NCBI RefSeq assembly: GCF_018141525.1 | Contig: NZ_CP064655.1 | Location: 2,822,501-2,886,500, forward strand | Direction of reading: 5' to 3' | Length of the DNA: 64,000 nucleotides | Origin: Miltoncostaea marina | GTDB taxonomy: Bacteria; Actinomycetota; Thermoleophilia; Miltoncostaeales; Miltoncostaeaceae | In this document: positions 1 to 64,000 of the stretch, piece by piece | How positions within the stretch are numbered: position 1 is the stretch's first letter | Layout: each line of letters opens with the position of its first letter | Translations under genes and position numbers: made by a program | The notes under the pieces: model-generated | The model's input: the letters and a program-made list of their open reading frames with translations, nothing else | Told to the model about the DNA's origin: nothing | Databases searched by the model: none

Positions 1-1
1 C

Positions 2-850
2 CGCGGCGTGGCCGCCGACTACTACCACGGCCGTCGCTCCGCCCGGGACCGCGAGCGCGTGCAGGAGGCGTTCGACCGCGGCGAGGTGCGGGTGGTGGTG
101 GCGACGAACGCCTTCGGCCTGGGCGTCGACGTGCCGGACGTGCGCTTCGTGATCCACCGCCACGCGCCGGGCGACCTGGAGGCCTACTGGCAGGAGGCCG
201 GGCGGGCCGGGCGCGACGGCGCGCCCGCGCGCTGCGTCCTCGTCTACCGGCCGGCCGCGCTGGGGCAGGCCGCGTTCATGGGCGGCACGCCCGTCGTGAC
301 GCGCGAGGACGTCGCGGCGCTGGCGGAGGCGCTCGCCGGGGACGGCGGTGGCCGGTCGCAGCGCGCGCTGGCCGAGGCCGCCGGCATGTCGGCCGGGCGG
401 GTCGCGCGGGCGGTCGAGCTGCTCGAGGACACGGGCCTGGTGGCGCGCCGGCGCGGGCGGGTGCGGGCGGCCGGCCCCATCGACCCCGCCGCCGTGCCGC
501 TCGTCGACGAGGCGCGCCGCGAGGCCTACGAGGAGAGCCGCATCGACGTGATGCGCGCGTACTGCGAGACCGACGGCTGCCGCCGCGAGTTCGTCCTGAA
601 CTTCTTCGGCGAGGAGCTCGCGGAGCGCTGCGGCAACTGCGACAACGACGACCGCCCGCCCGACCCGGCCGAGGCCACCGAGGCCCCGCCCGGGATCGTC
701 GTGGGGGCGGCGGTGCGCCACCCGGCGTTCGGCCGCGGCACCGTGCAGCACGTCGGCGACGGCGCGATCACGGTGATGTTCGACGACGAGGGCTACCGCA
801 GCCTGTCGGCCGAGCTGGTGGCCGAGGAGGGCCTGCTCCGGCCGGAGTAG
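2..850 (+). CDS. recQ: ATP-dependent DNA helicase RecQ, C-terminal part (5' truncated by window edge)
   Basis: The reading frame enters from the left edge, so the DEAD-box lobe is missing. What remains begins in the second helicase lobe. It carries the segment ATNAFGLGVD and motif VI (QEAGRAGRDG), whose arginines act in ATP hydrolysis. Next comes the RecQ zinc-binding region with four cysteines (YCETDGC, later CGNC) around residues 180-215. The last 60 residues (from GIVVGAAVRHPAFGRG) resemble the small beta-barrel tail found on some actinobacterial helicases and would bind DNA or RNA polymerase; that part is inference. The family unwinds 3'-to-5' during recombination and repair. The GTG at position 8 is an internal valine codon and not the real start. 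Confidence 0.9.
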   Translation, partial: RGVAADYYHGRRSARDRERVQEAFDRGEVRVVVATNAFGLGVDVPDVRFVIHRHAPGDLEAYWQEAGRAGRDGAPARCVLVYRPAALGQAAFMGGTPVVTREDVAALAEALAGDGGGRSQRALAEAAGMSAGRVARAVELLEDTGLVARRRGRVRAAGPIDPAAVPLVDEARREAYEESRIDVMRAYCETDGCRREFVLNFFGEELAERCGNCDNDDRPPDPAEATEAPPGIVVGAAVRHPAFGRGTVQHVGDGAITVMFDDEGYRSLSAELVAEEGLLRPE

Positions 851-947
851 CGGCCGGCCCGCGGCGGACCGGGGGCCCGCCGCGGTTGCCGCCGGGGCCG
901 CGCGGGCAGATGGTCGACGCCCGGCTCATCGACCAGGAGCGTTCCAC

Positions 948-2306
948 GTGACCAGCCTCGGAGCCCCCGACCCCTCGACGTCGGCGGCGCCGCCCGGCCT
1001 GCTCGACGCCCTGTCGTACCCCTTCTTCCAGTGCGTCGTCGACCGCAAGTCGCGGCGCGTGGGCCTCGGCATGACCGTCGAGTCGGAGATCCTCGACTAC
1101 GCGAGCCCGTACGAGCCCGTGCCCCTGGGCGAGCTCGAGGAGGCCCTGCTGTGCACCGCCGGCACCGGCCTCACCGGGCTCAACCTGGGCGACCTCGACC
1201 CCGCCCGCGGCATGAGCACCCTCGTGCAGTGGACGACGCGCACCTGGCCCAGCTCGTGCTCCAACCACGGCACGGAGCTGTTCTTCACCAACGACGACGG
1301 CCTCTACATGCTCGACATGCACCGGCTGGTGCCCGAGCCGGGCGAGGTCTCGACGCTGTCGGGCCGCTCCCACGACGAGCAGGTCGAGCGGATGCTGGCG
1401 CTCTACCGCAGCGCCCGGGTGACGCTGAGCGAGGGACGGGCGCCCCTGCCGCGCACGCTGCCCGGCCTGTTCGACTTCAACCAGTGGAACGCCAACCAGC
1501 CGGGCACGACCCTGTTCATCCCGGTCACGAACACCACCCTCGAGTACATCAACCTGCTGTTCATCTACCTGGCGCGCTCGTACCGCTTCACGCTCGTCGA
1601 CGAGCAGCACGGCGGCCGGCCGGCGGGGCTGCAGGCGGCGGTCGACTCCGGCCGCCTCGACCCGGCACGGCGCATGGGCATCGTCGAGCTGGAGCAGCGG
1701 GTGCTGTCGATGCTGGTCGTGGAGCAGGCGTTCATCTGCCAGAACATCAACCTCGCCCTGCAGGCGCTCGGGCTGGGCGGCTGGACCTTCACCGGCTACC
1801 TGGCGCGCTTCGTGATGGGCGGCGGCGACGTCCCCGGCCTCGGCTTCCGCTTCGCCACCGCGGCCGATGGCTCGACCTTCCCCGTGGGCCGCGACGGCCA
1901 CTTCGAGGCCTTCACCCCGCCCTACCACGCCGACATGCGCGCCGCCGTCGACGCGTTCATGGAGGTCAAGTGGGCCGCGTTCGAGGAGGACGTGCCGAAG
2001 CCGTACCTGGAGCCCGACAAGGTCGTGTCGGCGGTGCCCCGGCCGCACCCGGACACGGTGGAGCTGGTGAAGGACTACTGCCAGTACTGCTGGGACACGT
2101 ACGGGCGCTTCCCGGTCTACGCCGACCCGATGTACCAGCGGCTGACCGTGCAGGCCCAGCACGCCGACCCCGACTTCTACGAGCGCTACTACCCGCCGGG
2201 GGCGCTGACCGGCCAGCACCTCGCCCACTTCGAGCGCTGGCACCCGGAGACCGGCGGCGAGCCGCCGCGGCGCGGGACCGGGGGCGACGGCCCCGGCGAG
2301 CGCTGA
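948..2306 (+). CDS. Unrecognised conserved-looking 452-residue protein
   Basis: The frame is full length with a GTG start preceded by AGGAGC. Composition is that of a globular cytosolic protein: aromatic-rich segments such as WTTRTWPSSCSNHG, FTNDDGLYMLDMH and DFNQWNANQPG, no signal peptide and no obvious membrane segment. The dense spacing of W, Y, N and H residues suggests a real enzyme-like fold. I do not recognise the family. A nitroreductase-like arrangement (ALLCTAGTGLTGLN near residue 65) crossed my mind but is not convincing. It lies alone between recQ and a VOC-fold gene on the same strand, 52 bp ahead of the latter, so the two could be co-transcribed. Confidence 0.75.
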   Translation: MTSLGAPDPSTSAAPPGLLDALSYPFFQCVVDRKSRRVGLGMTVESEILDYASPYEPVPLGELEEALLCTAGTGLTGLNLGDLDPARGMSTLVQWTTRTWPSSCSNHGTELFFTNDDGLYMLDMHRLVPEPGEVSTLSGRSHDEQVERMLALYRSARVTLSEGRAPLPRTLPGLFDFNQWNANQPGTTLFIPVTNTTLEYINLLFIYLARSYRFTLVDEQHGGRPAGLQAAVDSGRLDPARRMGIVELEQRVLSMLVVEQAFICQNINLALQALGLGGWTFTGYLARFVMGGGDVPGLGFRFATAADGSTFPVGRDGHFEAFTPPYHADMRAAVDAFMEVKWAAFEEDVPKPYLEPDKVVSAVPRPHPDTVELVKDYCQYCWDTYGRFPVYADPMYQRLTVQAQHADPDFYERYYPPGALTGQHLAHFERWHPETGGEPPRRGTGGDGPGER

Positions 2307-2358
2307 CCCCCGTCCGCCGGGGACCCCGGCGGACCCACGCCCCGGAGAGGAGGAGCCG

Positions 2359-2769
2359 GTGACCGACCGCGACCAGGCCCCGTCGCCGACGCGGGTGATC
2401 CCCTACGCCGACGGACGCGACCCGACCGCGTCGCGGGCCTTCTACACCGACGTGCTGGGCTTCGAGGTGGCCATGGAGGAGCCGGTGCTCGGGCTCACCT
2501 CGCCCGCGGAGCGGGCCGCCCAGGTGCTGATCCCGCCGGCCGGGTTCGAGGACCCGCAGCCGCGGTTCGGCGTCGACCTGGGCTCGCCCGAGGCCGTCGA
2601 CGCGGCGCACGACGCCGCGCTGCGGCGCGGCCTGCGCGTCGTCTACCCCCTGCGGGACGAGCCGTGGGGGGTGCGCCGGTTCTTCGTGGAGGACCCCGGC
2701 GGCACGGTCGTGAACGTGCTCGCGCACACGGCGCCGCGGGATCAGCGCGAGGAGGAGCGCCCCAGGTAG
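2359..2769 (+). CDS. VOC-superfamily (glyoxalase/bleomycin-resistance fold) protein
   Basis: This 136-residue protein fits one VOC module. The N-terminal strand-helix ends in ASRAFYTDVLGFEVA and the C-terminal half ends in RRFFVEDPGGTVVNVLAH, the usual F-x-DP-x-G-x-x-x-x-x hallmark. VOC proteins are metal-dependent dioxygenases, isomerases or drug-binding proteins; the substrate cannot be told here. The GTG start follows GAGAGGAGGAG at good spacing. The 3' end overlaps the convergent lpd gene by 28 bp. Confidence 0.85.
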   Translation: MTDRDQAPSPTRVIPYADGRDPTASRAFYTDVLGFEVAMEEPVLGLTSPAERAAQVLIPPAGFEDPQPRFGVDLGSPEAVDAAHDAALRRGLRVVYPLRDEPWGVRRFFVEDPGGTVVNVLAHTAPRDQREEERPR

Positions 2770-4172
2770 AGGTCGGTGATCGTGCCCTCGGCCGCCTGGG
2801 CGGCGAAGCCGAGCGTCTCCGACAGCGTCGGGTGGGGGTGGATCGTCAGCGCCAGGTCCTCGGCGTCGGCGCCCATCTCCAGCGCGTGCACGGCCTCGGC
2901 GATCAGCTCGCCGGCGTTGACCCCCACCATGCCGGCGCCGAGCACGCGCCGCGTGCCGGGCTCCACCACGAGCTTCGTGCGGCCCTCGCCGCGGCCGAGG
3001 GTGAGCGCCCGACCCGACGCCGCCCACGGGAAGGCGGCCACCTCGTGCTCGACGCCCTGCGCCTGCGCCTCGGTCTCGGTGAGGCCCGTCCATGCGACCT
3101 CGGGGTCGGTGTAGGCGACGGCCGGTACGCTGCGCGCGTCGAACGCGCTCGCGCGGCCGGCGATCACCTCGGCCGCCACCGCCCCCTGGTGGCTCGCCTT
3201 GTGGGCGAGCATCGGCTCCCCCACGATGTCGCCGATCGCGAACACGTGGGGCACGTTGGTGCGCATCTGCCGGTCGACCGCGATGATCCCGCGCTCGCCC
3301 ACGGCGACGCCGGCCGCGTCGGCGTTGATGCGGTCGCCGTTCGCGCGCCGGCCGACCGCGACCAGGATGCGGTCGTAGGTCGCCTCCTCGGGCGCGCCCT
3401 CGCCCTCGAAGGCGACGCGCAGGCCGTCGTCGCCCGCCTCCACCCCGGCCACCTTCACGCCCAGGTGGATGCCCTCGTAGCGCTCGCGGATGCGGCGGTG
3501 GAGGGGGCGCACGAGGTCGGGGTCGCAGCCCGGGATGAGCCGGTCGAGCATCTCCACCACGGTCACGCGCGAGCCGAGCGCGTCGTAGACCGTCGCCATC
3601 TCGAGGCCGATGACGCCGCCGCCGATCACCAGCAGCCGCTCCGGCACCTCCTCGAGCGCCAGCGCGCCCGTCGAGTCCATCACGCGCGGGTCGTCGGGCA
3701 GGCCGGGTAGCCGCGCCGGCTCGGAGCCCGCGGCGATGATGCAGTGCCCGAACGGCACGGCCTCGGTGCCCCCCTCCTCCAGCTCGACCTCGAGCGCCTC
3801 GGGCGAGGTGAAGCGGCCGGTGCCGCGCACCACCCGCACGCCGCGCTTCCGGGCGAGGCCGGCGAGCCCGGAGGTGAGCTGCCCCACGACCGCCTCGGTC
3901 GCCTCGCGCAGCTTCGCGACGTCCACGCTCGGCTCGCCGAACGTGATGCCCATCGCGCGCGCCTCCTCGGCCTCGGTCAGCACGCGGGCCGCGTGCAGCA
4001 GGGCCTTCGACGGGATGCAGCCCACGTTGAGGCAGACGCCCCCGAGACGGCTGTGCCGCTCCACGAGCGTGGTGCGCAGCCCGAGGTCGGCGGCCCGGAA
4101 GGCGGCCGTGTAGCCGCCGGGGCCGCCGCCGAGCACCACGACGTCGGCGCGGTCCCCCTCGGCGGCGCTCAC
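2742..4172 (-). CDS. lpdA: Dihydrolipoyl dehydrogenase (E3)
   Basis: The 476-residue flavoprotein reoxidises the lipoyl arm of the pyruvate dehydrogenase complex with NAD+. Visible are the FAD-binding GGGPGG near residue 15, the redox disulfide C47/C52 in GGVCLNVGCIPSK, a second dinucleotide fold (VIGGGVIGLEMA), the FAD motif FAIGDIVGEPMLAHKA, and the C-terminal HPHPTLSE with the catalytic His-Glu pair. Length is normal for the family. The GTG start overlaps the stop of the E2 gene (GTGA), so it is the third gene of the operon E1-E2-E3 and is translationally coupled. Confidence 0.95.
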   Translation of the reverse strand: MSAAEGDRADVVVLGGGPGGYTAAFRAADLGLRTTLVERHSRLGGVCLNVGCIPSKALLHAARVLTEAEEARAMGITFGEPSVDVAKLREATEAVVGQLTSGLAGLARKRGVRVVRGTGRFTSPEALEVELEEGGTEAVPFGHCIIAAGSEPARLPGLPDDPRVMDSTGALALEEVPERLLVIGGGVIGLEMATVYDALGSRVTVVEMLDRLIPGCDPDLVRPLHRRIRERYEGIHLGVKVAGVEAGDDGLRVAFEGEGAPEEATYDRILVAVGRRANGDRINADAAGVAVGERGIIAVDRQMRTNVPHVFAIGDIVGEPMLAHKASHQGAVAAEVIAGRASAFDARSVPAVAYTDPEVAWTGLTETEAQAQGVEHEVAAFPWAASGRALTLGRGEGRTKLVVEPGTRRVLGAGMVGVNAGELIAEAVHALEMGADAEDLALTIHPHPTLSETLGFAAQAAEGTITDLYLGRSSSR

Positions 4173-5565
4173 AGCAGCATCCGCCGCGGGTCGGCGAGCA
4201 GCCCGGCCAGGTGGGTGGTGAAGCGCGCGGCCGCCGCGCCGTCGATGACGCGGTGGTCGTAGGAGAGCGACAGCGGCAGGATCAGCCGCGGCCGGAACTC
4301 GCCGTCGATCCAGACGGGCTTCATCGCGTGGCGGGAGGCCCCCAGGATCGCCACCTCGGGCGCGTTGATGATGGGCGTGAAGAAGGTGCCGCCGATGCCG
4401 CCCAGGCTCGAGATCGAGAACGTGCCGCCCTCGATTATCTCGCGCGAGACCTTGCCCTCGCGCGCCGCCGCCGACAGCGTGGCGAGCTCGCGGGCGATCT
4501 CGAGCAGGCCCTTGCGGTCGACGTCGCGGATGACCGGCACCATCAGGCCGCTGGGCGTGTCGACGGCGAAGCCGAGGTGGTGGTAGCGCTTCAGGATCAG
4601 CGTGTCGCCGTCGAGCGAGGCGTTGAACTCGGGGAAGGCGCGCAGCGCCGCGGCGCAGGCCTTCAGCAGCAGCGACACCATCGTCACCTTGACGCCCTCG
4701 TCGGCGTGGGCGGCGTTGACCTCCTTGCGGAAGGCCTCCAGCTCGGTGATGTCGGCCTCGTCGTGCTGGGTGACGTGGGGGATCATCGCCCAGTTGCGGG
4801 CGAGGTTCGGGCCGGCGATGCGCTTGATGCGCGACAGGTCGACCCGCTCGGTGGGGCCGAAGCGCTCGAAGTCGAGCGAGGGCCACGGCGGCAGGCCGGC
4901 CGGGACCGCGGGCGCCTGGTCGGTGGCGCCGCGCCCGGCGGCGGGCTGCGCCGCGGGGGCGGGGCCCGCCTCGGCGGCCGCCTGGACGTCCTCCTTGGTG
5001 ATGCGCCCCTTGCGCCCGCTGCCGTCGACCGCGGCCAGGTCGACGCCCAGCTCGCGGGCCAGGCGCCGGGCGCCCGGGCCGGCGTAGATGCCGTCGTCGC
5101 CCTCGGGCGTGCGGTCGATGCCCTCCTCGTCGTCCTCCTCCGCGCCGCCGGCCTCGCGCGCGGCGGCGGGCCGCGTGTCGGCCCCGGTCGGCGCGACGTC
5201 CTCCTCGCCGGCCTCGCGGCCGGCCCGGACCGGGTCGGGCTCGATGCCGGAGTCGGGCTCGGCGCCCGCCTCACCGCCCACGCCGCCCTCGGCGGCGCGG
5301 CGCTCGTCGGGGCGCTCCGGCGCCTCCTCGCCGCCGTCCGCCGGCTCCAGCGTGAGGATGAGGTCGCCCTCTGAGACGGTGTCGCCCACGCTCAGCGAGA
5401 TCTCGCCGACCGTGCCGGCCGCCGGCGAGGGCACCTCCATGCTGGCCTTGTCCGACTCCAGCACGATGAGCGGGTCCTCGACCGCGACCGTGTCGCCCGC
5501 GGCGACGAGCACCTCGATGACCGGCACGTCGGTGAAGTCGCCGATGTCCGGGACGCGGACCTCCG

Positions 5566-5569
<4 letters not shown>
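4169..5569 (-). CDS. aceF: Dihydrolipoamide acetyltransferase (pyruvate dehydrogenase E2)
   Basis: The 466-residue E2 core transfers acetyl groups from E1 to CoA. One N-terminal lipoyl domain carries the lipoylation site K41 in ESDKASME. A Pro/Glu/Asp/Gly-rich linker follows, then a peripheral-subunit-binding domain (GARRLARELGVDLAAVDGSGRKGRI, near residues 165-200, for E1/E3 docking). The acyltransferase domain ends with DHRVIDGA, whose His and Asp are catalytic. A single lipoyl domain is fewer than in some AceF proteins. The start ATG overlaps the aceE stop (ATGA) and the stop overlaps the lpd start. Confidence 0.94.
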
Positions 5570-8241
<2,672 letters not shown>

Positions 8242-8298
8242 AGTAGCGGGCGCCGCGCCGCCCGAGCCGGCGGCGCCCCACGCGATATGTACCCCCGA

Positions 8299-8319
8299 CC
8301 GGGCCCGGTTCAGGCCCGG
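8299..8319 (-). terminator. GC-rich hairpin behind the MFS gene
   Basis: A 7-bp stem (CCGGGCC/GGCCCGG) with a 7-nt loop lies 8 bases past the stop codon of the MFS gene and before the pdh promoter region. There is no clear T-run, so its role as a terminator is inferred from position. Confidence 0.4.
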
Positions 8320-8326
8320 GCGGCGC

Positions 8327-9550
8327 TCAGGTGGGCCGGGGCGCCACGGCGGCCTCGGCGGCGACCGGCGCGGGCTCGCGGTAGGGCACCACCTCGCGGA
8401 ACAGGCGGCGGCCCACCAGCAGCACGAAGCAGGCGAGGACGAGGGCCACGCCGGAGAAGATCGCCAGCGACCGCGTCAGGCCGATCGCGTCGCCCAGGTA
8501 GCCGAGCGCGATGGTCGGGATCGTGCCGGCGTACGCGCACATGTAGAGCAGCGACATCAGCTTGCCGCGCTCCTCGATGGGCACGATCGTCCCGCAGATC
8601 ACCGTGCCGCCGTAGAGGATGAAGCCGTTCGTGAAGCCGATCGCGGCCGCGGCCAGCACCACCAGCACCACGGTGTCGAGCCCCGACGAGGTCACGATCA
8701 GCAGCGACAGCAGCGACGAGAGCGCCACGCCGGTCATCACCGCGCGGCGCGGGTCGAGGCCGCGCGCCACGAAGGGCGCCACCCCGCCCACCGCCAGCAC
8801 CAGGAAGCCGATGGCGCCGACGACCGCCAGGTTCTGCACGCCGAGCGTGTCGACCACGAAGATCGGCACCACCGACAGCACCGTGCCCTCGATGAAGCTC
8901 ATCAGGAAGGTCGCCGGGGCGACGTAGGTCAGGAAGCCGAGCGCCTGCCCGCTCGGCACGCCGATGCGGATGCGGAACGGCCCGGGGTCGGGCCGCCGCA
9001 TGAGGGTCTCGGCCGCGGTCGACACGGCGACGATGCCGACCACCATGAGGGCGATGTGGCCCCAGAAGGGGGTGTGCCGCGGGCTGGCCGCGTACTCGGC
9101 CGCGATGCCCGCGAGGCCCGGCCCGAGGCCGAAGCCGAGGCGGAAGAAGACGCCCGCCAGGGCCGCCGCGAGCGCCTTGCGGTCGGCGTTGGCGTGGTCG
9201 ACCACGAACGCCGCGCCCACGCCGAGGAAGCCGCCGATGGCGAGGCCCTGCAGCACGCGGCCGGCGAACAGCATCGGCACCGACTCGGCCAGCGCGAAGA
9301 CCAGCGAGGCCAGGGTCATCAGCACCAGGGCGGGCAGCAGCAGGCGCTTGCGCCCGAGCCGGTCCGAGAGGTTGCCGGCGATCAGCATCGTCGGGCAGAC
9401 GGTGATCGTGTACGTCACGAACAGCAGGGTCGCCGTGCCCGTGGAGATGCCGAAATCCTGCTTGTAGAGCGGCAGGAGCGGCGTGATCGTGCTCGTCCCC
9501 ATGGTGAGGACGAGCATCCCGACGAGGGCCTTCCAGGATCCCGAGGTCAT
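8327..9550 (-). CDS. MFS transporter, 12-TM drug-exporter type
   Basis: This 407-residue membrane protein has about twelve hydrophobic segments and the MFS loop 2-3 signature GNLSDRLGRKRLLL near residues 60-73, which marks a proton-coupled major facilitator. N- and C-terminal halves are similar in layout. The start ATG has no Shine-Dalgarno sequence, but TATGTT (9564-9559 on the minus strand) lies 8 bases before it, so the mRNA is probably leaderless. It is divergent from a TetR regulator 62 bp away, the classic arrangement of an efflux pump and its repressor. The substrate is unknown. Confidence 0.88.
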   Translation of the reverse strand: MTSGSWKALVGMLVLTMGTSTITPLLPLYKQDFGISTGTATLLFVTYTITVCPTMLIAGNLSDRLGRKRLLLPALVLMTLASLVFALAESVPMLFAGRVLQGLAIGGFLGVGAAFVVDHANADRKALAAALAGVFFRLGFGLGPGLAGIAAEYAASPRHTPFWGHIALMVVGIVAVSTAAETLMRRPDPGPFRIRIGVPSGQALGFLTYVAPATFLMSFIEGTVLSVVPIFVVDTLGVQNLAVVGAIGFLVLAVGGVAPFVARGLDPRRAVMTGVALSSLLSLLIVTSSGLDTVVLVVLAAAAIGFTNGFILYGGTVICGTIVPIEERGKLMSLLYMCAYAGTIPTIALGYLGDAIGLTRSLAIFSGVALVLACFVLLVGRRLFREVVPYREPAPVAAEAAVAPRPT

Positions 9551-9558
9551 GGCGGCGC

Positions 9559-9606
9559 AACATACCAGACGACTGGGTTCACTAAGAGTGCGGCCGCTGG
9601 TACCCT
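9559..9606. promoter_or_regulatory. Divergent MFS/tetR promoters with central palindrome
   Basis: Two -10-like boxes face apart: TATGTT for the MFS gene (9564-9559, minus) and TACCCT for tetR (9601-9606, plus), each 6-8 bases before its start codon. Midway lies the palindrome CACT-AAG-AGTG (9580-9590), over both expected -35 positions. A wider pair TACCAG (9563-9568)/CTGGTA (9597-9602) brackets it. This is a likely TetR operator. Confidence 0.6.
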
Positions 9607-9612
9607 CGCCCC

Positions 9613-10239
9613 GTGGCCGCCGCCCGCCGCACCGAGGAGCAGCCGCGCCGCACGGGACGCCCGCGCGACCCGGCGCTCGACGCGGCGATCCTCGACGCCG
9701 CGCTGCACCTGCTCGCCGCCGACGGCTACGCGCGCATGCGGATGGACGCCGTGGCGGCGCGGGCCGGCGTCAGCAAGGCAACCATCTACCTGCGCTACGC
9801 GGGCAAGGCCGACCTCGCCACCGCCGCGCTCGAGCGCCTGCGGGTGACCGGCCTGCCCACCCCGACCGGGGACCTGCGCACCGACCTCGTCGCCCAGCTG
9901 CGCCAGGCGCGCCGCAACGCCGAGCGGGTGGCGGTGATGGCGCTCATCGGCACCTGCCTCACCGAGGAGGTGCACACGCCGGAGCTCATGCGCCTGTTCC
10001 GCGAGCGCATCCTGCTGCCGCGGCGGGCGATCTACGCGACGCTGATCGACGACGCGGTCCGCGACGGGCGCCTCCCGGCCGGCGCCGACCGCGCGGCCGC
10101 CGTCGACCTGCTGGCCGGCGCCTACCAGGCGCGCCACCTGTCGGGCGAGCCGTTCCCGCCCGACTGGGAGGAGCGCACCGTCGACGCGGCGATGCGCGTC
10201 CTCGGCGCCGGCGGGGGCGGGCCGGCCGCCGCCGGCTGA
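9613..10239 (+). CDS. TetR/AcrR-family transcriptional repressor
   Basis: The 208-residue protein has an N-terminal TetR helix-turn-helix (residues about 22-65: AAILDAALHLLAADGYARMRMDAVAARAGVSKATIYLRYAGKADL in abbreviated form, with recognition helix SKATIYLRY). A ligand-binding C-terminal domain of the TetR_C type follows. It is divergent from the MFS exporter and shares a 62-bp control region with it, so it most likely represses both. The GTG start is 6 bases after TACCCT, which implies a leaderless message. Confidence 0.9.
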   Translation: MAAARRTEEQPRRTGRPRDPALDAAILDAALHLLAADGYARMRMDAVAARAGVSKATIYLRYAGKADLATAALERLRVTGLPTPTGDLRTDLVAQLRQARRNAERVAVMALIGTCLTEEVHTPELMRLFRERILLPRRAIYATLIDDAVRDGRLPAGADRAAAVDLLAGAYQARHLSGEPFPPDWEERTVDAAMRVLGAGGGGPAAAG

Positions 10240-10245
10240 CTCCAC

Positions 10246-10692
10246 CTAACCGGGCGGCGCGCCGACCCCGGGCAGGTCGTCGTCGCCCGCGCCGGAGGTC
10301 CACCCCCCGATCGGCTCGCCGGCGTCCCCGGCGCGGCGGCCCTCCGGCTCCCCCGCCGCCGCGCCCGCCCGGGCGTCCCCGGTCACCTGCGCCTCGTCGT
10401 CGCGGCCCTCCTCCGGCTCCGCGGCGCCGGGCACGGGTGGGCCCGCGTCCACCACGTCGCCGACCGCCGGCCCGAGCGGCATCGTCCCCGCCGGGCCGCC
10501 GCGCTCGAGCGCGGCCGGCGTCTCCGCCTCCTCGCGGGCCGGCGAGCCGCTGTGCGCGCCCGGCTGGTCGTCGCGCGTCGTCTGCCCGGCCCGGTCCTCC
10601 GCGCCCCGGTCGGCCGGGGGGTCGAGGCTCCCGCGCCCCGTGATCCCGCCCGTCGGGGGGCCCGTCCCGCCACCGCTGTCCCGGTCGCCCAT
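10246..10692 (-). CDS. Small disordered Gly/Asp/Glu/Pro-rich protein, unknown function
   Basis: This 148-residue protein starts at an ATG preceded by GGGAGGG at 6-base spacing, which supports a genuine gene. It has almost no hydrophobic core and is made of G, D, E, P, A and R (for example GDRDSGGGTGPPTGG at the start and AEPEEGRDDEAQ near residue 95), so it should be intrinsically disordered. No domain is recognised. It ends 7 bp from the convergent tetR stop. Shadow frames on both strands are also open, so a non-coding origin cannot be excluded. Confidence 0.55.
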   Translation of the reverse strand: MGDRDSGGGTGPPTGGITGRGSLDPPADRGAEDRAGQTTRDDQPGAHSGSPAREEAETPAALERGGPAGTMPLGPAVGDVVDAGPPVPGAAEPEEGRDDEAQVTGDARAGAAAGEPEGRRAGDAGEPIGGWTSGAGDDDLPGVGAPPG

Positions 10693-10754
10693 CGTCGTCC
10701 CTCCCGTTCGCGGACCAGGTGGCGCACGTACCCGCCGGCCGCGCCCCGGACACG

Positions 10755-10783
10755 TTGACAGCGGCGCGCGGCGGTCGGATCGT
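10755..10783 (+). promoter_or_regulatory. Candidate promoter for the flavoenzyme gene
   Basis: A perfect -35 TTGACA (10755-10760) is followed after 17 bases by GATCGT (10778-10783). It is 50 bp upstream of the ATG of the acyl-CoA-dehydrogenase-like gene. The -35 is strong and the -10 weak. Confidence 0.45.
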
Positions 10784-10833
10784 GGACCCCACACCTCGTG
10801 CGCACACGTGCCGTCCGGCGGAGCGGAGGAGCC

Positions 10834-11982
10834 ATGGGCATCAGCGCGGCGTCGTCCCCGATGGATGCGATGGAGGAGGTGGGCGCGGTCGTCCGCGAGC
10901 ACGCGCCCGACGCCGAGGCGGGCCGGCGCCTCGCGCCGGCGGCGCTCGACGCGATGCGCCGCGCGGGGCTGTTCCGCATGCTGCGGCCCCGCTCGCTCGG
11001 CGGCCTCGAGGTCGAGCCGATGACCTTCGCGAGCACCGTGGAGGCCGTGGCGCGCCACGACCCGGCCGCCGCCTGGGCGCTCCAGACGAACATCGGCGGC
11101 TTCCTGGGCGCGCGCCTCCCCGAGGAGGGCGTCGAGGAGGTCTACGGCGGCGACCCGGACGCCGTGATGGCGGCGGCGTTCCACCCGCCGCTGCAGGGCC
11201 GTCCCGACGGCGACGGCTTCCGGCTGAGCGGCCGGCGGCCGCTCGCGAGCGGCATCCACGACGCCGACTGGCTGTTCGTGACCGGCCTCGTCGACGACGG
11301 GCCGCCGATCGCGGCGGTCGTGCCGGTGTCCGAGGTGACGGTGGAGGACACCTGGGACTCGCTCGGCATGCGCGGCACCGACAGCAACGACGTGGTGCTC
11401 GACGACGTGCTCGTGCCCGCCCGGCGCACCTTCCGCCTCGTGCCGCCGTTCACCCCCGGCCCGCACCACGGCGGCCCGCTCTACCGGCTCTCGGTGATGC
11501 TCGTGCAGGGCTCCGCCCTGGCGCCGATCGCCCTCGCCATCGCGCGCGAGGCGATCGACGAGCTGCGGGGCATCGCGCCGACGCGGATGGCGCTCGGCCA
11601 CGCCCGCCCGCTCAGCGAGCGGCCCTCCGCGCACGCGCGCCTCGGCCGCGCCGAGGGGCTCGTGCGCGGAGGGCGGGCGCTGCTCCACGCGACGATCGAG
11701 GGGTCGTGGGAGCGGGCCCTCGCGGGTCGCGCGGCGACGCTCGAGGAGCGCGCCGGCGACCTCCTCGCCTGCGCGCACGCGGTCGCCGCGGCCGTCGAGG
11801 CGGTGGACGTCTGCTACGGCATGGCGGGCTCGACGGCGATCTACGAGCGCAGCCCGATCGAGCGCCACTTCCGGGACGTCCAGACGATCCGCCACCACGG
11901 CTTCGTCAGCGAGAACCGCTTCGAGACCGTCGGCCAGGTGATGCTGGGGGTGGAGCCCGAGTTCGCGCTCGTGGCCTTCTGA
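10834..11982 (+). CDS. Acyl-CoA dehydrogenase-fold flavoprotein (monooxygenase/HpaB-like branch)
   Basis: The 382-residue protein follows the acyl-CoA dehydrogenase plan: a helical N-terminal domain (GLFRMLRPRSLGGLEVEP), a middle beta domain (LASGIHDADWLFVTG ... WDSLGMRGTDSNDVVLDDVLVP), and a C-terminal helical bundle ending in RHFRDVQTIRHHGFVSENR. The last motif resembles two-component flavin monooxygenases such as HsaA/DszC more than true dehydrogenases, where it contacts flavin. The classical catalytic Glu is not obvious. The ATG at 10834 follows GGAGGA and was preferred over an upstream GTG. Substrate unknown. Confidence 0.85.
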   Translation: MGISAASSPMDAMEEVGAVVREHAPDAEAGRRLAPAALDAMRRAGLFRMLRPRSLGGLEVEPMTFASTVEAVARHDPAAAWALQTNIGGFLGARLPEEGVEEVYGGDPDAVMAAAFHPPLQGRPDGDGFRLSGRRPLASGIHDADWLFVTGLVDDGPPIAAVVPVSEVTVEDTWDSLGMRGTDSNDVVLDDVLVPARRTFRLVPPFTPGPHHGGPLYRLSVMLVQGSALAPIALAIAREAIDELRGIAPTRMALGHARPLSERPSAHARLGRAEGLVRGGRALLHATIEGSWERALAGRAATLEERAGDLLACAHAVAAAVEAVDVCYGMAGSTAIYERSPIERHFRDVQTIRHHGFVSENRFETVGQVMLGVEPEFALVAF

Positions 11983-12001
11983 CGTCCGCCGGCGCGCGGC
12001 C

Positions 12002-12751
12002 CTACCAGGAGCGGGTGAGCCCCCCGTCCACCAGCAGCGACTGCCCGGTCACGTACGAGGCCCGCGCGGAGAGCAGGAACACCGCCGCCGCGGCGACCTC
12101 CCCGGGCGTGCCGAGGCGGCCGGCGGGGACGGAGCCGCGCGCCGACGCCTCGGCGGCCTCGATCGAGCCGTAGTTGCCCACCAGCCGGTCGGTCGCGATG
12201 CGCCCCGGCAGGACCGCGTTGAGCGTCACCCCGTCCGCGGCGACCTCCCGCGCGAGGTGCTTCATCGCGGCCAGCATCCCCGGCCGGTTGGCGTTGGAGA
12301 GCTGCAGCCCGCCGATCGGCTCGCGGGCGGCGCTCGACGAGATCACGAGCACCCGCCCGAAGCCCCGCGCGCGCATGCCCGGCAGCAGCCGCCGCAGGAC
12401 GAGCATGGGCGACACCACCAGCGACCGGTGCGCCGCCTCCCACTGCTCGGCGGAGAAGCCGAGCGGGTCCGGCCCCGGCGGCGGCCCACCGGTGTTCGCC
12501 ACGTAGAGGTCCACCGGGCCGAGGTCCGCCTCGACCGCGTCCAGCAGCGGGTCGACGGCGTCGAGGTCGCCGCTGTCGAAGCGGTAGCCGCGCCCGCCGA
12601 GCGCCGCGGCGGCCTCGCGCACCGCCTCGGCCGAGCGGGAGGCCACCGCCACCCGCGCGCCCTCGGCCGCGAGGCCCTCCGCGATCGCCCGCCCGATGCC
12701 GCGCGAGCCGCCGGTCACCAGCGCGACCCGCCCCTCCAGGCCCATGTCCAT
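12002..12751 (-). CDS. Atypical short-chain dehydrogenase/reductase lacking the Tyr-Lys pair
   Basis: The 249-residue Rossmann protein has the cofactor motif TGGSRGIG (residues 13-20), NTGG (86-89, in place of NNAG), the SSS strand end (138-140) and the C-terminal SDR signature VTGQSLLVDGGLTRSW. At the active site, where SDRs have YxxxK, the sequence reads LSNANR (151-156), so both the catalytic Tyr and Lys are absent. I know a sub-group of SDRs with an LSN-type motif here; its chemistry is unclear to me. TAGCCT (12763-12758, minus) lies 6 bases before the ATG, suggesting a leaderless mRNA. Confidence 0.88.
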   Translation of the reverse strand: MDMGLEGRVALVTGGSRGIGRAIAEGLAAEGARVAVASRSAEAVREAAAALGGRGYRFDSGDLDAVDPLLDAVEADLGPVDLYVANTGGPPPGPDPLGFSAEQWEAAHRSLVVSPMLVLRRLLPGMRARGFGRVLVISSSAAREPIGGLQLSNANRPGMLAAMKHLAREVAADGVTLNAVLPGRIATDRLVGNYGSIEAAEASARGSVPAGRLGTPGEVAAAAVFLLSARASYVTGQSLLVDGGLTRSW

Positions 12752-12757
12752 GCGCCC

Positions 12758-12763
12758 AGGCTA
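12758..12763 (-). promoter_or_regulatory. Leaderless -10 box of the SDR gene
   Basis: TAGCCT on the minus strand fits the actinobacterial TAnnnT -10 pattern and sits 6 bases ahead of the ATG, leaving no room for a ribosome-binding site. Confidence 0.4.
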
Positions 12764-12856
12764 CCGCGAGCCCGCCGGGTAAGGATCCGGCCGCCCGCGT
12801 CGCTGACAGTGACAGGAGGGCGACGACGACCGTCGCCCGCGACGAGGAGGTCGGGG

Positions 12857-13306
12857 ATGCGCGCGACACGGATCCTGGTGGCGATCGCGGTCACGGCGGT
12901 GCTCGCCGGCGGCGCCGTGGCCTGCGGGGACGACGACGGCGGCGACGGCGCGGCGGCGGACACGGCGGCCCCGGCGACCGAGCGCGTCGTGGTCGAGCTC
13001 GCCCCGCAGAACGGCTCGGGCCTGTCCGGCACGGCGCAGCTCGCCGAGGCCGGCGCCGACCGCACCCGGGTCACGATCGCGATCGACGGCGACGCGGGGC
13101 CCGCCCACCCGTCGCACGTCCACCGGGGCACCTGCGCCGACCTCGACCCCGCGCCGGCCTACGGCCTCCGCGACGTCGCGGACGGCGCGTCGGAGACGGT
13201 CATCGACGCCCCGCTCGCCACGCTGCGGGACGGCACGTTCGCGATCAACCTGCACCGCTCGGCCGGCGACCTCGAGACCTACGTGGCCTGCGGCGACATC
13301 GGCTGA
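12857..13306 (+). CDS. Small secreted lipoprotein, CHRD/SOD-like beta protein
   Basis: The 149-residue protein has a lipoprotein signal with the lipobox LAGGAVAC (Cys near residue 23), then a D/G/A-rich tether. A beta-rich domain follows with SHVHRGTCADLDPAPAYGL and FAINLHRSAGDLETYVACGDI. His spacing and the two cysteines recall CHRD or Cu/Zn-superoxide-dismutase-like domains, but metal ligands are too few for an active SOD. It probably sits on the outer face of the membrane. ATG start follows GAGGAGG. Function unknown. Confidence 0.8.
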   Translation: MRATRILVAIAVTAVLAGGAVACGDDDGGDGAAADTAAPATERVVVELAPQNGSGLSGTAQLAEAGADRTRVTIAIDGDAGPAHPSHVHRGTCADLDPAPAYGLRDVADGASETVIDAPLATLRDGTFAINLHRSAGDLETYVACGDIG

Positions 13307-13325
13307 GCCGGTGCCAGAATGGGGT

Positions 13326-13398
13326 GGGCCGTTAGCTCAGCTGGCAGAGCAGGGGACTTTTAATCCCAAGGTCGTCGGTTCGATCCCGACACGGCCCA
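13326..13398 (+). tRNA. tRNA-Lys (anticodon TTT)
   Basis: The 73-nt cloverleaf reads acceptor GGGCCGT/ACGGCCC, D-arm GCTC...GAGC, anticodon loop CTTTTAA with TTT at 13359-13361, and T-arm GTCGG TTCGATC CCGAC. The discriminator is A and no CCA is encoded. The first anticodon-stem pair is a G-A mismatch. An integrase gene begins 104 bp downstream in the same orientation, so the 3' half of this tRNA is the likely attachment site. Confidence 0.95.
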
Positions 13399-13471
13399 TC
13401 GACGAGATCCCGCTCAGCGGCGGCAAACATGGCATCCTCCCCCTTCTCTCGATCGCTCCGGCGATTGCCGG

Positions 13472-13491
13472 GTGACAACGAAAGTGACAAC
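13472..13491 (+). repeat. Tandem GTGACAAC repeats upstream of the integrase
   Basis: GTGACAAC occurs at 13472-13479 and again at 13484-13491 with a GAAA spacer (period 12), between the tRNA and the integrase start. Position and spacing suit integrase arm-type or excisionase binding sites. Confidence 0.5.
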
Positions 13492-13502
13492 ATCGGCCCA
13501 CC

Positions 13503-14660
13503 GTGGCCGCCCCGCTGGTACGAACCTCCACCCCCGGCATCTACCGGCGCGGGGGCCGCTATGTGGTCGTCTTCCGCGACCACACGGGCCGCCAGCGGCG
13601 TCGCTCGGCTGCCACCCTCGCCGAGGCCCGGCTGCTCCGCAGTTCGCTGCTGGCCGACGTCGCTCGCGGCGAGTTCCGCGAGACGTCGCGGGCCCGCCTC
13701 GACGAGTACGCACGGGACTGGGTCCAAACCTACGAGGGCCGCACGAGCCGAGGGATTCGTCCGGAGACCGTTCGCGAGTACGAACGCGATCTGGAGCTCC
13801 ACGTCCTGCCGGTCATCGGCCGGCGTCGCCTGTCGGACATCGAGCAGCGCGACCTGAAATCCCTCGCCCGCCATCTCGGGGACAAGGGGCTCTCGGCCGC
13901 GACGGTCCGTATCGTGATGGCACCGGTGCGCGCGCTCTTCGCCACGGCGGTCGAGGAAGGGCTCCTGCGAACGAACCCAGCGGCCGGTCTGCGACTCGGC
14001 GGCGGCGCCCGCCTCGACCCCGCCGAGAAGCGCCGGGCCCTCGATGAGCACGAGCTCGCGTCGCTGATCGAGCAGACGCCGGAGCGTTGGCGACTGCTGG
14101 TTCGCTTCCTCGCCCAGACCGGCCTGCGGGTCGGCGAGCTGATCGCGCTGCGTTGGGAGGACGTCGATCTGGAGACGCGTCGGGTCAACGTGCGCCGGCG
14201 CCTCTACCGCGGCCGCCTCGACGTACCAAAAAGTGCCTACGGGGTCCGCCAGGTCCCGATCTCCACCCGCCTCGTCCAGGACCTCATGCGCCACCGCGGT
14301 GGCGCGGCGGGTGAGGACTCCGTTTTCTTCGGCCCCAAGGGACGGCCGCTGCGCTCGGAGTTCGTGCTGCGGTCGATCGTCAAGCCGGCGGCCGCCCGCG
14401 CTGGAGTGCCGTGGGCCGGCGTTCACACCCTCCGCCACACCTGCGCGTCGATCCTCTTCCGGTCCGGATGGAACGCCAAGCAGGTGCAGGTCGTCCTCGG
14501 CCATCACTCGCCGGCCTTCACGCTGGCGACGTACGTGCATCTCATGCCCGACGACCTGCCCGAGCCGCGCTTCCTCCACGACGAGCCTGCCGCCGACCGC
14601 CTTCACGCCGCCGAGCCCCAGCGCACGATCGACGGATCGTCGCTGTCGCGGCGCAGGTAG
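13503..14660 (+). CDS. int: Tyrosine-type site-specific integrase
   Basis: The 385-residue recombinase has an N-terminal arm/core-binding SAM-like domain (residues about 60-160) and a C-terminal catalytic domain. The tyrosine-recombinase residues are present: R209 (TGLRVGEL), H308 and R311 (HTLRHTC), H334 (LGHHS) and the nucleophile Y344 (ATYVHLM). It should integrate and excise the element at the neighbouring tRNA-Lys. The GTG start lies 12 bp after the direct repeats with no clear ribosome-binding site. The 3' end overlaps the convergent HTH gene by 58 bp. Confidence 0.95.
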   Translation: MAAPLVRTSTPGIYRRGGRYVVVFRDHTGRQRRRSAATLAEARLLRSSLLADVARGEFRETSRARLDEYARDWVQTYEGRTSRGIRPETVREYERDLELHVLPVIGRRRLSDIEQRDLKSLARHLGDKGLSAATVRIVMAPVRALFATAVEEGLLRTNPAAGLRLGGGARLDPAEKRRALDEHELASLIEQTPERWRLLVRFLAQTGLRVGELIALRWEDVDLETRRVNVRRRLYRGRLDVPKSAYGVRQVPISTRLVQDLMRHRGGAAGEDSVFFGPKGRPLRSEFVLRSIVKPAAARAGVPWAGVHTLRHTCASILFRSGWNAKQVQVVLGHHSPAFTLATYVHLMPDDLPEPRFLHDEPAADRLHAAEPQRTIDGSSLSRRR

Positions 14661-14941
14661 GCCTCGAGCTCGGCGCGGGAGATCAGCGTGCGGGAGCCGT
14701 CCTTGACGCGGGACAGGCGCCGCTGCGAGAGGAGGTCATCGACGCGCTGACGTCGGCACCGCAGATAGGCCGCCGCCTCGTCGATCGTGAGATAGGGGGA
14801 CTCCCGGCCACCGGACCGGTGCTCGGCCCGCAACAGCGCTGCGGTCCGATCAGCGATGCGTGCCACATCCTCATCGCTGAGCTCGATCGCGATGCGGACA
14901 ATGCCCTCGCTGCCCTCGCGGTCGTGCAGGGAGAACGCCAT
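14603..14941 (-). CDS. Excisionase-like helix-turn-helix protein
   Basis: This 112-residue protein carries a MerR/excisionase-type winged helix-turn-helix in its second half (YLTIDEAAAYLRCRRQRVDDLLSQ ..., then a basic wing with TLISRAELEAYL). This is the usual form of Xis and of plasmid DNA-binding factors. The first half is amphipathic (IAIELSDEDVARI). Its place next to the integrase suggests recombination directionality control. I chose the ATG at 14941, 8 bp after the upstream stop, over an overlapping GTG at 14962. Confidence 0.8.
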   Translation of the reverse strand: MAFSLHDREGSEGIVRIAIELSDEDVARIADRTAALLRAEHRSGGRESPYLTIDEAAAYLRCRRQRVDDLLSQRRLSRVKDGSRTLISRAELEAYLRRDSDDPSIVRWGSAA

Positions 14942-14948
14942 GCCGAAA

Positions 14949-15974
14949 TCACCCCACTCCACCGACCGAAACGGGATCGCGCCGCATCACGCCCAGGTGC
15001 AGGTGCTCGACGCCGTTCGCGGAACCGGAGAAGCCGATCAACTGACCGAGCGCGACCCGCTCGCCGTCGCCGACGACGACTCCGGACAGATGCGCGTAGT
15101 AGTAGGCGTCGTCGGCCGAGACCACGGTCAGCCGCGCGCCGCCGAAGCGCCCGGCGAAGTCGGTCGGATTTCCCCCAACGCGAACGACCACACCACCGTC
15201 GATCGCGTAGAGCGGCGAGCCGAAAGGAAGGCCGATGTCGACGGCGCGGTCGGACTGCCAGTTGTGCGGTGGTGAGCCGTAGGAGTGGGTCCCCTCGCCC
15301 GGGCCGCCGCCGAGCGAGCCGACCCCTCCCGTCGGCGTCGCGAGGCCGGACGCGCCGACCGTCGGCCCGCCAGCGAGAGCGCCCCCCTGCGCGGCGAGGG
15401 TGATCGGCAGCTCCGGGTCGCCGCCGAGGTCCGCGTAGTACCGGCTCACCGCCTCGGTCCAGGCCGAGTTGAGATCGCTCGGATCGTTGGCGGCGCCGAC
15501 CGGGGCCCATACCGGCTGGATCTCCACCAGCGTCGCGCGCCCCCTGGCGACGTAGCCGTAGGCCAGCCCGCGCGCGACCGTCGCTATGTTGTCCTGCCAC
15601 GACTGGAAGGCGATCGCGGGACCCCAGCCGAACGCGTTGTGGATGCCGGCGCCCGAGCCCGCCGTCCCGAGCACCGACTCGTGGCGGGCGATCGCGACAA
15701 GGGCACGCGGATCGAGGCCGTTTCTCACCCCCTCGGCGACGAACACGTGCCCCATGCCGACGAGGGGCGACCCCGGAACCTCGTCCGCCATCCACTCGTC
15801 GAGCGCGGCGCCGTCGACCGGCGAGGCGGCGGCGCGCGCCGAATCGGTCCATCCGCCGGCCAGGACGACCAACGCCAGGAGGGGCAGCAAGACGATCAGC
15901 GCCACCACGCCGGCGAGCACCGCCAGTCCCCAGCGGGCGAGGGGAAGCAGTCGGGGCGCGGCGGCAACGCTCAC
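14949..15974 (-). CDS. Bifunctional cell-wall hydrolase for conjugation (glucosaminidase/SLT-like plus M23 peptidase)
   Basis: The 341-residue protein has one N-terminal transmembrane segment (residues 13-40). A lysozyme-like domain follows (LVAIARHESVLGTAGSG ... NAFGWGPAIAFQSW) with a Glu in ARHE. After a Gly-rich linker comes an M23 endopeptidase with HNWQSDRAVD and HLHLG as zinc ligands. Such two-headed enzymes are the Gram-positive counterpart of VirB1: they cut glycan and peptide to open the wall for a type IV channel. The GTG start overlaps the IclR stop. Confidence 0.85.
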   Translation of the reverse strand: MSVAAAPRLLPLARWGLAVLAGVVALIVLLPLLALVVLAGGWTDSARAAASPVDGAALDEWMADEVPGSPLVGMGHVFVAEGVRNGLDPRALVAIARHESVLGTAGSGAGIHNAFGWGPAIAFQSWQDNIATVARGLAYGYVARGRATLVEIQPVWAPVGAANDPSDLNSAWTEAVSRYYADLGGDPELPITLAAQGGALAGGPTVGASGLATPTGGVGSLGGGPGEGTHSYGSPPHNWQSDRAVDIGLPFGSPLYAIDGGVVVRVGGNPTDFAGRFGGARLTVVSADDAYYYAHLSGVVVGDGERVALGQLIGFSGSANGVEHLHLGVMRRDPVSVGGVG

Positions 15975-16894
15975 AGTTCGCCTCTCGTCGAACCGCGCTT
16001 GGCGCGCGGTGCGCGGCGTCGCGGCGCCGGTGCATCGGCATCCTCGGCGGCCGGTGGAGGCGGCGGCTCGACCGCGCCGAGAATCTCGACCTCGAGCGTC
16101 CGGGCCGGCATGGCCGCGAGGCCGCGCGCCCCGAGGGCAGCCGATGCCCGCTCGGCTTCGTCGACCACCGCCTGCGCGATCTCGTCGAGGCGTGCGTCGG
16201 GCAGGCTGGCCTTGGCGCCGCCGACGCCGACGGCGGCGATCACCGCACCGGTGTGATCGCGGACGGGGGCGCCGATCGAGCGGCGGGGTCGATCGAGCTC
16301 GCCGTCCTCGACGGCGTAGCCGCGCTCGGCGACGACTGCCAGCTCTGAGCGAAGCGTGTCCAGATCGGTGATCGTCCGCGGCGTCCAGGCGTCGAGCACG
16401 AGCTCGGAGAGTACGATCTCCTGCGCAGACTCCGGCAGGAAGGCGAGGATCGCCTTGCCGAGCGCGGTCGCGTGAGCGGGGAAGGCCCGGCCGAGCGCGC
16501 GGGCCGGTCCGCGGAACTGCTCGACGTAGATTGCCCGGCCGCCGGACAGCACCGCGATCAATCCGGGCATCCCGGTGGCGGCCTTCAGGGCCGGCACCGC
16601 CTGGCGCAAATCCTCCCAGGGGTTGAGCCCGGCCAGCGCGCGCGCGGACAGCTCGGCAAGGCGCGCCGGAGCGAGCCGGTAGCGCTTGGTCAGGGGGCTG
16701 GCCTCGACGAGTCCTGCCTCGACCAGATGAAGGACGAGCTTATGGGCGTTCGGGGCCTGGGTGCCGATCCTCTGCCCGAGCTCGGGAAGGGTGAGCTCGG
16801 GCTCTGACTCCAGCGCGGCGAGAATCTGCAGCGCCTGCTCGAGCGCCCTGACCCGGTACATGTCGGGGAGAGGCTCTTTGTCGGGCCCGCTCAC
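15971..16894 (-). CDS. IclR-family transcriptional regulator
   Basis: The N-terminal winged helix-turn-helix (LEQALQILAALESEPELTLPELGQRIG ..., abbreviated) is followed by the IclR effector domain, with HATALGKAILAFLPE near residue 150, ERGYAVEDGELD, and APVRDHTGAVIAAVGVGG. An unusual Pro/Ala/Arg-rich tail of about 40 residues closes it. The GTG at 16894 lies 16 bp after the preceding stop; an ATG at 16945 would overlap that gene. It sits in the minus-strand block with the wall hydrolase, so it may control transfer genes; the effector is unknown. Confidence 0.85.
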   Translation of the reverse strand: MSGPDKEPLPDMYRVRALEQALQILAALESEPELTLPELGQRIGTQAPNAHKLVLHLVEAGLVEASPLTKRYRLAPARLAELSARALAGLNPWEDLRQAVPALKAATGMPGLIAVLSGGRAIYVEQFRGPARALGRAFPAHATALGKAILAFLPESAQEIVLSELVLDAWTPRTITDLDTLRSELAVVAERGYAVEDGELDRPRRSIGAPVRDHTGAVIAAVGVGGAKASLPDARLDEIAQAVVDEAERASAALGARGLAAMPARTLEVEILGAVEPPPPPAAEDADAPAPRRRAPRAKRGSTRGEL

Positions 16895-16910
16895 CGGCCG
16901 CCCCCGGCGC

Positions 16911-17405
16911 TCAGGAGCCGGCCCGGGAGGCCCGCTCCTTGACATAGCGGGTGTCGGCGTCGGGATCCTGGCGCAGGTAGTCCCGCAGCGCGCCCTCGTC
17001 GGTGCGCCACTCGTTGCCTTCCTTCCAGGCGGGCAACCGGTCGGCCATGGCCTCGTGGTAGAAGGTGTGAAGCTCGATCCGCAGGAAGTCGGCCGCCTCC
17101 TGCGCCGAGAGGGCGATCGGGGCGACCGGCACCGCGGGCTGGCCTTCCGTTCCGGGCGACGGTTTTCCGCGAAGGCGCCGGCCGGGCGTCCAGCGAGCCG
17201 CGACCGCCTCGCGGAGGAAACGCCATTCCTTCCCCACGCGTCGGGCGGGAAGCCGACCCGAGCGCGCCGCCCGATGGACGCTGTTGGGATGGAGGCCCAG
17301 CCAGTCGGCCACCTCGGGAAGGTTCAGCACCTCGTGCGGCGGCGGCTCGCTCATCGGCCACAGCTTGGCCGAAATCGGCGCTCGCTGCTGGCGGTACGGC
17401 GTCAT
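16911..17405 (-). CDS. DNA-binding protein with two excisionase-type HTH domains
   Basis: The 164-residue protein holds two similar MerR/excisionase helix-turn-helix units. One is at residues about 27-72 (LNLPEVADWLGLHPNSVHRAARS, wing GKEWRFLREAVAARW). The other is at about 98-145 (LSAQEAADFLRIELHTFYHEAM, wing GNEWRTDEGALRDYL). A Pro/Gly-rich linker joins them. Duplicated heads suggest binding to paired sites, as in partition or transfer-control factors. It is divergent from the 254-residue membrane protein across a 64-bp gap holding a TTGACGTCAA palindrome. The start is uncertain; an ATG at 17354 is possible. Confidence 0.8.
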   Translation of the reverse strand: MTPYRQQRAPISAKLWPMSEPPPHEVLNLPEVADWLGLHPNSVHRAARSGRLPARRVGKEWRFLREAVAARWTPGRRLRGKPSPGTEGQPAVPVAPIALSAQEAADFLRIELHTFYHEAMADRLPAWKEGNEWRTDEGALRDYLRQDPDADTRYVKERASRAGS

Positions 17406-17456
17406 TTCGCATGTCGATGCTGACCATGGCCTTTACGAATATCGCCTCAGACACAC

Positions 17457-17466
17457 TTGACGTCAA
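17457..17466. promoter_or_regulatory. TTGACGTCAA palindrome between divergent genes
   Basis: A perfect 10-bp palindrome lies 3 bases before the GTG of the plus-strand gene. On the minus strand TTGACG doubles as a -35 box, with GATATT about 17 bases further as -10 for the two-HTH gene. Autoregulation by that protein is an easy guess. Confidence 0.4.
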
Positions 17467-17469
17467 GGC

Positions 17470-18234
17470 GTGACCGCGGAGAAGATGGGCGCGACGTCCA
17501 CGCCACGCAAGGTGCAGGCGGTGAGCGAGAGCCCTTCGGATCCCATTCCTCCAGGCGGCATCGGCGATGAGCCGGGCCTCGACTGGCTATCGGATGGCGC
17601 GGCCGCGGAGGACGGTCTCGATCCCGCGCCCTGGCCGACCGAGCCGGTCGAGATGGATCCCCTTCCGGGCTTCACGCTCGACGACGACAGCGTCCTGGTC
17701 CCGATCCCCTCGCCAGCAATGGAGGGGGAGGCCGGCGCAGGTGGTGGCGTCGGCCAGCCAACCGGCCCGAGGCGAGGCCGGCGCCTGCGCCTCTCACTCG
17801 GCAAGGCGATCGCCGGTGCGAGTGCCCTCGGCGCCGCCGCGCTGACCGCGGCGGTCGTCTACGGCGGCGTCGGCGTGCCGCCGCCCGGCGGCTCCGACGC
17901 AGCGCATCAACCGCCGCCGGAACTCGCCACGACCTCCCCGCCGATCGTCCCGGTCGACACGTCCTGGACCGAGCGGGTCGACCGCCTCATGACGGCCACC
18001 CGCGAGCGTGAGCGCCGTCAGACGGTGGCGCGACGGAGGGCGCAGGTGCGCCTGGCGAACCGGCAGGCGCCCTCGACGCCATCGCCGCCCACGCCCTCAT
18101 CGGCACCCGCCGAGGTCGCGGTTACGAGCGCACCGGCGACCAGTGCTGAGATCGCGACGGACCCCTGGGCATCGGTTCCACCTGCGGTCCGCGAGTTCGA
18201 ACCCGGTCCTTGGAACCAGGGAGGCTCGTCGTGA
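17470..18234 (+). CDS. Single-pass membrane protein of the transfer region, unknown
   Basis: The 254-residue protein has a long acidic, Pro-rich N-terminal half (residues 1-100) ending in a basic stretch GPRRGRRLRLSLGK. One transmembrane helix follows (about 110-130), then an Ala/Pro/Thr-rich outside region with a coil rich in Arg (TRERERRQTVARRRAQ). Topology would be N-in/C-out. No family is recognised. It is coupled by a GTGA overlap to the large secreted protein behind it, so the two are likely partners at the cell surface. Confidence 0.65.
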   Translation: MTAEKMGATSTPRKVQAVSESPSDPIPPGGIGDEPGLDWLSDGAAAEDGLDPAPWPTEPVEMDPLPGFTLDDDSVLVPIPSPAMEGEAGAGGGVGQPTGPRRGRRLRLSLGKAIAGASALGAAALTAAVVYGGVGVPPPGGSDAAHQPPPELATTSPPIVPVDTSWTERVDRLMTATRERERRQTVARRRAQVRLANRQAPSTPSPPTPSSAPAEVAVTSAPATSAEIATDPWASVPPAVREFEPGPWNQGGSS

Positions 18235-20036
18235 GAGGGAGGACCGCCGCCTTCGCGGTGGCCGCCATGGGAGCTCCGCTCGCTCTCGCGCCGGTGGCCG
18301 GCGCCACCGAGGGCAGCCTGTACCCGGTCGGTGTCGCGGCCCTGGTCAACCACCGTGCGCCCGATGACCAGTGCAACTCCCGCCAGGATGGCGCCGTCTT
18401 CGGCGTCTTCTGTCCACCGGCCGCGCCGTCGCTTGAGGGCACGAAGTGGCAGATCGACCTGCGGGCGCCCTGGATGGGGACGGCGATCGAGTCGATCTCC
18501 TGGCGCGCGGTTCGCTACCACGAGACGCCCACCTCGATCGCCCTCGAGGTGCTCGGCGACGGCAACCCGGTCTGGGGCGTCGCCGAGCGCGACATCCCCC
18601 GCAGTCCGGCCACGCCCAAGGCCTATCTGGTCGGCCTCGGCGCCCAGACCGCCTCCCTTCGACTGCGCCAGAGCGAGACGCGCCAGCAGCCCAACCGGGT
18701 CTGGTCGGTCATCGAGCCGACGATCAACGTCCGTGACCTCGAGGCCCCGACCATCGCCCTGCGTGGAGTGCCGGCGGACTGGGTGACCGCCGGACAGGTC
18801 CGGGTCGACTGGAGCGCCGCCGACAACCTGGGCTCGGACGGGATCGGGCAGCAGCGGATCTTCATCGGGTCCCGGCTCAAGTGGACCGGCGCCCCCGGCC
18901 AGGGCGCCCACGGGGTGGTCGTCGGCCTCGGCGACGTGCCCGACGGAGTCCATCAGGTGCGCCTCGAAGCCGACGGCGACGGCACCGGCCCCGCGGCGAC
19001 CCAAACGGGGGTGCTGCAGATCGACCGCGCGCCGCCCGCGGCGCGCGTTGACATCGCCCCGGCCGGCCCGGACCTGGTGCGCCTGACGGTCTCGGTGGCC
19101 GACGCGACGAGCGGCGTGCGCGCCTGGACCGTCCACGCCGGTGGCCCGGGCGGGCCGGTCGTCGCCTCCGGCACGACGACCGGGTTGGCCGTCGAGGTCA
19201 ACCTCGGCGACTACGTCGCGCCGGGTCGCTCCCTCGCCTTCCACCTGTCGGCGCAGGACAACGCCGGCCACTCGACCAGTTTCGTCTCCGACCTGGTGAC
19301 CCGGGCGGCGCCTGGAGCGCCGAGCGCCCTTCCGTCGGTCCGCGTGGGCTCCGACGCCGAGCTCGGCGAGCCTGGGCGGATCGAGGCGAGCGGGGCACCC
19401 CTGCCCGACTTCTCGCGCGTCCAGACCCGCGGTGTCGTGTCGGCCCACGCCCGCGGCGGCACGCGCGCCGGCAGACGCAGCGTGCCGGTGATCGTCGCGA
19501 CCTACGCTCGGGCAGTCGGTATCCGTGGCCGCTTCCTTCATCCGAACCGGCGCGGCCTTCGCGGCGCGACCGTCTACCTGCTCGACCCCACCGGTCGCAC
19601 GCAGGGCACCACGCTCACCGACCGGCGCGGACGCTTCCGGTTCACCGCTCGCCCGCGGCGTCCGGGCGTCTGGCGGGTCGTGGCCCTCGGCCGCCCACTC
19701 GTGGTGACCCAGGCGTACCTGGTCGTGCGTCCGCTCGTCCGGATCCGGATCGGGGACAGGAGCCTGCGCCCCGGGCAGACCGTGCGCGTCTCGGGTGTGA
19801 TCCGGCCTCGAACCCAGGCACGGCGCAAGTCCGTTCAACTCCAGTGGCGGCGCGGTGACGAGTGGAGACCACTGGTCGTCACCCGGGCGGACCGGAGGGG
19901 GCGATTCGTCCTCCGCTACCGCTTCAGCTCCGCCGGAGGCGGCTATTCGGTCCGCCTGCGAATCCTCGTGCCACGGGAGAAGGGCTGGAGGTTCGCGCCG
20001 ATCGCCACCAGACGACTCCGCGTCGAAATCCAGTGA
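18231..20036 (+). CDS. Large secreted Ig-like surface protein
   Basis: The 601-residue protein starts with a signal peptide (AAMGAPLALAPVAGATEG). It then shows repeated beta domains: about residues 190-270 and 270-340 are Ig-like (APTIALRGVPADWVTAGQV; RVDIAPAGPDLVRLTVSVADATSGV). From about 440 there are carboxypeptidase-regulatory-like modules (GRFLHPNRRGLRGATVYLLD ... TLTDRRGRFRFTARP; PGQTVRVSGVIRPR). There is no sortase motif. The GTG start is preceded by GGAGG and overlaps the upstream stop. Within a conjugative module this may mediate cell contact; that is inference. Confidence 0.75.
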   Translation: MRGRTAAFAVAAMGAPLALAPVAGATEGSLYPVGVAALVNHRAPDDQCNSRQDGAVFGVFCPPAAPSLEGTKWQIDLRAPWMGTAIESISWRAVRYHETPTSIALEVLGDGNPVWGVAERDIPRSPATPKAYLVGLGAQTASLRLRQSETRQQPNRVWSVIEPTINVRDLEAPTIALRGVPADWVTAGQVRVDWSAADNLGSDGIGQQRIFIGSRLKWTGAPGQGAHGVVVGLGDVPDGVHQVRLEADGDGTGPAATQTGVLQIDRAPPAARVDIAPAGPDLVRLTVSVADATSGVRAWTVHAGGPGGPVVASGTTTGLAVEVNLGDYVAPGRSLAFHLSAQDNAGHSTSFVSDLVTRAAPGAPSALPSVRVGSDAELGEPGRIEASGAPLPDFSRVQTRGVVSAHARGGTRAGRRSVPVIVATYARAVGIRGRFLHPNRRGLRGATVYLLDPTGRTQGTTLTDRRGRFRFTARPRRPGVWRVVALGRPLVVTQAYLVVRPLVRIRIGDRSLRPGQTVRVSGVIRPRTQARRKSVQLQWRRGDEWRPLVVTRADRRGRFVLRYRFSSAGGGYSVRLRILVPREKGWRFAPIATRRLRVEIQ

Positions 20037-20137
20037 CAGCGTCCCCGGATCACGACTCCGGCGAGCTCCCCGTCCGGTCCGAGCTCAATCCGTCACTCCT
20101 CGGCGCGATCTCCACCGGCGCATCGGCAGGCGAAGGG

Positions 20138-21232
20138 CTAACCGCGGCGGGTGGGCCTGCGCCGCCTTCGCCGATGGTCGCTCAGTTCGCTCCGGGCCGA
20201 ACTCAGGAAATCGCCGTTCTTGAGGGCCGCTCTCATTCGCTTGAAGGCCTCGTGGGAATATCGCTTGAACGTGGCGCTACCGATCGTCCGCGTGTCGAAG
20301 CACCCCTTGTCCGCCTTGAGATCCAGGACATGGATGAGAGCTTCGGCGTCGAAGCGATTGACGCCGAGCTTCCGCGCAAGGTCGCCGAGGCCGTACGGAT
20401 ACCGCTTCGTCCAGTCGACCTCCTTTACGACCACCGCTTCGTCGGCATCGGGATCATCCGCGCCCACGATTCTTGCCGGCACCGCATCGCCCCGCCTCAC
20501 GATCTTGAACCCGTAGGTCTGCTCGGCCGGACGATCGACTTCGAGCCGCGCGAGCGCGGGAAATAGCTGGCGCCAGTCCTCGCCTCTCGCCACGCGGCGA
20601 GCCAGCCCTTCAAGTTCCTTCGCACCGAGGCTCTCGTCACCGTCGGCGGCGGCGACATCAGCGACCGCCAGGGGCCGCAGTCGCGTGATCGCCTCCGCGC
20701 GTCGCCGATTTCCCGGCCTGAGGAGCCGACGGATCTCGTCCATCTCGGACGAGATCAAGACGTGGTACTCGCGAGGCGGCTGCGAGGCCAATGGAAGCGG
20801 CCGCGCGGCGAATGGCTCCTCATCGGCCAGCCGCGTCCCGAAAGCGCCGCTGATCAGTTTGTCAGCGAGGAAGAGCGCCGCCATCCCATCGTAGGCAAGC
20901 GCCTCATGAGACACAGACGACCCCGCGTGCTGTACGGCATCACGCCTCGCGCCCAGGATGCGCAGGGTCCGAGCGTCGTCCTCGTCGAGCAGCCCCATCC
21001 CCTGCACGATCCCGATCGACTCGTCGAAGCTGTACGAGCGGTCGGACCCCTTCTTCCCGATCTCCCTGCGTTGCTGCCAGATGATCGCCTTCAGGAGCAT
21101 CTCCAACCCGTGATGGAGAGGGAGCAGCACTCCTTGCGCCCGCGCCTCTTGGTGCGGCCTGTTGCAGACCTCGATAGCGAGGGAGAGAGATTCGATCGCG
21201 CTCTGCTTCAGGAGCCGCGTCCGTCGGCGCAT
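20138..21232 (-). CDS. DUF3644-like protein with HEPN-type RxxxxH motif; candidate defence cargo
   Basis: The 364-residue protein begins with a helical domain resembling DUF3644 (LLKQSAIESLSLAIEVCNRP ... LPLHHGLEMLLKAIIWQ). In that domain R97-DAVQ-H102 matches the RxxxxH motif of HEPN ribonucleases. The C-terminal half (about 205-350) is charged and unassigned. Local DNA is visibly poorer in GC than the neighbouring transfer genes, and the gene runs against them, which suggests separate acquisition. The ATG at 21232 follows GGAAGGGGG; a GTG at 21256 is the alternative. RNase or anti-phage function is inference. Confidence 0.65.
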   Translation of the reverse strand: MRRRTRLLKQSAIESLSLAIEVCNRPHQEARAQGVLLPLHHGLEMLLKAIIWQQRREIGKKGSDRSYSFDESIGIVQGMGLLDEDDARTLRILGARRDAVQHAGSSVSHEALAYDGMAALFLADKLISGAFGTRLADEEPFAARPLPLASQPPREYHVLISSEMDEIRRLLRPGNRRRAEAITRLRPLAVADVAAADGDESLGAKELEGLARRVARGEDWRQLFPALARLEVDRPAEQTYGFKIVRRGDAVPARIVGADDPDADEAVVVKEVDWTKRYPYGLGDLARKLGVNRFDAEALIHVLDLKADKGCFDTRTIGSATFKRYSHEAFKRMRAALKNGDFLSSARSELSDHRRRRRRPTRRG

Positions 21233-21547
21233 TGAGTTCGTCCCCCTTCCGTCCACGAGCAGTCTCGCGAATCGCTCGGCCGTTCCCCTAACAGCCGTAT
21301 GAGCGTTCGCCTGGCCCAGCGCCCGTTAGCGAGAGCAGCTGATCCAGCCCCGCCCTCGGCGCGCACTCCTGCCTCCGGCGACGTCGGCCTCGATTCGAGT
21401 CGACCCGTGCATCCGCGATGGGGTGAGAGGAGCCTCCGAATCGAGGGTCGCCTTATCGATACGGAACCCGGCGCACTTGACTGCACAGCTCCCTCGAATC
21501 ATAGTGCTACGCATTCGCTTTCAATTGACGCTACGGAGTGAAGACTC
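21233..21547. other. Intergenic region between DUF3644-like gene and transfer operon
   Basis: These 315 bp separate divergent genes and should hold both promoters. The stretch is relatively AT-rich, especially 21495-21545. Apart from the GGAGTGAAG ahead of the pilin-like gene I see no convincing hairpin, repeat or small ORF. Confidence 0.5.
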
Positions 21548-21829
21548 GTGCTCGTGACGCTGCAGGTATCCGCCACACCGGATCCGGGCGGACTCCCGGG
21601 ACAGGACAAGCTGCAAGGGCTCGTCAACGGCGTCTACAGCTGGTCGCTGATCCTCGTGCTCGCGGCGCTCGTTGTCGCCGCGGTCGCATGGGCTTGGGGG
21701 AGCCACTCCAATCACCACAGCGCGGCGTCGGCGGGCCGCCGGGGCGTGCTTCTCGGCCTCGGGGCGGCACTCCTGGTCGGTATGGCGCCTCAGCTCGTCA
21801 ACTTCTTCTACGCGCTCGGCCGCAGCTAG
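21548..21829 (+). CDS. VirB2/TrbC-like pilin subunit candidate
   Basis: The 93-residue protein has two hydrophobic helices (about residues 31-50 and 67-88) separated by a short polar loop SHSNHHSAASAGRRG. That is the size and hairpin topology of type IV secretion pilins and of the small two-TM proteins opening Gram-positive transfer operons. It is the first gene of a plus-strand operon running to VirD4. The GTG at 21548 or the one at 21554 could be the start. The pilin role is by position and topology only. Confidence 0.6.
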   Translation: MLVTLQVSATPDPGGLPGQDKLQGLVNGVYSWSLILVLAALVVAAVAWAWGSHSNHHSAASAGRRGVLLGLGAALLVGMAPQLVNFFYALGRS

Positions 21830-21833
21830 CGCC

Positions 21834-22541
21834 ATGCCCCTCAGGCGCTACGACACGGATTCGCCGTCCGGCAGCGGCGCTGGGCGTCGGTTGTTCGTCG
21901 TCGCAGCGACTGCGGCGCTCCTTCTCGTCATCGGCGTAGCGATCGGTCGTTGGAGCGGCGCGAACGACCCGACCCCCAACTCCGCAGCCCCGATCATCGT
22001 CACGACTACCTCCCCCGCGTCCGTAAGCCCGCCCCAGGCGGACACGGGGCGGCGCACCCGCTCCGGCGCGATCGCAGCGGCGGCGGAGGCGATGACCGCG
22101 CTCGCGCGGCCGGAGCTCCTGATCGACTCGGCGCGCCGTCGGGAAGTCGTCACGGAGGTGGCCACCCCGTCGTACGCGGTCGAGCTCACCGGGCTCTTCG
22201 AGCAGGGCTACGATCACATGGCCCGCCGGCTCGGCACCGCGGACCCCGATCGGGTGCTGATGCGTCTGGTCCCGCTGGCCCACCGCGTGGAGGCCTTCTC
22301 GCCCTCGCGTGCCCGGGTCGCGGTGTGGCAGGTGCTGCTGCTCGGCGCACCTGGGGGTCGGGTTGTCGCCTCATGGTCCACCAGCCGTGCCGAACTTGTC
22401 TGGCAGGGCGACCGCTGGCGAGTGGCGCGCTTCCTGCAGGACGAGCCCGGCCCCGGCCCCGGTTTGAACAGCACGGCGACCGCCACCCCGCCCGAGATCT
22501 TCCTCGCCCGCCTCTCCGGCCTCGAGCCCTTCCGCCGATGA
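21834..22541 (+). CDS. VirB8/TcpC-like conjugation protein
   Basis: The 235-residue bitopic protein has a short cytoplasmic N-terminus, one transmembrane helix at about 20-38, a Pro/Thr-rich linker and an exported domain. Its end shows the NTF2-like alternation seen in VirB8/TraM/TcpC (VAVWQVLLLGAPGGRVVASWSTSRAELVWQ, abbreviated). VirB8 scaffolds the inner part of the transfer channel. The start ATG lies 4 bp after the pilin-like stop, and the stop overlaps the VirB6-like start (ATGA). Confidence 0.65.
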   Translation: MPLRRYDTDSPSGSGAGRRLFVVAATAALLLVIGVAIGRWSGANDPTPNSAAPIIVTTTSPASVSPPQADTGRRTRSGAIAAAAEAMTALARPELLIDSARRREVVTEVATPSYAVELTGLFEQGYDHMARRLGTADPDRVLMRLVPLAHRVEAFSPSRARVAVWQVLLLGAPGGRVVASWSTSRAELVWQGDRWRVARFLQDEPGPGPGLNSTATATPPEIFLARLSGLEPFRR

Positions 22542-23917
22542 GACGGCTCGTCGCCGGAGCGCTGTTGCCGATCCTGGCGCTGCTGGCACTGCTCGGGACG
22601 CCACCACAGAGCGCCGAGGCGGCTCCCACCCCGTGCGATGTCCCGCTGATCGATCAGGGTTGCAGCGCCGTGGGGGATGTCGTGGGTGCGGTGGCAGGCG
22701 CCGGGGCAGACGCGGCCGGCCAGGCGATCCTCGGGACCCTCACCGGCTGGGTCGGCGACGGAGCGGCATGGATCCTGGAGCAGGTCGCCACGGCGATCGA
22801 TGACACCACCCGGGTCGACCTGGGGGCACCCTGGTTCGCAGAGCACTACGGCTTCATGTTCGGGGTGGGGGCGATTCTGCTGCTGCCGCTCCTCTTACTC
22901 AGTGTGCTCCAGGCCCTCCTTCGCCAGGATCCGGGGCTCCTGGCGCGCGCCGCATTCCTGCACCTGCCGGCGGCGATGCTCCTCACCGGCCTGGCGGTCG
23001 CGGTCACCCAGACGGCGCTCGCCGTCACGGACGCCCTGTCGGCCGAGCTCACGGCCGGCATCGCGAAGGACACCGGCTCTCTCGCCGAGGGACTCTCGGC
23101 GGTGAGCCTGCCGGGAACGGGCATCCCGCTGTTCGCCTCGTTCGTCCTCGCCCTCTTCATGGCGATCGCCGCGGTGTTCGTCTGGATCGAGCTCGTGCTC
23201 CGGGCGGCGGCGATCTACATCGCCGTGATGTTCCTGCCGCTGTTTCTGGCCGCGATGATCTGGCCGTCGACCTCGGGCTGGATCCGCCGGCTCGTGCAGC
23301 TGCTCGTGGCGGCGGTGCTCTCGAAGCTCGTGATCGTCGCGACCCTGTCGCTCGGGCTGTCGGCGTTCTCATCAGGCGACTCGCCGAGCGCGGTCCTGGC
23401 CGGAGCGGGCATGTTCATGCTCGCCGCGTTCTCGCCTTTCGTGCTCTTCTCGCTGCTGCCGCTCGTCTCCGAGGCCGCCCAGCCGCAGCGCGAGTCGCGA
23501 CACGCGCTCGCGGGCGCGACCGGCGCGGCGCTCGCGTGGAACGTCGCCCGCACGCGGATGGCCTTCGGTGCCGGCGGCGGCGCCAGTAGGAGTCTCGGCC
23601 GGGGCGGCCCGGGGCCTGTCGGCCCGCGCAGAGGGCCCGGTCCGGGTGGCGGGAGTATGGCGCTCGCGGGCACGGGTCCTCGGGGACCGGCCGGCGGAGC
23701 CGGCGGCACACGCGCGCCAGGCGGGGCGGGGGTTTCACCGATGGGGGCAGGCGCTGTGGCCGCCGGGACGCCGGCCGGCCCGCGGGCGGCGGAGCGGCGA
23801 GCCGGCTCGGCGGCCTCCGACGCCCACCCCGAGCAGGGCGCGACCAGCCGGCGCCGTCCGCGCACCCCGCCGCCGGTCCTCCCTCCGCGACCGGCGCGGG
23901 GCGGCCATGGAGCGTGA
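22538..23917 (+). CDS. VirB6/TrbL-like polytopic channel protein
   Basis: This 459-residue protein has a signal peptide (MRRLVAGALLPILALLALL). A periplasm-facing section holds two cysteines (CDVPLIDQGC), followed by about six transmembrane helices between residues 105 and 325. A cytoplasmic Gly/Arg/Pro-rich tail of about 120 residues completes it. This layout matches actinobacterial VirB6/TrbL proteins that form the inner-membrane passage for the T-strand. It overlaps the next gene by 11 bp. Confidence 0.8.
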   Translation: MRRLVAGALLPILALLALLGTPPQSAEAAPTPCDVPLIDQGCSAVGDVVGAVAGAGADAAGQAILGTLTGWVGDGAAWILEQVATAIDDTTRVDLGAPWFAEHYGFMFGVGAILLLPLLLLSVLQALLRQDPGLLARAAFLHLPAAMLLTGLAVAVTQTALAVTDALSAELTAGIAKDTGSLAEGLSAVSLPGTGIPLFASFVLALFMAIAAVFVWIELVLRAAAIYIAVMFLPLFLAAMIWPSTSGWIRRLVQLLVAAVLSKLVIVATLSLGLSAFSSGDSPSAVLAGAGMFMLAAFSPFVLFSLLPLVSEAAQPQRESRHALAGATGAALAWNVARTRMAFGAGGGASRSLGRGGPGPVGPRRGPGPGGGSMALAGTGPRGPAGGAGGTRAPGGAGVSPMGAGAVAAGTPAGPRAAERRAGSAASDAHPEQGATSRRRPRTPPPVLPPRPARGGHGA

Positions 23918-25376
23918 GCCCGCGCGATACCGCTTCGGTCCGTTGGAGCCGGGGGGCGCGCTCGGAGGACTCACCTGGGCGCAGGTCGCCTGCATCGCCG
24001 GCGGCCTGCTCGGCCTGGTCCTCTCCCTGAACGCCGCCCCCGGGCCCGCGGGCGCGCTCATCGGCCTCGCCATGGCGGCGGCGGGCGCGGCGGCCGCGCT
24101 CGGCTCCCTCGGCGGGCGGGCGCCAATCGCCTGGGGCACGACCGCGGGAGGCTTCGCGGCTCGACGCGTGACGGGGCGTCTTCGCTACCGCTCCGCCAGC
24201 CCTGGCCGCGGGCACCCGCTCGGCGGCACGCCCCTTCCGGAGACCCTCAGCGACGTGCGGATCCTCTCGGCCCCGACGGCGGGGGGCGAGGTCGGGGTCG
24301 TGCGCGACGGGCCGACGTGGACGGCCGTGATCGCGGTCGAGCCGGGCGCATTCGCGCTGCTCGATCTCGCCGACAAGGAGCGGCGCGTCGCACGCTGGGG
24401 ATCGGTGCTGGCCGGCTTCGCCACTCCGGCGAGCCCCGTCTCGCGGCTGCAGTGGATCGAGCGCACGGCCGCTGAACCCCCGGACGCGCTCGGCCGCCAC
24501 CTGCGCGAGGGCCTCGGCCTCGATCCGGCGGACCCGGCCGTCCACTCCTACCTCGAGCTGATCGCCGACGCGGGCGCCCCGGCACGCCGTCATGAGACCT
24601 TTCTCTGCCTACAGGTCGACGGACGCCGTGCGGCGCGCGCGGTGCGACGCGCGGGCGGCGGGGACGCCGGCGGCTGCGCCGTGCTGCTCCGCGAACTCGC
24701 CGGGCTGGCCGAGCGGCTGCGCGGCGCGGAGGTGCCGGTGCGCGGACTGCTCTCACCCGGGCAGGTCGCCCGCGCCATCCGCCTCGGCTTCGATCCCGAC
24801 GCCCGCTCGGCGCTCGACGCCCACCCGGCGGACGGCGCCGGGCGGGAGGGCGTCTCGCCGTCCGCGGCCGGACCGATGGCCGCGGACGAGGCGTGGCGCT
24901 CCTACCGCACCGACGGCGCGATCCACGCGACCTACTGGATCGCCGAGTGGCCGCGGGTCGACGTCGGGGCGGACTTCCTGATGCCGCTGATCCTCACGAC
25001 CACCGCCTGGCGCACGGTCGCCGTCACGATCGAGGCGCTCGATCCCGCCCGAGCCATCCGCCAGGCCGAGAACGCCCGCACCGGGGCGACGTCCGACGAG
25101 GAGCTGCGCGCGCGCCTCGGCTTCTCGGCCACGGCGCGTCGCCGGCGCCGTCAGGAGGCCCTGCTCGACGAGGAGGACGAGACGGCCTCCGGGCACGCGG
25201 GATGCCGCTTCTCCGGGTACGTCACCGTCTCGGCCCGCTCGGCCGAGGAGCTCGAGGGGGCGCTCGCCGACGTCGAGCACCAGGCCCAGGGCTCGCGCCT
25301 GGAGCTGCGGCCCATGTGGGGCGAGCAGGCGATCGCGTTCACGTACACGCTCCCCCTCTGCCGAGGTCTCAGGTGA
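23907..25376 (+). CDS. SCO6880-like type IV secretion protein (PrgI/VirB3-VirB4 N-terminal-like)
   Basis: The 489-residue protein has a short N-terminal motif RYRFGPLEPGGALGGLTWAQ, two transmembrane helices (about 27-45 and 50-72) and a large cytoplasmic part. The part resembles the non-ATPase domain of VirB4 (YWIAEWPRVDVGADFLMPLIL; later FSGYVTVSARSAEELEGALADVE). I know this arrangement from SCO6880-type proteins beside VirB4 in actinobacterial ICEs, where they anchor the ATPase. There is no Walker motif. It couples to virB4 by a GTGA overlap. Confidence 0.78.
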   Translation: MEREPARYRFGPLEPGGALGGLTWAQVACIAGGLLGLVLSLNAAPGPAGALIGLAMAAAGAAAALGSLGGRAPIAWGTTAGGFAARRVTGRLRYRSASPGRGHPLGGTPLPETLSDVRILSAPTAGGEVGVVRDGPTWTAVIAVEPGAFALLDLADKERRVARWGSVLAGFATPASPVSRLQWIERTAAEPPDALGRHLREGLGLDPADPAVHSYLELIADAGAPARRHETFLCLQVDGRRAARAVRRAGGGDAGGCAVLLRELAGLAERLRGAEVPVRGLLSPGQVARAIRLGFDPDARSALDAHPADGAGREGVSPSAAGPMAADEAWRSYRTDGAIHATYWIAEWPRVDVGADFLMPLILTTTAWRTVAVTIEALDPARAIRQAENARTGATSDEELRARLGFSATARRRRRQEALLDEEDETASGHAGCRFSGYVTVSARSAEELEGALADVEHQAQGSRLELRPMWGEQAIAFTYTLPLCRGLR

Positions 25377-26634
25377 GGACCCGCGCGCGGCGGCGCGCCC
25401 ACCGCGCCACCAGCGCCCACCTGCAGGCGGCCTACCCGTTCATGGGCGAGGGCGGCCTCGGCGGACGCGGGGTCTACATCGGCCGCGAGGTCTACTCGGG
25501 GGCCGCCTTCTGCTTCGACCCCTTCGTGCTCTACGAGCAGGGGGTGATTACCAACCCCTCGGCGCTCGTCGCCGGGCAGGTGGGCCTCGGCAAGTCGGCG
25601 CTGGTGAAGACCTACCTGGCCCGCCAGGCGGTCTTCGGGCGCCGCTCGGTGGTGATCGATCCAAAGGGCGAGTACGGGCCCCTCGCCGAGTGGTTCGGCG
25701 CCCGCCCGATCCGCCTCGCGCCCGGCGGGCGTGTGCGCCTCAACCCGCTCGACGCCGCCGGCGGCCGCGATGAGCGGGTCGCCCTCCTGGCCGCGCTCGT
25801 CTCGGCGTCGCTGCGGCGCGACCTCGGCCCGCAGGAGCACGCGGCCCTCGACGTCGCCTACCGCGCCGCGGCGGCGGCCGGAGAGGCGACGCTTCCGGAG
25901 GTCCAGCGGCGTCTCCTTCATCCCGACCCGGAGGCCGCGGCGGCGATCGGCACCGACGAGAGCGGGCTCGCCGCCGAGGGCCGGGCCTGCGCCCTCGAGC
26001 TACGCCGTCTTTGCGAGGGCGACCTCGCCGGGATGTTCGACGGCCCCACCTCGGCCGACGTCGACCTCGACACGCCCGTGGTGGTCTTCGACCTGTCGGC
26101 GCTCCACGGATCGCCCGCGTTGGGGATCCTGATGGTCTGCGTCGGCGCCTGGCTGTCGGGACGTCTCGCCCGCGACGACGGGATCCGGCGGCTGGTGTGC
26201 TCGACGAGGGCTGGGCGGTGCTCGCCGACCCGGCGACCTCCGCCTTCCTGCAGCGCCTCTCGAAGCTCGCCCGCGCCTACGGCGCCGCCTTCCTGCTCGT
26301 CATCCACCGCCTCTCGGACCTGGGCGCCGCCGGTGCGGAGGGATCGCGCGTGGCCCGCATCGCCGAGGGCCTGTTGTCGGACTCGGAGACGCGGGTGATC
26401 CTGCGCCAGAGCCCGGCGGACCTCGGCGCCACGCGCGAGCTGGTCGGCCTGTCGGCGACCGAGGCCGAGCACGTGGCCGGGCTGTGGCGGGGCGCCGCGC
26501 TCTGGAAGGTCGGCGGGCGCTCGTTCCTCGTCGACCACCGACTCTCGCGCGCCGAGTGGGCGCTGGTCGACACCGACGCCCGCATGCGCGCCCACGCGGC
26601 CCCGCCGATCCACGCCCGAGGAGTCCCGGCATGA
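25373..26634 (+). pseudogene. virB4: VirB4/TraC-family ATPase, broken by one frameshift
   Basis: The energy-providing ATPase of the transfer channel. The first frame carries the Walker A region (AGQVGLGKSALVKT, about residues 65-75) and VVIDPKGEY. At about 26197 the frame changes. The sequence reads CTGGTGTGCTCGACGAG where one more G would give LVVLDEGWAVLADP, the Walker B segment. The downstream frame continues as a normal VirB4 end (LLVIHRLSDLG ... ESETRVILRQ-type region) to 26634, where it meets the next start as ATGA. Everything else is intact, so this is either a sequencing error or a recent mutation. Confidence 0.85.
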
Positions 26635-27050
26635 GCGACGACACCGCTCGCGGCGCATCCGCTCCCGCCCAACCGCGACCCGCCCCGATCGGCGACCCCC
26701 TCCTTCCCCGCGCCGAGGAGGCGGAGCTTCCCCGCCGGGCCCGGGCCGCGGCGGAGCTGGTCGCGGGATTCCAGGGGTCCGCGCGGCTCGACAACCGCTT
26801 CTGCCTGGCCGTCCGCGATCTCTCCCGCGCCATCGTCGGACTCGAGGGCATGCGGGCGGTGGGCTTCTCCACAGAGATCGCCGCCGACGCCCTACCGCGC
26901 CTCTCCGAGGTCCTCGGCCAGGTGGAGCGGGCGCTCGAGCGCGCCCGGCCCGAGCTCGAGGCCGAGCGGCGCCAGCGGGCCCAGGAGCGCCGGCCCGCGG
27001 CCCGGTCGGGCGCCCGGCGCGCGCCGGGCAGCGCCGGGGCGAGCCGGTGA
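26631..27050 (+). CDS. Small helical protein between virB4 and virD4
   Basis: The 139-residue cytosolic protein has a long central helix region (residues 27-60 and 75-115, rich in A, E, R, L) and an Arg/Ala/Gly basic tail. No family recognised. ATGA overlap upstream and GTGA overlap downstream show it belongs to the transfer operon. A role as an adaptor between the two ATPases or as a DNA-binding accessory is only a positional guess. Confidence 0.65.
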   Translation: MSDDTARGASAPAQPRPAPIGDPLLPRAEEAELPRRARAAAELVAGFQGSARLDNRFCLAVRDLSRAIVGLEGMRAVGFSTEIAADALPRLSEVLGQVERALERARPELEAERRQRAQERRPAARSGARRAPGSAGASR

Positions 27051-28747
27051 CACCCCCGCCCTCCCGGCCCGTGCCCGAGGATCCCTGGGTGACCCTCGGC
27101 CTCGCCGCCGTGGGGGCCGTCATCGTCGCCGGCGGCCTCGTGTGGGGCGTCGGCTGTCTCGCCGGGGCGACCTTCGGTTCCGGGGTCCCCGAGGCGGGGC
27201 TCTCGGAGATGCCTGGCGTGCTCGCGCGCCTCCCCGAGCGCCTCGCTGACCCCGGCTCGGCCTGGCCCGCGCCCGACCGGGCGCGACTGCCGGGCCCGGT
27301 CGGCTTCTACGGCGCGCTCGCCCTCGCGGCTGCAGCGGCGTCGATCTTGTCCATGGCGGGTGTGTCCCTCGCCCGTCGAGCCGGTCTGGAGCCCGTGCCT
27401 CGCCGACAGGCCCAGGGTGCGCGCTGGGCGCGGACGTGCGACCTCCGCGGTCTCATCGTGAGCCGCCCCCAGCCGGGCCGGCTCACGCTGGGGCGGATAG
27501 GGGCTGCGCTGGTGGCGACTGAGGCACGAGCGAGCACGCTCGTTGTTGGCCCGAGCCAGTCGGGCAAGACCGCCGGACTGGCGATCCCCGCGATCCTCGA
27601 GGCCGCCGGATCGGTCGTGGCCGTGTCCGTGAAGCGGGACCTGCTCGACCACACCCTGGCGGCGCGGCGCGCCCGCGGCGAGGTGCTGATCTACGACCCG
27701 ACCGGCGCGGCGCGACTCGACGACGAGGGGCTCGTCGGATGGGATCCGGTCGCCTCGTGCGCGGAATGGCCCGAGGCCCGCCGGATCGCCCACAACCTGA
27801 CGAGCGCCCAGGGGGCGGCCGGCGGACGCGACGCGGAGTTCTGGCTGCAGCTGGCGGCCAAGCTGATCGCACCGCTACTCCTCGCCGCCGCCGGCCGCGA
27901 CGGCGGCTCGATGCGGGACGTGGTCGGCTGGCTCGACTCGGGCGAGCAGACGGCAGTCAGCCGCATCCTCGTGGAGCTCGGCGAGCCGGACGCGCACGCC
28001 GCCTTTGTCGCGACCTGCCGCCGGGAGGAGCGGACGCTCTCGTCGGTCTACGCGACCGCCGAGGCCGTGCTCGCCCCCTTCTCCGATCCCGCCGTCCTGC
28101 GGAGCACCACCCTGCCGCAGATCGACCCGCATGCGGTCCTCGACGGAGCGAGCACGCTCTATGTGGTCGCCCCCGCCAAGGACCAGGAGCGCCTCGCCCC
28201 GCTCTTCGCCGGGCTCATCGAGCACATCGTCGACGCCGCCTACGCCCGGGCTGCCGCGGGGCGCCCGTGCGAGCCCTCGCTGCTCCTCGTGCTCGACGAG
28301 GCGGCCAACACGGCCCCGATCCGCAACCTGCCTCAGATCGCCGCGACGGCCGCCGGGCAGGGCATCCAGGTGGTGAGCGTCTTCCAGGACCTCGCCCAGG
28401 CCCGGGGACGCTACGGCGAGGCCGCCGACACGATCCTCGCCAACCACCGGGCCAAGCTCTTCCTGTCGGGCATCAGCGACGCACGCACCCTCGACTACCT
28501 CGGCCGGGCGCTCGGCGAGGAGGAGGTCGGCTACGAGAGCCACACCCGGGGCGAGCACGGATCCGCAAGCCGCACCCGGGGGACGCGCCAGACGCGGCTG
28601 GCACCCGCCAACGCCGTGCGGGGGATTCCGCCGGGCGAGGCGATCCTCGTCTACGGGCACCTGCCGCCGGCGCGCCTGGCGCTACGGCCCTGGTACCGCG
28701 ACCGGGCCCTGCGCCGGGCGGCGAGAACCGCTGAGACGACAGGTTGA
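27047..28747 (+). CDS. traG: VirD4/TraG-type coupling protein
   Basis: The 566-residue protein has two N-terminal transmembrane helices (about 15-40 and 86-107) and then the coupling ATPase domain. Walker A is GPSQSGKT (about 166-173) and Walker B is LLLVLDEAAN (about 412-421). Motifs typical of TraG follow (VVSVFQDLAQARGRYG; ANHRAKLFLSGISDARTLDYLG). It recruits the relaxosome and pumps DNA into the type IV channel. The GTG start overlaps the previous stop; the stop overlaps a TTG that opens the ArdC remnant. Confidence 0.92.
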   Translation: MTPPPSRPVPEDPWVTLGLAAVGAVIVAGGLVWGVGCLAGATFGSGVPEAGLSEMPGVLARLPERLADPGSAWPAPDRARLPGPVGFYGALALAAAAASILSMAGVSLARRAGLEPVPRRQAQGARWARTCDLRGLIVSRPQPGRLTLGRIGAALVATEARASTLVVGPSQSGKTAGLAIPAILEAAGSVVAVSVKRDLLDHTLAARRARGEVLIYDPTGAARLDDEGLVGWDPVASCAEWPEARRIAHNLTSAQGAAGGRDAEFWLQLAAKLIAPLLLAAAGRDGGSMRDVVGWLDSGEQTAVSRILVELGEPDAHAAFVATCRREERTLSSVYATAEAVLAPFSDPAVLRSTTLPQIDPHAVLDGASTLYVVAPAKDQERLAPLFAGLIEHIVDAAYARAAAGRPCEPSLLLVLDEAANTAPIRNLPQIAATAAGQGIQVVSVFQDLAQARGRYGEAADTILANHRAKLFLSGISDARTLDYLGRALGEEEVGYESHTRGEHGSASRTRGTRQTRLAPANAVRGIPPGEAILVYGHLPPARLALRPWYRDRALRRAARTAETTG

Positions 28748-29019
28748 CCGAGCCACCCCCCGAGGCCGGCCGTCGCCGGGCCGAGGCGCGCCGCGAGGAG
28801 GCCCGCGCCCGCTTCGAGGCGGCCTGCGAGGAGCTCCGAAGCTCAGAGGGCTGGCAGCGCTTCGCGAAGGCGCGGGCGCTTCTTCGTGGCTAGTCGCTCA
28901 CGAACACGCTCCTGATCCTCTCCCAGCGACCCGACGCAACCACCGTCGCCAGCTACCGCCGCTGGATCGCGCTCGGGCGCCAGGTGCGCCGGGGAGAGCA
29001 GGCCCTGCGCATCTAGAGG
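28744..29019 (+). pseudogene. ArdC-like antirestriction/ssDNA-binding protein, N-terminal remnant
   Basis: From a TTG overlapping the traG stop the frame reads a helical lead (AEARREEARARFEAACEEL). It then gives the ArdC N-terminal hallmark SLTNTLLILSQRPDATTVAS ... IALGRQVRRGEQALRI. A TAG stands at 28891-28893 where the family has Tyr before SLTN, and a second TAG at 29014-29016 sits beside the left end of an IS21 fragment. ArdC proteins protect incoming ssDNA during conjugation. The gene was probably cut by the insertion and is dead. Confidence 0.75.
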
Positions 29020-29495
29020 TGTTGATGCCGGCCGCCCAATACTGCACCGGAATCGTGCAGCGAAAAGTGCACCACCCGCCGCGTAGGTGATCGCGCCCTG
29101 GCCCCCGAAGCCGGGCTCGTCAACCGCGACGAGCGAGGGGGTGCGGAGGTGCGTCAGGCGATGGAGTGGGCGAAGGTCAGGGAGCTGGCGGCCGACGGCG
29201 TCTCCCAACGCCAGATCGCCGAGCGGCCTTCGATGAACCGGCGCACGGTCGCGCGGCTCGCGGCAAGCGGCGAGCCGCCGCGCTGCCGCAGAGAACCCGC
29301 CGGCTCGGCCGTCGATGCTCATGAGCCCCTGATGCGCGAGGTGCTCGCCGAATGGCCCCGGATCGGCGCGCCGCGCATGACGCAGATCCTGCGAGCCCAC
29401 GGCTACGAGGGCTCGGAGCAGGTCGTGCGCCGGCGCCTTGCCGAGCTGCGCCCGCCGCCCGTGCGACCGGCTCAGCGCACCGGCTACGCCACGGC
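29020..29495 (+). mobile_element. IS21-family left end with istA N-terminal fragment
   Basis: A terminal-like sequence TGTTGATGCCGG begins at 29020, with repeated TGCACC/GTGCA units (29043-29074). An ORF from 29149 gives an IstA N-terminus: the helix-turn-helix DGVSQRQIAERPSMNRRTVARL and GAPRMTQILRAHGYEGSEQVVRRRLAEL. It stops matching at about 29495, before the catalytic DDE core, where multicopper-oxidase sequence takes over in another frame. The transposase is therefore inactive, and no matching right end is seen nearby. Confidence 0.8.
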
Positions 29496-29863
29496 ACGAT
29501 CGTGGTCACCCGACCCGAGGACACATCTCCCGACCGCGAGTTCGTCGTCTACTTCGCGCACCACGGCGGCCTCGACACGATCACTGGGCGGGCATTCATC
29601 GGCAACACCCCGACGTCCCCGGCCCGGGTCGGAGAGCTCATCCAGTGGAACGTGCTCACGATCGGCGACCTCTTCCACACCTTCCACATCCACGGCCACC
29701 GCTGGCTGCGTCACGGCGTTCCTGTCGATTCGGAGGGCTCGGTCCCTCGAGCACGCTCCGGGTGCGGTTTCGCGAAGCCGAGCCAGGGACCTGGTACTAC
29801 CGCTGCCACGTCGAATGGCTCATGCGCAACTGGATGATCGGGCTGTACCGGGTAAGCCGCTGA
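29490..29863 (+). pseudogene. Multicopper oxidase, C-terminal fragment with frameshift
   Basis: This fragment begins GTIVVTRPEDTSPDREFVV and contains the copper-ligand pattern TFHIHGHRWL. After a frame change it ends AEPGTWYYRCHVEWLMRNWMIG, i.e. the HCH type 1/3 motif of laccase-like enzymes. The frame changes in the GGG at 29735-29737; one extra G would restore DSEGLGPSSTLRV. The N-terminal two thirds are absent, joined directly to the istA fragment. A copper-oxidase gene was lost here. Confidence 0.75.
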
Positions 29864-30025
29864 TCTTCGAGCGGCCCGCCGGCAGCGCCCGGCTTTCCGG
29901 AGTCGCCAGCGCGGCTCGGGCCACGCGGGCGTCGAGGCGGTCAGCGACTGGCGCAGTTCACGAGCCCTCCATGACCGACCAGGCGCCTATCCCGCGCGCT
30001 ACCAAGCCGTCGACCCTCGCATGCA

Positions 30026-30955
30026 CTATTCGGATGGCTCGCTCGAGCACTGCTCGAGTGGCTCCAGCGCAATCGGCTCACCGCCGGTGTGGTCAATCTG
30101 CAGTGTGGTGTGCTCGATCCCGAACTCGTCCCGCAGCACTCGCTCGAGCTCTCGGCGCCGCCGGTGACAGTCCTCCTGGCGGCCGACGAGGACATGGGCC
30201 GACAGCGCCGGGAAACCGGAGGTGATCGTCCAGACGTGCAGGTCATGCACTTCCCGCACACCGTCCACCCGCGCCATCCGCCGGCCTAGCGTCTCGAGAT
30301 CCATGCCTCGCGGCGTGCCCTCCAGGAGGATGTGCACCGAATCGCGCAGGATCGTCCACGAGCTGGCGAGCACGAGCACCCCGATCACGACGCTGATAAG
30401 CGGGTCGATCGGCCGCCAACCGGTGAGGAGAATGACGACCGCGGCGGCGATGACGCCCACGGAGCCGAGCAGGTCGGCCAGGACATGGCGCACGGCGGCG
30501 GAGACGTTGAGGCTCTCCTCCGCGCTTCCGTGGAGGATTCGGAGGGCGACCACATTGATCAGCAGGCCGAGGACCGCCACGACCAGCATCCAACCCCCGA
30601 GAATCTCCGGGGGGTCGTCGAAGCGTTGGTAAGCCTCGAAGAAGATCCAGAGAGCGACGGCGACCAACGTGAGCCCGTTGACGAGCGCAGCGAGGATCTC
30701 CGCGCGCTTGTAGCCGAACGTCCGCGTGGGCGTCGGAGGGCGCCGTGCCAGCCAAATGGCCCCGAGCGCCAGCCCGAGCGATGCCGCGTCGCTGAACATG
30801 TGCGCAGCGTCGGCAAGCAAGGCGAGACTGTTGGTGAGAAGTCCGCCTACGATCTCGGCCAACATGAACGTCGCGATGAGCGCCAGCGCGATCGCGAGAG
30901 CGCGCCTGCTCCCGACGCGAGCGTCCGCATGAGCCTGTCCGTGGTCGTGTCCCAC
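30026..30955 (-). CDS. czcD: Cation diffusion facilitator (Zn/Cd/Co exporter, CzcD-like)
   Basis: The 309-residue protein has six transmembrane helices and the CDF zinc site: ALLADAAHMFSDAASLGL in TM2 (two Asp and His) and RHVLADLLGSVGV in TM5 (H and D). The N-terminus is His-rich (GHDHGQAHAD), and the C-terminal cytoplasmic domain holds VHDLHVWTITSG. It exchanges cytosolic Zn2+/Cd2+ for protons. The GTG at 30955 is preceded by AAGGAAG; a longer ORF upstream lacks such a site. Confidence 0.92.
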   Translation of the reverse strand: MGHDHGQAHADARVGSRRALAIALALIATFMLAEIVGGLLTNSLALLADAAHMFSDAASLGLALGAIWLARRPPTPTRTFGYKRAEILAALVNGLTLVAVALWIFFEAYQRFDDPPEILGGWMLVVAVLGLLINVVALRILHGSAEESLNVSAAVRHVLADLLGSVGVIAAAVVILLTGWRPIDPLISVVIGVLVLASSWTILRDSVHILLEGTPRGMDLETLGRRMARVDGVREVHDLHVWTITSGFPALSAHVLVGRQEDCHRRRRELERVLRDEFGIEHTTLQIDHTGGEPIALEPLEQCSSEPSE

Positions 30956-31164
30956 GTGAGCTTCCTTCCCTGATTCCTGGGGCACTCCCCCTACGAGCGC
31001 CCGCCGGAACTCACCGTGTCTGATCGCTCCCATGGCGGCCGCCCATGCCGGTGGCGCGGCTTCCCCCGCCGCCCGCTATCGGGTTGGGCTCACCTCGATC
31101 GAACCATCTGCGCACGTCACCGCCGGGGACGCAGGGGACGGTACGACGTCATCTCCAAACCGCT

Positions 31165-32169
31165 CTAATCGATGCCGGGGCGCGTGCGCACCGGGATGCC
31201 GTGGGCCCGCGCAAGCGCTCCGCCGCTACCCGCGCGAATCGCCTCGGCGACTCGGGCGGGGTCGAGCCCCGCCTCGATGAGGCGCTGACGCAGCTCGCCC
31301 TCGCGCGCTTGGCGGAAGAATAGGTACGTGATGGCGCCGAACGCGAGCAGGCAGTGCAGTACCATCATCACGGTGCCCGCGTTGGCCTGGTCTTCGAGCG
31401 GGTCGAATCCCCAGGCCAACGCGGCGGCGGCGTGCGACTCGTAGAACGCCGTGCCGGAGAACCAGTAGACGTTCGCGATGAACAGCCCGAGCGTCCAGAC
31501 GCCGTTCATGTAGCCGCCCTTCCAGCCGGTGGTGAACCAGGCCGGGGCGGGGATGGACTCGACGACCGGCGCCCAGAGCAGCAGGCCGAAGAGCACGAAG
31601 CTGAACTGCTGGACGATCCAGAGCGCACCGCTCTGCAGAACCGCATGGTGCACTGGCGGCAGGAGCCACACGACCGTGCTGAGCGCCCACACGGTGTACG
31701 CCACCGCCGGATGCTGGAGGCGCTGCAGGCGGCGCAGGCCCGTCGGGCCCACGAGGCCGGTCGCGAAGTCGCGCGGAAGCCCGAGCAACAGGAGCAGCGG
31801 CGCCACCGCGCCGATCAGCGTGTGCTGCAGCATGTGCGCGGCGAGCAGCCCCTGTTGGGCCATGCCGCCGAGCGGCGAGACGACCGAGGCGAGGATGATC
31901 GCCAGGCCGGCGTAGAAGCTCGCCCGGCGACGCCCCGTCACTCCGCCGACCCGATGGACCCGCAGAGCGTAGAGCGCTCCGACGATCAGAACGGCGGAGA
32001 TTTCCACCGGCGGAACGGCCCACAACTCCGAGATGTCGGTCATCGAGTCCGCCGAGGGCCCCGTGTGCCCGGTGTGATAGGCTTTTCGGCCCGCGAGCGC
32101 GGTCAGCGCGATTGCCAGCGCGAGAAAGCCCGCCGCGGCCATCAGCAGCAGTGGACGCTTCGTGTTCAC
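31165..32169 (-). CDS. ctaG: CtaG/caa3-type cytochrome c oxidase assembly protein
   Basis: This 334-residue polytopic protein has about seven transmembrane segments and the caa3_CtaG features: AAHMLQHTLIGAVAPLLLLLG near residue 112, PPVHHAVLQSG, and TVMMVLHCLLAFGAI. The HMLQH and HH histidines are candidate copper ligands. The family inserts copper into haem-copper oxidases or has a general membrane copper role. It stands among metal-resistance genes, which favours copper handling. GTG start at 32169. Confidence 0.85.
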   Translation of the reverse strand: MNTKRPLLLMAAAGFLALAIALTALAGRKAYHTGHTGPSADSMTDISELWAVPPVEISAVLIVGALYALRVHRVGGVTGRRRASFYAGLAIILASVVSPLGGMAQQGLLAAHMLQHTLIGAVAPLLLLLGLPRDFATGLVGPTGLRRLQRLQHPAVAYTVWALSTVVWLLPPVHHAVLQSGALWIVQQFSFVLFGLLLWAPVVESIPAPAWFTTGWKGGYMNGVWTLGLFIANVYWFSGTAFYESHAAAALAWGFDPLEDQANAGTVMMVLHCLLAFGAITYLFFRQAREGELRQRLIEAGLDPARVAEAIRAGSGGALARAHGIPVRTRPGID

Positions 32170-32350
32170 GGCTCGCGCATGCCCCGAACGTCGTCGAACC
32201 GCTCAGCGCCTCGTCCATCGGCGGAACCTATGGGCGCCGGGGGCGACGACCAAGCACGGACGCACCGCGGTGTCATCAGTTCGTCACATCCGCGGGCTGC
32301 CGGCGCGCGCGGCGCCTCGCCATCCTCGTGTCGGTTCGCGGGCGTGCGTG

Positions 32351-32782
32351 CTACCTCATTCCGCGCACGAGCCGGCGCGCGAGCGCGTCTTGAGGCGTCA
32401 CTCGTCCGCCCGAGACGACGAATCCGGCGGTTCCACCCTGCTCCGAGGGCAGGAGGCGCACGCGGGCGGTCACCATGTGGGCGCGTCCGCTCGGGTCCGG
32501 GACGGCGCTCCAGTCGACATCGAGCTCCTGCCCCCGGCGGGCAGCGCCCCGCTGGAGGTCGCCGAGTCCGGGCGCTGCGGCGCGCCGAGCCTGCTCCACG
32601 GCGGCGGAACCGCCTTGGCTAGCAGTCACGATCAGCGAGCTCATCGCCCACGCCGCCATGACGAGCGCCGCGAACGTTGCGAGGCCGACGACCCAGGGGC
32701 GACGTCGCCGCGCAGGCACTCCGGCGCCGGCCGCAGAGGCACCCGCGGGCGGCGTCCGTTCAGCCTCCTCCGCCCCGGCCAC
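32351..32782 (-). CDS. Small single-pass membrane protein, unknown
   Basis: The 143-residue protein has a polar N-terminus, one transmembrane helix (about 33-53: VVGLATFAALVMAAWAMSSL) and an exported domain with DVDWSAVPDPSGRAHMVTARVRL. No cysteines or metal clusters occur. The GTG start shares its first base with the stop TAG of the M23 gene in front of it, so it is co-translated with that gene. No family recognised. Confidence 0.6.
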   Translation of the reverse strand: MAGAEEAERTPPAGASAAGAGVPARRRRPWVVGLATFAALVMAAWAMSSLIVTASQGGSAAVEQARRAAAPGLGDLQRGAARRGQELDVDWSAVPDPSGRAHMVTARVRLLPSEQGGTAGFVVSGGRVTPQDALARRLVRGMR

Positions 32783-33702
32783 TACGCCCGATCGCGGTCG
32801 ACGGCGACAAGGTGTCGGTAGGGGCTCATGGACGTCCAGTTCTGCCGGATCTCGAAGTGCACGTGCGTGGCGCCGTAGCGCGCATCGCCGCTGTTGCCAA
32901 CGGTACCGATGACCTGCCCGGCACTCACCCGTGAGCCGAGCTCGAGGCCTGCGGCAATCCGCTGCATGTGGGCATAGTAGTACTGGATGCCGTCCGCGCG
33001 GCGCAGCCAGAGGTAGATGCCGCCGAGCCCCGTCTCGACGCGCGACAGCTTCGAGACGACGGCGTCGTCGGCCGCGACCAGCGGCGTATGCCGGTCGGCC
33101 CCGATGTCGGTCCCCTCGTGGCTGCCCTGGCTGCGCGGTGCGCCCCAGGTGTCCGAGTACGAGTACTCGCCCCGGACCGGGAAGACCTCGAGCCGGCTGG
33201 TGGTCCGCCCGGCTCGCATCACGGCGCGCGGCGCCGCGGCGGCGGCGCGCACGCGAAGGCCCAGGCGGCGCATCACCCGGGCGTCGGCCACGCCGCTCGC
33301 GCGCAGGCCCAGGCGTCGCTGGAGAGACCGGACCGCGCGTCGCGTGCGCGGGCCGAAGGCGCCGTCGACCGCCACCCGGATGCCGCGGCGCCGGAGCTCG
33401 CGCTGCAGCTCGCGCACCGCCGGACCGCGCGCGCCGAGCCGAAGCGACGGCCCGAGCCGGGGCGCGGGCCTGGCGGCGCGCCGGGTCGTCATGTGCATCG
33501 ATACGGCGGCCACCCGGGCCTCGGTCGGCGCGGGGGCGGCGACGGGGGCGGGACGCGGCGGCGGTGGTGGCGGCAGCTCGGGCGCGCGCTCGGCGGCGCT
33601 CGCGCCGGCCGGGACGGCGGCCATGACGGCCAGCGCGCCGATCCAGCGACGGGCGACGCGGCCGGAGGTCGTTACGGCGCTCGCTCGCTCCACGATGGGC
33701 AC
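32782..33702 (-). CDS. Secreted M23 peptidase with peptidoglycan-binding domain (copy 1)
   Basis: The 306-residue protein has a signal peptide (RWIGALAVMAAVPAGASAAE) and a Pro-rich linker. A PG_binding_1 domain (about 88-150: GARGPAVRELQRELRRRG ... DGAFGPRTRRAVRSLQRRLGL) precedes an M23 domain with zinc ligands in SHEGTDIGAD and HVHFE. It should cleave peptide cross-links. A close paralogue lies at 36134-37018 with the same domain order. Why metal-resistance cargo carries two wall hydrolases is unclear. Confidence 0.88.
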   Translation of the reverse strand: MPIVERASAVTTSGRVARRWIGALAVMAAVPAGASAAERAPELPPPPPPRPAPVAAPAPTEARVAAVSMHMTTRRAARPAPRLGPSLRLGARGPAVRELQRELRRRGIRVAVDGAFGPRTRRAVRSLQRRLGLRASGVADARVMRRLGLRVRAAAAAPRAVMRAGRTTSRLEVFPVRGEYSYSDTWGAPRSQGSHEGTDIGADRHTPLVAADDAVVSKLSRVETGLGGIYLWLRRADGIQYYYAHMQRIAAGLELGSRVSAGQVIGTVGNSGDARYGATHVHFEIRQNWTSMSPYRHLVAVDRDRA

Positions 33703-33859
33703 TCCTCTCCGGCCCGGGGCACGCGGCCACGGGCTCCTCGCTTGCCGGGTGGGCAGACCCCGGCTACGCTGGCCAGGCTAGAGGCGTCCCGCCGCCGCGC
33801 CAACGACGAGCGGTCCGCAACTTCATCGCTTCGTCACACGGTCCGGCGAGGAGGCCCGC

Positions 33860-34444
33860 GTGCGCCGAGATGTACCGCCGGCGGCCGGGGGCAGCGGAGC
33901 ACGAAGCAAACCCCCGGAGCGCTCGAGCTCGAGCGAGCCCCTTGGGCTTTGGCGAGCCCTGCACGCCCGCGAGAACGTGGTGCTGCTGGGGCCTCCGGGC
34001 ACCGGCAAGACGCACCTGCCGATCGCGATCGCCATCCGGACCTGCCTGGCCGGCCAGCGCGCCCTGTTCGCGACCGCCACCGAGTGGGTGGCGCGCCTGG
34101 GCGACGCCCAGCGCCAGGGCCACCTGGGCGAGGAGATCGCCCGCCTGCAGCGCCATACGCTGCTCGTCGTCGACGAGGTCGGCTACATCCCCTTCGACCC
34201 GGCCGCAGCCAACCTGATCTTCCAGCTGGTGTCGGCCCGCTACGAGCGGGCCTCGATGATCGTGACCTCCAACAAGCCCTTCTCGGCCTGGGGCGAAATC
34301 TTCGGCGACGAGGTAGTGGCCGCCGCGATGATCGACCGGCTCGTGCACCACGCCGAGATCCTCGCCCTGAAGGGCGACAGCTACCGCCTTCGCGACAAGC
34401 AGATCGCGACCCGGCCGCGGCCGGCGATCGTGGACGAGGGCTGA
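33860..34444 (+). pseudogene. IstB-type transposition ATPase, 5' truncated
   Basis: Matching sequence starts near 33955 (ALHARENVVLLGPPGTGKTH, Walker A). It continues through LLVVDEVGYIPFD (Walker B), ERASMIVTSNKPFSAWGEIFGD and MIDRLVHHAEIL to a normal IstB end. The roughly 90-residue N-terminal domain is replaced by unrelated low-complexity sequence, and no istA precedes it. In IS21 elements IstB helps the IstA transposase. The gene is a remnant. Confidence 0.85.
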
Positions 34445-34515
34445 CCCGGGCCTGTCGGCCCGGCCGCCGGGCCACGCCTGCTCTGCTCGGGGAGCGTCGC
34501 GGCCCGGCGGGCCTG

Positions 34516-34560
34516 GGGGGTCAGTTTTCGACCGTGACTAGGGGGTCCGTTTTCGGCCGT
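34516..34560 (+). repeat. IS21-type right-end repeats
   Basis: Two 20-bp direct repeats of the form GGGGGTCAGTTTTCGACCGT (34516-34535) and GGGGGTCCGTTTTCGGCCGT (34541-34560) have a 25-bp period behind the istB fragment. This is the multiple-terminal-repeat style of IS21 ends. They do not match the TGCACC-type repeats at 29043, so the two fragments come from different IS21 members. Confidence 0.65.
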
Positions 34561-34672
34561 AGGCGACCAGCCATGTCGGTATGGGTCCCGAGCGAGGTCC
34601 AAATCTCGCCGAGTGGGCCAGCCGGCCCAGTGGCAACATCCGTCGCCCGGCCGGTACGGCCAGGCGACCGCC

Positions 34673-35257
34673 TCAACGGCGGGTGGCCGCCGCTGTCAGC
34701 TCCTCCGCCGCGGCCCGCAGCGCGACGGCGACGCGCCGTACGGCCTGCAGGACGTTCGGACGTGCAACCGCGAAGGAAGCGGCGCCCTCAAGCAGGTGGG
34801 CGTCAGCGGACCGCACCGTCCAGCGGACGCTGAGACGCCCCCCGCGCCCGGCCGCGTCGATCGGGATGCGGACCCGTGCGGCGTCCGTCCGCACCAGGCG
34901 CGGCGGCCCGCCCGTGACGTCCTGGCCGTCGAGCCTCGCGCTGGCATCGACCACCTCCGCGAGCGGAGCGGAGTAGCGCACGACGATGACCGACGGCGCC
35001 TGAGCAAGCCGCGCCCCGTCGGGCGGCGACGAGCCCGCGACCTCCGTATGCGCGCTGGCCAAGGCGGGGAGCGCGAGGAGCGCGACGGTTGCGGCTGCGG
35101 CCACAGCGCTCCGCGCGCGGCCGCCCCGTGCAGCGGCGAGGCGCGGCTTCGATGCCGGCCGGTCCGATCGGCGGGCCGGGTCCGCGACCCGGATCGACCG
35201 TGAATGATCGGCTGATTCCGCAGACGCCACCGCCGTCAGGCTGCGGGATCCCAACAT
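34673..35257 (-). CDS. copC: CopC-domain copper-binding exported protein
   Basis: After a hydrophobic export signal (ALLALPALASAH) the mature protein starts with His, as CopC requires for Cu(II). It shows the CopC fold: SSPPDGARLAQAPSVIVVRYSAPL and TVRSADAHLLEGAASF with a second His. A short C-terminal helix follows without a CopD part. The ATG at 35257 gives a 60-residue lead before the signal, so a GTG near 35104 is also possible. It lies behind the SCO1 gene on the same strand. Confidence 0.8.
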   Translation of the reverse strand: MLGSRSLTAVASAESADHSRSIRVADPARRSDRPASKPRLAAARGGRARSAVAAAATVALLALPALASAHTEVAGSSPPDGARLAQAPSVIVVRYSAPLAEVVDASARLDGQDVTGGPPRLVRTDAARVRIPIDAAGRGGRLSVRWTVRSADAHLLEGAASFAVARPNVLQAVRRVAVALRAAAEELTAAATRR

Positions 35258-35336
35258 GGCGCCGGGGCGAGCGGACGACGGTGACTCCGCCGCAACGCCT
35301 CGTAGGGCGACCGGCGAACCGGCGCGATCACCCCGC

Positions 35337-35951
35337 TCATCCGACGAGCGCACGGATCTCCTGTTCGAGGTCGGCGGGGGTGTACGGCACACCCGCCGAG
35401 TAGCGCGCCACCTGACGACCCGCACCATCGACGAAGACGATCGGCGCCGAGTGCACCGACTCGCGCGCGTGGTCCGCGCTGCCGTGGTCATCGGTCTGGG
35501 CCGCCACGCCCCACGCCTTCCAAATCGGCTCCAACTGGGTCCGTGTGCCGACCATGTACTGCATGCGGCCCTGCAGGTCGTAGCGCGTCAGGAAGCGCCG
35601 GACGGCGGCAGGGCTGTCGCCTTCTGGATCGACGCTAACCGCGATGACGTCGATCTCCTCTGCCGCCGGGCCGGCCCGGTCGAGCGCCGCGGCGATCTGG
35701 CCGGCGATCAGCATGCACACGTCAGGGCACTCGGTGAACAGGAAGGTCACCATCGCCGGCCGGCCGGCGGGCGATGGCAGGCGGATGGATGATCCGTCGG
35801 CCGCTCGGCCCGTCGTCTTCGGGACCACGGCCGCGGCCTCCTGGACGTCGGCCTGCGATCCGGCCTCGGTCCCGGTCACGCGGGTGAGCCCGATGATCGC
35901 GACGAGCCCCGTCGTCACGGCGAGCGCGATCAACGGGATCAGGAGCCGCAT
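35337..35951 (-). CDS. SCO1/SenC-type copper chaperone
   Basis: This 204-residue membrane-anchored thioredoxin-fold protein has an N-terminal helix (MRLLIPLIALAVTTGL). The copper site is ECPDVC (family CxxxC) plus the distal His in ESVHSAPIVFVD. SCO proteins deliver Cu to the CuA site of oxidases or reduce it. The ORF can start as far up as 36104; the ATG at 35951 keeps the anchor only. Neighbouring copC, ctaG and wall hydrolases suggest a shared copper/envelope function. Confidence 0.88.
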   Translation of the reverse strand: MRLLIPLIALAVTTGLVAIIGLTRVTGTEAGSQADVQEAAAVVPKTTGRAADGSSIRLPSPAGRPAMVTFLFTECPDVCMLIAGQIAAALDRAGPAAEEIDVIAVSVDPEGDSPAAVRRFLTRYDLQGRMQYMVGTRTQLEPIWKAWGVAAQTDDHGSADHARESVHSAPIVFVDGAGRQVARYSAGVPYTPADLEQEIRALVG

Positions 35952-36133
35952 GGGCGGGCGTCCTGCCCTCACGCGGCGGTCTCGTCGCGGTGTTCGCATC
36001 CGGGGCATCTCGTCGTCAACCATAGCCACGTCAATGCGGCGGCTGGGCGCCAAGCCGAGAGCCGGGGTCATCCGTCCCGGCGCGATGATGCGGCCACCCG
36101 CCATCGCGCTCGGCCGGCTCGCGCGGCGACGAC

Positions 36134-37018
36134 CTAGCGGGACGCTCCCGCATGGTCGGGATCGACTCCCGTCAGCTCAGGGTACGGGTTGAACGGCGTC
36201 CAATCGCGCCGCACCTCGAAGTGCAGGTGCGTGGCCCCGTAGCGGGCGTCGCCGCTGTTGCCGACCGAGCCGACCACCTGACCGGCGGTCACGTTGCTCC
36301 CGAGCTGCAGGCCCGGAACGATCGACTGCATGTGGGCATAGTAGAACTGGATACCGTCGGGGCGGCGGATCCAGAGGTAGATGCCGCCGAGGCCCGTCTC
36401 GGTGCGAGAGATCTTCGACACGACACCGCCGTCCGCGGCCACGACCGGGGTGTGGCGGTCGGCCATGATGTCGGTCCCCTCGTGGCCGCCCTGCGCCCGC
36501 GGGGCACCCCAGTCGTTGGCGTACGAATGGTCGCCCGCCACCGGGAAGACCTTGACGTACGAGCCCGCGCGCGGCGCCACTCGACCGACCCCCGCTCCGG
36601 CAGCGCGGCGCATACGCAGGCCCAGCCGTCGCAGCAGCTTCCCGTCGACGACGCCCGTCGCGCGGAGTCCGAGCCGCCGCTGGAAGCGTTGCACGGCCCG
36701 CTTCGTCGCAGGGCCGAAGACGCCGTCCACGGCAATCCGCTGGCCGCGCCGGCGCAGCTCGCGCTGGAGGTCGCGAACGAGCCGGCCGCGCGCGCCGACG
36801 CGCAGGCGGGCCTGGGCGGGCGTGGCCGTCGAGGGGCGGGCGCGTGTGGCGGCTGCGGGGGGCGCTGGAGCCGGTGCGGCCGGCGTCGACCTCGCAGACG
36901 GCGGCGGGGGCATCTCCACCGCGTCGGCGGCCGTTGCGCCGGCGAGACCGGCGATGCCCATCAAGACGGCGAGCGCGTGGGCCCGACCAGCACCAGAGCA
37001 GGCGCTAATGCGACTCAT
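36134..37018 (-). CDS. Secreted M23 peptidase with peptidoglycan-binding domain (copy 2)
   Basis: The 294-residue protein has a signal peptide (AVLMGIAGLAGATAADA), a Pro/Ala linker and a PG_binding_1 domain (VGARGRLVRDLQRELRRRG ... GVFGPATKRAVQRFQRRLGL). Its M23 domain has zinc ligands GHEGTDIMAD and HLHFE. It is clearly paralogous to the protein at 32782-33702; motif after motif is nearly the same. The ATG is preceded by AAAGGAG. Together the two copies bracket the istB fragment, copC and SCO1. Confidence 0.9.
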   Translation of the reverse strand: MSRISACSGAGRAHALAVLMGIAGLAGATAADAVEMPPPPSARSTPAAPAPAPPAAATRARPSTATPAQARLRVGARGRLVRDLQRELRRRGQRIAVDGVFGPATKRAVQRFQRRLGLRATGVVDGKLLRRLGLRMRRAAGAGVGRVAPRAGSYVKVFPVAGDHSYANDWGAPRAQGGHEGTDIMADRHTPVVAADGGVVSKISRTETGLGGIYLWIRRPDGIQFYYAHMQSIVPGLQLGSNVTAGQVVGSVGNSGDARYGATHLHFEVRRDWTPFNPYPELTGVDPDHAGASR

Positions 37019-37222
37019 CGGCTCCTTTCATCCCAGCCGCGGCCGGGTCGGGAGGTTCCGGACGCGGGCACGAGCCGGAATCCCCTCGGAGTCGTTCGGG
37101 AACGGGCGGGACTCTAGGCGCGCAGCCGTAATCAGGTCAAGCGAGTCTCGCCGCAGCCCGGACAGCCGTACCCGCCGCGGCGCCCGCGACACGTCAGCGG
37201 GGCCGTGGGGCGGGAGTGGCCG

Positions 37223-37228
37223 TAGAAT
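37223..37228 (+). promoter_or_regulatory. Leaderless -10 box (TAGAAT) of the redox pair
   Basis: TAGAAT lies 9 bases before the ATG of the ResA-like gene, with no Shine-Dalgarno sequence between them. A transcript starting about 7 bases after the box would begin near the start codon. Confidence 0.45.
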
Positions 37229-37237
37229 CCGCTGGCG

Positions 37238-37867
37238 ATGACGGCCGAGACAAGAGGTGGCGAGCCCGAGCCGCGGCCCAATGGCCGCTCGACGCGCCGG
37301 TACGTCGTGGGCGCCATCGCGCTGCTCGCCGTCGGGGCGTTCGTGGCGCTTCTCGTCCTCGGATTGACCGCGCGGAGCGTCGACCGCAGCATCGACAGCG
37401 CGATCGCCCGTGGAGAGCTCGAGCAGGCGCCCGAGTTCACCCTCCCGGTGCTCGCGAACGGCGAAGCCCTCGGGAAGCGCGAGGGCGACGAGCTCTCCCT
37501 CTCCGAGCTGCGCGGCCGTCCGGTGATCCTGAACTTCTGGGCCTCGTGGTGCGACCCGTGCCGGCGGGAGGCGCCGATCCTCGAGGACGCCTGGCGCGCG
37601 GGCCGGGCGCGGGGAGCCGTCGTTCTCGGGGTCGACGTGCAGGACCTCACCGGCAACGCCCGTGACTTCATCGCGAAGTTCAAGCAGACGTACCCCCACG
37701 TGCGCGACAAGGGCGAGGGCACGTACCGCCGCTATGGCCTCACCGGCCTACCCGAGACGTACTTCCTGGACCGCGCGGGGCGGGTCCGCGCCCACTGGGT
37801 CGGTGAGATCGACGCCGACCAGATGGCCGACGGACTCGAGTTAATCCTCTCGCCGCCGAGCCGGTGA
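37238..37867 (+). CDS. TlpA/ResA-like membrane-anchored thiol-disulfide reductase
   Basis: This 209-residue protein has one transmembrane anchor (about 22-44) and a TlpA-type thioredoxin domain with the active site C105-DPC-108 in FWASWCDPCRREAP. The cis-Pro segment is YGLTGLPETYFLD. It faces outside and reduces disulfides, in other bacteria on apocytochrome c or copper-site cysteines. It is coupled by GTGA to a CcdA-like protein that would feed it electrons. Confidence 0.9.
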   Translation: MTAETRGGEPEPRPNGRSTRRYVVGAIALLAVGAFVALLVLGLTARSVDRSIDSAIARGELEQAPEFTLPVLANGEALGKREGDELSLSELRGRPVILNFWASWCDPCRREAPILEDAWRAGRARGAVVLGVDVQDLTGNARDFIAKFKQTYPHVRDKGEGTYRRYGLTGLPETYFLDRAGRVRAHWVGEIDADQMADGLELILSPPSR

Positions 37868-38583
37868 CCGAGCTCGGGGTCACCGCGTTCGCGGTGGCGA
37901 TGGCCGGCGGCGTGCTGTCCTTCCTGTCACCGTGCGTACTCGCCCTGGTGCCCGGCTACCTGGCGTTCGTGTCGGGCGTGTCGGTCGACCGGATCGCGGG
38001 CGAGCGTCGCGTCGTCGTGATCCCCACCCTCGCGTTCATCCTCGGCTTCGCCGCGGTCTTCACCCTGCTCGGGGCGGGCGTCGGGGGGGCGAGCGCGGTG
38101 CTCAAGGAGGAGCGGCGCACGCTCGAAGTCGCGGGAGGCGTCCTCCTCGTGGCGCTCGGGCTACTGATCCTGCTCGGGCCACGGCTCGGGCTGGCCCAGC
38201 GAGAGTGGCGGCCGCTCGCCTGGATGCGCGGCCGCGGCGGCCGCGCGAGCGGCGGGGCGCTCACGGGGATCGTCTTTGCGATCGGCTGGACGCCGTGCAT
38301 CGGCCCGATCCTGGGCGCGATCCTGACCTTCGCCGGTACCGGGCAGAGCCCGGCGGGCGGCGCCGCCCTGCTGCTCGCATACTCGGCGGGCCTCGGCGTC
38401 CCCTTCCTGGCGACGAGCCTCGCGTTCGACCGGTCGGTCGGCGTCTTCCGCCGGGTCCGCCGGGCCGGTGCCGTCATGTCGACGGCCTCGGGCGCAGGCG
38501 TCGCGGCCATGGGGGTGCTCGTGGCGAGCGGACAGCTCGCCGTGATCACCCGCGAGCTCGCGCGCTTCAACCAGTTCGGCTAG
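37864..38583 (+). CDS. ccdA: CcdA/DsbD-type transmembrane electron carrier
   Basis: The 239-residue protein has six transmembrane helices in two inverted triplets, each with a conserved Cys: FLSPCVLALVPGYLAF in TM1 and GWTPCIGPILGAIL in TM4. The Cys pair shuttles electrons from cytosolic thioredoxin to outside acceptors, here most likely the ResA-like partner coupled upstream. Such pairs serve cytochrome c maturation or metal-protein reduction; the metal context suggests the latter. Confidence 0.92.
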   Translation: MTELGVTAFAVAMAGGVLSFLSPCVLALVPGYLAFVSGVSVDRIAGERRVVVIPTLAFILGFAAVFTLLGAGVGGASAVLKEERRTLEVAGGVLLVALGLLILLGPRLGLAQREWRPLAWMRGRGGRASGGALTGIVFAIGWTPCIGPILGAILTFAGTGQSPAGGAALLLAYSAGLGVPFLATSLAFDRSVGVFRRVRRAGAVMSTASGAGVAAMGVLVASGQLAVITRELARFNQFG

Positions 38584-38637
38584 CGCCGGGCCGCTGCGAT
38601 CGCCGTCGCGACGCCGGCGACCGCACCGGGGGGGCGG

Positions 38638-39219
38638 CTACCCGCCCTCCGAGGCTCGCGCGTCGGTCTCCGACGGCGCGACGGCCGAGAGGAGTAACGC
38701 GCCGCCCGCGATGACGAGCATGTCCGCGACGTTGAACGGCGGCCACCGGAGCGGGTCGAGATAGTCGGTGACGCTCGAGCGCACGAGCCGCTCGCTGACG
38801 TTTCCGAGCGCGCCCGCGGCGAGCATGATGGCGCCATACGCGGCGGCGGGCCGGGCGGTGATCCGCCGCCACGCGAGGAGGGCCAGGGCCGGGAGAATCA
38901 CGGCGCCGGCCACGCCGACGATGCGGCCGCTGCCGGACAGCAAGCCGAGGGCCGCCCCGTCGTTGGTCGCGCTCGTGATCGACAGCCCCGGGGCGATCGC
39001 GTGGCGGTCGCCCGCCGGCATGGCGCTCCTGACTGCCCACCTGGCCATCTGATCGGCGATCGCCAGCGCAGAGCCGGCGATCAGGACGCCGACGAGCCGG
39101 GAGCGCGCACGCGCTCGTCGCCTCCGCAGCGACGCTTCGGTGACGGCCTCGGCCAACGACGAGGCGGGCGCGCCGCGCGATCGTCGGCCCTCGGACGGCC
39201 CTCGCTCAGTGATCGCCAT
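38638..39219 (-). CDS. lspA: Lipoprotein signal peptidase (LspA) with Asp-to-Glu change
   Basis: This 193-residue protein has four transmembrane helices and LspA blocks: ATNDGAALGLLSG (about 84-96), GALGNVSERLV (136-146), VTDYLDPLRWPPFNVADM. The second catalytic Asp (D166, FNVAD) is present. In the first block the family reads GNxxDR with a catalytic Asp, but here it is Glu143. Accessory LspA genes are known in lead-resistance clusters (pbrC). Whether the Glu form is active is open. Confidence 0.85.
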   Translation of the reverse strand: MAITERGPSEGRRSRGAPASSLAEAVTEASLRRRRARARSRLVGVLIAGSALAIADQMARWAVRSAMPAGDRHAIAPGLSITSATNDGAALGLLSGSGRIVGVAGAVILPALALLAWRRITARPAAAYGAIMLAAGALGNVSERLVRSSVTDYLDPLRWPPFNVADMLVIAGGALLLSAVAPSETDARASEGG

Positions 39220-39351
39220 GCCTTTCCGATACGCCGCCGATCCCTCACGATAGCCGCCCGCCGGCCGACCCGGGCACGCCCTCGACAGACGCGCCGCCAG
39301 GGTCGCTCGTCATCGGAAAACTGACGACGCGCCGTGGCATGATCGAGTCCT

Positions 39352-40062
39352 ATGCCCCGTCGCCGAGCGATCCCCCGCCATGCGACCGCAGCCGATCGGC
39401 CGACCCGCCGAGTCCGCCGCGCCGTCGCGGGCCTCGTCACCCTCCTCGCCCTCATCGCTGTCGCGGTGCAGCCGGCCGCCGGGCACGTCGGCGTCCTGCC
39501 GACGGAGGTGAAAGCTGGCGAGGCGCAGCGGTTCACCGTCCGCGTCCCCTCCGAGCGCGACGTGGACACCGTGGCGGTGGAGGTGACCTTCCCGGATGAG
39601 GTCACCGTCTACTCCGTGAAGCCGGAGCCGGGCTGGGACATCCGCATGCTCTACCGGCCCGACAGGCGCACGAAGGGCGTCGTCTTCAGCGGCGGGCGCA
39701 TCGGCCCGGGGCAGTTCCAGGAGTTCGACCTGCTCGGCACGCCCTCAGCGGAGGGGACCGCCGTCTGGCGCTCTCGCCAGACCTACGCGGACGGCGTCGT
39801 CAAGCCCTGGACCGGCCCGCCGGAGGAGCCCGGGGCCGCCGCCCCTGAGAGCGGCCCCTCCGAACCGGGCCCCGCCTCGGCGATGACGATCAGCCTGGGC
39901 GGCGCGACGCCTGCGGCCGCCGCGACCGGGGGCGGCGGCGATGACGACGCGTCGGCCGCGGTCTGGTTGGGACTCATCGCGATCGCGGTCGCAGCCGCGT
40001 CGGCGGTCGGTGTTGGTTTCCTGTGGACGACGCGGCCGGCGCCCCTGCCCGACGACGAATGA
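39352..40062 (+). CDS. YcnI-like copper-binding membrane protein (DUF1775)
   Basis: The 236-residue protein has a signal peptide ending at PAAGH. The mature N-terminal His (HVGVLPTEVKAGE) and a nearby Trp (GWDIRMLY) match the mono-His/Trp Cu(II) site known in YcnI. The beta domain is followed by a Pro/Gly linker and a C-terminal transmembrane anchor (about 205-228). It is coupled by ATGA to the CopC-CopD gene, as in ycnI-ycnJ copper-acquisition operons. Confidence 0.88.
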   Translation: MPRRRAIPRHATAADRPTRRVRRAVAGLVTLLALIAVAVQPAAGHVGVLPTEVKAGEAQRFTVRVPSERDVDTVAVEVTFPDEVTVYSVKPEPGWDIRMLYRPDRRTKGVVFSGGRIGPGQFQEFDLLGTPSAEGTAVWRSRQTYADGVVKPWTGPPEEPGAAAPESGPSEPGPASAMTISLGGATPAAAATGGGGDDDASAAVWLGLIAIAVAAASAVGVGFLWTTRPAPLPDDE

Positions 40063-41492
40063 CCCGGAGGCGACGGCGCACGGCGGTGTCGGCCCTCGTC
40101 GGCCTGCTGGTCGTCGCCCTACTGCTGCCCGCCACCGCGTTTGGGCACGCGGTCCTGAAGAGCTCGAGCCCGGCGGCGGACTCGAAGCTGGCCGCCAGCC
40201 CCGCAGCGGTGACGTTGACCTTCACCGAGCCGGTCCAGCTCCTCGAGGAGCGCGACGCCGACGTGGTCGACTCGGATGGCACGGTCGTCAGCACATCGGC
40301 GCGGAAGCTGCCTGGCGATGCGCGCGTCCTCGAGGTCGCGTTGAGGGCCGGGCTCCCGGAGGGGACGTACACCGTCCGCTACAAGATCATCGGCGCCGAC
40401 TCGCACGTGATCCGGGGGCTCTTCGTGTTCGGGGTGGGCACCGGCGAGCTGGAGGAGCCGTTCATCGGCGGCCTCGGGCCGGGCGGCCCGTCCGAGACGA
40501 GCCCCTGGGCGGTCAGCGCGCGCTTCCTCGAGCTCGTCGGGCTGGGTGGGCTGCTCGGCCTGGTGGCCTTCCGGTGGTTGATCTGGGCGCCCGCCCTGCG
40601 GCGTGCGCCCGCGCTGGCGGCCGGCGAGCGTGAGGCCGTCGCTGCCTGGGGACGCGACGCGTATTGGATCGCCTTCGGCGTCCTCGCGTTGGGTGCGATG
40701 CTCGCCGAGGGGTACCTGCTCGTCGTCCAGAGCGCGGGGGTGCTCGGCGTGAGCGTCCTCGCCGCAGCGCAGGACGCGACCGGCCTCAGCCAGGTGCTCG
40801 GGAACACGAGCATCGGATCGCTCGTACAGATCAGGGGCGCGCTGCTCTTCGGCGTCTTCGCCCTCGGCGCGGTCCTGTTCATGCGCGAGTACGGCGGCTC
40901 CGTCGCGCCGCGGCCGGCTCAGGCGTCGTACGGGCTGGTCGGGACGGTGGTGATCGCAGCCCTCCTGATCTCGGTGATGGGAGGTGTCGCCGCCCAGGGC
41001 CACCCGCAGGTGGCGCGCTTCCCGGCGGTGCAGATCGGGGCGCAGCTCGTGCATCTCGCCACCGTCGCGGTCTGGATCACGGGCCTCGCGTTGGTTGCGG
41101 TGTCCCTGCTGCGGGTGCCCCGCATCGCGCCCGACGGTGGCCCGGTCGTCTCAGCGCACCTGCTCGCCCGCTTCTCGCGCCTCGCGCTCGTCGTCGTCGG
41201 ACTCGCGATCCTCACCGGGGTCATCCGCTCGCTCGCGGAGCTGAGCGAGCCGCAGGAGCTCTGGGAGACGGCCTACGGGCGCAGCATCGTCTTCAAGCTG
41301 CTTCTACTCTGCCCGATCGGCTTCCTCGCGATGTACAACCGGCGGATCGTGACCGCGTTGCGTCGAGTGGAGCGGCCCAACCGAGCGACCCTCCGCCGGG
41401 TGCGGCGCATGGCGAGCGCCGAGTTCGCCCTGTCGATCAGCATCGTCGTCATCGCGTCGCTGCTGGTCGCCCAGGTCCCGGGCGGCTCGTAG
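40059..41492 (+). CDS. CopC-CopD fusion copper import protein (YcnJ-like)
   Basis: The 477-residue protein has a signal peptide, then a CopC domain with N-terminal His (GHAVLKSSSPAADSKLAASP) and DSHVIRGLFVFGVG. About eight transmembrane helices of CopD type follow (FLELVGLGGLLGLVAF; GHPQVARFPAVQIGAQLVHL; FSRLALVVVGLAILTGVIRSL). Such fusions move copper inward. Coupled to YcnI in front. Import next to exporters suggests copper delivery to secreted or membrane enzymes rather than plain resistance. Confidence 0.9.
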   Translation: MTRRRRRTAVSALVGLLVVALLLPATAFGHAVLKSSSPAADSKLAASPAAVTLTFTEPVQLLEERDADVVDSDGTVVSTSARKLPGDARVLEVALRAGLPEGTYTVRYKIIGADSHVIRGLFVFGVGTGELEEPFIGGLGPGGPSETSPWAVSARFLELVGLGGLLGLVAFRWLIWAPALRRAPALAAGEREAVAAWGRDAYWIAFGVLALGAMLAEGYLLVVQSAGVLGVSVLAAAQDATGLSQVLGNTSIGSLVQIRGALLFGVFALGAVLFMREYGGSVAPRPAQASYGLVGTVVIAALLISVMGGVAAQGHPQVARFPAVQIGAQLVHLATVAVWITGLALVAVSLLRVPRIAPDGGPVVSAHLLARFSRLALVVVGLAILTGVIRSLAELSEPQELWETAYGRSIVFKLLLLCPIGFLAMYNRRIVTALRRVERPNRATLRRVRRMASAEFALSISIVVIASLLVAQVPGGS

Positions 41493-41550
41493 CCCCCTGA
41501 TCTCCGGGGCCTCAGCCGGGCGCGGAGACATGTCGTCGCGCCGCGACGGT

Positions 41551-42759
41551 TCAACCGACGAGCAGCCCCGTCAGGTACATGACCGCCAGGCCGGCGAGGA
41601 AGCCGCCCACCACCCAGCCCGACCCGAGCCCGCCGGGCGCGCGCCGGGCCACGTGGCGGCCGACCTCGACCACGACCTGCGCGGCGGCCCCGACGGCGAT
41701 CGCGAAGAACACGACCGCGAGCACCTCGTCCGTGACGAAGCCGCCGATCCAGGCGCCGAGGATCGCCGGCGCGCCGGCCACGAGCGCCAGGACGGCGAGG
41801 CGCCCCAGCCCGACCGGTCGCCCCTCCGCCACCGGGGCGACGATGCCGAGGCCCTCGGTGACGTTGTGGACCATGAAACCCACGATCAGGAAGCTCCCGA
41901 GCGCCAGCTCGCCGAGGGCGAACGACGAGCCGATCGCCAGGCCCTCGCCGAGGTTGTGCAGCCCGATGCCCACGGCGACCATCGTCGCCAGGGCGAGCCC
42001 GGTCAGCGGTGACCCGGCCGTCGCCTCCGGCTCCCGACGCGCCAGCCGTTGGGAGACCCAGGTCAGGCCGAGGTAGCTGACCGCGACCCCGACAAGCACG
42101 AGGCCGGGCCCGCCGAGCGCCCCCGGAAGCGACGCCTGCAGTTCGAGCGCCTCGGCCAGTGCGTCGACCGCCAGGAAGGTCAGCAGCCCGCCGGTGAGGG
42201 CCATGAAGGCCACCAGCCAGCGCGGGTCGGCGCGACGCAGCGAGGGCAGCCACAGCATCCCGAGCGCGACCGGCACGACACCGACCAGGAAGCCGATCAA
42301 CGCGTAGCCGCCGATGCTCGAGCCGTCGACGCCGGGGATCGGGACCGCCGCCGGGACCTCGAACGTCGTCTGGATCCCCGTGGAGCTCGTGACGCCGATG
42401 GCGTACGGATCGTCCTCCACCCAGGCGTAGGGAATCTCGAGCATCGTGGAGCGAAGGCGGCCGAGGGTCTCCGGGCCGTCGGCGGTGAACGGCACGATCG
42501 CGTCGTCCACGGTCACGACGGCGATCGTCACGTCCTCCGGCTGCGGGTTCCGCACCGACACCCTGATCTCTCCCGGATGGAACTCGACGCGCCGGATATC
42601 GACCTCATCGGCCGGGGGCGGGTTGGCGCCGATGAGGCCCGTGATCGACCCCCCCGAGGAGACGAAGCTGCCGACGACCGCGACCAGCAGCAGGAGCGGC
42701 ACGACCGCGAGCAGCCGGCCGGACCACCAGCGCCGGCGGGCCGTCGCGGCGGTCGACAT
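41551..42759 (-). CDS. ZIP-family metal transporter with N-terminal beta domain
   Basis: The C-terminal 230 residues form a ZIP transporter of eight helices with the metal-path motifs GIGLHNLGEGLAIGSSF (TM4) and GFMVHNVTEGLGI (TM5). In front lie a transmembrane helix (about 15-35) and a 100-residue exported domain (VEFHPGEIRVSVRNPQPEDVTI ...) that resembles a cupredoxin-like beta sandwich. Such an extension is not standard for ZIPs. Coupled (ATGA) behind the multicopper oxidase gene, so the two act together. Confidence 0.85.
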   Translation of the reverse strand: MSTAATARRRWWSGRLLAVVPLLLLVAVVGSFVSSGGSITGLIGANPPPADEVDIRRVEFHPGEIRVSVRNPQPEDVTIAVVTVDDAIVPFTADGPETLGRLRSTMLEIPYAWVEDDPYAIGVTSSTGIQTTFEVPAAVPIPGVDGSSIGGYALIGFLVGVVPVALGMLWLPSLRRADPRWLVAFMALTGGLLTFLAVDALAEALELQASLPGALGGPGLVLVGVAVSYLGLTWVSQRLARREPEATAGSPLTGLALATMVAVGIGLHNLGEGLAIGSSFALGELALGSFLIVGFMVHNVTEGLGIVAPVAEGRPVGLGRLAVLALVAGAPAILGAWIGGFVTDEVLAVVFFAIAVGAAAQVVVEVGRHVARRAPGGLGSGWVVGGFLAGLAVMYLTGLLVG

Positions 42760-43772
42760 CAGGCGTCGACCACGTCGAAGAAGCCCATCCAGCCGAGTTC
42801 GGTGAACTCGGACTGGTGGGCGTGGAACATGAACCGGCCGGCGTTGTGCCAGTCGATCTCGATGATCCCGCGCTCGCCCTGGCACTGCATGACCGTGTCG
42901 GTGTAGTCGAACTGGTCGGTGCTGCCGGTGCGGTAGTAGCGGAAGAACTCGCCGTGGAGGTGGAACGAGTTGATGAGGTCGAACTCGGTCAGGTTGGCGA
43001 GGTAGATGCGCAGCGTCTCCGAGCGGCGCACCCGGATCGGGTAGCGCGCGTAGTAGAAGGCCCGCCCGTTGACCGAGTAGAAGTTGTTTTCGCCGTCGCC
43101 GTCGGTGTCGTAGCCGTTCATCACGAGGACGATCTCTCGCGCGGGCCGGCGCGGCTTGGGCGGGTCGATGATGAAGGCGCCGTAGAGCCCCTTGTGGATG
43201 TGCTTCTTCAGCGGCGCCGCGTGGCAGTGATAGAGCTGCATCCCGTACGGCCGGGCGGGGAACCGGTACGTGAAGGCCCCGCCCGGCTCGACGATCTCGA
43301 ACACGCCGTCCATGTCGGCGGGGTGGATGCCGTGGAAGTGGATCGTGTGCGGGTGCGACCCGCCGTTCGCGAAGACGACCTCGAGCACGTCGTCCTCGGT
43401 CGCGCGCAGCACCGGCCCGGGGACGGTGCCGTTGTAGGTCCACGCCGGGAAGGTCACGCCCTTCGCGACCTCGATCTCGCGGTCGAGCGCCGTCAGGCTG
43501 TACCGCCGGACGCGGCCCGGCCGGTGAGGCAGCGCGGGGGGCGGCCTCAGCAGCGCGTCGAGGTCGTCCGGGCCGCCCGGTGCCGGCACCGCCTCGCCGA
43601 TCATCGCCGCATGCCCGAGCGCCGCATGGGCATCGCGCGAGGCCAACCCCGGCGGCGGCGTGCCCGGCCCCGTGACGGCCGGCGCGGCGGCCAGGCCGGC
43701 CATCGGCAGCGCTGCGAGCACCGGTGCCGCGCCGATCAGGGCCTGCCTACGGGTGAAGCGTCTGCTAGCCAC
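42759..43772 (-). CDS. Two-domain multicopper oxidase, Tat-exported
   Basis: This 337-residue protein has a twin-arginine signal (RRFTRRQALIG) and two cupredoxin domains. Copper ligands are clear: HTIHFHG, YHCHAAPLKKHIHKG in the first domain and SFHLHGEFF, FHAHQSEF in the second. Short two-domain oxidases form trimers with trinuclear sites at the interfaces and oxidise Cu(I), Mn(II) or phenols. It leads an operon with the ZIP transporter and is divergent from the CadC-like gene. Confidence 0.9.
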   Translation of the reverse strand: MASRRFTRRQALIGAAPVLAALPMAGLAAAPAVTGPGTPPPGLASRDAHAALGHAAMIGEAVPAPGGPDDLDALLRPPPALPHRPGRVRRYSLTALDREIEVAKGVTFPAWTYNGTVPGPVLRATEDDVLEVVFANGGSHPHTIHFHGIHPADMDGVFEIVEPGGAFTYRFPARPYGMQLYHCHAAPLKKHIHKGLYGAFIIDPPKPRRPAREIVLVMNGYDTDGDGENNFYSVNGRAFYYARYPIRVRRSETLRIYLANLTEFDLINSFHLHGEFFRYYRTGSTDQFDYTDTVMQCQGERGIIEIDWHNAGRFMFHAHQSEFTELGWMGFFDVVDA

Positions 43773-43787
43773 GGCTCCTTATACCGC

Positions 43788-43894
43788 TAGCCAAGGCTAA
43801 TGCGCAAACAGTGGTGCGACTTCGTCCTGGCCGGCGGGCCACGCTGGGCGCCCGTCGAGCGGGCGGGCTAATCCAACCCCCGCAGGTCCATTAG
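43788..43894. promoter_or_regulatory. Divergent control region with two inverted repeats
   Basis: TAGCC-AA-GGCTA is a perfect palindrome at 43788-43799, close to the oxidase start. CTAATCCA (43868-43875) and TCCATTAG (43887-43894) form an imperfect inverted repeat just before the CadC-like gene. The second fits an ArsR/SmtB-family operator; the first may control the oxidase/ZIP operon. Confidence 0.5.
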
Positions 43895-43903
43895 GATGTC
43901 GCC

Positions 43904-44275
43904 ATGACCTCCGACGACACCTGCGAACTGCTCTGCCTCGACGCGGTCAAGGCCGACTCGTTGCGCCGTCGCCAGCCTGATCCGGAAAACCTCGAGCGCG
44001 CGGCCGAGGGCGCGAAGGCGCTCGCCGACCCGACGCGCCTGGGGCTTGCGGTGGCGCTCCGCGACGCCGCAGACGAGTGCTGCGTGTGCGACCTGGCCTT
44101 CGTGATCGGCCGCCAGGACAAGCTGGTCTCGCATCATCTCCGTCTGCTCCGCGGCGCCGGCCTGGCCGCGTCCCGCAAAGACGGACGGATGGTCCTCTAT
44201 CGGCTGACCGAGCGCGGCGAGGAAATGCTCGAGAGCGTGCTGCCGCGCGCGGGCGCCGGCCTGCTCGCTCGATGA
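43904..44275 (+). CDS. cadC: CadC-type ArsR/SmtB metal-sensing repressor
   Basis: This 123-residue winged-helix repressor has cysteines at C7, C11, C60 and C62 (DDTCELLCLD; DECCVCDLAF). The spacing fits the Cys7/11/58/60 alpha3N site by which staphylococcal CadC senses Cd, Pb and Zn. The recognition helix is KLVSHHLRLLRGAGL. The stop overlaps the ATPase start (ATGA), so it represses its own operon until soft metals bind. Confidence 0.93.
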   Translation: MTSDDTCELLCLDAVKADSLRRRQPDPENLERAAEGAKALADPTRLGLAVALRDAADECCVCDLAFVIGRQDKLVSHHLRLLRGAGLAASRKDGRMVLYRLTERGEEMLESVLPRAGAGLLAR

Positions 44276-46683
44276 GCGCCGCGTCGGTGGCCGCCGCGAC
44301 GGCCTCCGCGAGCGCAGGCGGCCAGCGCTTCCGGGTGGCAGGGATGGACTGTGCATCGTGCGCGCGTACCGTCGAGAGGGTCGTCGAGGGACTCGAGGGC
44401 GTCCGCGAGGCGACGGTGTCCTTCGGCAACGCGACCCTGGTGGTCGATGGCGACGTCGAGTCCGCCGCCGTGCAGGCGGCTGTGCGCCGCGCGGGCTACT
44501 CGGCGGAGCCCGCCGGGCGGCGCCCCGACGCCACCGCGCCGTTCTGGCGGCGCAGCGCGCGCACCGCCTCGACGACCGCCTCGGCGCTGCTGCTGCTCGC
44601 CGCGCTCGCCGCCTCGCTCTCGCACGCCCCTCCGGTCGTCAGCGAGCCGCTGTATCTGCTCTCGATCGGGGTCGGCGGCTGGCCTATCGCCCATGCGGCT
44701 GTGGCGGCGCTGCGGCGGCGCGCGCTCGATATGAACGTGCTGATGACGATGGCGGCGGTCGGCGCGGTCGGCATCAGCGAGTACGCGGAGGCCGCCTGGG
44801 TGGTGGTGCTCTTCTCCGTGGGCACGACGCTTGAGCGCCTCGCCCTCGAGCGCAGCCGCCGGTCGGTCGAGGCGCTGATGGACCTGGCCCCCGCGGAGGC
44901 GCTGCTCGTCGCAGACGGGATCGAGCGCGCCGTCCCCGTGGAGGCCGTTCCGCTCGGCGCGATCGTCTTGATCCGGCCGGGCGAGCGCCTTCCGCTGGAC
45001 GGCGTCGTGGAGCAGGGCGCCTCGAGCGTCGACGAGTCCGCGCTGACCGGCGAGTCGGTGCCGGTCGACAAGGAGCCGGGCGACCATGTCTTCGCGGGCA
45101 CGCTGAACGCGTACGGCGCGCTCCGGGTGCGGGTGACGTCGTCGGCGGCGGACTCGACGCTGGCCCGGCTCACGCAGCTGGTCACCGAGGCGCAGGGGAG
45201 CCGGGCGCCGTCGGAGCGGTTCGTCGATCGCTTCGCACGCGTGTACACGCCGCTGGTGTTCGCAGCCGCGCTCCTGGTCGCAATAGTGCCTCCGCTGCTG
45301 GGCGGCGAGCTCGACACCTGGCTCTATCGAGCGCTCGCACTTCTGATCGTGGCCTGCCCGTGCGCCCTGGTCATCTCCGTGCCGGTCAGCGTCGTCTCTG
45401 CCATCGGCGGGGCGGCGCGACGTGGCGTCCTGATCAAGGGCGGCCAGGCGCTGGAGGACCTCGGTGGCGTTCGCGCGGTCGCGCTGGACAAGACGGGGAC
45501 GCTGACCGAGGGCCGCCCGGAGCTCGTCGACATCACCACGGTCAGCGGCATCACCGAGCTGGAGGCGCTCACGCTCATGGCGGCGGTCGAGCGCAGCTCG
45601 GAGCACCCACTGGCCGTCGCGATCGCGCGGACCGCGCGCGAGCAGGCGCTGGCGCTCCCGGACGCCACCTCGTTCCAGGCGCTGCCGGGCCGGGGCGCGG
45701 TCGCGACGATCGCCGGCCGCCGGCTGTGGGCGGGTGGGCCGCGACTGGCCGTCGAGCAGGGCGCGAGCCTGCCAGACGCGCTCGAAGCGGTGGAGGCGCA
45801 CGGGCAGACGGCCGTGCTGCTCGGGGAGGGCACCCGGGTCCTCGCGGTCTTCGGGCTCGCCGATCGGCCGCGTCCGCACGCGCAGTCGGCTGTCCGCGCG
45901 CTCGGCGAACGCGCCGGCGTGGAGCACGTCGTCATGCTGACCGGCGACAGCGAGCGGGTCGCGCGCACCGTCGCCTCGCTCACCGGCGTGACCGAGTGGC
46001 GGGCGGGCCTGCTGCCCGAGGACAAGCTGGCCGCCGTTCGGGACCTGGCCGAGCGTCACGGCCCCACGGCGATGGTCGGCGACGGCGTCAACGATGCCCC
46101 GGCGCTCGCAGGGGCGACGGTCGGCGTGGCGATGGGGGCGGCCGGCAGCGACGTGGCGCTGGAGTCCGCGGATGTCGCGCTCATGGGCGACGAGCTGGAG
46201 CGCCTGCCGGACGCGATCCGCCACAGCCGCCGGGCGCTCGCGATCATGCGCCAGAACGTCGTCGTCTCGCTGGCGACGAAAGCCGTCTTCGTGGCGCTGG
46301 CACCGGCCGGCTACGTCACCCTCATCGTCGCCGTCGCGGCGGACATGGGCGTGTCCCTCCTGGTCACGCTCAACGGGCTCCGCCTTCTGCGCGGCGTGGG
46401 CGCGCCGAGCAACAGGGAACCGCGGAGCGGTGCCACCCCGGCGGAGGCGTCAACCGCCGTCCCCTCATGCTGCGCGACCTCCCCATTCGCGCGCACCGCC
46501 AACGACGGGTCGTCGCAGCATTGCGACGGCGCCCTCATCGTCCCGGTGGGCGACGCCGGGCCGTCGGACTGCGGTTGCGGCCCTGCCGCCGAGCCGGCGA
46601 GGGCGCCCGGGACGTCCGTGTGCGGATGCGATGGCGACTGCTGCTCCTCCGTCGCCACCGAGGCTGGAGGGGCGTCGGCGTGA
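44272..46683 (+). CDS. cadA: P1B-type Cd/Zn/Pb-exporting ATPase with Cys-rich tail
   Basis: The 803-residue pump has one N-terminal HMA domain (GMDCASC, C27/C30) and eight transmembrane helices with CPC in VACPCALVISVP. Further motifs are TGES, the phosphorylation site DKTGTLTEG, the HP motif SSEHPLAVAI and GDGVNDAP. It exports soft divalent metals. The last 90 residues are unusual: they contain CC, CGCG, and CGCDGDCC clusters and may act as a metal-binding sensor or donor. Coupled to cadC. Confidence 0.93.
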   Translation: MSAASVAAATASASAGGQRFRVAGMDCASCARTVERVVEGLEGVREATVSFGNATLVVDGDVESAAVQAAVRRAGYSAEPAGRRPDATAPFWRRSARTASTTASALLLLAALAASLSHAPPVVSEPLYLLSIGVGGWPIAHAAVAALRRRALDMNVLMTMAAVGAVGISEYAEAAWVVVLFSVGTTLERLALERSRRSVEALMDLAPAEALLVADGIERAVPVEAVPLGAIVLIRPGERLPLDGVVEQGASSVDESALTGESVPVDKEPGDHVFAGTLNAYGALRVRVTSSAADSTLARLTQLVTEAQGSRAPSERFVDRFARVYTPLVFAAALLVAIVPPLLGGELDTWLYRALALLIVACPCALVISVPVSVVSAIGGAARRGVLIKGGQALEDLGGVRAVALDKTGTLTEGRPELVDITTVSGITELEALTLMAAVERSSEHPLAVAIARTAREQALALPDATSFQALPGRGAVATIAGRRLWAGGPRLAVEQGASLPDALEAVEAHGQTAVLLGEGTRVLAVFGLADRPRPHAQSAVRALGERAGVEHVVMLTGDSERVARTVASLTGVTEWRAGLLPEDKLAAVRDLAERHGPTAMVGDGVNDAPALAGATVGVAMGAAGSDVALESADVALMGDELERLPDAIRHSRRALAIMRQNVVVSLATKAVFVALAPAGYVTLIVAVAADMGVSLLVTLNGLRLLRGVGAPSNREPRSGATPAEASTAVPSCCATSPFARTANDGSSQHCDGALIVPVGDAGPSDCGCGPAAEPARAPGTSVCGCDGDCCSSVATEAGGASA

Positions 46684-46733
46684 GCGCGCGGAGTCATCTC
46701 CCGCGTGGGCCGGCGAGCGTGCGGTGAGTCGCG

Positions 46734-47765
46734 TCAGCCGGGGGCGGCGGGGGCCGCCGTCGGCGGCCAGAGCTGTTGCGAGAGCAGCGCGGCGGCGGCG
46801 CAGACCAGCGAGGCGGCCAGCGCCGTGGCCTGGATGCCGAGGCTGAAGGCCAGCGTCACGTCCGTGCCGAGGCCGTACGTCGCGACGAGTGCCGGCACGA
46901 TCGCGGCCTCGCGGATGCCGACGCCGCCCGGAGTGATCGCGAGCACGCCCGACAGGACCATGAGGGCGAAGACCAGCAGCGCCGCGCCGGCCGGCAGGCC
47001 GAACGCGTGGAGCAGGGCCGCGAGGCTGAGCACCCGGGCGCCGACCGCGACGAGCTGGAAGCCCACCGCCGCGAGGGCGTGGCGCCGGCTGGCGAAGATC
47101 GCGCCGCCGTGGGCGAGCCCCTGGACGAGCGGCTGGAGGCGGGCCGGCACGCGGGCGAGCAGCCGCTCGCCGTCCGAGCGCCATGCGACGACGAATGCCA
47201 TGAGCAGGCCGGCCAGGACGGCGCCCATGACCCAGCGCAGGCCCTCCACCGCCGACGGCAGGGGGATCACCAGCGCGGCGACCGCGACCACGATGAAGGT
47301 GGCGACTCCATCGAGCGCCTTGTGGGCGCCCACGCTGCCCGCGACTCTCAGCCCGCAGCCCTCAGCGGCGACCGGGTGGCGGCGGATGGCGGCGTAGCGG
47401 ACGACCTGCCCCAGCTGCGCGGGGAGCAGCTCGCCGGCGCCGTGACCGATCATGTGGGCGTTCACGACGTGCCGGCGGCTCAGCGCGCCGAAGCCGCAGG
47501 CGGTCAGCCCGCAGCGCCACACGAACGCCGACGCCAGCTGGCTCACCGCGTACAGCAGGGCCGAGGCGAGCACCCAGCTCCAGTCGGCCGATGCGAAGGC
47601 GCGCGCAAACGCATCGGGCTGGACCCCGTGCATGGCGCCCCAGGCGGCGAGCGCCAGCATCGCCACCGTGCCGCCCGCAATCAAGCCGCGGCGGACCCGC
47701 GGTCGGCGGAGCGCCGCGCGAAGGCGCGGGCCGCGGGCGTGGGTGAGGGAGGCGGCGTGCGTCAA
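46734..47765 (-). CDS. Lysylphosphatidylglycerol synthase TM region/UPF0104-like membrane protein
   Basis: This is a polytopic protein of about eight helices with the hallmarks RHVVNAHMIGHGAGELLPAQLGQVVRY and VLSGVLAITPGGVGIREAA. These belong to the flippase part of MprF-like and UPF0104 proteins. Such proteins move lipids or lipid-linked sugars across the membrane. The start is uncertain: the frame is open to 48005, the leader before 47765 looks non-coding, and I used the TTG at 47765. It lies convergent to the Cd ATPase, 50 bp away. Confidence 0.75.
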   Translation of the reverse strand: MTHAASLTHARGPRLRAALRRPRVRRGLIAGGTVAMLALAAWGAMHGVQPDAFARAFASADWSWVLASALLYAVSQLASAFVWRCGLTACGFGALSRRHVVNAHMIGHGAGELLPAQLGQVVRYAAIRRHPVAAEGCGLRVAGSVGAHKALDGVATFIVVAVAALVIPLPSAVEGLRWVMGAVLAGLLMAFVVAWRSDGERLLARVPARLQPLVQGLAHGGAIFASRRHALAAVGFQLVAVGARVLSLAALLHAFGLPAGAALLVFALMVLSGVLAITPGGVGIREAAIVPALVATYGLGTDVTLAFSLGIQATALAASLVCAAAALLSQQLWPPTAAPAAPG

Positions 47766-48314
47766 TGCAGATGGGCGGGGCGCTGGCGCCGCATGGTTCC
47801 CTATCGGCGGATGGCCGCCGCCCTGGAGTACCGGCGCGCGAGCGACCGACGTCAGCGAGGGTACTCCACCCGCGCCACGGAGCGGACCACCGGCCGAGGG
47901 CCGGATGTCCCGGACGTGCGGTGACGCCGCTCGAGGTTGCGCCTGCGACCTGGGCGCCGGAACGAGATGACGAATGCGGGTCCCGTGGACAGGAACCTCG
48001 CGCACAAACTGCGCACCCGGAGAGCCGGGACGTTCGTCGCATGGCAGCGGACGGACTACGGCGCATCACGGGATGCCCATCACCGCCGTCGCCCGCCGTC
48101 AGTTACAGCCGTCACACGGCTGTCGCCAGCGAGACGTCGTGGACGAGGTTGTCGACGCTGAGATCGGCGCCAGCGTGCTGGGTTGACAACCAACGGCCCG
48201 TGCGACCATAAATCCGCACCGGTGCCGAATGCGTGTCCGCGTCTTCTGAGGTCGTCGCGCTTGCGGTCAGCGCCGACCTGCAGGAGGGCACGACCACGAG
48301 CGTCCGGACATTCC
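47766..48314. other. Non-coding or unassigned stretch
   Basis: About 550 bp without a convincing gene. Long frames here extend upstream from the UPF0104-like gene and lack recognisable sequence. A TTGACA at 48183 with CATAAA 18 bases on points to the plus strand, but nothing lies behind it on that strand. Confidence 0.45.
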
Positions 48315-48458
48315 TTAGGCGGTCAGGACGACGACCCGCCCGCGCTGGTCGCCCATTCGCACGAGCCCGCCGGCGGCGGCGAATGCCACCACCCCCACCA
48401 GCGCGATGAGCATGGCCGCCATCGACCAGGCTCGCCATCTCCGCAGGGTCCGTCGCAT
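48315..48458 (-). CDS. Small single-TM protein (47 residues)
   Basis: This short frame starts MRRTLRRWRAWSMAAMLIAL and has one transmembrane helix (about 12-32) flanked by basic residues, then a short polar tail with GDQRGRVVVLTA. It stops at TAA. A dyad with TATAAC lies directly before the ATG (48461-48480), so expression could be leaderless and regulated. It has no homologue that I recognise. Confidence 0.5.
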   Translation of the reverse strand: MRRTLRRWRAWSMAAMLIALVGVVAFAAAGGLVRMGDQRGRVVVLTA

Positions 48459-48460
48459 CT

Positions 48461-48480
48461 ACTACATAGGTTATAGGAGT
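48461..48480. promoter_or_regulatory. AT-rich imperfect dyad with -10 box before the 47-residue protein
   Basis: ACTACATAGG-TTATAGGAGT is an imperfect inverted repeat in otherwise GC-rich DNA. The minus strand reads TATAAC as a -10, about 11 bases from the ATG. The ACTACAT half resembles BlaI-type half-sites and the CCTACACT half-site at 50935. Confidence 0.45.
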
Positions 48481-48579
48481 CACCGCCTGTCCGGCGCGGT
48501 CGCCCGGCGCCCGCACCGCCGGCAGCGTGATCTGCGCCGGCGGGCCCGCCGCCAGGCGGCCCGCGAAGCCCGGGTGGTT

Positions 48580-49086
48580 CTAGGACGAAGTGACGAGTAC
48601 GCGCTCCACCGGCACCGGATTCTCAGTGAGGTCGAGCACGGGGCAGTGATCGTCGACCGCCTCTGCCAGCGCCTCGTAGCGTTCGCGCGGCTCCGGCCCC
48701 TCGAGCATCACGCGCAGCCGGATGGCGCCGAACCCCGGCCTCACCTCGTCGTCCAGACCGAAGAAGCGCCGCAGGTCGATATCGCCCTCGGCCTCCACGC
48801 GAACGCTGTCCAGAGGGATTCCCAGCTGAGCGGCCCACACCCGGTACGTGATCGCCTGGCATGTGCCCAGCGCGGCGAGCGCCAGCTCCACGGGGCTGGG
48901 ACCCTCGTCGGTGCCCCCGAGCGCGGTCGGTTCGTCCACGACGACGGAGTGCCGGCGGACGGGCGCTTCGCAACGGACACCCTCCACGAGATCGCTCGCG
49001 ACCCGCAGCGAGAGCGCGGCGCGATGGGGCTCGGCTCGGAACGCCTCGACCACGCTGGTGAGGGGGATGGCGCTCGTCGTGCTCAT
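48580..49086 (-). CDS. OsmC-family peroxidase (copy 1)
   Basis: The 168-residue protein has the OsmC fold with both redox cysteines: the peroxidatic C76 in ALGTCQAITYRVWA and the resolving C148 in DHCPVLD. The segment GGTDEGPSPVELALAALGTC is the family core. OsmC/Ohr proteins reduce organic hydroperoxides. Its upstream region holds the motif AACACCGTTGAGAAT, which recurs before the second OsmC gene. Confidence 0.9.
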   Translation of the reverse strand: MSTTSAIPLTSVVEAFRAEPHRAALSLRVASDLVEGVRCEAPVRRHSVVVDEPTALGGTDEGPSPVELALAALGTCQAITYRVWAAQLGIPLDSVRVEAEGDIDLRRFFGLDDEVRPGFGAIRLRVMLEGPEPRERYEALAEAVDDHCPVLDLTENPVPVERVLVTSS

Positions 49087-49130
49087 CTGTCTCCTTCGAG
49101 TCGCTGGCCGCTATGTCGTAAATTCCGGTT

Positions 49131-49145
49131 AACACCGTTGAGAAT
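49131..49145 (-). promoter_or_regulatory. Shared OsmC upstream motif, site 1
   Basis: AACACCGTTGAGAAT (minus: ATTCTCAACGGTGTT) lies 45 bases before the first osmC-like start, followed on the minus strand by an AT-rich GGAATTTA. The second osmC-like gene has AACACCGTAGAGATT and GGATTTAG at the matching place. Confidence 0.55.
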
Positions 49146-49504
49146 ACAGAGTTTGGCGGTCTTGCCAGACTCGGCGCCGCCCCGCCCGTCAGAGGCGGCC
49201 TTGGCAGCGGGGTCGGCGGCCGACGACTCATGTACGCGGCGGCGCCTGAGCGCGATGCGCCGACCAGCCAAGGAGCGCGGCGATCGCCGAGGGCGAGCCC
49301 GAGCCGGCCACCACCGTCCCGTGGTTTGATCCGCGCTCGGCGCGCCCCGCGAGACCGAAGGCCGAGCGCGATCACCGTCCCCACCGCCGCATGCCTGCAG
49401 CGAAAGTCGTGCTCGGCGCCGACGTCATACACGGCGCCTCGACGCGCGCCGTGGTCGTGAGCGAGAACCGGTGCGCCGTCGATCCCGGGCTCGGGCTCTC
49501 GGGT
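49146..49504. other. Unassigned intergenic stretch
   Basis: About 360 bp between the OsmC gene start and the end of the M56 gene. Short frames exist on both strands, but I recognise no gene, repeat or hairpin. Confidence 0.45.
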
Positions 49505-50494
49505 TCAGACGACCCCGCGCATGGCCGGGCGTCGCGCGCGGGCGATCATGGCGCGCAGCGCCATTAAGAACGCCAGGAGAACGGCCGCGCGCGCGAGGCA
49601 GGCCACCGGCATGGCCAGCATGCTCTCCCGGCTCATGGGTACCGCCTCCAGCGGGTCGCCGCCGGCGGGCGGGGCGACCAACACGGCGGCGGCCACCGCC
49701 ACCGGCAGGACGGCCCCGGCGAACGAGTGCGCGAGGAGCCTTCCGGGCAGCCGCAGCGCCGGTGGGGGCGCCCCGTGCAGAGCGTCGACGCGCGATGCCA
49801 GCTGGCTCGCCGCCCCCGGCACCGCGGCCGCAGACATCGGAGGCGCCGCGTCATGGACAGCGAGCAGGGCCTTGGCCAGCGCTCGCCTCCCCGTCTGCCG
49901 GGCGGCCTCGCGGTCGGCGTTGAGTTCCCGGCGCAGGCGCCCGTGAGCCGCCAGGGCGGCCGCGGCCGGCACCATCCAAAGGGCCGCCGCACCGGCTGCC
50001 GCGAGCACCTGGCGCAGCGGGTCGCGCCGGCGGGCATGGGTGGCCTCGTGGGCCAAGAGTGCCTCGAGGGCGTCCGGCCCCAGGGAGCCGACCAGGCCAG
50101 TGCTGACGACCACGCGCGGCCACAGCAGCCCGGCGCAGAAAGCCAAGCGTTCGGAAGTGGCGCAGACGACCAGCCGGCGAACGCCGAGGGCTTCTGCGCG
50201 GGCCGCGAGCCCGGCGTCCCCGCCGACCGCGCACGCGTGCGCGCAGCGAAGAGCGCGCCGGCCGATCCGGACCTGTCGAGCGAACTGCACGAGGCCCGCC
50301 GCGACGGCCGAGGCCGCCAGAACAAGGATCGTGAGGCCCAGCAGCGCCCCGCCGAGCGCCCTGAGGCGCACGCAGGCGTCAAGGAGCGCGCCGAGCGCCT
50401 CGACGCGGCCGGTCAACAGTGCGGCGACCATGGCCAGCGGCAGGGCGAGCGCCGCCGTCACGACCGCGGCGCGCGCCAGCGGTCCGACCTTCAC
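49505..50494 (-). CDS. M56-family (BlaR1/MecR1-like) membrane metalloprotease
   Basis: This 329-residue protein has four or five hydrophobic helices and the zinc motif H149-E-x-x-H153 (LLAHEATHARRRDPL). A downstream ELNADREA supplies the third ligand. In BlaR1 systems the protease responds to a signal and leads to cleavage of BlaI. This copy has no C-terminal penicillin-binding sensor domain, so its signal is unlikely to be a beta-lactam. It overlaps the BlaI-like gene by ATGA. Confidence 0.88.
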   Translation of the reverse strand: MKVGPLARAAVVTAALALPLAMVAALLTGRVEALGALLDACVRLRALGGALLGLTILVLAASAVAAGLVQFARQVRIGRRALRCAHACAVGGDAGLAARAEALGVRRLVVCATSERLAFCAGLLWPRVVVSTGLVGSLGPDALEALLAHEATHARRRDPLRQVLAAAGAAALWMVPAAAALAAHGRLRRELNADREAARQTGRRALAKALLAVHDAAPPMSAAAVPGAASQLASRVDALHGAPPPALRLPGRLLAHSFAGAVLPVAVAAAVLVAPPAGGDPLEAVPMSRESMLAMPVACLARAAVLLAFLMALRAMIARARRPAMRGVV

Positions 50495-50901
50495 TCTTCC
50501 GGTTCTTCCAGCAACGCGCGCAGCCGCGCGAGCTGCTCGGGATGACCCTCGCGCATCCGGGCGGCGAAGGCCGCGAGCGCGACCTCGCCGTGCGCGCTCA
50601 GCAGGCGGTCGATCGCCTCGCGCGAGAGCGCCGCCTCGACACCCGAGCGGTCGACCGCGGCCCGATAGAGATCGGCGCGGCCGACGCGACGGCGCGTCAG
50701 GAGACCGCGGGCAGCGAGGCGGCTCATGAGCGTCAGCACCGTCGTGTAGGCGAGGTCGGCCCCGCCGGCGCGGAGGTGCTCGGTCACCTCGCGCACCGTG
50801 ACCTCCCCCATCTCCCAGAGCGCCTCGAGCACGGATGTCTGCCGCGCACCGAGGGTGCGGGCCTGCGGGCTGGGGGATGGGTCGGCCGAGGATGGGCTCA
50901 C
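50491..50901 (-). CDS. BlaI/MecI/CopY-family repressor
   Basis: This 136-residue winged-helix protein has LGARQTSVLEALWEMGEVTVREVTEHL and the recognition helix AYTTVLTLMSRLAARGLL, as in BlaI/CopY. The C-terminal dimerisation part is LSREAIDRLLSAHGE. No CopY-type C-terminal CxC pairs are present, so release most likely depends on cleavage by the coupled M56 protease. The GTG at 50901 was chosen; an ATG at 50931 would begin almost inside the operator. Confidence 0.88.
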   Translation of the reverse strand: MSPSSADPSPSPQARTLGARQTSVLEALWEMGEVTVREVTEHLRAGGADLAYTTVLTLMSRLAARGLLTRRRVGRADLYRAAVDRSGVEAALSREAIDRLLSAHGEVALAAFAARMREGHPEQLARLRALLEEPEE

Positions 50902-50934
50902 GACCGCCAGGCTAGCGCAGGCGACGCGCATATG

Positions 50935-50954
50935 CCTACACTGAAAGTAGTAGG
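50935..50954. promoter_or_regulatory. BlaI-type operator between divergent operons
   Basis: CCTACACTGA-AAGTAGTAGG is a 20-bp dyad with perfect CCTAC/GTAGG ends. It sits between blaI-M56 (minus) and the small-membrane-protein operon (plus). The TAC-rich halves resemble known BlaI operators, so one repressor could control both directions. Confidence 0.6.
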
Positions 50955-50976
50955 TAACGGCGACAAAGGATGCAGG

Positions 50977-51198
50977 ATGGACACGCTGCTATTGCCCTTG
51001 ATCGCTTTGGCCTGTCCGCTCGGGATGGTCCTGATGATGCTCTTCATGGGCAAGGGGACGATGGGCGGACACCAAACCGACGCCGAGCCGGCGGGCCCCG
51101 AGCCCAGCGCGGACGAGAGCCTGGAGACGCTGCGCGAGCGCCGTCGGCGCATCGACCGACGGATCGCCCAGTTCGATCGCGAGCGCTCGGGGAGGTAG
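50977..51198 (+). CDS. Small membrane protein, DUF2933-like
   Basis: The 73-residue protein has one transmembrane helix (LPLIALACPLGMVLMMLFMG, with one Cys) and a charged coiled segment (SLETLRERRRRIDRRIAQFD). It is preceded by AAGGA. Short proteins of this type recur in metal-resistance clusters; their role is unknown to me. First gene of the operon facing blaI. Confidence 0.7.
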   Translation: MDTLLLPLIALACPLGMVLMMLFMGKGTMGGHQTDAEPAGPEPSADESLETLRERRRRIDRRIAQFDRERSGR

Positions 51199-51204
51199 GC
51201 GCGG

Positions 51205-51414
51205 ATGGAGACAGCGATCGTGCTCATCGCCGTGCTGGCCGCCGCTGGGGCCTGCCCGCTGACCGCCTTGATGCAGCGCCGACGAGGCCGAGCCGCGAGC
51301 TGCTGTAGTGGACCGCGCGAGCGCAACGGCCAACTGGCGCCTCCGCCGGCCGACCCCGAACGGGTCGGGGCTCGCGTCGCCGCGCTCGAGCGGGGCGAGG
51401 AGGGGGACCGGTGA
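51205..51414 (+). CDS. Small single-TM protein with CC motif
   Basis: The 69-residue protein has an N-terminal helix (AIVLIAVLAAAGACPLTALM) and then a basic stretch with a CC pair (RAASCCSGPRE). It lies 6 bp after the preceding gene and overlaps the next by GTGA. Three cysteines in a small membrane protein beside metal genes hint at metal binding; that is a guess. Confidence 0.65.
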   Translation: METAIVLIAVLAAAGACPLTALMQRRRGRAASCCSGPRERNGQLAPPPADPERVGARVAALERGEEGDR

Positions 51415-52301
51415 GCCCGGCTCGGAGACGCCCTCGCCGTACCGGGCGCCTGTCGATCGCCGGCCTGCTGGTGGCGGCCATCCTGGCCGCCCTCGCCGGC
51501 TGCTCGTCGAGCTCCTCCGACGATGCGCCCGCCTCGGGCTCGCTGGCGCAGGTGATGGGCAACATGCACGCCCATAGCTTGGCGGTCGATCCGGGCGATT
51601 CCGACGGGCTTCTGCTCGGTCTGCATGGCGGCCTCTACCGCTCCGACGACGGCGGGCGACAGTGGCGCCAGGTCGGCCTCTCCGGCGACGACTCGATGAA
51701 CGTGGTCGGCGGCCGCGGCGGCGCGCCCCTGTGGGTTGCCGGCCATGAGGTGCTCGAGCGCTCCACGGACGGCGGGCGCACCTTCGAGGCGGTGCGCCCG
51801 ACAGGCCTACCCGGGCTCGACCTGCACGGCTTTGCGGTGCGGGAGGAGCGTCCCGAGGAGATCTACGCCGCCGTGTCCGGCGAGGGTCTGTATCGCTCGA
51901 CCAACGGCGGGCGCTCCTTCGGCCTGGTGACTACGGAGGTCGGGGCCAGCGTCTTCGGGATGGCGGTGGCGGGCGACGGCACCCTGTTCGCCGCCGACCC
52001 CAGCGAGGGGCTTCTGATCAGCGACGATGGCGGACGGACTTACCGTCGGCCTCTTAGCGGCGAGGGCCTGGTGAGCGTAGCCCTGGAGGCGCGACAGCCC
52101 GGCCTGGTGCTTGCCGGCGGGCCCGGCCTCTTCGTCTCGCGCAACGGCGGACGCACCTTCGAGGAGGGCTTCACCAACGCGCAGCTGGCGGCGGTTGCAA
52201 TCGCGCCGGGCGACCCGCAGCGTGCGTATGCCATCCGCGTCGACGGGGTCGTACTCGTCTCGTCCGACGGCGCTCGCACGTGGTCGGAGGCGGGCGCGTG
52301 A
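51411..52301 (+). CDS. BNR-repeat lipoprotein (F510_1955-type glycosylhydrolase-like)
   Basis: The 296-residue protein has a lipoprotein signal with LAALAGC. A beta-propeller follows, built from repeated SxDGGRxW/F motifs: YRSDDGGRQW, ERSTDGGRTF, YRSTNGGRSF, LISDDGGRTY, FVSRNGGRTF and VSSDGARTW. The family name implies a hydrolase, but BNR propellers are also binding modules. The segment MGNMHAHSLAVDPGD is typical of this group, which I associate with copper-related operons. Last gene of the operon. Confidence 0.82.
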   Translation: MSPARRRPRRTGRLSIAGLLVAAILAALAGCSSSSSDDAPASGSLAQVMGNMHAHSLAVDPGDSDGLLLGLHGGLYRSDDGGRQWRQVGLSGDDSMNVVGGRGGAPLWVAGHEVLERSTDGGRTFEAVRPTGLPGLDLHGFAVREERPEEIYAAVSGEGLYRSTNGGRSFGLVTTEVGASVFGMAVAGDGTLFAADPSEGLLISDDGGRTYRRPLSGEGLVSVALEARQPGLVLAGGPGLFVSRNGGRTFEEGFTNAQLAAVAIAPGDPQRAYAIRVDGVVLVSSDGARTWSEAGA

Positions 52302-52635
52302 ACGTGACGGCCCGGCAGCCAGCGTTGGGCGGCCGGTCGGGACGTGCTGAAGCGTCTTCCCTCGGGGCGCGGACGGGCCGGCCCGGGCCGCGCGTCAGGG
52401 GCGGCGCGCCGCGCAGCAAGGGGGCATGCCGCGCGGCGCGCCGCTCCGGCCACGAGCCCCCGGGCCCGGCGACCGGCGCTCTCTATGAAGGAGGTTCATC
52501 CGTCAAGGCGTCACTGATCGACCATCTGCCTCCGCGGGGCCGGGGTTTCGAGCGACGCTCGACGCTCTATCGCCTCCTCGCGGAAGGACCAGGTTCCATG
52601 GGAGTCGCTCCGGTGGCGCATCTCAGAGAGGGCCG
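52302..52635. other. Unassigned stretch before the IS110 gene
   Basis: About 330 bp without a supported gene. GAAGGAGGTTC at 52488-52498 looks like a strong ribosome-binding site, but no credible ORF follows. The right end of the IS110 element may lie here. Confidence 0.4.
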
Positions 52636-53689
52636 TCAAGCGGCCAGAGCGCGCGCGGCGCCTACCGGAGCAAAGGGCTCGTTGCGGGTGAGCATGTGCC
52701 AGATCGCCTCGGCCAGGCGCCGGCGATGTCGACCTGGGCGACCTTCGGCCCGCGCTGACGTCCCAGGCGCGCCTTGGTGCGCTGGTAGCGCGCGCGGTAG
52801 ACCGGGTGCCGGCACGCGTGGGTGGCCGCCTCCATGAGGGCCCAGCGCAGACAGCGGGGCCCGGCGTGGGTGAGCGGGCCGCGCCGGTCGGTGGAGCCGG
52901 ACTGGTAGACCCGCGGGCACAGGCCGGTGTAGCCGCACAGCGTGGCCGGGCAGGAGAAGCGGGCGATGTCGCCGATCTCGGCGCCGATCGTGTAGCCGAG
53001 CACCCAGGCGATCCCCGGGGCGCTCATCAGTAGCGGGACGTAGCGGTGATCGGCGCCCAGGGCGCGCAGCTCGCGGTCGATGCCGGCGATCTGACGATCG
53101 AGGTCGGCGATCATCTGCAGCGCGGCCTCGACCCCGCCGCGCCATGGCTCGGGGAGATCGAGCCGGCCCAGCAGCTCGCGCCCGGCCCGTCCGAACAGAT
53201 CCGACACCGGGCAGGCGTGGCCGAAGGCGAGCAGCTGAGCGTGGATGCGGTGCTTGAGCGAGGAGCGCTTTCGCACCAGGTAGAGGCGCCAGCGGGCCCG
53301 CTCACGTTCGGCGCGCTGGGCGAAGGCGGGCAGCCAGATCGCCGGGACCAAATCGCGACGGCTGAGCTCGGCCAGCACCCAGAAGGTGAAGGGGCTGGCG
53401 CCCCTGGCCGACCCGTCGCGCCAGACCGGCGAGCCCGCTTCGTCCCCGATGCGCTGGAGCGCTGCGGGCCCCGTTCATCGACTCGATCGCCGCCCAGGCG
53501 TCGATGCGATCGGTCTTACAGGCGAGCTCCACGGCCCCGTGACCATCCGGGGCGTCGGCGACCTCGACCTCCCACCCGCCGTCGGCATCCGGCAGGGCGG
53601 CGCCGGTCTCCCAGGCGCTCGCCCCGCTCATCAAGCAGGCAGTAGTCCAACCGCCTGCGGCTGAGATCCAATCCGGCATGCAGCATCAT
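52636..53689 (-). pseudogene. IS110-family transposase, scrambled and frameshifted
   Basis: The start is MMLHAGLDLSRRRLDYCLLDERGERL (RuvC-like DEDD N-terminus) at 53689. The C-terminal part is well preserved (MSAPGIAWVLGYTIGAEIGDI, FSCPATLCGYTGLCPRVYQSG, GPRCLRWALMEAATHA). Near 52723 one missing G breaks AQVDIA-RRLAEAIWHMLTRNEPFAP. Between 53383 and 53591 conserved blocks are out of order and two are inverted. The gene cannot make an active enzyme as read; misassembly is a real possibility. Confidence 0.85.
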
Positions 53690-53766
53690 GAGCGTGGGCC
53701 TCCTCCCGCTCGCTCCTTCGGTTCCACGCCGGAGCGTGGCACCGAGGAGGCCCTCCTTCATGACAT

Positions 53767-54282
53767 TCAGACGCGGTTGACCTCGCCGGTGATCGGCGTC
53801 GCATTCTTGGCGTTATCGAACATCGGAGACGTCCGCTCGGCCGCCTGGCGGATCTCCTCAAGCTGCGCAGGCGAGGCGTCGGAGTCGACCTGGACCGTAT
53901 AGCGGAGGCTCGTGAACCCGGGCCGGACGTCGTCGTCCAGCGCCAGATACCCGCGCAGGTCGTAATCCCCGGTTACGTCAATGCGCAGGTCTCGGAAGTC
54001 AATGCCACGCTTCGCCGCCTGCGTGACCCACCCGATCGTGAGGCACGTTCCCACGGAGGCAAGCAGCAGCTCCATCGGGTCGACCGCCTCGTCCGTTCCG
54101 CCGAGAGGCGCCGGCTCATCGGTCTCGATCGAGAACGAGCGGGCGACCGTTCGCGCGCGGGCCCCGTCCTCCCAGGACGTCACGGTGCTGAAGGTTCCTC
54201 GCCCGACCGTCGGATCCTCGGCCACGGCCGAGCGCGTCGTATCGAACGCGGACAGGTCAAGAGTAGTGCAGCTTCGTGCCAT
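53767..54282 (-). CDS. OsmC-family protein (copy 2), second cysteine lost
   Basis: This 171-residue OsmC-fold protein has the first redox cysteine C80 in LLLASVGTCLTIGW. The position of the resolving Cys reads ERTSPMFDN, i.e. Ser instead of Cys. It may use another thiol or have a different role. The upstream motif AACACCGTAGAGATT and GGATTTAGGAGG are shared with copy 1. The ATG follows TAGGAGGA at ideal spacing. Confidence 0.88.
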   Translation of the reverse strand: MARSCTTLDLSAFDTTRSAVAEDPTVGRGTFSTVTSWEDGARARTVARSFSIETDEPAPLGGTDEAVDPMELLLASVGTCLTIGWVTQAAKRGIDFRDLRIDVTGDYDLRGYLALDDDVRPGFTSLRYTVQVDSDASPAQLEEIRQAAERTSPMFDNAKNATPITGEVNRV

Positions 54283-54302
54283 GCCGTCCTCCTAAATCCT
54301 GG

Positions 54303-54317
54303 AACACCGTAGAGATT
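54303..54317 (-). promoter_or_regulatory. Shared OsmC upstream motif, site 2
   Basis: AACACCGTAGAGATT (minus: AATCTCTACGGTGTT) lies 21 bases before the second osmC-like start and runs into GGATTTAGGAGG. Fourteen kilobase-scale neighbours apart from site 1 show no such sequence; the proteins themselves are well diverged, so the motif is likely functional. Confidence 0.55.
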
Positions 54318-54555
54318 CTCAGGATAGCTCGTGTAAGCCGCCGCCGTGCCACGGGGGTCAGAGCGGGACCGCCGGCGGCAGGAGTCGCTCGTAGGTCGAG
54401 GGCGTATCCGAGGGTGCGGCGGTCCACTTCAGGCTCCCTGTGGGGCCCGGGAGTGTCGGTGCAGGGAGTCCGCCGACCAGACGGCTCGCTGGTCGGAGCT
54501 GGAGGCCGCGCACCAGGCCGCAGCTCCCGCCGGCGCACAAAGGCGCCAGCCAGCG
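54318..54555. other. Unassigned stretch between OsmC copy 2 and the P-type ATPase
   Basis: About 240 bp. Short frames only; I see nothing recognisable. The end of the ATPase gene nearby is also non-conserved. Confidence 0.4.
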
Positions 54556-56774
<2,219 letters not shown>

Positions 56775-56778
<4 letters not shown>

Positions 56779-57113
56779 GCGGCGCCCCGGCGCCGGCCGC
56801 GGCCGTAGTTCGGGCAGGAGGCGATCCGCTCGCCGGCCCGCGCGAGCAGGGCGTCGGTCACGCCGAGGAGCTCCTCGACGCCCTCTGCGAGCCAGTAATG
56901 CACCTCGCGCCGGCGGCGCTCCCGCTCAGCCAGCCCGCACTCCCAGAGGCAGGCGAGATGCGTCGACGCGTTCGGCTGCGAGATCCCGGTCGCCGCTACG
57001 ACGTCGGTCACGCGCGCAGGCGCCCTCCGCAACAGCTCGATGATCCGTCCGCGGTTGGGATCCGACAAGCCGTGAAAGAGAACGGTGCGCACCTCCAGGT
57101 CATTCATATCCAT
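56775..57113 (-). CDS. cmtR: CmtR-like Cd/Pb-sensing ArsR-family repressor
   Basis: This 112-residue winged helix contains ISQPNASTHLACLWECGLAE. Counting from this start, cysteines lie at 55, 59 and 100 (the last in ERIASCPNY). The spacing (4, then 41) is the same as C57/C61/C102 of mycobacterial CmtR, which binds Cd(II) and Pb(II) through the DNA-binding helix and the C-terminus. It is translationally coupled to the ATPase. The ATG at 57113 was chosen; ATG 57107 and TTG 57125 are alternatives. Confidence 0.92.
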
Positions 57114-57131
57114 TGACGGTAGCAAATATGA
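57104..57131. promoter_or_regulatory. Probable CmtR operator
   Basis: TCATAT (57104-57109) and ATATGA (57126-57131) form an inverted repeat with a 16-bp spacer around the start of the cmtR-like gene, in locally AT-rich DNA. Position and style suit an ArsR-family operator. Confidence 0.55.
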
Positions 57132-57330
57132 TTGACGCCGAGGGATGAGATCGTGGGCGCGCTGGGCTCGTCCGTCAGCGCTCCGATCGTCCCCGCCGGG
57201 CGGGCCGACAGCCCCGGATGTACGAGGAGTGCGGCTTTCCCCGCTCGCGATGTGGACTTCCCCGCTTACCGGGACCGACGGCGCGACTAGGACGTCTTAA
57301 CGACACCGTTCAACGCGCGAAGGAGGCGAC

Positions 57331-58406
57331 ATGCCCAACGGGTTCACACGACGCCAGGTGATCGGCGGCCTCGCCGTCGGCGGTCCGCTGGCCGCCCTCG
57401 GCCTGACGGCGTGCGGGGGCGGGGACGACGGAGGAGCAGCCGTCGCAGCCGGTACCGCGCTGCCCACGGACCACGCGATGCCGCAGGAGGCGGACTTCGA
57501 CCCCGGCCCGCCGGTGAAGCCTCGGGAGCCGCACACAATCTTCCCGGCCGAGGCGCCACCGCGCTCCACCACCCGGCGCCACGAGATCGTCTTCGAGGTC
57601 GACGAGCACCTGCGCGAGGTCGCGCCCGGCCGCACGATGATGGCGTGGACGTTCAACATCCCGGGCCAGCCGGGGCGCGTCCCCGGCCCGGTCCTCCGGG
57701 TGACCGAGGGCGACCGCATCGACTTCACGTTGCGCAACACCGGGTCGCTGCAGCACTCGATGGACTTCCACGCGGCCAAGATCTCCTGGTCGCGGCACTA
57801 CCAGGCGGTCGACGTGGGCGAGGAGACGAGCTTCTCCTTCATCGCGAAGGTGCCCGGCGTCTTCATGTGGCACTGCGGCGTGCCGCCGGTGCTGCTGCAC
57901 GTCGGCCAGGGGCAGCACGGGATGATCATCGTCGACCCGAAGGACGAGTCGCTGCTGCCGCCGGCGCGCGAGTTCGCGCTCTGCCAGACCGACCTCTACG
58001 CCGGCAAGAACGGGGAGATCTCGGACTACGCCAAGCTGCAGGCCGGATCGCCGGAGTTCGTCGTTTTCAACGGCTACGCCAACCAGTACACCGGCGGGGA
58101 CGCCCTACGGATCAAGAAGGGCGAGCGCGTGCGCGTCTTCGTCCAGAACGCCGGCCCCAGCCGCTGGTCGGCATTCCACGTGATCGGCGCGCTCTTCGAC
58201 CGCGTCTTCGCCGAGGGCATCCACAAGGAGAACCTCACCCGGGGCTCGCAGACGGTGAACCTGGCGCCGAGCCAGGGCGCAGTAGTCGAGTTCACGGTCG
58301 AGGAGGAGGGCTCCTACCCTTCGTGACGCACGACTTCCACGACCACGCGAAGGGGGCCTTCGGGCTCTTCACCACGAACGGCGAGAAGACCGGCGGGGCG
58401 GGGTGA
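57331..58406 (+). pseudogene. NirK-like two-domain copper protein (Tat lipoprotein), one frameshift near the 3' end
   Basis: The N-terminus combines a twin-arginine motif (TRRQVIGG) with a lipobox (LGLTAC). Two cupredoxin domains show copper ligands: QHSMDFHAAK, FMWHCGVPPVLLHVGQGQHGM, AFHVIGALFDRVF and, after the shift, THDFHDHAKGA. These match the type 1 and type 2 sites of NirK-class proteins, although the H-to-M spacing differs. The frame breaks at CCC 58317-58319; one more C turns SYPS-stop into SYPFVTHDFHDHA and extends to 58406. The gene is probably intact in nature. Confidence 0.82.
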
Positions 58407-58616
58407 CGTGGGCCACCGCCCCCCGCTGGAGTCGCACAGTCTCCGGCGCGTCGACGCGTGATGCTTGCCGCTCCGACCGTCGACGCAAGCGGCCGGACCG
58501 AGCCGATTGCCATGCAGGGCGTTGCGGGACCCCGCCGGGCGCAGCAGGACGCCGACCAGCCAGGGCGCCGTCCGGGCCCACGTGTCACTGGGACCCCGGC
58601 TCGTGGCGAGCGACCG

Positions 58617-59315
58617 TCACGACGGGCCGACCGCAGCGACGGCCTCCGCGACCTCAGTGACGCCGACGACGCCCTGAAGCATCCTCTCGCCACCGGGCCC
58701 GCGGACGATGAACGTCGGAGTACCCTCGACGCCGTCGGCCTCCGCGGCCGCGGCCCGCTCAGCCGCGCGCCGCTCGATCTGCGAGGAGCGGTAGTCCGTC
58801 CTCCACGCCTCGACGTCCAGACCGAGCTCGCCGACCGCCTGCTCGAGCAGCTCGTCCGAGAGCCAGTCGGCTCGCTCGTCGCCCTGGTTGCGGTAGAGCA
58901 GCGTGACGAGCGACCACATGGCGTCCTGCTCCGCGGCGGCCTCGGCACCCAGCGCTCCGCGCTCGGAGCTCGGGCTGATGAACGCGATCGGACGGAAGAC
59001 GAGCCGGGCTTCGCCCGTCCTCACCAGCTGGGAGATCACGTCGGGGATCATCGATTCCGCGGCCTCCTTGCAGTGAGGGCAAGCGAGGTCGCCGTACTCG
59101 ACGATCTCCACCGGCGCATCCGGGTCGCCGAGCTCGTTCCCGCTCTGCCTGAGCCCAGACAGCTCGGACTCGACGGACTGGGCTCCGAGGATGGCGGCGG
59201 CTGCCTCGTCGCCTCCTTCGTCCTCTCCACCGCCGGAGAGGCTCGTTCCGACCAGCACGGCGACTATGACGGCCGCCACGGCGACGGCGATCCACGTGTA
59301 GCGCGTCCTCATCAT
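58617..59315 (-). CDS. DsbA-like thiol-disulfide oxidoreductase, membrane-anchored
   Basis: This 232-residue protein has an N-terminal anchor (about 7-24) and a thioredoxin-like domain with C79-PHC-82 in YGDLACPHCKEAA. A helical insertion follows and the cis-Pro loop is GVEGTPTFIV. It oxidises or isomerises disulfides outside the cell. It could serve Cys-rich secreted proteins of this cluster. It is convergent with the NirK-like gene, and the 210 bp between them hold nothing I recognise. Confidence 0.88.
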   Translation of the reverse strand: MMRTRYTWIAVAVAAVIVAVLVGTSLSGGGEDEGGDEAAAAILGAQSVESELSGLRQSGNELGDPDAPVEIVEYGDLACPHCKEAAESMIPDVISQLVRTGEARLVFRPIAFISPSSERGALGAEAAAEQDAMWSLVTLLYRNQGDERADWLSDELLEQAVGELGLDVEAWRTDYRSSQIERRAAERAAAAEADGVEGTPTFIVRGPGGERMLQGVVGVTEVAEAVAAVGPS

Positions 59316-59856
59316 GTCTCCGGATTCGTTGGCGAAGAGCCCGGGCGCCGATCACTTCACGAGCCTGGACTGCGGCAGTGTGTCAGGAGCCCGAGCGCCG
59401 GTCGACGGCTCGGCAGGCGGCGCTCCCGACTCATTGCAGCCAGGTGAGGCGCGCAGCCGTTCGATGCACGGGCACGCGCCTCGGCGAACCGGGCCGGCTT
59501 GGCAGAAGCAACTGGACGATGGGGCCGGTGATGGAGCCGTCGACTCGACCGAGGCGCCCGCTCGATCATGGCGGCCCCGTCACCAGTTGCTGCCCCCGCC
59601 TTCGCGCCCGGTGGCGGCCACTCTCGCCAGGCGACCCGCCGAAGTCCGCATGCGGTCGCCGCGCTCGACACGACAACCAAGCAGCGCCGGGCGATGCGCG
59701 GGAGCGGCGCTCCGGAGAAAAGAGTGAGGGAAGCCGCGCGGACGGGCCCTCGAGGGCTTCGTGACCGGGTAAGCGCCAGAGGGCCATCCCGCATGGTTGA
59801 ACGGAAAGACCCGTGTCGCCCCGTCCCAGCTGGCCGCCGCGCGCGACCAGGCCGCC

Positions 59857-60759
59857 GATCAGGCGGCGGCGGCGAACCGGGCGGCCAGCTGGCGTGGCGG
59901 CCTTGTCGAGCGACCGGCGCGCGCGGTTGTACCGCATGGTCGTGCGCGGGTCGGCGTGGCCGGCGTCGTCCTGGACGATGTGCAGAGGGATGCCCGCGGC
60001 GAGCGCCTGCGTGACGAAGGTGTGCCGCATGGAGTGGGGCGACAGCGGCTTTGTTGATGCCCGCCTGCTTGGCGAGCCGGCACACGACGCGCCAGGCGAC
60101 GAAGCGGTCGAGCGGCTGGCCGTCGCGCCCGAGGAAGATCGGCCCGGTGGTGCGCGAGCCGATGGTCTGGGTGAGGGCGTGGAAGGTGGCCGGCGCCAGC
60201 GGGATGTTGATCTTGGAGCCGCCCTTGCGGGCGACGCGCAGGACGCGGTGGCCGAGCTCCTCGCCAAGATCCACTCAGCGCCGCAGATCTCCGATAAACG
60301 CAGCCCATTGAGGACGCCGAGGCAGGCGATCGCGGAGTTGCGCGGACCGGCCTCGTGGGCCGCCTCGAGGAAGCGCCGGACCTCACCCTCGTACATGCCG
60401 AGCCGCGGGGAGTCCTTGCCGAGCTTGGGGCGCTTCACGCGCTCGGCGGGCGAGCGGTCGATGAGGCCCTCGTCCACGGCGTAGTCGTAGAAGCCGGCGA
60501 GCGCCGACAGCCGCTGGGCGACCGTGGCCGGCGCGAGCTTGCGCACCTCCAGGAGCTCGAGGCGGTAGGCGTCCACGACCGCCCGCGAGGCGGCGAAGTG
60601 CGGGATCCCGTGCTGGTGCAGGAACCGGCCGAAGTCGTCCAGGCAGCGCTCGTAGGCGGCGCGGGTGTGCCCGGAGTGCGAAGCCAGTAAGGCGGCCTTC
60701 ACCTCGCTGGGCGTCTCGGGGTGGAACGTGGGAGCGCCGGTGGCGACTGATGTCGGCAC
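59857..60759 (-). pseudogene. Second tyrosine recombinase (XerC/D-like), frameshifted
   Basis: The N-terminal SAM-like domain is intact (SHSGHTRAAYERCLDDFGRFLHQHG ... SALAGFYDYAVDEGLI, abbreviated) and the catalytic R region reads GVLNGLRLSEICGAEW. There the frame changes (about 60275) to VDLGEELGHRVLRVARKGGSK. It changes back in AAA near 60048 to give KPLSPHSMRHTFVTQAL and DDAGHADPRTTMRYN (HxxR, H, Y). A third disturbance lies close to the end. It was a phage/transposon-type recombinase and no longer reads through. Confidence 0.8.
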
Positions 60760-60822
60760 GAGCGCGTCGCCGGCGGCGGGAGCCGAGGGCTCAGGAAGCG
60801 GAGCAGGCAGGTGGTCGGGACA

Positions 60823-61152
60823 TCAGCCCCCCGGAAGGATTCTGGCCATGAGCGCGGCGATGCCGTGCTGGAACCGCCACAGCAGCAGCGCCGTGACGGC
60901 GGCCGCGGCGATGCCGACGCCCAGGCCGAGCAGAGTGCCTGCCCACCACGAGCCGCCGTAGAGCGATGCGGCGCCGAAGCCTGCGGCCGCTGCGATGCTG
61001 ATCAGCACGCCGAACAGCGTCAGGCGGTAGGCGTTCAGAGCGCGGGTGACCCGGACGTCGGTGATGGACACGGTCGCGCTGGACGACGCCCGCAGATGCA
61101 CCTCGTGGACCTTGCCCTTGGGCGGGTCGGGGTCGGCGGAGGGGTCGGCCAT
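60823..61152 (-). CDS. Small two-TM membrane protein, unknown
   Basis: The 109-residue protein has a polar N-terminus with KGKVHEVHLRASSSATVSITD and a helical hairpin of two transmembrane segments (about 45-63 and 70-92), ending FQHGIAALMARILPGG. A CACACA/TGTGTG repeat lies just upstream. No family recognised. Confidence 0.6.
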   Translation of the reverse strand: MADPSADPDPPKGKVHEVHLRASSSATVSITDVRVTRALNAYRLTLFGVLISIAAAAGFGAASLYGGSWWAGTLLGLGVGIAAAAVTALLLWRFQHGIAALMARILPGG

Positions 61153-61971
61153 GCGGCCACCGTGCCACACATAAGAGTGCTTGTGTGCGGTCCTACGGCC
61201 GCTGGCTCGGGCCGACGCGGGCGCCGAGCAGGCCAGGTTGTCGACTTGGACGCGCAGAACCGGGACACGGCGCTGCGAGGTGTCGACCCAGGTGGGCGCG
61301 TGGACCCCTAGCTAGAGGCCCAACGGTGTAGCGCGGGCGGCCGAGACGCGAAGGCGGAGCCGGTGATGGCCTCCGGCCCGTAGCAAGATCGAGCGCTCGG
61401 CCCGATCGCGCGCTCGTCACCCGATGGAGGTCAGCGTGCGGAGGCGAGCCGAGCGAGCACTCGCCCCGCATGCCGTCCTACTTCGCGTCCGCCTCCAAGT
61501 CCAGACTCAGCTGGCCGGGGATCGACGGGCGATGCGGTGTCGCCGGCGAGGCGCAGGGCGCTCGCGCGGCGGCTGGTGGTGTTCCTCTGGAATAGCGGCA
61601 CCTCCTGGAGCCGGCCCTTCATGGTTGAGTGGCCCCGGTGAGGTGGTGGACTCCTGGGTGCTGAAGTGAGGGCTGCCCGTCTCCTCACCGGGGACGGGCA
61701 AATCCTCTCACGCGCATGGGACGAAGCCCTGCCGTTCCTGCGCGTTTCCAGGGAGATCAATTCCCTGGTGTACGGCCTGCCCGCCCATAAAGCGTCTCGC
61801 ATGGGCGGCGGCCGCATAGCCCTCCCGCGGGGGATCTCGCAAATGCCCCGGCAGAGCGGGCCGCCGATCAGGAGGTCGAGGCGTCGAGCCGCGCATGCCG
61901 ACCGGACCCGCCGTCACCATCGGCCTGGGGTGTCGATGCAGGCGCCCGGTGAAGCGACCGGAGGGGACGTC
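61153..61971. other. Long stretch without a supported gene; inverted repeat at 61166-61187
   Basis: About 820 bp with only short, unconvincing frames on both strands. CACACA (61166-61171) and TGTGTG (61182-61187) form a perfect 6-bp inverted repeat next to the two-TM gene and may be an operator. This gap near the relaxase is one place an origin of transfer could lie, but I see no nic-like motif I can name. Confidence 0.45.
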
Positions 61972-62214
61972 ATGAGCGACAAGATCATCGGCCGGAAGGT
62001 GACCCGCACCTTCCGTGGCGAGGAAGCGACCGGCCAGGTGGTCGGGCTGGGCGCGGACGGCGGACAGATCCTGCTGCTCGTCGAGTATCACGGCGAGCTC
62101 CAGACATGGCCCGTCCCCGCAGCCGGCGTGAACTACGGGAGCGGAGACGCTGCCGGAGCGACGGTCGAGCTCCTGCCGAGGGAGCCCGGCCGCCTCACGA
62201 CGCTGAGCGGCTAG
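61972..62214 (+). CDS. Small beta-rich protein (80 residues), unknown
   Basis: The ATG follows GGAGGGGA at good spacing. The sequence is KIIGRKVTRTFRGEEATGQV, then ILLLVEYHGELQTWPVP, which looks like a small SH3-type barrel, ending in PREPGRLTTLSG. No cysteine, signal or transmembrane part. Function unknown. Confidence 0.65.
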   Translation: MSDKIIGRKVTRTFRGEEATGQVVGLGADGGQILLLVEYHGELQTWPVPAAGVNYGSGDAAGATVELLPREPGRLTTLSG

Positions 62215-62370
62215 GAAGCCCCGCCTGCGGGCGCGTCCGGGCGAGTCGCGGACCTCGACCACAGAGGGGACCACCAGGACCCGAGCGGCGGACGCCCGCC
62301 CGGCCAGCGCGCTCACGACGACGCCCTCGGGCGCGCTCGCTGTGCCTCCGATCGGGGGCTGCCGGGGCAG

Positions 62371-62673
62371 CTAGCGCGCGAGCACCTGCCGCAACTGCTC
62401 CACGCTCGGCGCCCCCTGGAGGCCGTCCGGCGTCGCGTAGATGCGGCACATGAGGCCGACCGGTGCGGCCTCATCGAGGAACAAGTCCTCGCCGTCGACG
62501 AGCACCGTCGGCGAGCCACGGAATGCAACGGCCTCCGCCTGCTCGGACGTCTCAACGCGCTCAAGCTCGACCTCGACCGCAGACGAGCCCAGCTCGCGGA
62601 GCACCTCGCGCAGCCGGGTCTCGGCCACGCGCCAGTTCGGGCAACCGTCGAAGTAGCGAACGCTCACGCGCAT
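62371..62673 (-). CDS. Thioredoxin-like small protein with GCPNW motif
   Basis: This 100-residue thioredoxin-fold protein has the active-site-like FDGCPNWRVAE (one Cys instead of CxxC) and a cis-Pro loop RGSPTVLVDGEDLF. One further Cys lies in GLMCRIYATPDG. I know similar proteins near mercury and other metal genes, where they may handle metal-thiol adducts. It stands alone between the 80-residue protein and the relaxase gene. Confidence 0.75.
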   Translation of the reverse strand: MRVSVRYFDGCPNWRVAETRLREVLRELGSSAVEVELERVETSEQAEAVAFRGSPTVLVDGEDLFLDEAAPVGLMCRIYATPDGLQGAPSVEQLRQVLAR

Positions 62674-62791
62674 GCCTCGATGGTAGCCCGTGGACGCTCG
62701 GCTTGTGTCCCGGCGGATCGAGTGGAAGCCGACGCCGACACTCGCGGTCCGGCGCGTGCTCCTCAGGCGCTGGCTCAGCGGTTCCGGCACG

Positions 62792-64000
62792 TCAAAGTTC
62801 CAGCGAGCGGCCTGCGGCGCGCGGCGCGCTGGAGGGAAGCACCCTCTGCGCGACCGGCCGGACCTCCATCGCCCTGGAGGCAGTGCCGATAGAAGACCTG
62901 CGGTACAGCGGGTCGACGGACTCCGTCGCACGTCCGAGACGCTCTCCCAGGTCGATCGCAAGGCCGGCGGCCTGCGTCCGTGACCACGTCCGCTCCAGCG
63001 CCTGTGCGAGTCGCTCCGGTTCGTGGTGGACCGCGAACACCTCGAGGTCCAAGCGGTGGCGCGAGCCAGCCACGTATGCCCACTCCCGCCCGCCGCGCTC
63101 CGAGGTGGCGAGCAGGTAGGTCCTATCGACGGTCGCCCCCTGGCTGACGTGCCCGGTCATCGCGTACCCGTGCATCGCGTGGCGAAGGTAGTCGGCGGGG
63201 AGCCACACCTCTCTCCCATCGTCGGTCCACACCACGAGCGCTTTGGCGCGCTCATCGAGGCCCGTCACGATGCCTCGGGTGCCGTTGCGCACGTCGAGGC
63301 GGTAGTGGTTCCGCCGGCAGATCAAGCGGTCACCGATCGCCCATTCGCGGCCATCGGCGACCATCCGCCGATCCGACAGGCGCCCGGCGGCATCCAGCCG
63401 CGCACGGGCCATCTCGTTCAGCCGACGGACTTCGCGTCGGTCGTGGGCGATGATCAGTGCGCCGCCCGGATCGCCCAGGGAGGTCGCCACCCAGGAGCGG
63501 ATGAGGGCCTCGCGAGCGTGCCGTGCGTCGTCGAAAGCTTGCAGGCGCCGATGTTCGGCCAGGAGACCGATGGCGTCCGCCACCCGGCCCTCCGCGAGCG
63601 CGCCGGCCACGCGCCGCTGCAGCTCCGTGCGCTGCCGGCGATTCCCGGAGAGCTCTGCGGCACCCAGGCGATCACAGAGCGCGGCGAACCCGCCCGCCGC
63701 GTCGACCGCCTGAAGCTGGCCGCGATCACCGACGAGGATCAGACGTCCACGCCTCGAGGCCACGACGGCGACGAGCCGCTCAAGCGCGCGCGTCGGCATC
63801 GTCGACGCTTCATCGCAGACCACCACCGCCCCCAGCGGGACGGCTTCCTCGCCACGCGCGGCACGCTCGAGAATCAGGGCTGCTGTCTCCGCGGTGATGC
63901 CCGCGCTGCGCCGCAGTACCTCGGCCGCCTGCGCCTGCCAGGCGGTGCCGACGACCGGGACTCCCGACGCCTCGTAAGCCTCCCTGACGGCCTCAAGGGC
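62792..64000 (-). CDS. traA: TraA/MobF-type conjugative relaxase-helicase, C-terminal part (5' truncated by window edge)
   Basis: The frame enters from the right edge with SGVPVVGTAWQAQAAEVL. It continues as a RecD-like superfamily 1 helicase: Walker B VVVCDEASTMPTR, motif III ILVGDRGQLQAVD, motif V HGYAMTGHVSQGATVDRTY and motif VI EWAYVAGSRHR. This is the C-terminal helicase of MobF relaxases, which nick oriT and unwind the transferred strand. The relaxase domain and Walker A lie beyond 64000. The tail from about LYRRSSIG is non-conserved. It is on the opposite strand to the transfer operon. Confidence 0.9.
   Translation of the reverse strand, partial: ALEAVREAYEASGVPVVGTAWQAQAAEVLRRSAGITAETAALILERAARGEEAVPLGAVVVCDEASTMPTRALERLVAVVASRRGRLILVGDRGQLQAVDAAGGFAALCDRLGAAELSGNRRQRTELQRRVAGALAEGRVADAIGLLAEHRRLQAFDDARHAREALIRSWVATSLGDPGGALIIAHDRREVRRLNEMARARLDAAGRLSDRRMVADGREWAIGDRLICRRNHYRLDVRNGTRGIVTGLDERAKALVVWTDDGREVWLPADYLRHAMHGYAMTGHVSQGATVDRTYLLATSERGGREWAYVAGSRHRLDLEVFAVHHEPERLAQALERTWSRTQAAGLAIDLGERLGRATESVDPLYRRSSIGTASRAMEVRPVAQRVLPSSAPRAAGRSLEL

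Follow-up and report, generated by a model that had tools for sequence, protein, structure and literature searches.

A BlaI–M56 pair without a beta-lactam sensor in Miltoncostaea marina as a candidate switch for copper handling

To which signal does a BlaI–M56 pair respond if its membrane protease carries no beta-lactam sensor? The question is raised by a locus of Miltoncostaea marina, located in a window that comprises the whole stretch of 64,000 nucleotides analysed. The component parts of such a switch are already known. We suggest that this sensorless pair probably acts through proteolysis as a switch for the handling of copper outside the cytoplasm, and that the signal is copper or redox stress linked to it.

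The repressor and the protease

The protease gene (49505..50494, minus strand) encodes an M56 (BlaR1-type) membrane metalloprotease of 329 amino acids that matches PF05569 (E 8e-13) and also PF01435, and that possesses both zinc motifs of M56 gluzincins, HEATH (HEXXH) and ELNAD (EXXXD). A profile search gave no match to a transpeptidase or penicillin-binding protein domain on this protein at E 0.1, and in the AlphaFold model (pLDDT 81) the last helix spans residues 289–321 of 329, after which the protein stops. The model resembles ZMPSTE24/Ste24 and S. aureus BlaR1, the latter with a Foldseek probability of 1.00 but an E of 0.018. The start of the protease gene overlaps by four bases with the gene of a BlaI/MecI-family repressor of 146 amino acids (50491..50931, minus strand), which scores 82.9 bits against a cut-off of 22.6 with the Penicillinase_R winged-helix family (PF03965, E 2.9e-23). 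Its nearest solved relative is 2g9w (E 9e-8), which we take to be BlaI (Rv1846c) of Mycobacterium tuberculosis. The sequence-only reading had described a BlaI–M56 pair without a beta-lactam sensor, the protease lacking a penicillin-binding domain, and the two family assignments and the missing domain bear this out.

The pair shares with the staphylococcal BlaI–BlaR1 and MecI–MecR1 systems the repressor Pfam family, an M56 protease with HEXXH and EXXXD motifs, and TAC/GTA half-sites, here in a predicted operator. It differs in the absence of the C-terminal penicillin-binding sensor and in its predicted targets, which are copper-type rather than related to beta-lactams. CopY/CopR belongs to the same repressor superfamily and has copper target genes; according to the consulted part of PMC7253601, the metal is bound by CxC motifs at the C-terminus of CopY, and the cop box is TACANNTGTA. 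In contrast, the window BlaI is paired with an M56 protease, has no CxC motif and no cysteine at all in its last 120 residues, and reaches 34 bits with the CopY profile TIGR02698 where 122 are needed. BlaI as a direct CopY-like sensor was therefore rejected; a metal is unlikely to act on it in the manner of CopY, so the signal should enter via the protease. A CMxxM motif in a C-terminal helix retains its cysteine in 15 of 18 M56 proteins and its last methionine in 17; the cysteine is replaced in both same-genus proteins, that of the window and that of a second genome, G119. A cysteine in the outer loop was considered as a copper-specific feature and rejected, as it also occurs in M56 proteins of loci that lack s1, the first gene of the operon described below.

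The divergent operon

On the opposite strand, the gene s1 (50977..51198, plus strand) encodes a 73-residue Cys- and Met-containing membrane protein. It resembles DUF2933 (PF11666) with 19.0 bits, below the cut-off of 21, which is exceeded by three of its relatives (22.1–29.9 bits). The protein has a Cys-Pro motif and a Met-lined helix, with Cys13, Met17, Met20, Met21 and Met24 on one helix face, and as a membrane peptide it probably binds Cu(I). It is followed by s2 (51205..51414, plus strand), a Cys-containing membrane protein of 69 residues that reaches only 15.7 bits with PF12669 (cut-off 27) and overlaps the start of the third gene. The latter (51411..52301, plus strand) encodes a BNR/YCF48-like lipoprotein (PF14870) related to F510_1955, with 112 bits for NF045728 where the cut-off is 175. 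The operon thus has the make-up noted earlier, a metal-type operon opposite BlaI–M56 with two small cysteine-containing membrane proteins and a BNR lipoprotein. Small DUF2933 membrane proteins like s1 are placed beside CopA in Alteromonas and relatives in the accessible part of PMC8478169, although the regulators given there are of the MerR type and not BlaI–M56.

Predicted operators

The dyad CCTACACTGAAAGTAGTAGG, proposed before as lying between the pair and the operon, was found exactly there, at 50935-50954 between the divergent BlaI and s1 genes. It overlaps -10-like elements on both strands, TACACT (plus, 50937-50942) and TACTTT (minus, 50949-50944), which were assigned by eye; a scan gave no sigma-70 consensus promoter. 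A second predicted operator, CTACTACATAGGTTATAG, occurs at 48459-48476 and can also be read as TACTACATAGGTTATAGGAG at 48460-48479. With up to three mismatches the canonical sequence TACTACATATGTAGTA has a single match in 64 kb, at 48460-48475, where 0.01 would be expected, and a scan of the 64-kb window for the family operator (score at least 11 of 13) matched the two sites and nothing else. The pattern CTACTACN{3,7}RNNNTA, composed after both sites had been seen, has four matches in the 3.37-Mb genome, the two window sites and two inside ORFs, compared to 18 for the reversed pattern. The cop box TACANNTGTA is missing from both sites. Folding of the dyad as a hairpin found no support (z -1.5 for a 41-nt DNA fold, equalled by 17 of 200 shuffles). 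Three further operator-like matches (36324-36346, 32960-32982 and 43036-43058) were rejected since each falls within a predicted gene; the genes that hold the first two resemble each other, and in both CTACTATGCCCACATGCAG codes for an identical peptide.

In other actinobacterial loci the same genes are preceded by CTACTATG-N5-T(A/C)GTAG, and the dyad is, by its sequence, a member of a family-wide predicted operator. Both its position and its sequence are kept across loci, as a TAC/GTA dyad at BlaI's own promoter that has the standing of a predicted operator. Across the 17 non-duplicate loci that have both BlaI and M56, 44 sites of score 12 or higher were found in 262 kb, 43 of them intergenic, compared to 11 for the reversed pattern and one in simulated sequence. 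The 23 loci without BlaI gave six sites in 345 kb, against 18 for the reversed pattern. Behind these 44 sites stand 50 genes, among them s1, BNR, BlaI, CopA-type ATPases, CopC/CopD, DUF305, DUF4396, Lgt and Sco1, and also three methyltransferases and an alpha/beta hydrolase for which a copper role is not evident. With a weight matrix built from the relatives alone, the two window sites score only moderately.

Copper genes in the window and in relatives

The second site adjoins the ATG of a decayed SCO1/SenC gene (48112..48458, minus strand; tblastn, phmmer 4e-18). Its pieces are in different frames, one is inverted and the CxxxC region is lost: tblastn with a same-genus Sco protein places residues 69-88 and 171-216 on the minus strand and residues 119-143 on the plus strand, fragments only of the PF02630 domain. 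The earlier observation of a similar half-site before a 47-residue protein at 48458 is therefore upheld for the site, while the small protein is the 5' part of this remnant and not a functional protein. Its homologue in G119 is intact (32.8 bits with PF02630, cut-off 22.8), has the motif CTAAC and carries a predicted operator directly before its ATG. Within the preferred explanation, and with the same moderate confidence as for that explanation as a whole, the second site would once have controlled the Sco1 copper chaperone. The window also contains a copper island with an intact SCO1/SenC protein (35337..35951, minus strand), a CopC–CopD fusion (40086..41492, plus strand; PF04234, PF05425) and a multicopper oxidase (42759..43604, minus strand; PF07731, PF07732).

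Neighbours were counted within 5 kb of s1 in 54 named actinobacterial loci. BlaI was present in 28, M56 in 19, a P1B ATPase in 26, BNR in 15, an s2-like ORF in 11, CopC/CopD in seven and Sco1 in four. The 26 loci without nearby BlaI indicate that s1 does not require it. As background, 63 PF03965 proteins are among the matches listed for 99 genomes of the same class, an estimated one per about 4 Mb. The examined loci, some of them duplicates, hold 38 ATPase ORFs of at least 500 amino acids, which were sorted by TM7 and TM8 signatures that we presume to reflect metal type; 24 have a copper-type signature in TM7 or TM8, and a single one, the window's own 44077-46683, has a cadmium-type TM8 signature. 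In relatives the BlaI–M56 module adjoins copper-type P-type ATPases, CopC/CopD, DUF305 and Sco1.

Possible signals and mechanism

The sequence-only reading had left the signal as metal or envelope stress. Its metal part stands and narrows to copper, which is favoured over metals or envelope stress in general by the copper-type ATPases, DUF2933, CopC/CopD, Sco1 and DUF305 that lie next to this operator or behind it. Three other signals should be considered. In the first, which we regard as improbable but the strongest of the three, the pair senses electron flow or the extracytoplasmic thiol state and controls the oxidase assembly factors Sco1, TlpA and CcdA, copper genes coming along because oxidases need copper. 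Outer-loop cysteines are common to actinobacterial M56 proteins, and in G119 both Sco1 and a TlpA–CcdA pair stand behind predicted operators, the latter behind a third site. However, CopA-type ATPases, CopC/CopD and DUF305 likewise have operators in front of them, a better match to copper load than to oxidase assembly. An operator expected by analogy at the window's own TlpA/ResA-like thioredoxin and CcdA/DsbD-like pair (37307..38583, plus strand) was not present there.

A second option, clearly unlikely, is that the genus has re-targeted the module to cadmium or zinc export. The nearest ATPases in the window and in G119 are of the Cd/Zn type with ArsR regulators and not CopA: in the window there are two ATPases of the Cd type, each accompanied by ArsR genes, and in G119 an ArsR regulator and a Cd-type ATPase come after BlaI–M56 on its strand. 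The loss of the CMxxM cysteine in both proteases would agree with such a change. Yet ArsR regulators of their own accompany these ATPases, which lack an operator of the present family, and both window operators precede copper-type genes, DUF2933-like s1 and the Sco1 remnant.

The pair of M. tuberculosis, BlaI (Rv1846c) and BlaR (Rv1845c), is likewise actinobacterial with a protease that lacks a sensor domain. The consulted parts of PMC5473688 report blaC, cytochrome bd and ATP synthase genes as BlaI targets and name no DUF2933/BNR operon among them; there and in the portions seen of PMC9834060 the signal of this BlaR is called an open question. That the window pair mediates a classical response to beta-lactams or cell-wall stress, by way of a partner sensor, is highly improbable: BlaI–M56 pairs are known for such responses and the sensorless M. 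tuberculosis BlaR is linked to BlaC (PMC5473688, PMC9834060, as far as consulted), but the scanned window genes include no beta-lactamase or penicillin-binding protein and the targets in relatives are mostly copper-type.

The preferred copper reading builds on the gene families, on the conservation of the operator, on linkage with copper genes in the genomes and on the decay of Sco1; from these we infer DNA binding, proteolysis, copper as the inducer and copper binding by s1. Weighing against it are the s1 loci without nearby BlaI, the Cd/Zn-type ATPases nearest to the module in the window and in G119, the replaced CMxxM cysteine, the window's TlpA–CcdA pair without an operator, the four genes behind operators with no evident copper role, and three CsoR-family proteins encoded in the genome, which may do its copper sensing. 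As the switch and its predicted sites stand among copper genes, copper is probably the cue at which it activates them. BlaI would occupy the dyad at 50935-50954 and block both divergent -10 regions, by which it is proposed to repress itself, the M56 protease and the s1–s2–BNR operon. Rising copper, or copper-linked thiol stress, on the outer side of the membrane would activate the protease, which would then cleave or inactivate BlaI and allow expression of the target genes.

A more tentative extension, to which we give a limited chance, is that M56 itself is the membrane copper sensor, with an outer-face site formed by Cys41 of the N-terminal loop and the CMxxM helix, possibly shared with the Cys/Met-lined s1, in place of the penicillin-binding domain. 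If true, this would make it a copper sensor of a class that works through repressor proteolysis. The literature searched, in which subscription journals are thinly covered so that absence is not proven, held no description of a copper-linked BlaI–M56 system in the parts consulted. Gene neighbourhood and a common operator provide a concrete candidate signal, copper, for one group of sensorless BlaR-type proteases, and if this is right a proteolytic route joins the known bacterial ways of copper sensing.

The BlaI-M56 module and its neighbourhood

The BlaI repressor gene (50931..50491, minus strand; PF03965, E 2.9e-23) overlaps by four bases the gene for an M56 metalloprotease (50494..49505, minus strand; PF05569, E 8e-13), in which a domain scan found no penicillin-binding domain, as the sequence-only reading had claimed. 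Gene calls also bear out the operon of two small membrane proteins and a BNR lipoprotein that it had placed opposite this pair (50977-52301, plus strand). The operon consists of s1, a 73-residue Cys/Met protein (50977-51198), s2, a 69-residue Cys-containing protein (51205-51414), and the lipoprotein (51411-52301), with tight spacing or overlaps. At 19.0 bits the DUF2933-related s1 falls short of the cut-off of 21, which three relatives pass with 22.1 to 29.9 bits. The BNR protein is like the F510_1955 family at a score under that family's cut-off. Two related OsmC-like proteins (window 48580-49086 and 53767-54282) bracket the module, the second adjoined by an IS110-type transposase (52662-53378), and a pair of ArsR and a Cd/Zn-type P1B ATPase lies on each side (43904-46683 and 54556-57125).

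Relatives of s1 were compared in 54 named actinobacterial loci (L089, L094, L096 and L113 seem also to have been sampled under G handles). Within 5 kb of s1, BlaI was found in 28 loci, P1B ATPase in 26, M56 in 19, BNR in 15, s2-like proteins in 11, CopC/CopD in 7, Sco1 in 4 and multicopper oxidase in 3. BlaI is present in 11 of the 12 s1 loci titled Solirubrobacterales, Solirubrobacteraceae, Thermoleophilaceae or Siliceabacter; the exception, L100, is a contig of only 4.7 kb. Since the 99 genomes of the class hold at least 63 BlaI-family matches, by our own estimate about one per 4 Mb, the s1-BlaI linkage is far above background. Most ATPases near s1 carry signatures of the copper type. In L070/L094, BlaI, M56, s1, BNR and a Cu-type ATPase all point in the same direction. 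DUF2933 adjoining CopA appears in tables of PMC8478169.

Predicted operators

The dyad CCTACACTGAAAGTAGTAGG, said by the sequence-only reading to separate BlaI-M56 from the s1 operon, is present at 50935-50954. On either strand a -10-like hexamer, assigned by eye, overlaps the dyad; a sigma-70 consensus scan detected no promoter. In related loci CTACTAT-G-N5-T(A/C)GTAG often lies upstream of s1 and BlaI. A weight matrix was built from 26 hand-picked, spacer-7 sites of relatives, with the window left out. Among its distinct matches in the 64-kb window, 48457 ranks second (15.5) and 50934 fourth (13.5); the top scores of 30 simulated windows averaged 11.9, with 15.8 as the highest. Judged by the matrix alone, each window site is only a moderate match, and both are one base shorter than the usual operator spacing. 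Other high matches, at 36324, 43036 and 32960, fall within predicted genes and were rejected. In two similar island genes (window 32782-33417 and 36134-36730) a YYAHMQ or FYYAHMQ coding stretch imitates operator DNA. Across the own genome, the pattern CTACTACN{3,7}RNNNTA gave four matches, the two window sites and two within ORFs.

A second test applied an operator rule (score ≥12) to the relatives' loci, with duplicates removed for the set holding both BlaI and M56. The 17 loci of that set contain 44 sites in 262 kb (reversed pattern 11, simulated sequence 1), and 43 of these are intergenic, intergenic DNA being 23% of the sequence. Where BlaI is present and M56 weak or absent (16 loci), 31 sites occur in 260 kb (reversed pattern 8); the 23 loci without BlaI yield 6 in 345 kb (reversed pattern 18). 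Because sites upstream of s1 and BlaI served as the model for the rule, the test is partly circular for those genes, not for other targets.

All 50 genes downstream of 42 of the 44 sites were scanned with Pfam. Matches included BNR (5), DUF305 (4), BlaI (4), Lgt (3), DUF4396 (3), DUF2933 (3, E 0.001), redoxins (3), methyltransferases (3), P-type ATPases (2) and alpha/beta hydrolase (1). Lgt is the prolipoprotein diacylglyceryl transferase, and the copper response may include the processing of lipoproteins; candidates by their N-termini for the three Lgt matches are L090 8094-8852, L074 3255-4550 and L068 3203-4006. In the same-genus genome G119 a third operator site lies 5' of a TlpA-like/CcdA pair; the window copy of this pair (37307-38583) has no operator.

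The second window site had been described as preceding a 47-residue protein at 48458. The site is there, and the protein proves to be a fragment of SCO1/SenC, intact in G119 (L048) as a homologue of 221 residues with a CxxxC motif (32.8 bits, cut-off 22.8) and with the operator TACTATACGCTGCGTAGTAG immediately 5' of its ATG. What the window retains is residues 69-88 and 171-216 (minus strand) and an inverted piece with residues 119-143 (plus strand); comparison with the G119 protein found no match to its CxxxC region in this remnant. As only these pieces are left, the second site is, on sequence grounds, the surviving predicted operator of a dead copper-chaperone gene. Three other open-frame SCO1-family genes remain in the own genome, one at window 35337-35951.

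Possible signal and mechanism

By analogy with BlaR1, as treated in PMC9834060, an outer signal would lead the M56 protease to cut BlaI in the cytoplasm. Mycobacterial BlaR also lacks the sensor, and PMC9834060 and PMC5473688 term its signal unclear or unknown. The metal motif of CopY, as given in PMC7253601, is absent from the window BlaI, which makes the membrane the most likely point of entry for the signal. According to PMC7924339, blaI is among the genes whose levels rise in a sigC mutant when the medium is deficient in copper. Our literature search turned up no paper describing a BlaI-M56 switch linked to copper.

An AlphaFold model of the window M56, made from 18 sequences (pLDDT 81), is similar in fold to ZMPSTE24/Ste24 and S. 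aureus BlaR1, which Foldseek matches to it with probability 1.00 and E 0.005-0.04. Cys41 is invariant across the 18 M56s compared, in a first loop that, by our reading of the topology, faces the outer side. It was rejected as a copper-specific feature, being present also in M56s from loci that lack s1. A more specific feature is the last membrane helix, which starts with a CMxxM-like motif (Cys in 15 of 18, final Met in 17); among the M56s inspected, none was seen where the locus has no s1, nor in the weak ones. The position reads SMLAM in the window and DLADM in G119; the Cys is thus gone from the own genus, and the sensor idea is weaker for the window M56 itself.

A single helix face of s1 (200-300 degrees) carries the Cys together with the Mets at +4, +7, +8 and +11, an arrangement suggestive of Cu(I) ligands; s1 may act as a buffer, as a sensor subunit or in some other way. 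Among the matches listed, the Cys is found in all 61 s1-type ORFs and Met +11 in 60; Mets +4, +7 and +8, likewise in 61 of 61, carry no evidential weight because the s1 search used the pattern P[LV]GM[GV][LA]MM.

Distribution and genomic island

The distribution of s1 is patchy, with matches in 16 of the 296 genomes of the phylum sample and in none of the eight family members outside the genus, among those listed. A phage-type integrase (window 13563-14660), a TraG/TraD-like conjugative (T4SS) coupling protein (27071-28747) and a RecD-like helicase fragment (62792-63826) flank the metal genes. Given the integrase and the coupling protein, the copper/cadmium island may sit or travel on an integrative conjugative element. 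Its dense copper part (34673-43604) encodes CopC, Sco1, TlpA-CcdA and DUF1775, together with a CopC-CopD fusion, a ZIP-like membrane protein and a multicopper oxidase.

What the first reader, a model, noticed from the sequence alone, without database searches (positions are those of the whole stretch)
53383..53591. IS110 transposase gene with shuffled, partly inverted 25-35 bp blocks
The family order, as I remember it, is PDADG-LAGLARRV-AIESMNGAR-FVxDALERxG-WEVEVADA-KVKGLAPLA-CKTDRIDAW-VLAELSRRD. On the minus strand here it reads PDADG, WEVEVADA, PDGHGAVEL, CKTDRIDAW, AIESMNGA, LAGLARR, then VLAELSRRD. KVKGLAPLA (53383-53409) and ARFVPDALERCG (53433-53468) lie on the plus strand. Blocks of k-mer size suggest faulty gap filling; if real, it would be a very unusual micro-rearrangement.
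Basis: partly seen in the sequence, partly recalled or inferred. Interest (0 to 1): 0.75.

Follow-up and report, generated by a model that had tools for sequence, protein, structure and literature searches.

The report
Scrambled stretch in a dead transposase
A 200-base stretch of a broken IS110 jumping-gene copy is cut into seven pieces of about 30 bases that are all still present but in the wrong order, two of them flipped; no relative shows this, and only the raw sequencing reads can tell a rare real event from an error in the record.

Summary
On the minus strand, 52605-53771 is a single-copy remnant of an IS110-group insertion sequence, 80-86% identical in protein to the closest copies in Conexibacter, Paraconexibacter and a related MAG. 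Eleven homologues share one block order. In the window, 53380-53575 is a signed permutation of that order: native 1-2-3-4-5-6-7 reads 5, 2, 7, 3, -4, 1, -6. The blocks are 25-33 nt and total 196 nt, exactly the native length; each occurs once. Five are unmistakable; two lie in a variable stretch and are assigned by protein motif and length. Eight control genes show no comparable rearrangement. The two catalytic-motif blocks (AIESM, CKTDRIDAW) are displaced, and the gene also carries two 1-nt frameshifts, so the recombinase is dead. A k-mer gap-filling error is not well supported: the locus is single-copy in a one-contig genome, and block junctions share more microhomology than blunt shuffling gives (22 nt against 7.7 +/- 3.4, P = 0.0014). 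A real event is hard to defend too: it needs at least six inversions, or a shattering that loses nothing, and the arrangement was seen nowhere else. I lean slightly to an artefact of the record (0.52) over a real microhomology-joined scramble (0.38). Raw reads or one sequenced PCR product decide.

The parts
52605..53378 (-). Collinear 3' part of the IS110-group recombinase gene (block H, VLAELSRRD onward, Transposase_20 domain); one-base frameshift near 52724
   Evidence: Alignment to L023/L029, PF02371 E=5e-20, ORF frames
53380..53409 (+). Block F (QKVKGLAPLA), inverted; native 140-169
53410..53434 (-). Block B1 (LAGLARRV), native 1-25, displaced; variable stretch
   Evidence: protein motif and length; 163/20000 shuffles at the fixed place
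53435..53467 (+). Block D (RFVPDALERCG), inverted; native 82-114
53468..53493 (-). Block C (AIESMNGA, holds the catalytic-motif Glu), native 56-81, displaced
53494..53520 (-). Block G (CKTDRIDAW, catalytic-motif Asp residues), native 170-196, displaced
53521..53550 (-). Block B2 (PDGHGAVELA), native 26-55, displaced; variable stretch, weakest assignment
   Evidence: length bookkeeping and HG-V-E motif; 951/20000 shuffles at the fixed place
53551..53575 (-). Block E (WEVEVADA), native 115-139, displaced
53576..53578 (-). Three extra bases CGG at the outer junction, equal to native 112-114; with one extra G at 53379 they make the +4 nt
53579..53771 (-). Collinear 5' part of the IS110 element and gene start (block A, to PDADG); one-base frameshift near 53619

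Best explanation
The thing itself is a dead, single-copy IS110-group insertion sequence lying just downstream of an OsmC gene. Inside its recombinase gene a 196-nt stretch is present as a signed permutation of seven 25-33 nt pieces. I think it slightly more likely than not that the permutation arose in the sequence record (assembly, consensus or later handling) and not in the cell. The element was an ordinary IS110 DEDD recombinase before that. Shown: family, permutation, single copy, loss of motif order, collinear controls. Inferred: that the cell's DNA has the native order.
For: Every piece is used exactly once and the pieces sum to the native 196 nt, which breakage or copying in a cell would hardly do. 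All 8 adjacencies are broken, with a reversal distance of 6 and a mixed inversion/transposition distance of 4, so it is not one or two events. The displaced conserved blocks show no decay of their own (E 25/25, G 27/27, C 26/26, F 30/30 bases seen in at least one homologue, 32/33 for D). The arrangement was absent from 299 genomes of the class and from IMG/VR by three junction patterns.
Against: Single-copy locus in a one-contig genome at 99.4% completeness, so no near-identical repeat is there to confuse an assembler. Genes elsewhere in the window align collinearly and almost without frameshifts to relatives. Junction microhomology is higher than blunt in-silico shuffling gives (P=0.0014). 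The scramble lies inside an element that is also frameshifted, where a real rearrangement would be tolerated.
Confidence: 0.52

Rival explanations
1. A real, recent micro-rearrangement of a dead IS110 copy. The stretch was broken or strand-switched at several G/C-rich short repeats and rejoined at 1-5 nt of microhomology, or rearranged by successive inversions between short inverted repeats such as CCCGC/GCGGG around block D and CCCAG/CTGGG around F-G.
For: Excess junction microhomology: 22 nt over 8 junctions, with three of 5 nt. Two blocks inverted next to matching 5-bp inverted repeats. Sits in a pseudogene near another frameshifted mobile gene. Single-copy locus and clean surroundings.
Against: No piece lost and none used twice; needs at least 6 inversions or 4 mixed events inside 200 bp; no intermediate or relative with any part of it found; no mechanism known to me for it in bacteria.
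Confidence: 0.38
2. Short-read gap filling in which k-mer-sized contigs were placed in wrong order and orientation (the first reader's specific version of the artefact; its confidence is part of the 0.52 above, not additional).
For: Block sizes are narrow (25-33 nt; 28-36 nt with the shared ends).
Against: De Bruijn pieces would share k-1 bases, but the shared ends here are 0-5 nt. There is no second close copy to cause a gap.
Confidence: 0.15
3. An alignment illusion: ordinary decay of the pseudogene, with chance matches to motifs.
For: GC-rich sequence gives many short chance matches; blocks B1 and B2 alone are weak.
Against: Five blocks beat all 400 shuffles and tile the native coordinate without gap; eight control genes show no comparable rearrangement under a similar painter.
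Confidence: 0.02

Closest known systems
IS110 family (DEDD recombinase, bridge-RNA-guided), copies of Conexibacter sp. DBS9H8 and Paraconexibacter antarcticus
   Same: Same length, 80-86% protein identity in the C-terminal 219-238 residues, same motifs, Transposase_20 domain
   Different: Motif order scrambled between PDADG and VLAELSRRD; two single-base frameshifts; one copy only
Template-switch or microhomology-mediated complex micro-rearrangements
   Same: Short junction overlaps, inverted pieces
   Different: Those normally lose or duplicate segments (own knowledge); here every piece is kept once
Shufflons and DNA invertases (conservative site-specific inversion)
   Same: Conservative, lossless permutation with inversions
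   Different: No recombination sites: pieces are about as short as such sites, and junctions share only 0-5 nt

Membership tests
IS110 family | C-terminal Transposase_20 (PF02371) domain | tested here: met
   E=5.1e-20, 72 bits against cut-off 21.3
IS110 family | N-terminal RuvC-like DEDD domain (PF01548) in normal order | tested here: not met
   No Pfam match for the frame that holds most of the scrambled region; catalytic-motif blocks displaced. The remnant is derived from the family, not a working member of it
IS110 family | DNA similarity along the whole element to intact copies | tested here: met
   about 75% over 53771-52605 to L023 and L029
IS110 family | Bridge RNA in a non-coding end | not tested
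   Not needed for the finding; ends are short here
Shufflon / invertible segment | Recombination sites repeated at each junction | tested here: not met
   Shared ends 1,2,3,1,5,5,0,5 nt
Multi-copy repeat misassembly | Further near-identical copies in the genome | tested here: not met
   Other copies found with this protein as query are at most 38% identical; family scan

The most novel reading that the evidence does not exclude
A real, lossless shattering and rejoining of about 200 bp of a bacterial chromosome into seven roughly 30-bp pieces in new order and orientation, joined at microhomologies: a miniature bacterial counterpart of chromothripsis.
Probability: 0.36. Interest if true: 0.8.

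Novelty: not a real feature. Interest (0 to 1): 0.42.

Why it matters
If real, it would show that a cell can break a couple of hundred bases into about 30-bp pieces and rejoin all of them, which no repair or recombination pathway I know of predicts. If an artefact, it is a clear example of a base-level scramble that a one-contig, high-completeness genome can carry unnoticed inside a pseudogene. Either way the test is one sequenced PCR product or a look at the reads.

Tried and rejected
Chance: rejected by shuffles for five of seven blocks. A second shuffled relative: the 64-nt hit in G018 (L006), which seemed to span D-, B1 and F-, is a gapped chance match in an endonuclease-IV-like gene region. 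The hit at G000:529460 is a second OsmC gene, not an IS copy. Strand-switch copying as sole cause: unlikely, because copying would not visit every native segment once. Low sequence quality of the area: the window's other aligned genes are intact except one frameshift near 58314. Identifying the organism and its sequencing method: the genus looked like Miltoncostaea (a guess from kinship and size, not tested), and no held paper gave the assembly method. A literature search for scrambled IS110 pseudogenes and one for bacterial microinversion by template switching returned nothing.

Full report
Observation. The minus strand of 52605-53771 carries an IS110-group element. The downstream part of its gene reads through for 238 codons with a Transposase_20 domain. 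Relatives were found in public genomes and in genomes of the same class; 11 of them were aligned, and all have one order of blocks between PDxDG and VLAELSRR. A piecewise alignment that allows jumps and strand changes shows that the window's order differs: after block A (53771-53579) come E, B2, G, C, inverted D, B1, inverted F, and then the collinear remainder.

Bookkeeping. In native coordinates (1 = first base after the GG of PDxDG; 196 = last base before VLAEL), blocks C, D, E, F and G occupy 56-81, 82-114, 115-139, 140-169 and 170-196, without gap or overlap. B1 (25 nt) and B2 (30 nt) fill the remaining 55. The seven pieces sum to 196 nt, the native length in homologue L030. The block limits were set by hand within the ambiguity left by shared junction bases, so 'without gap' means that a lossless tiling fits, not that each cut is fixed to the base. 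B1 and B2 belong to a stretch that varies among homologues, so their DNA match is weak; their place rests on the motifs LAGLARRV and HG-V-E and on length. The two outer junctions hold three and one extra bases. As a signed permutation it is 5, 2, 7, 3, -4, 1, -6, at reversal distance 6, or 4 if transpositions count as single steps.

Junctions. Neighbouring blocks share 1, 2, 3, 1, 5, 5, 0 and 5 nt at the eight junctions, 22 nt in all. Random blunt permutations of the same sequence share 7.7 +/- 3.4 nt (P = 0.0014). Block D is flanked in native order by CCCGC and GCGGG, and F-G by CCCAG and CTGGG, which are short inverted repeats. This favours joining by short overlaps over a blunt shuffle. It is one test on one locus, so I give it moderate weight.

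Controls. The same window holds genes that align to a congener (G001) or another relative. One 7.4-kb stretch and several others are collinear, with a single clear frameshift near 58314. A similar painter with a single reference gave one segment in seven of eight control genes; the eighth (the ATPase) split once because its reference was cut short. The painter broke the IS110 gene into six segments. A nearby tyrosine-recombinase pseudogene (59.9-60.8 kb) has two frameshifts but normal motif order. The element is single-copy: other IS110-type genes found with its protein are at most 38% identical (family scan).

State of the gene. Besides the scramble, one-base frameshifts near 53619 and 52724 break the frame (from the frames, placed by eye). 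IS110 recombinases carry an N-terminal DEDD domain (PF01548) and a C-terminal serine domain (PF02371) (PMC11208160). With AIESM and CKTDRIDA moved out of order the former can hardly form. The element is dead, and there is no sign of a function for the scrambled order.

How it arose. Two readings remain. In an artefact of the record, the permutation never existed in the cell; the lossless use of each piece once and the absence of any other example favour this. In a real event, short-overlap joining or serial inversion produced it; the microhomology, the single-copy locus, the one-contig genome and the location inside a broken gene favour this. I lean slightly to an artefact. The 0.52 for the artefact as a whole includes the 0.15 given to gap filling in particular.

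Noticed in passing
window 57331-58406: Multicopper-oxidase gene with a probable one-base frameshift near 58314, about 30 codons before its end; the homologue in G002 reads through in one frame.
   Followed up: partly
window 59900-60759: Tyrosine-recombinase (phage integrase) pseudogene on the minus strand with two frameshifts but normal motif order.
   Followed up: partly
window 54270-54870: About 570 bp between OsmC and the conserved part of the P-type ATPase with no DNA relative in 199 genomes of the class (cut-off 1e-8); the ATPase frame runs on into it.
   Followed up: partly
window 53767-54282 and L002 1517-2031: Two OsmC paralogues in this genome, about 80% identical in DNA.
   Followed up: no
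L028 2001-3184: One Paraconexibacter antarcticus IS110 copy is followed by a partial second copy of the element's 3' part.
   Followed up: no
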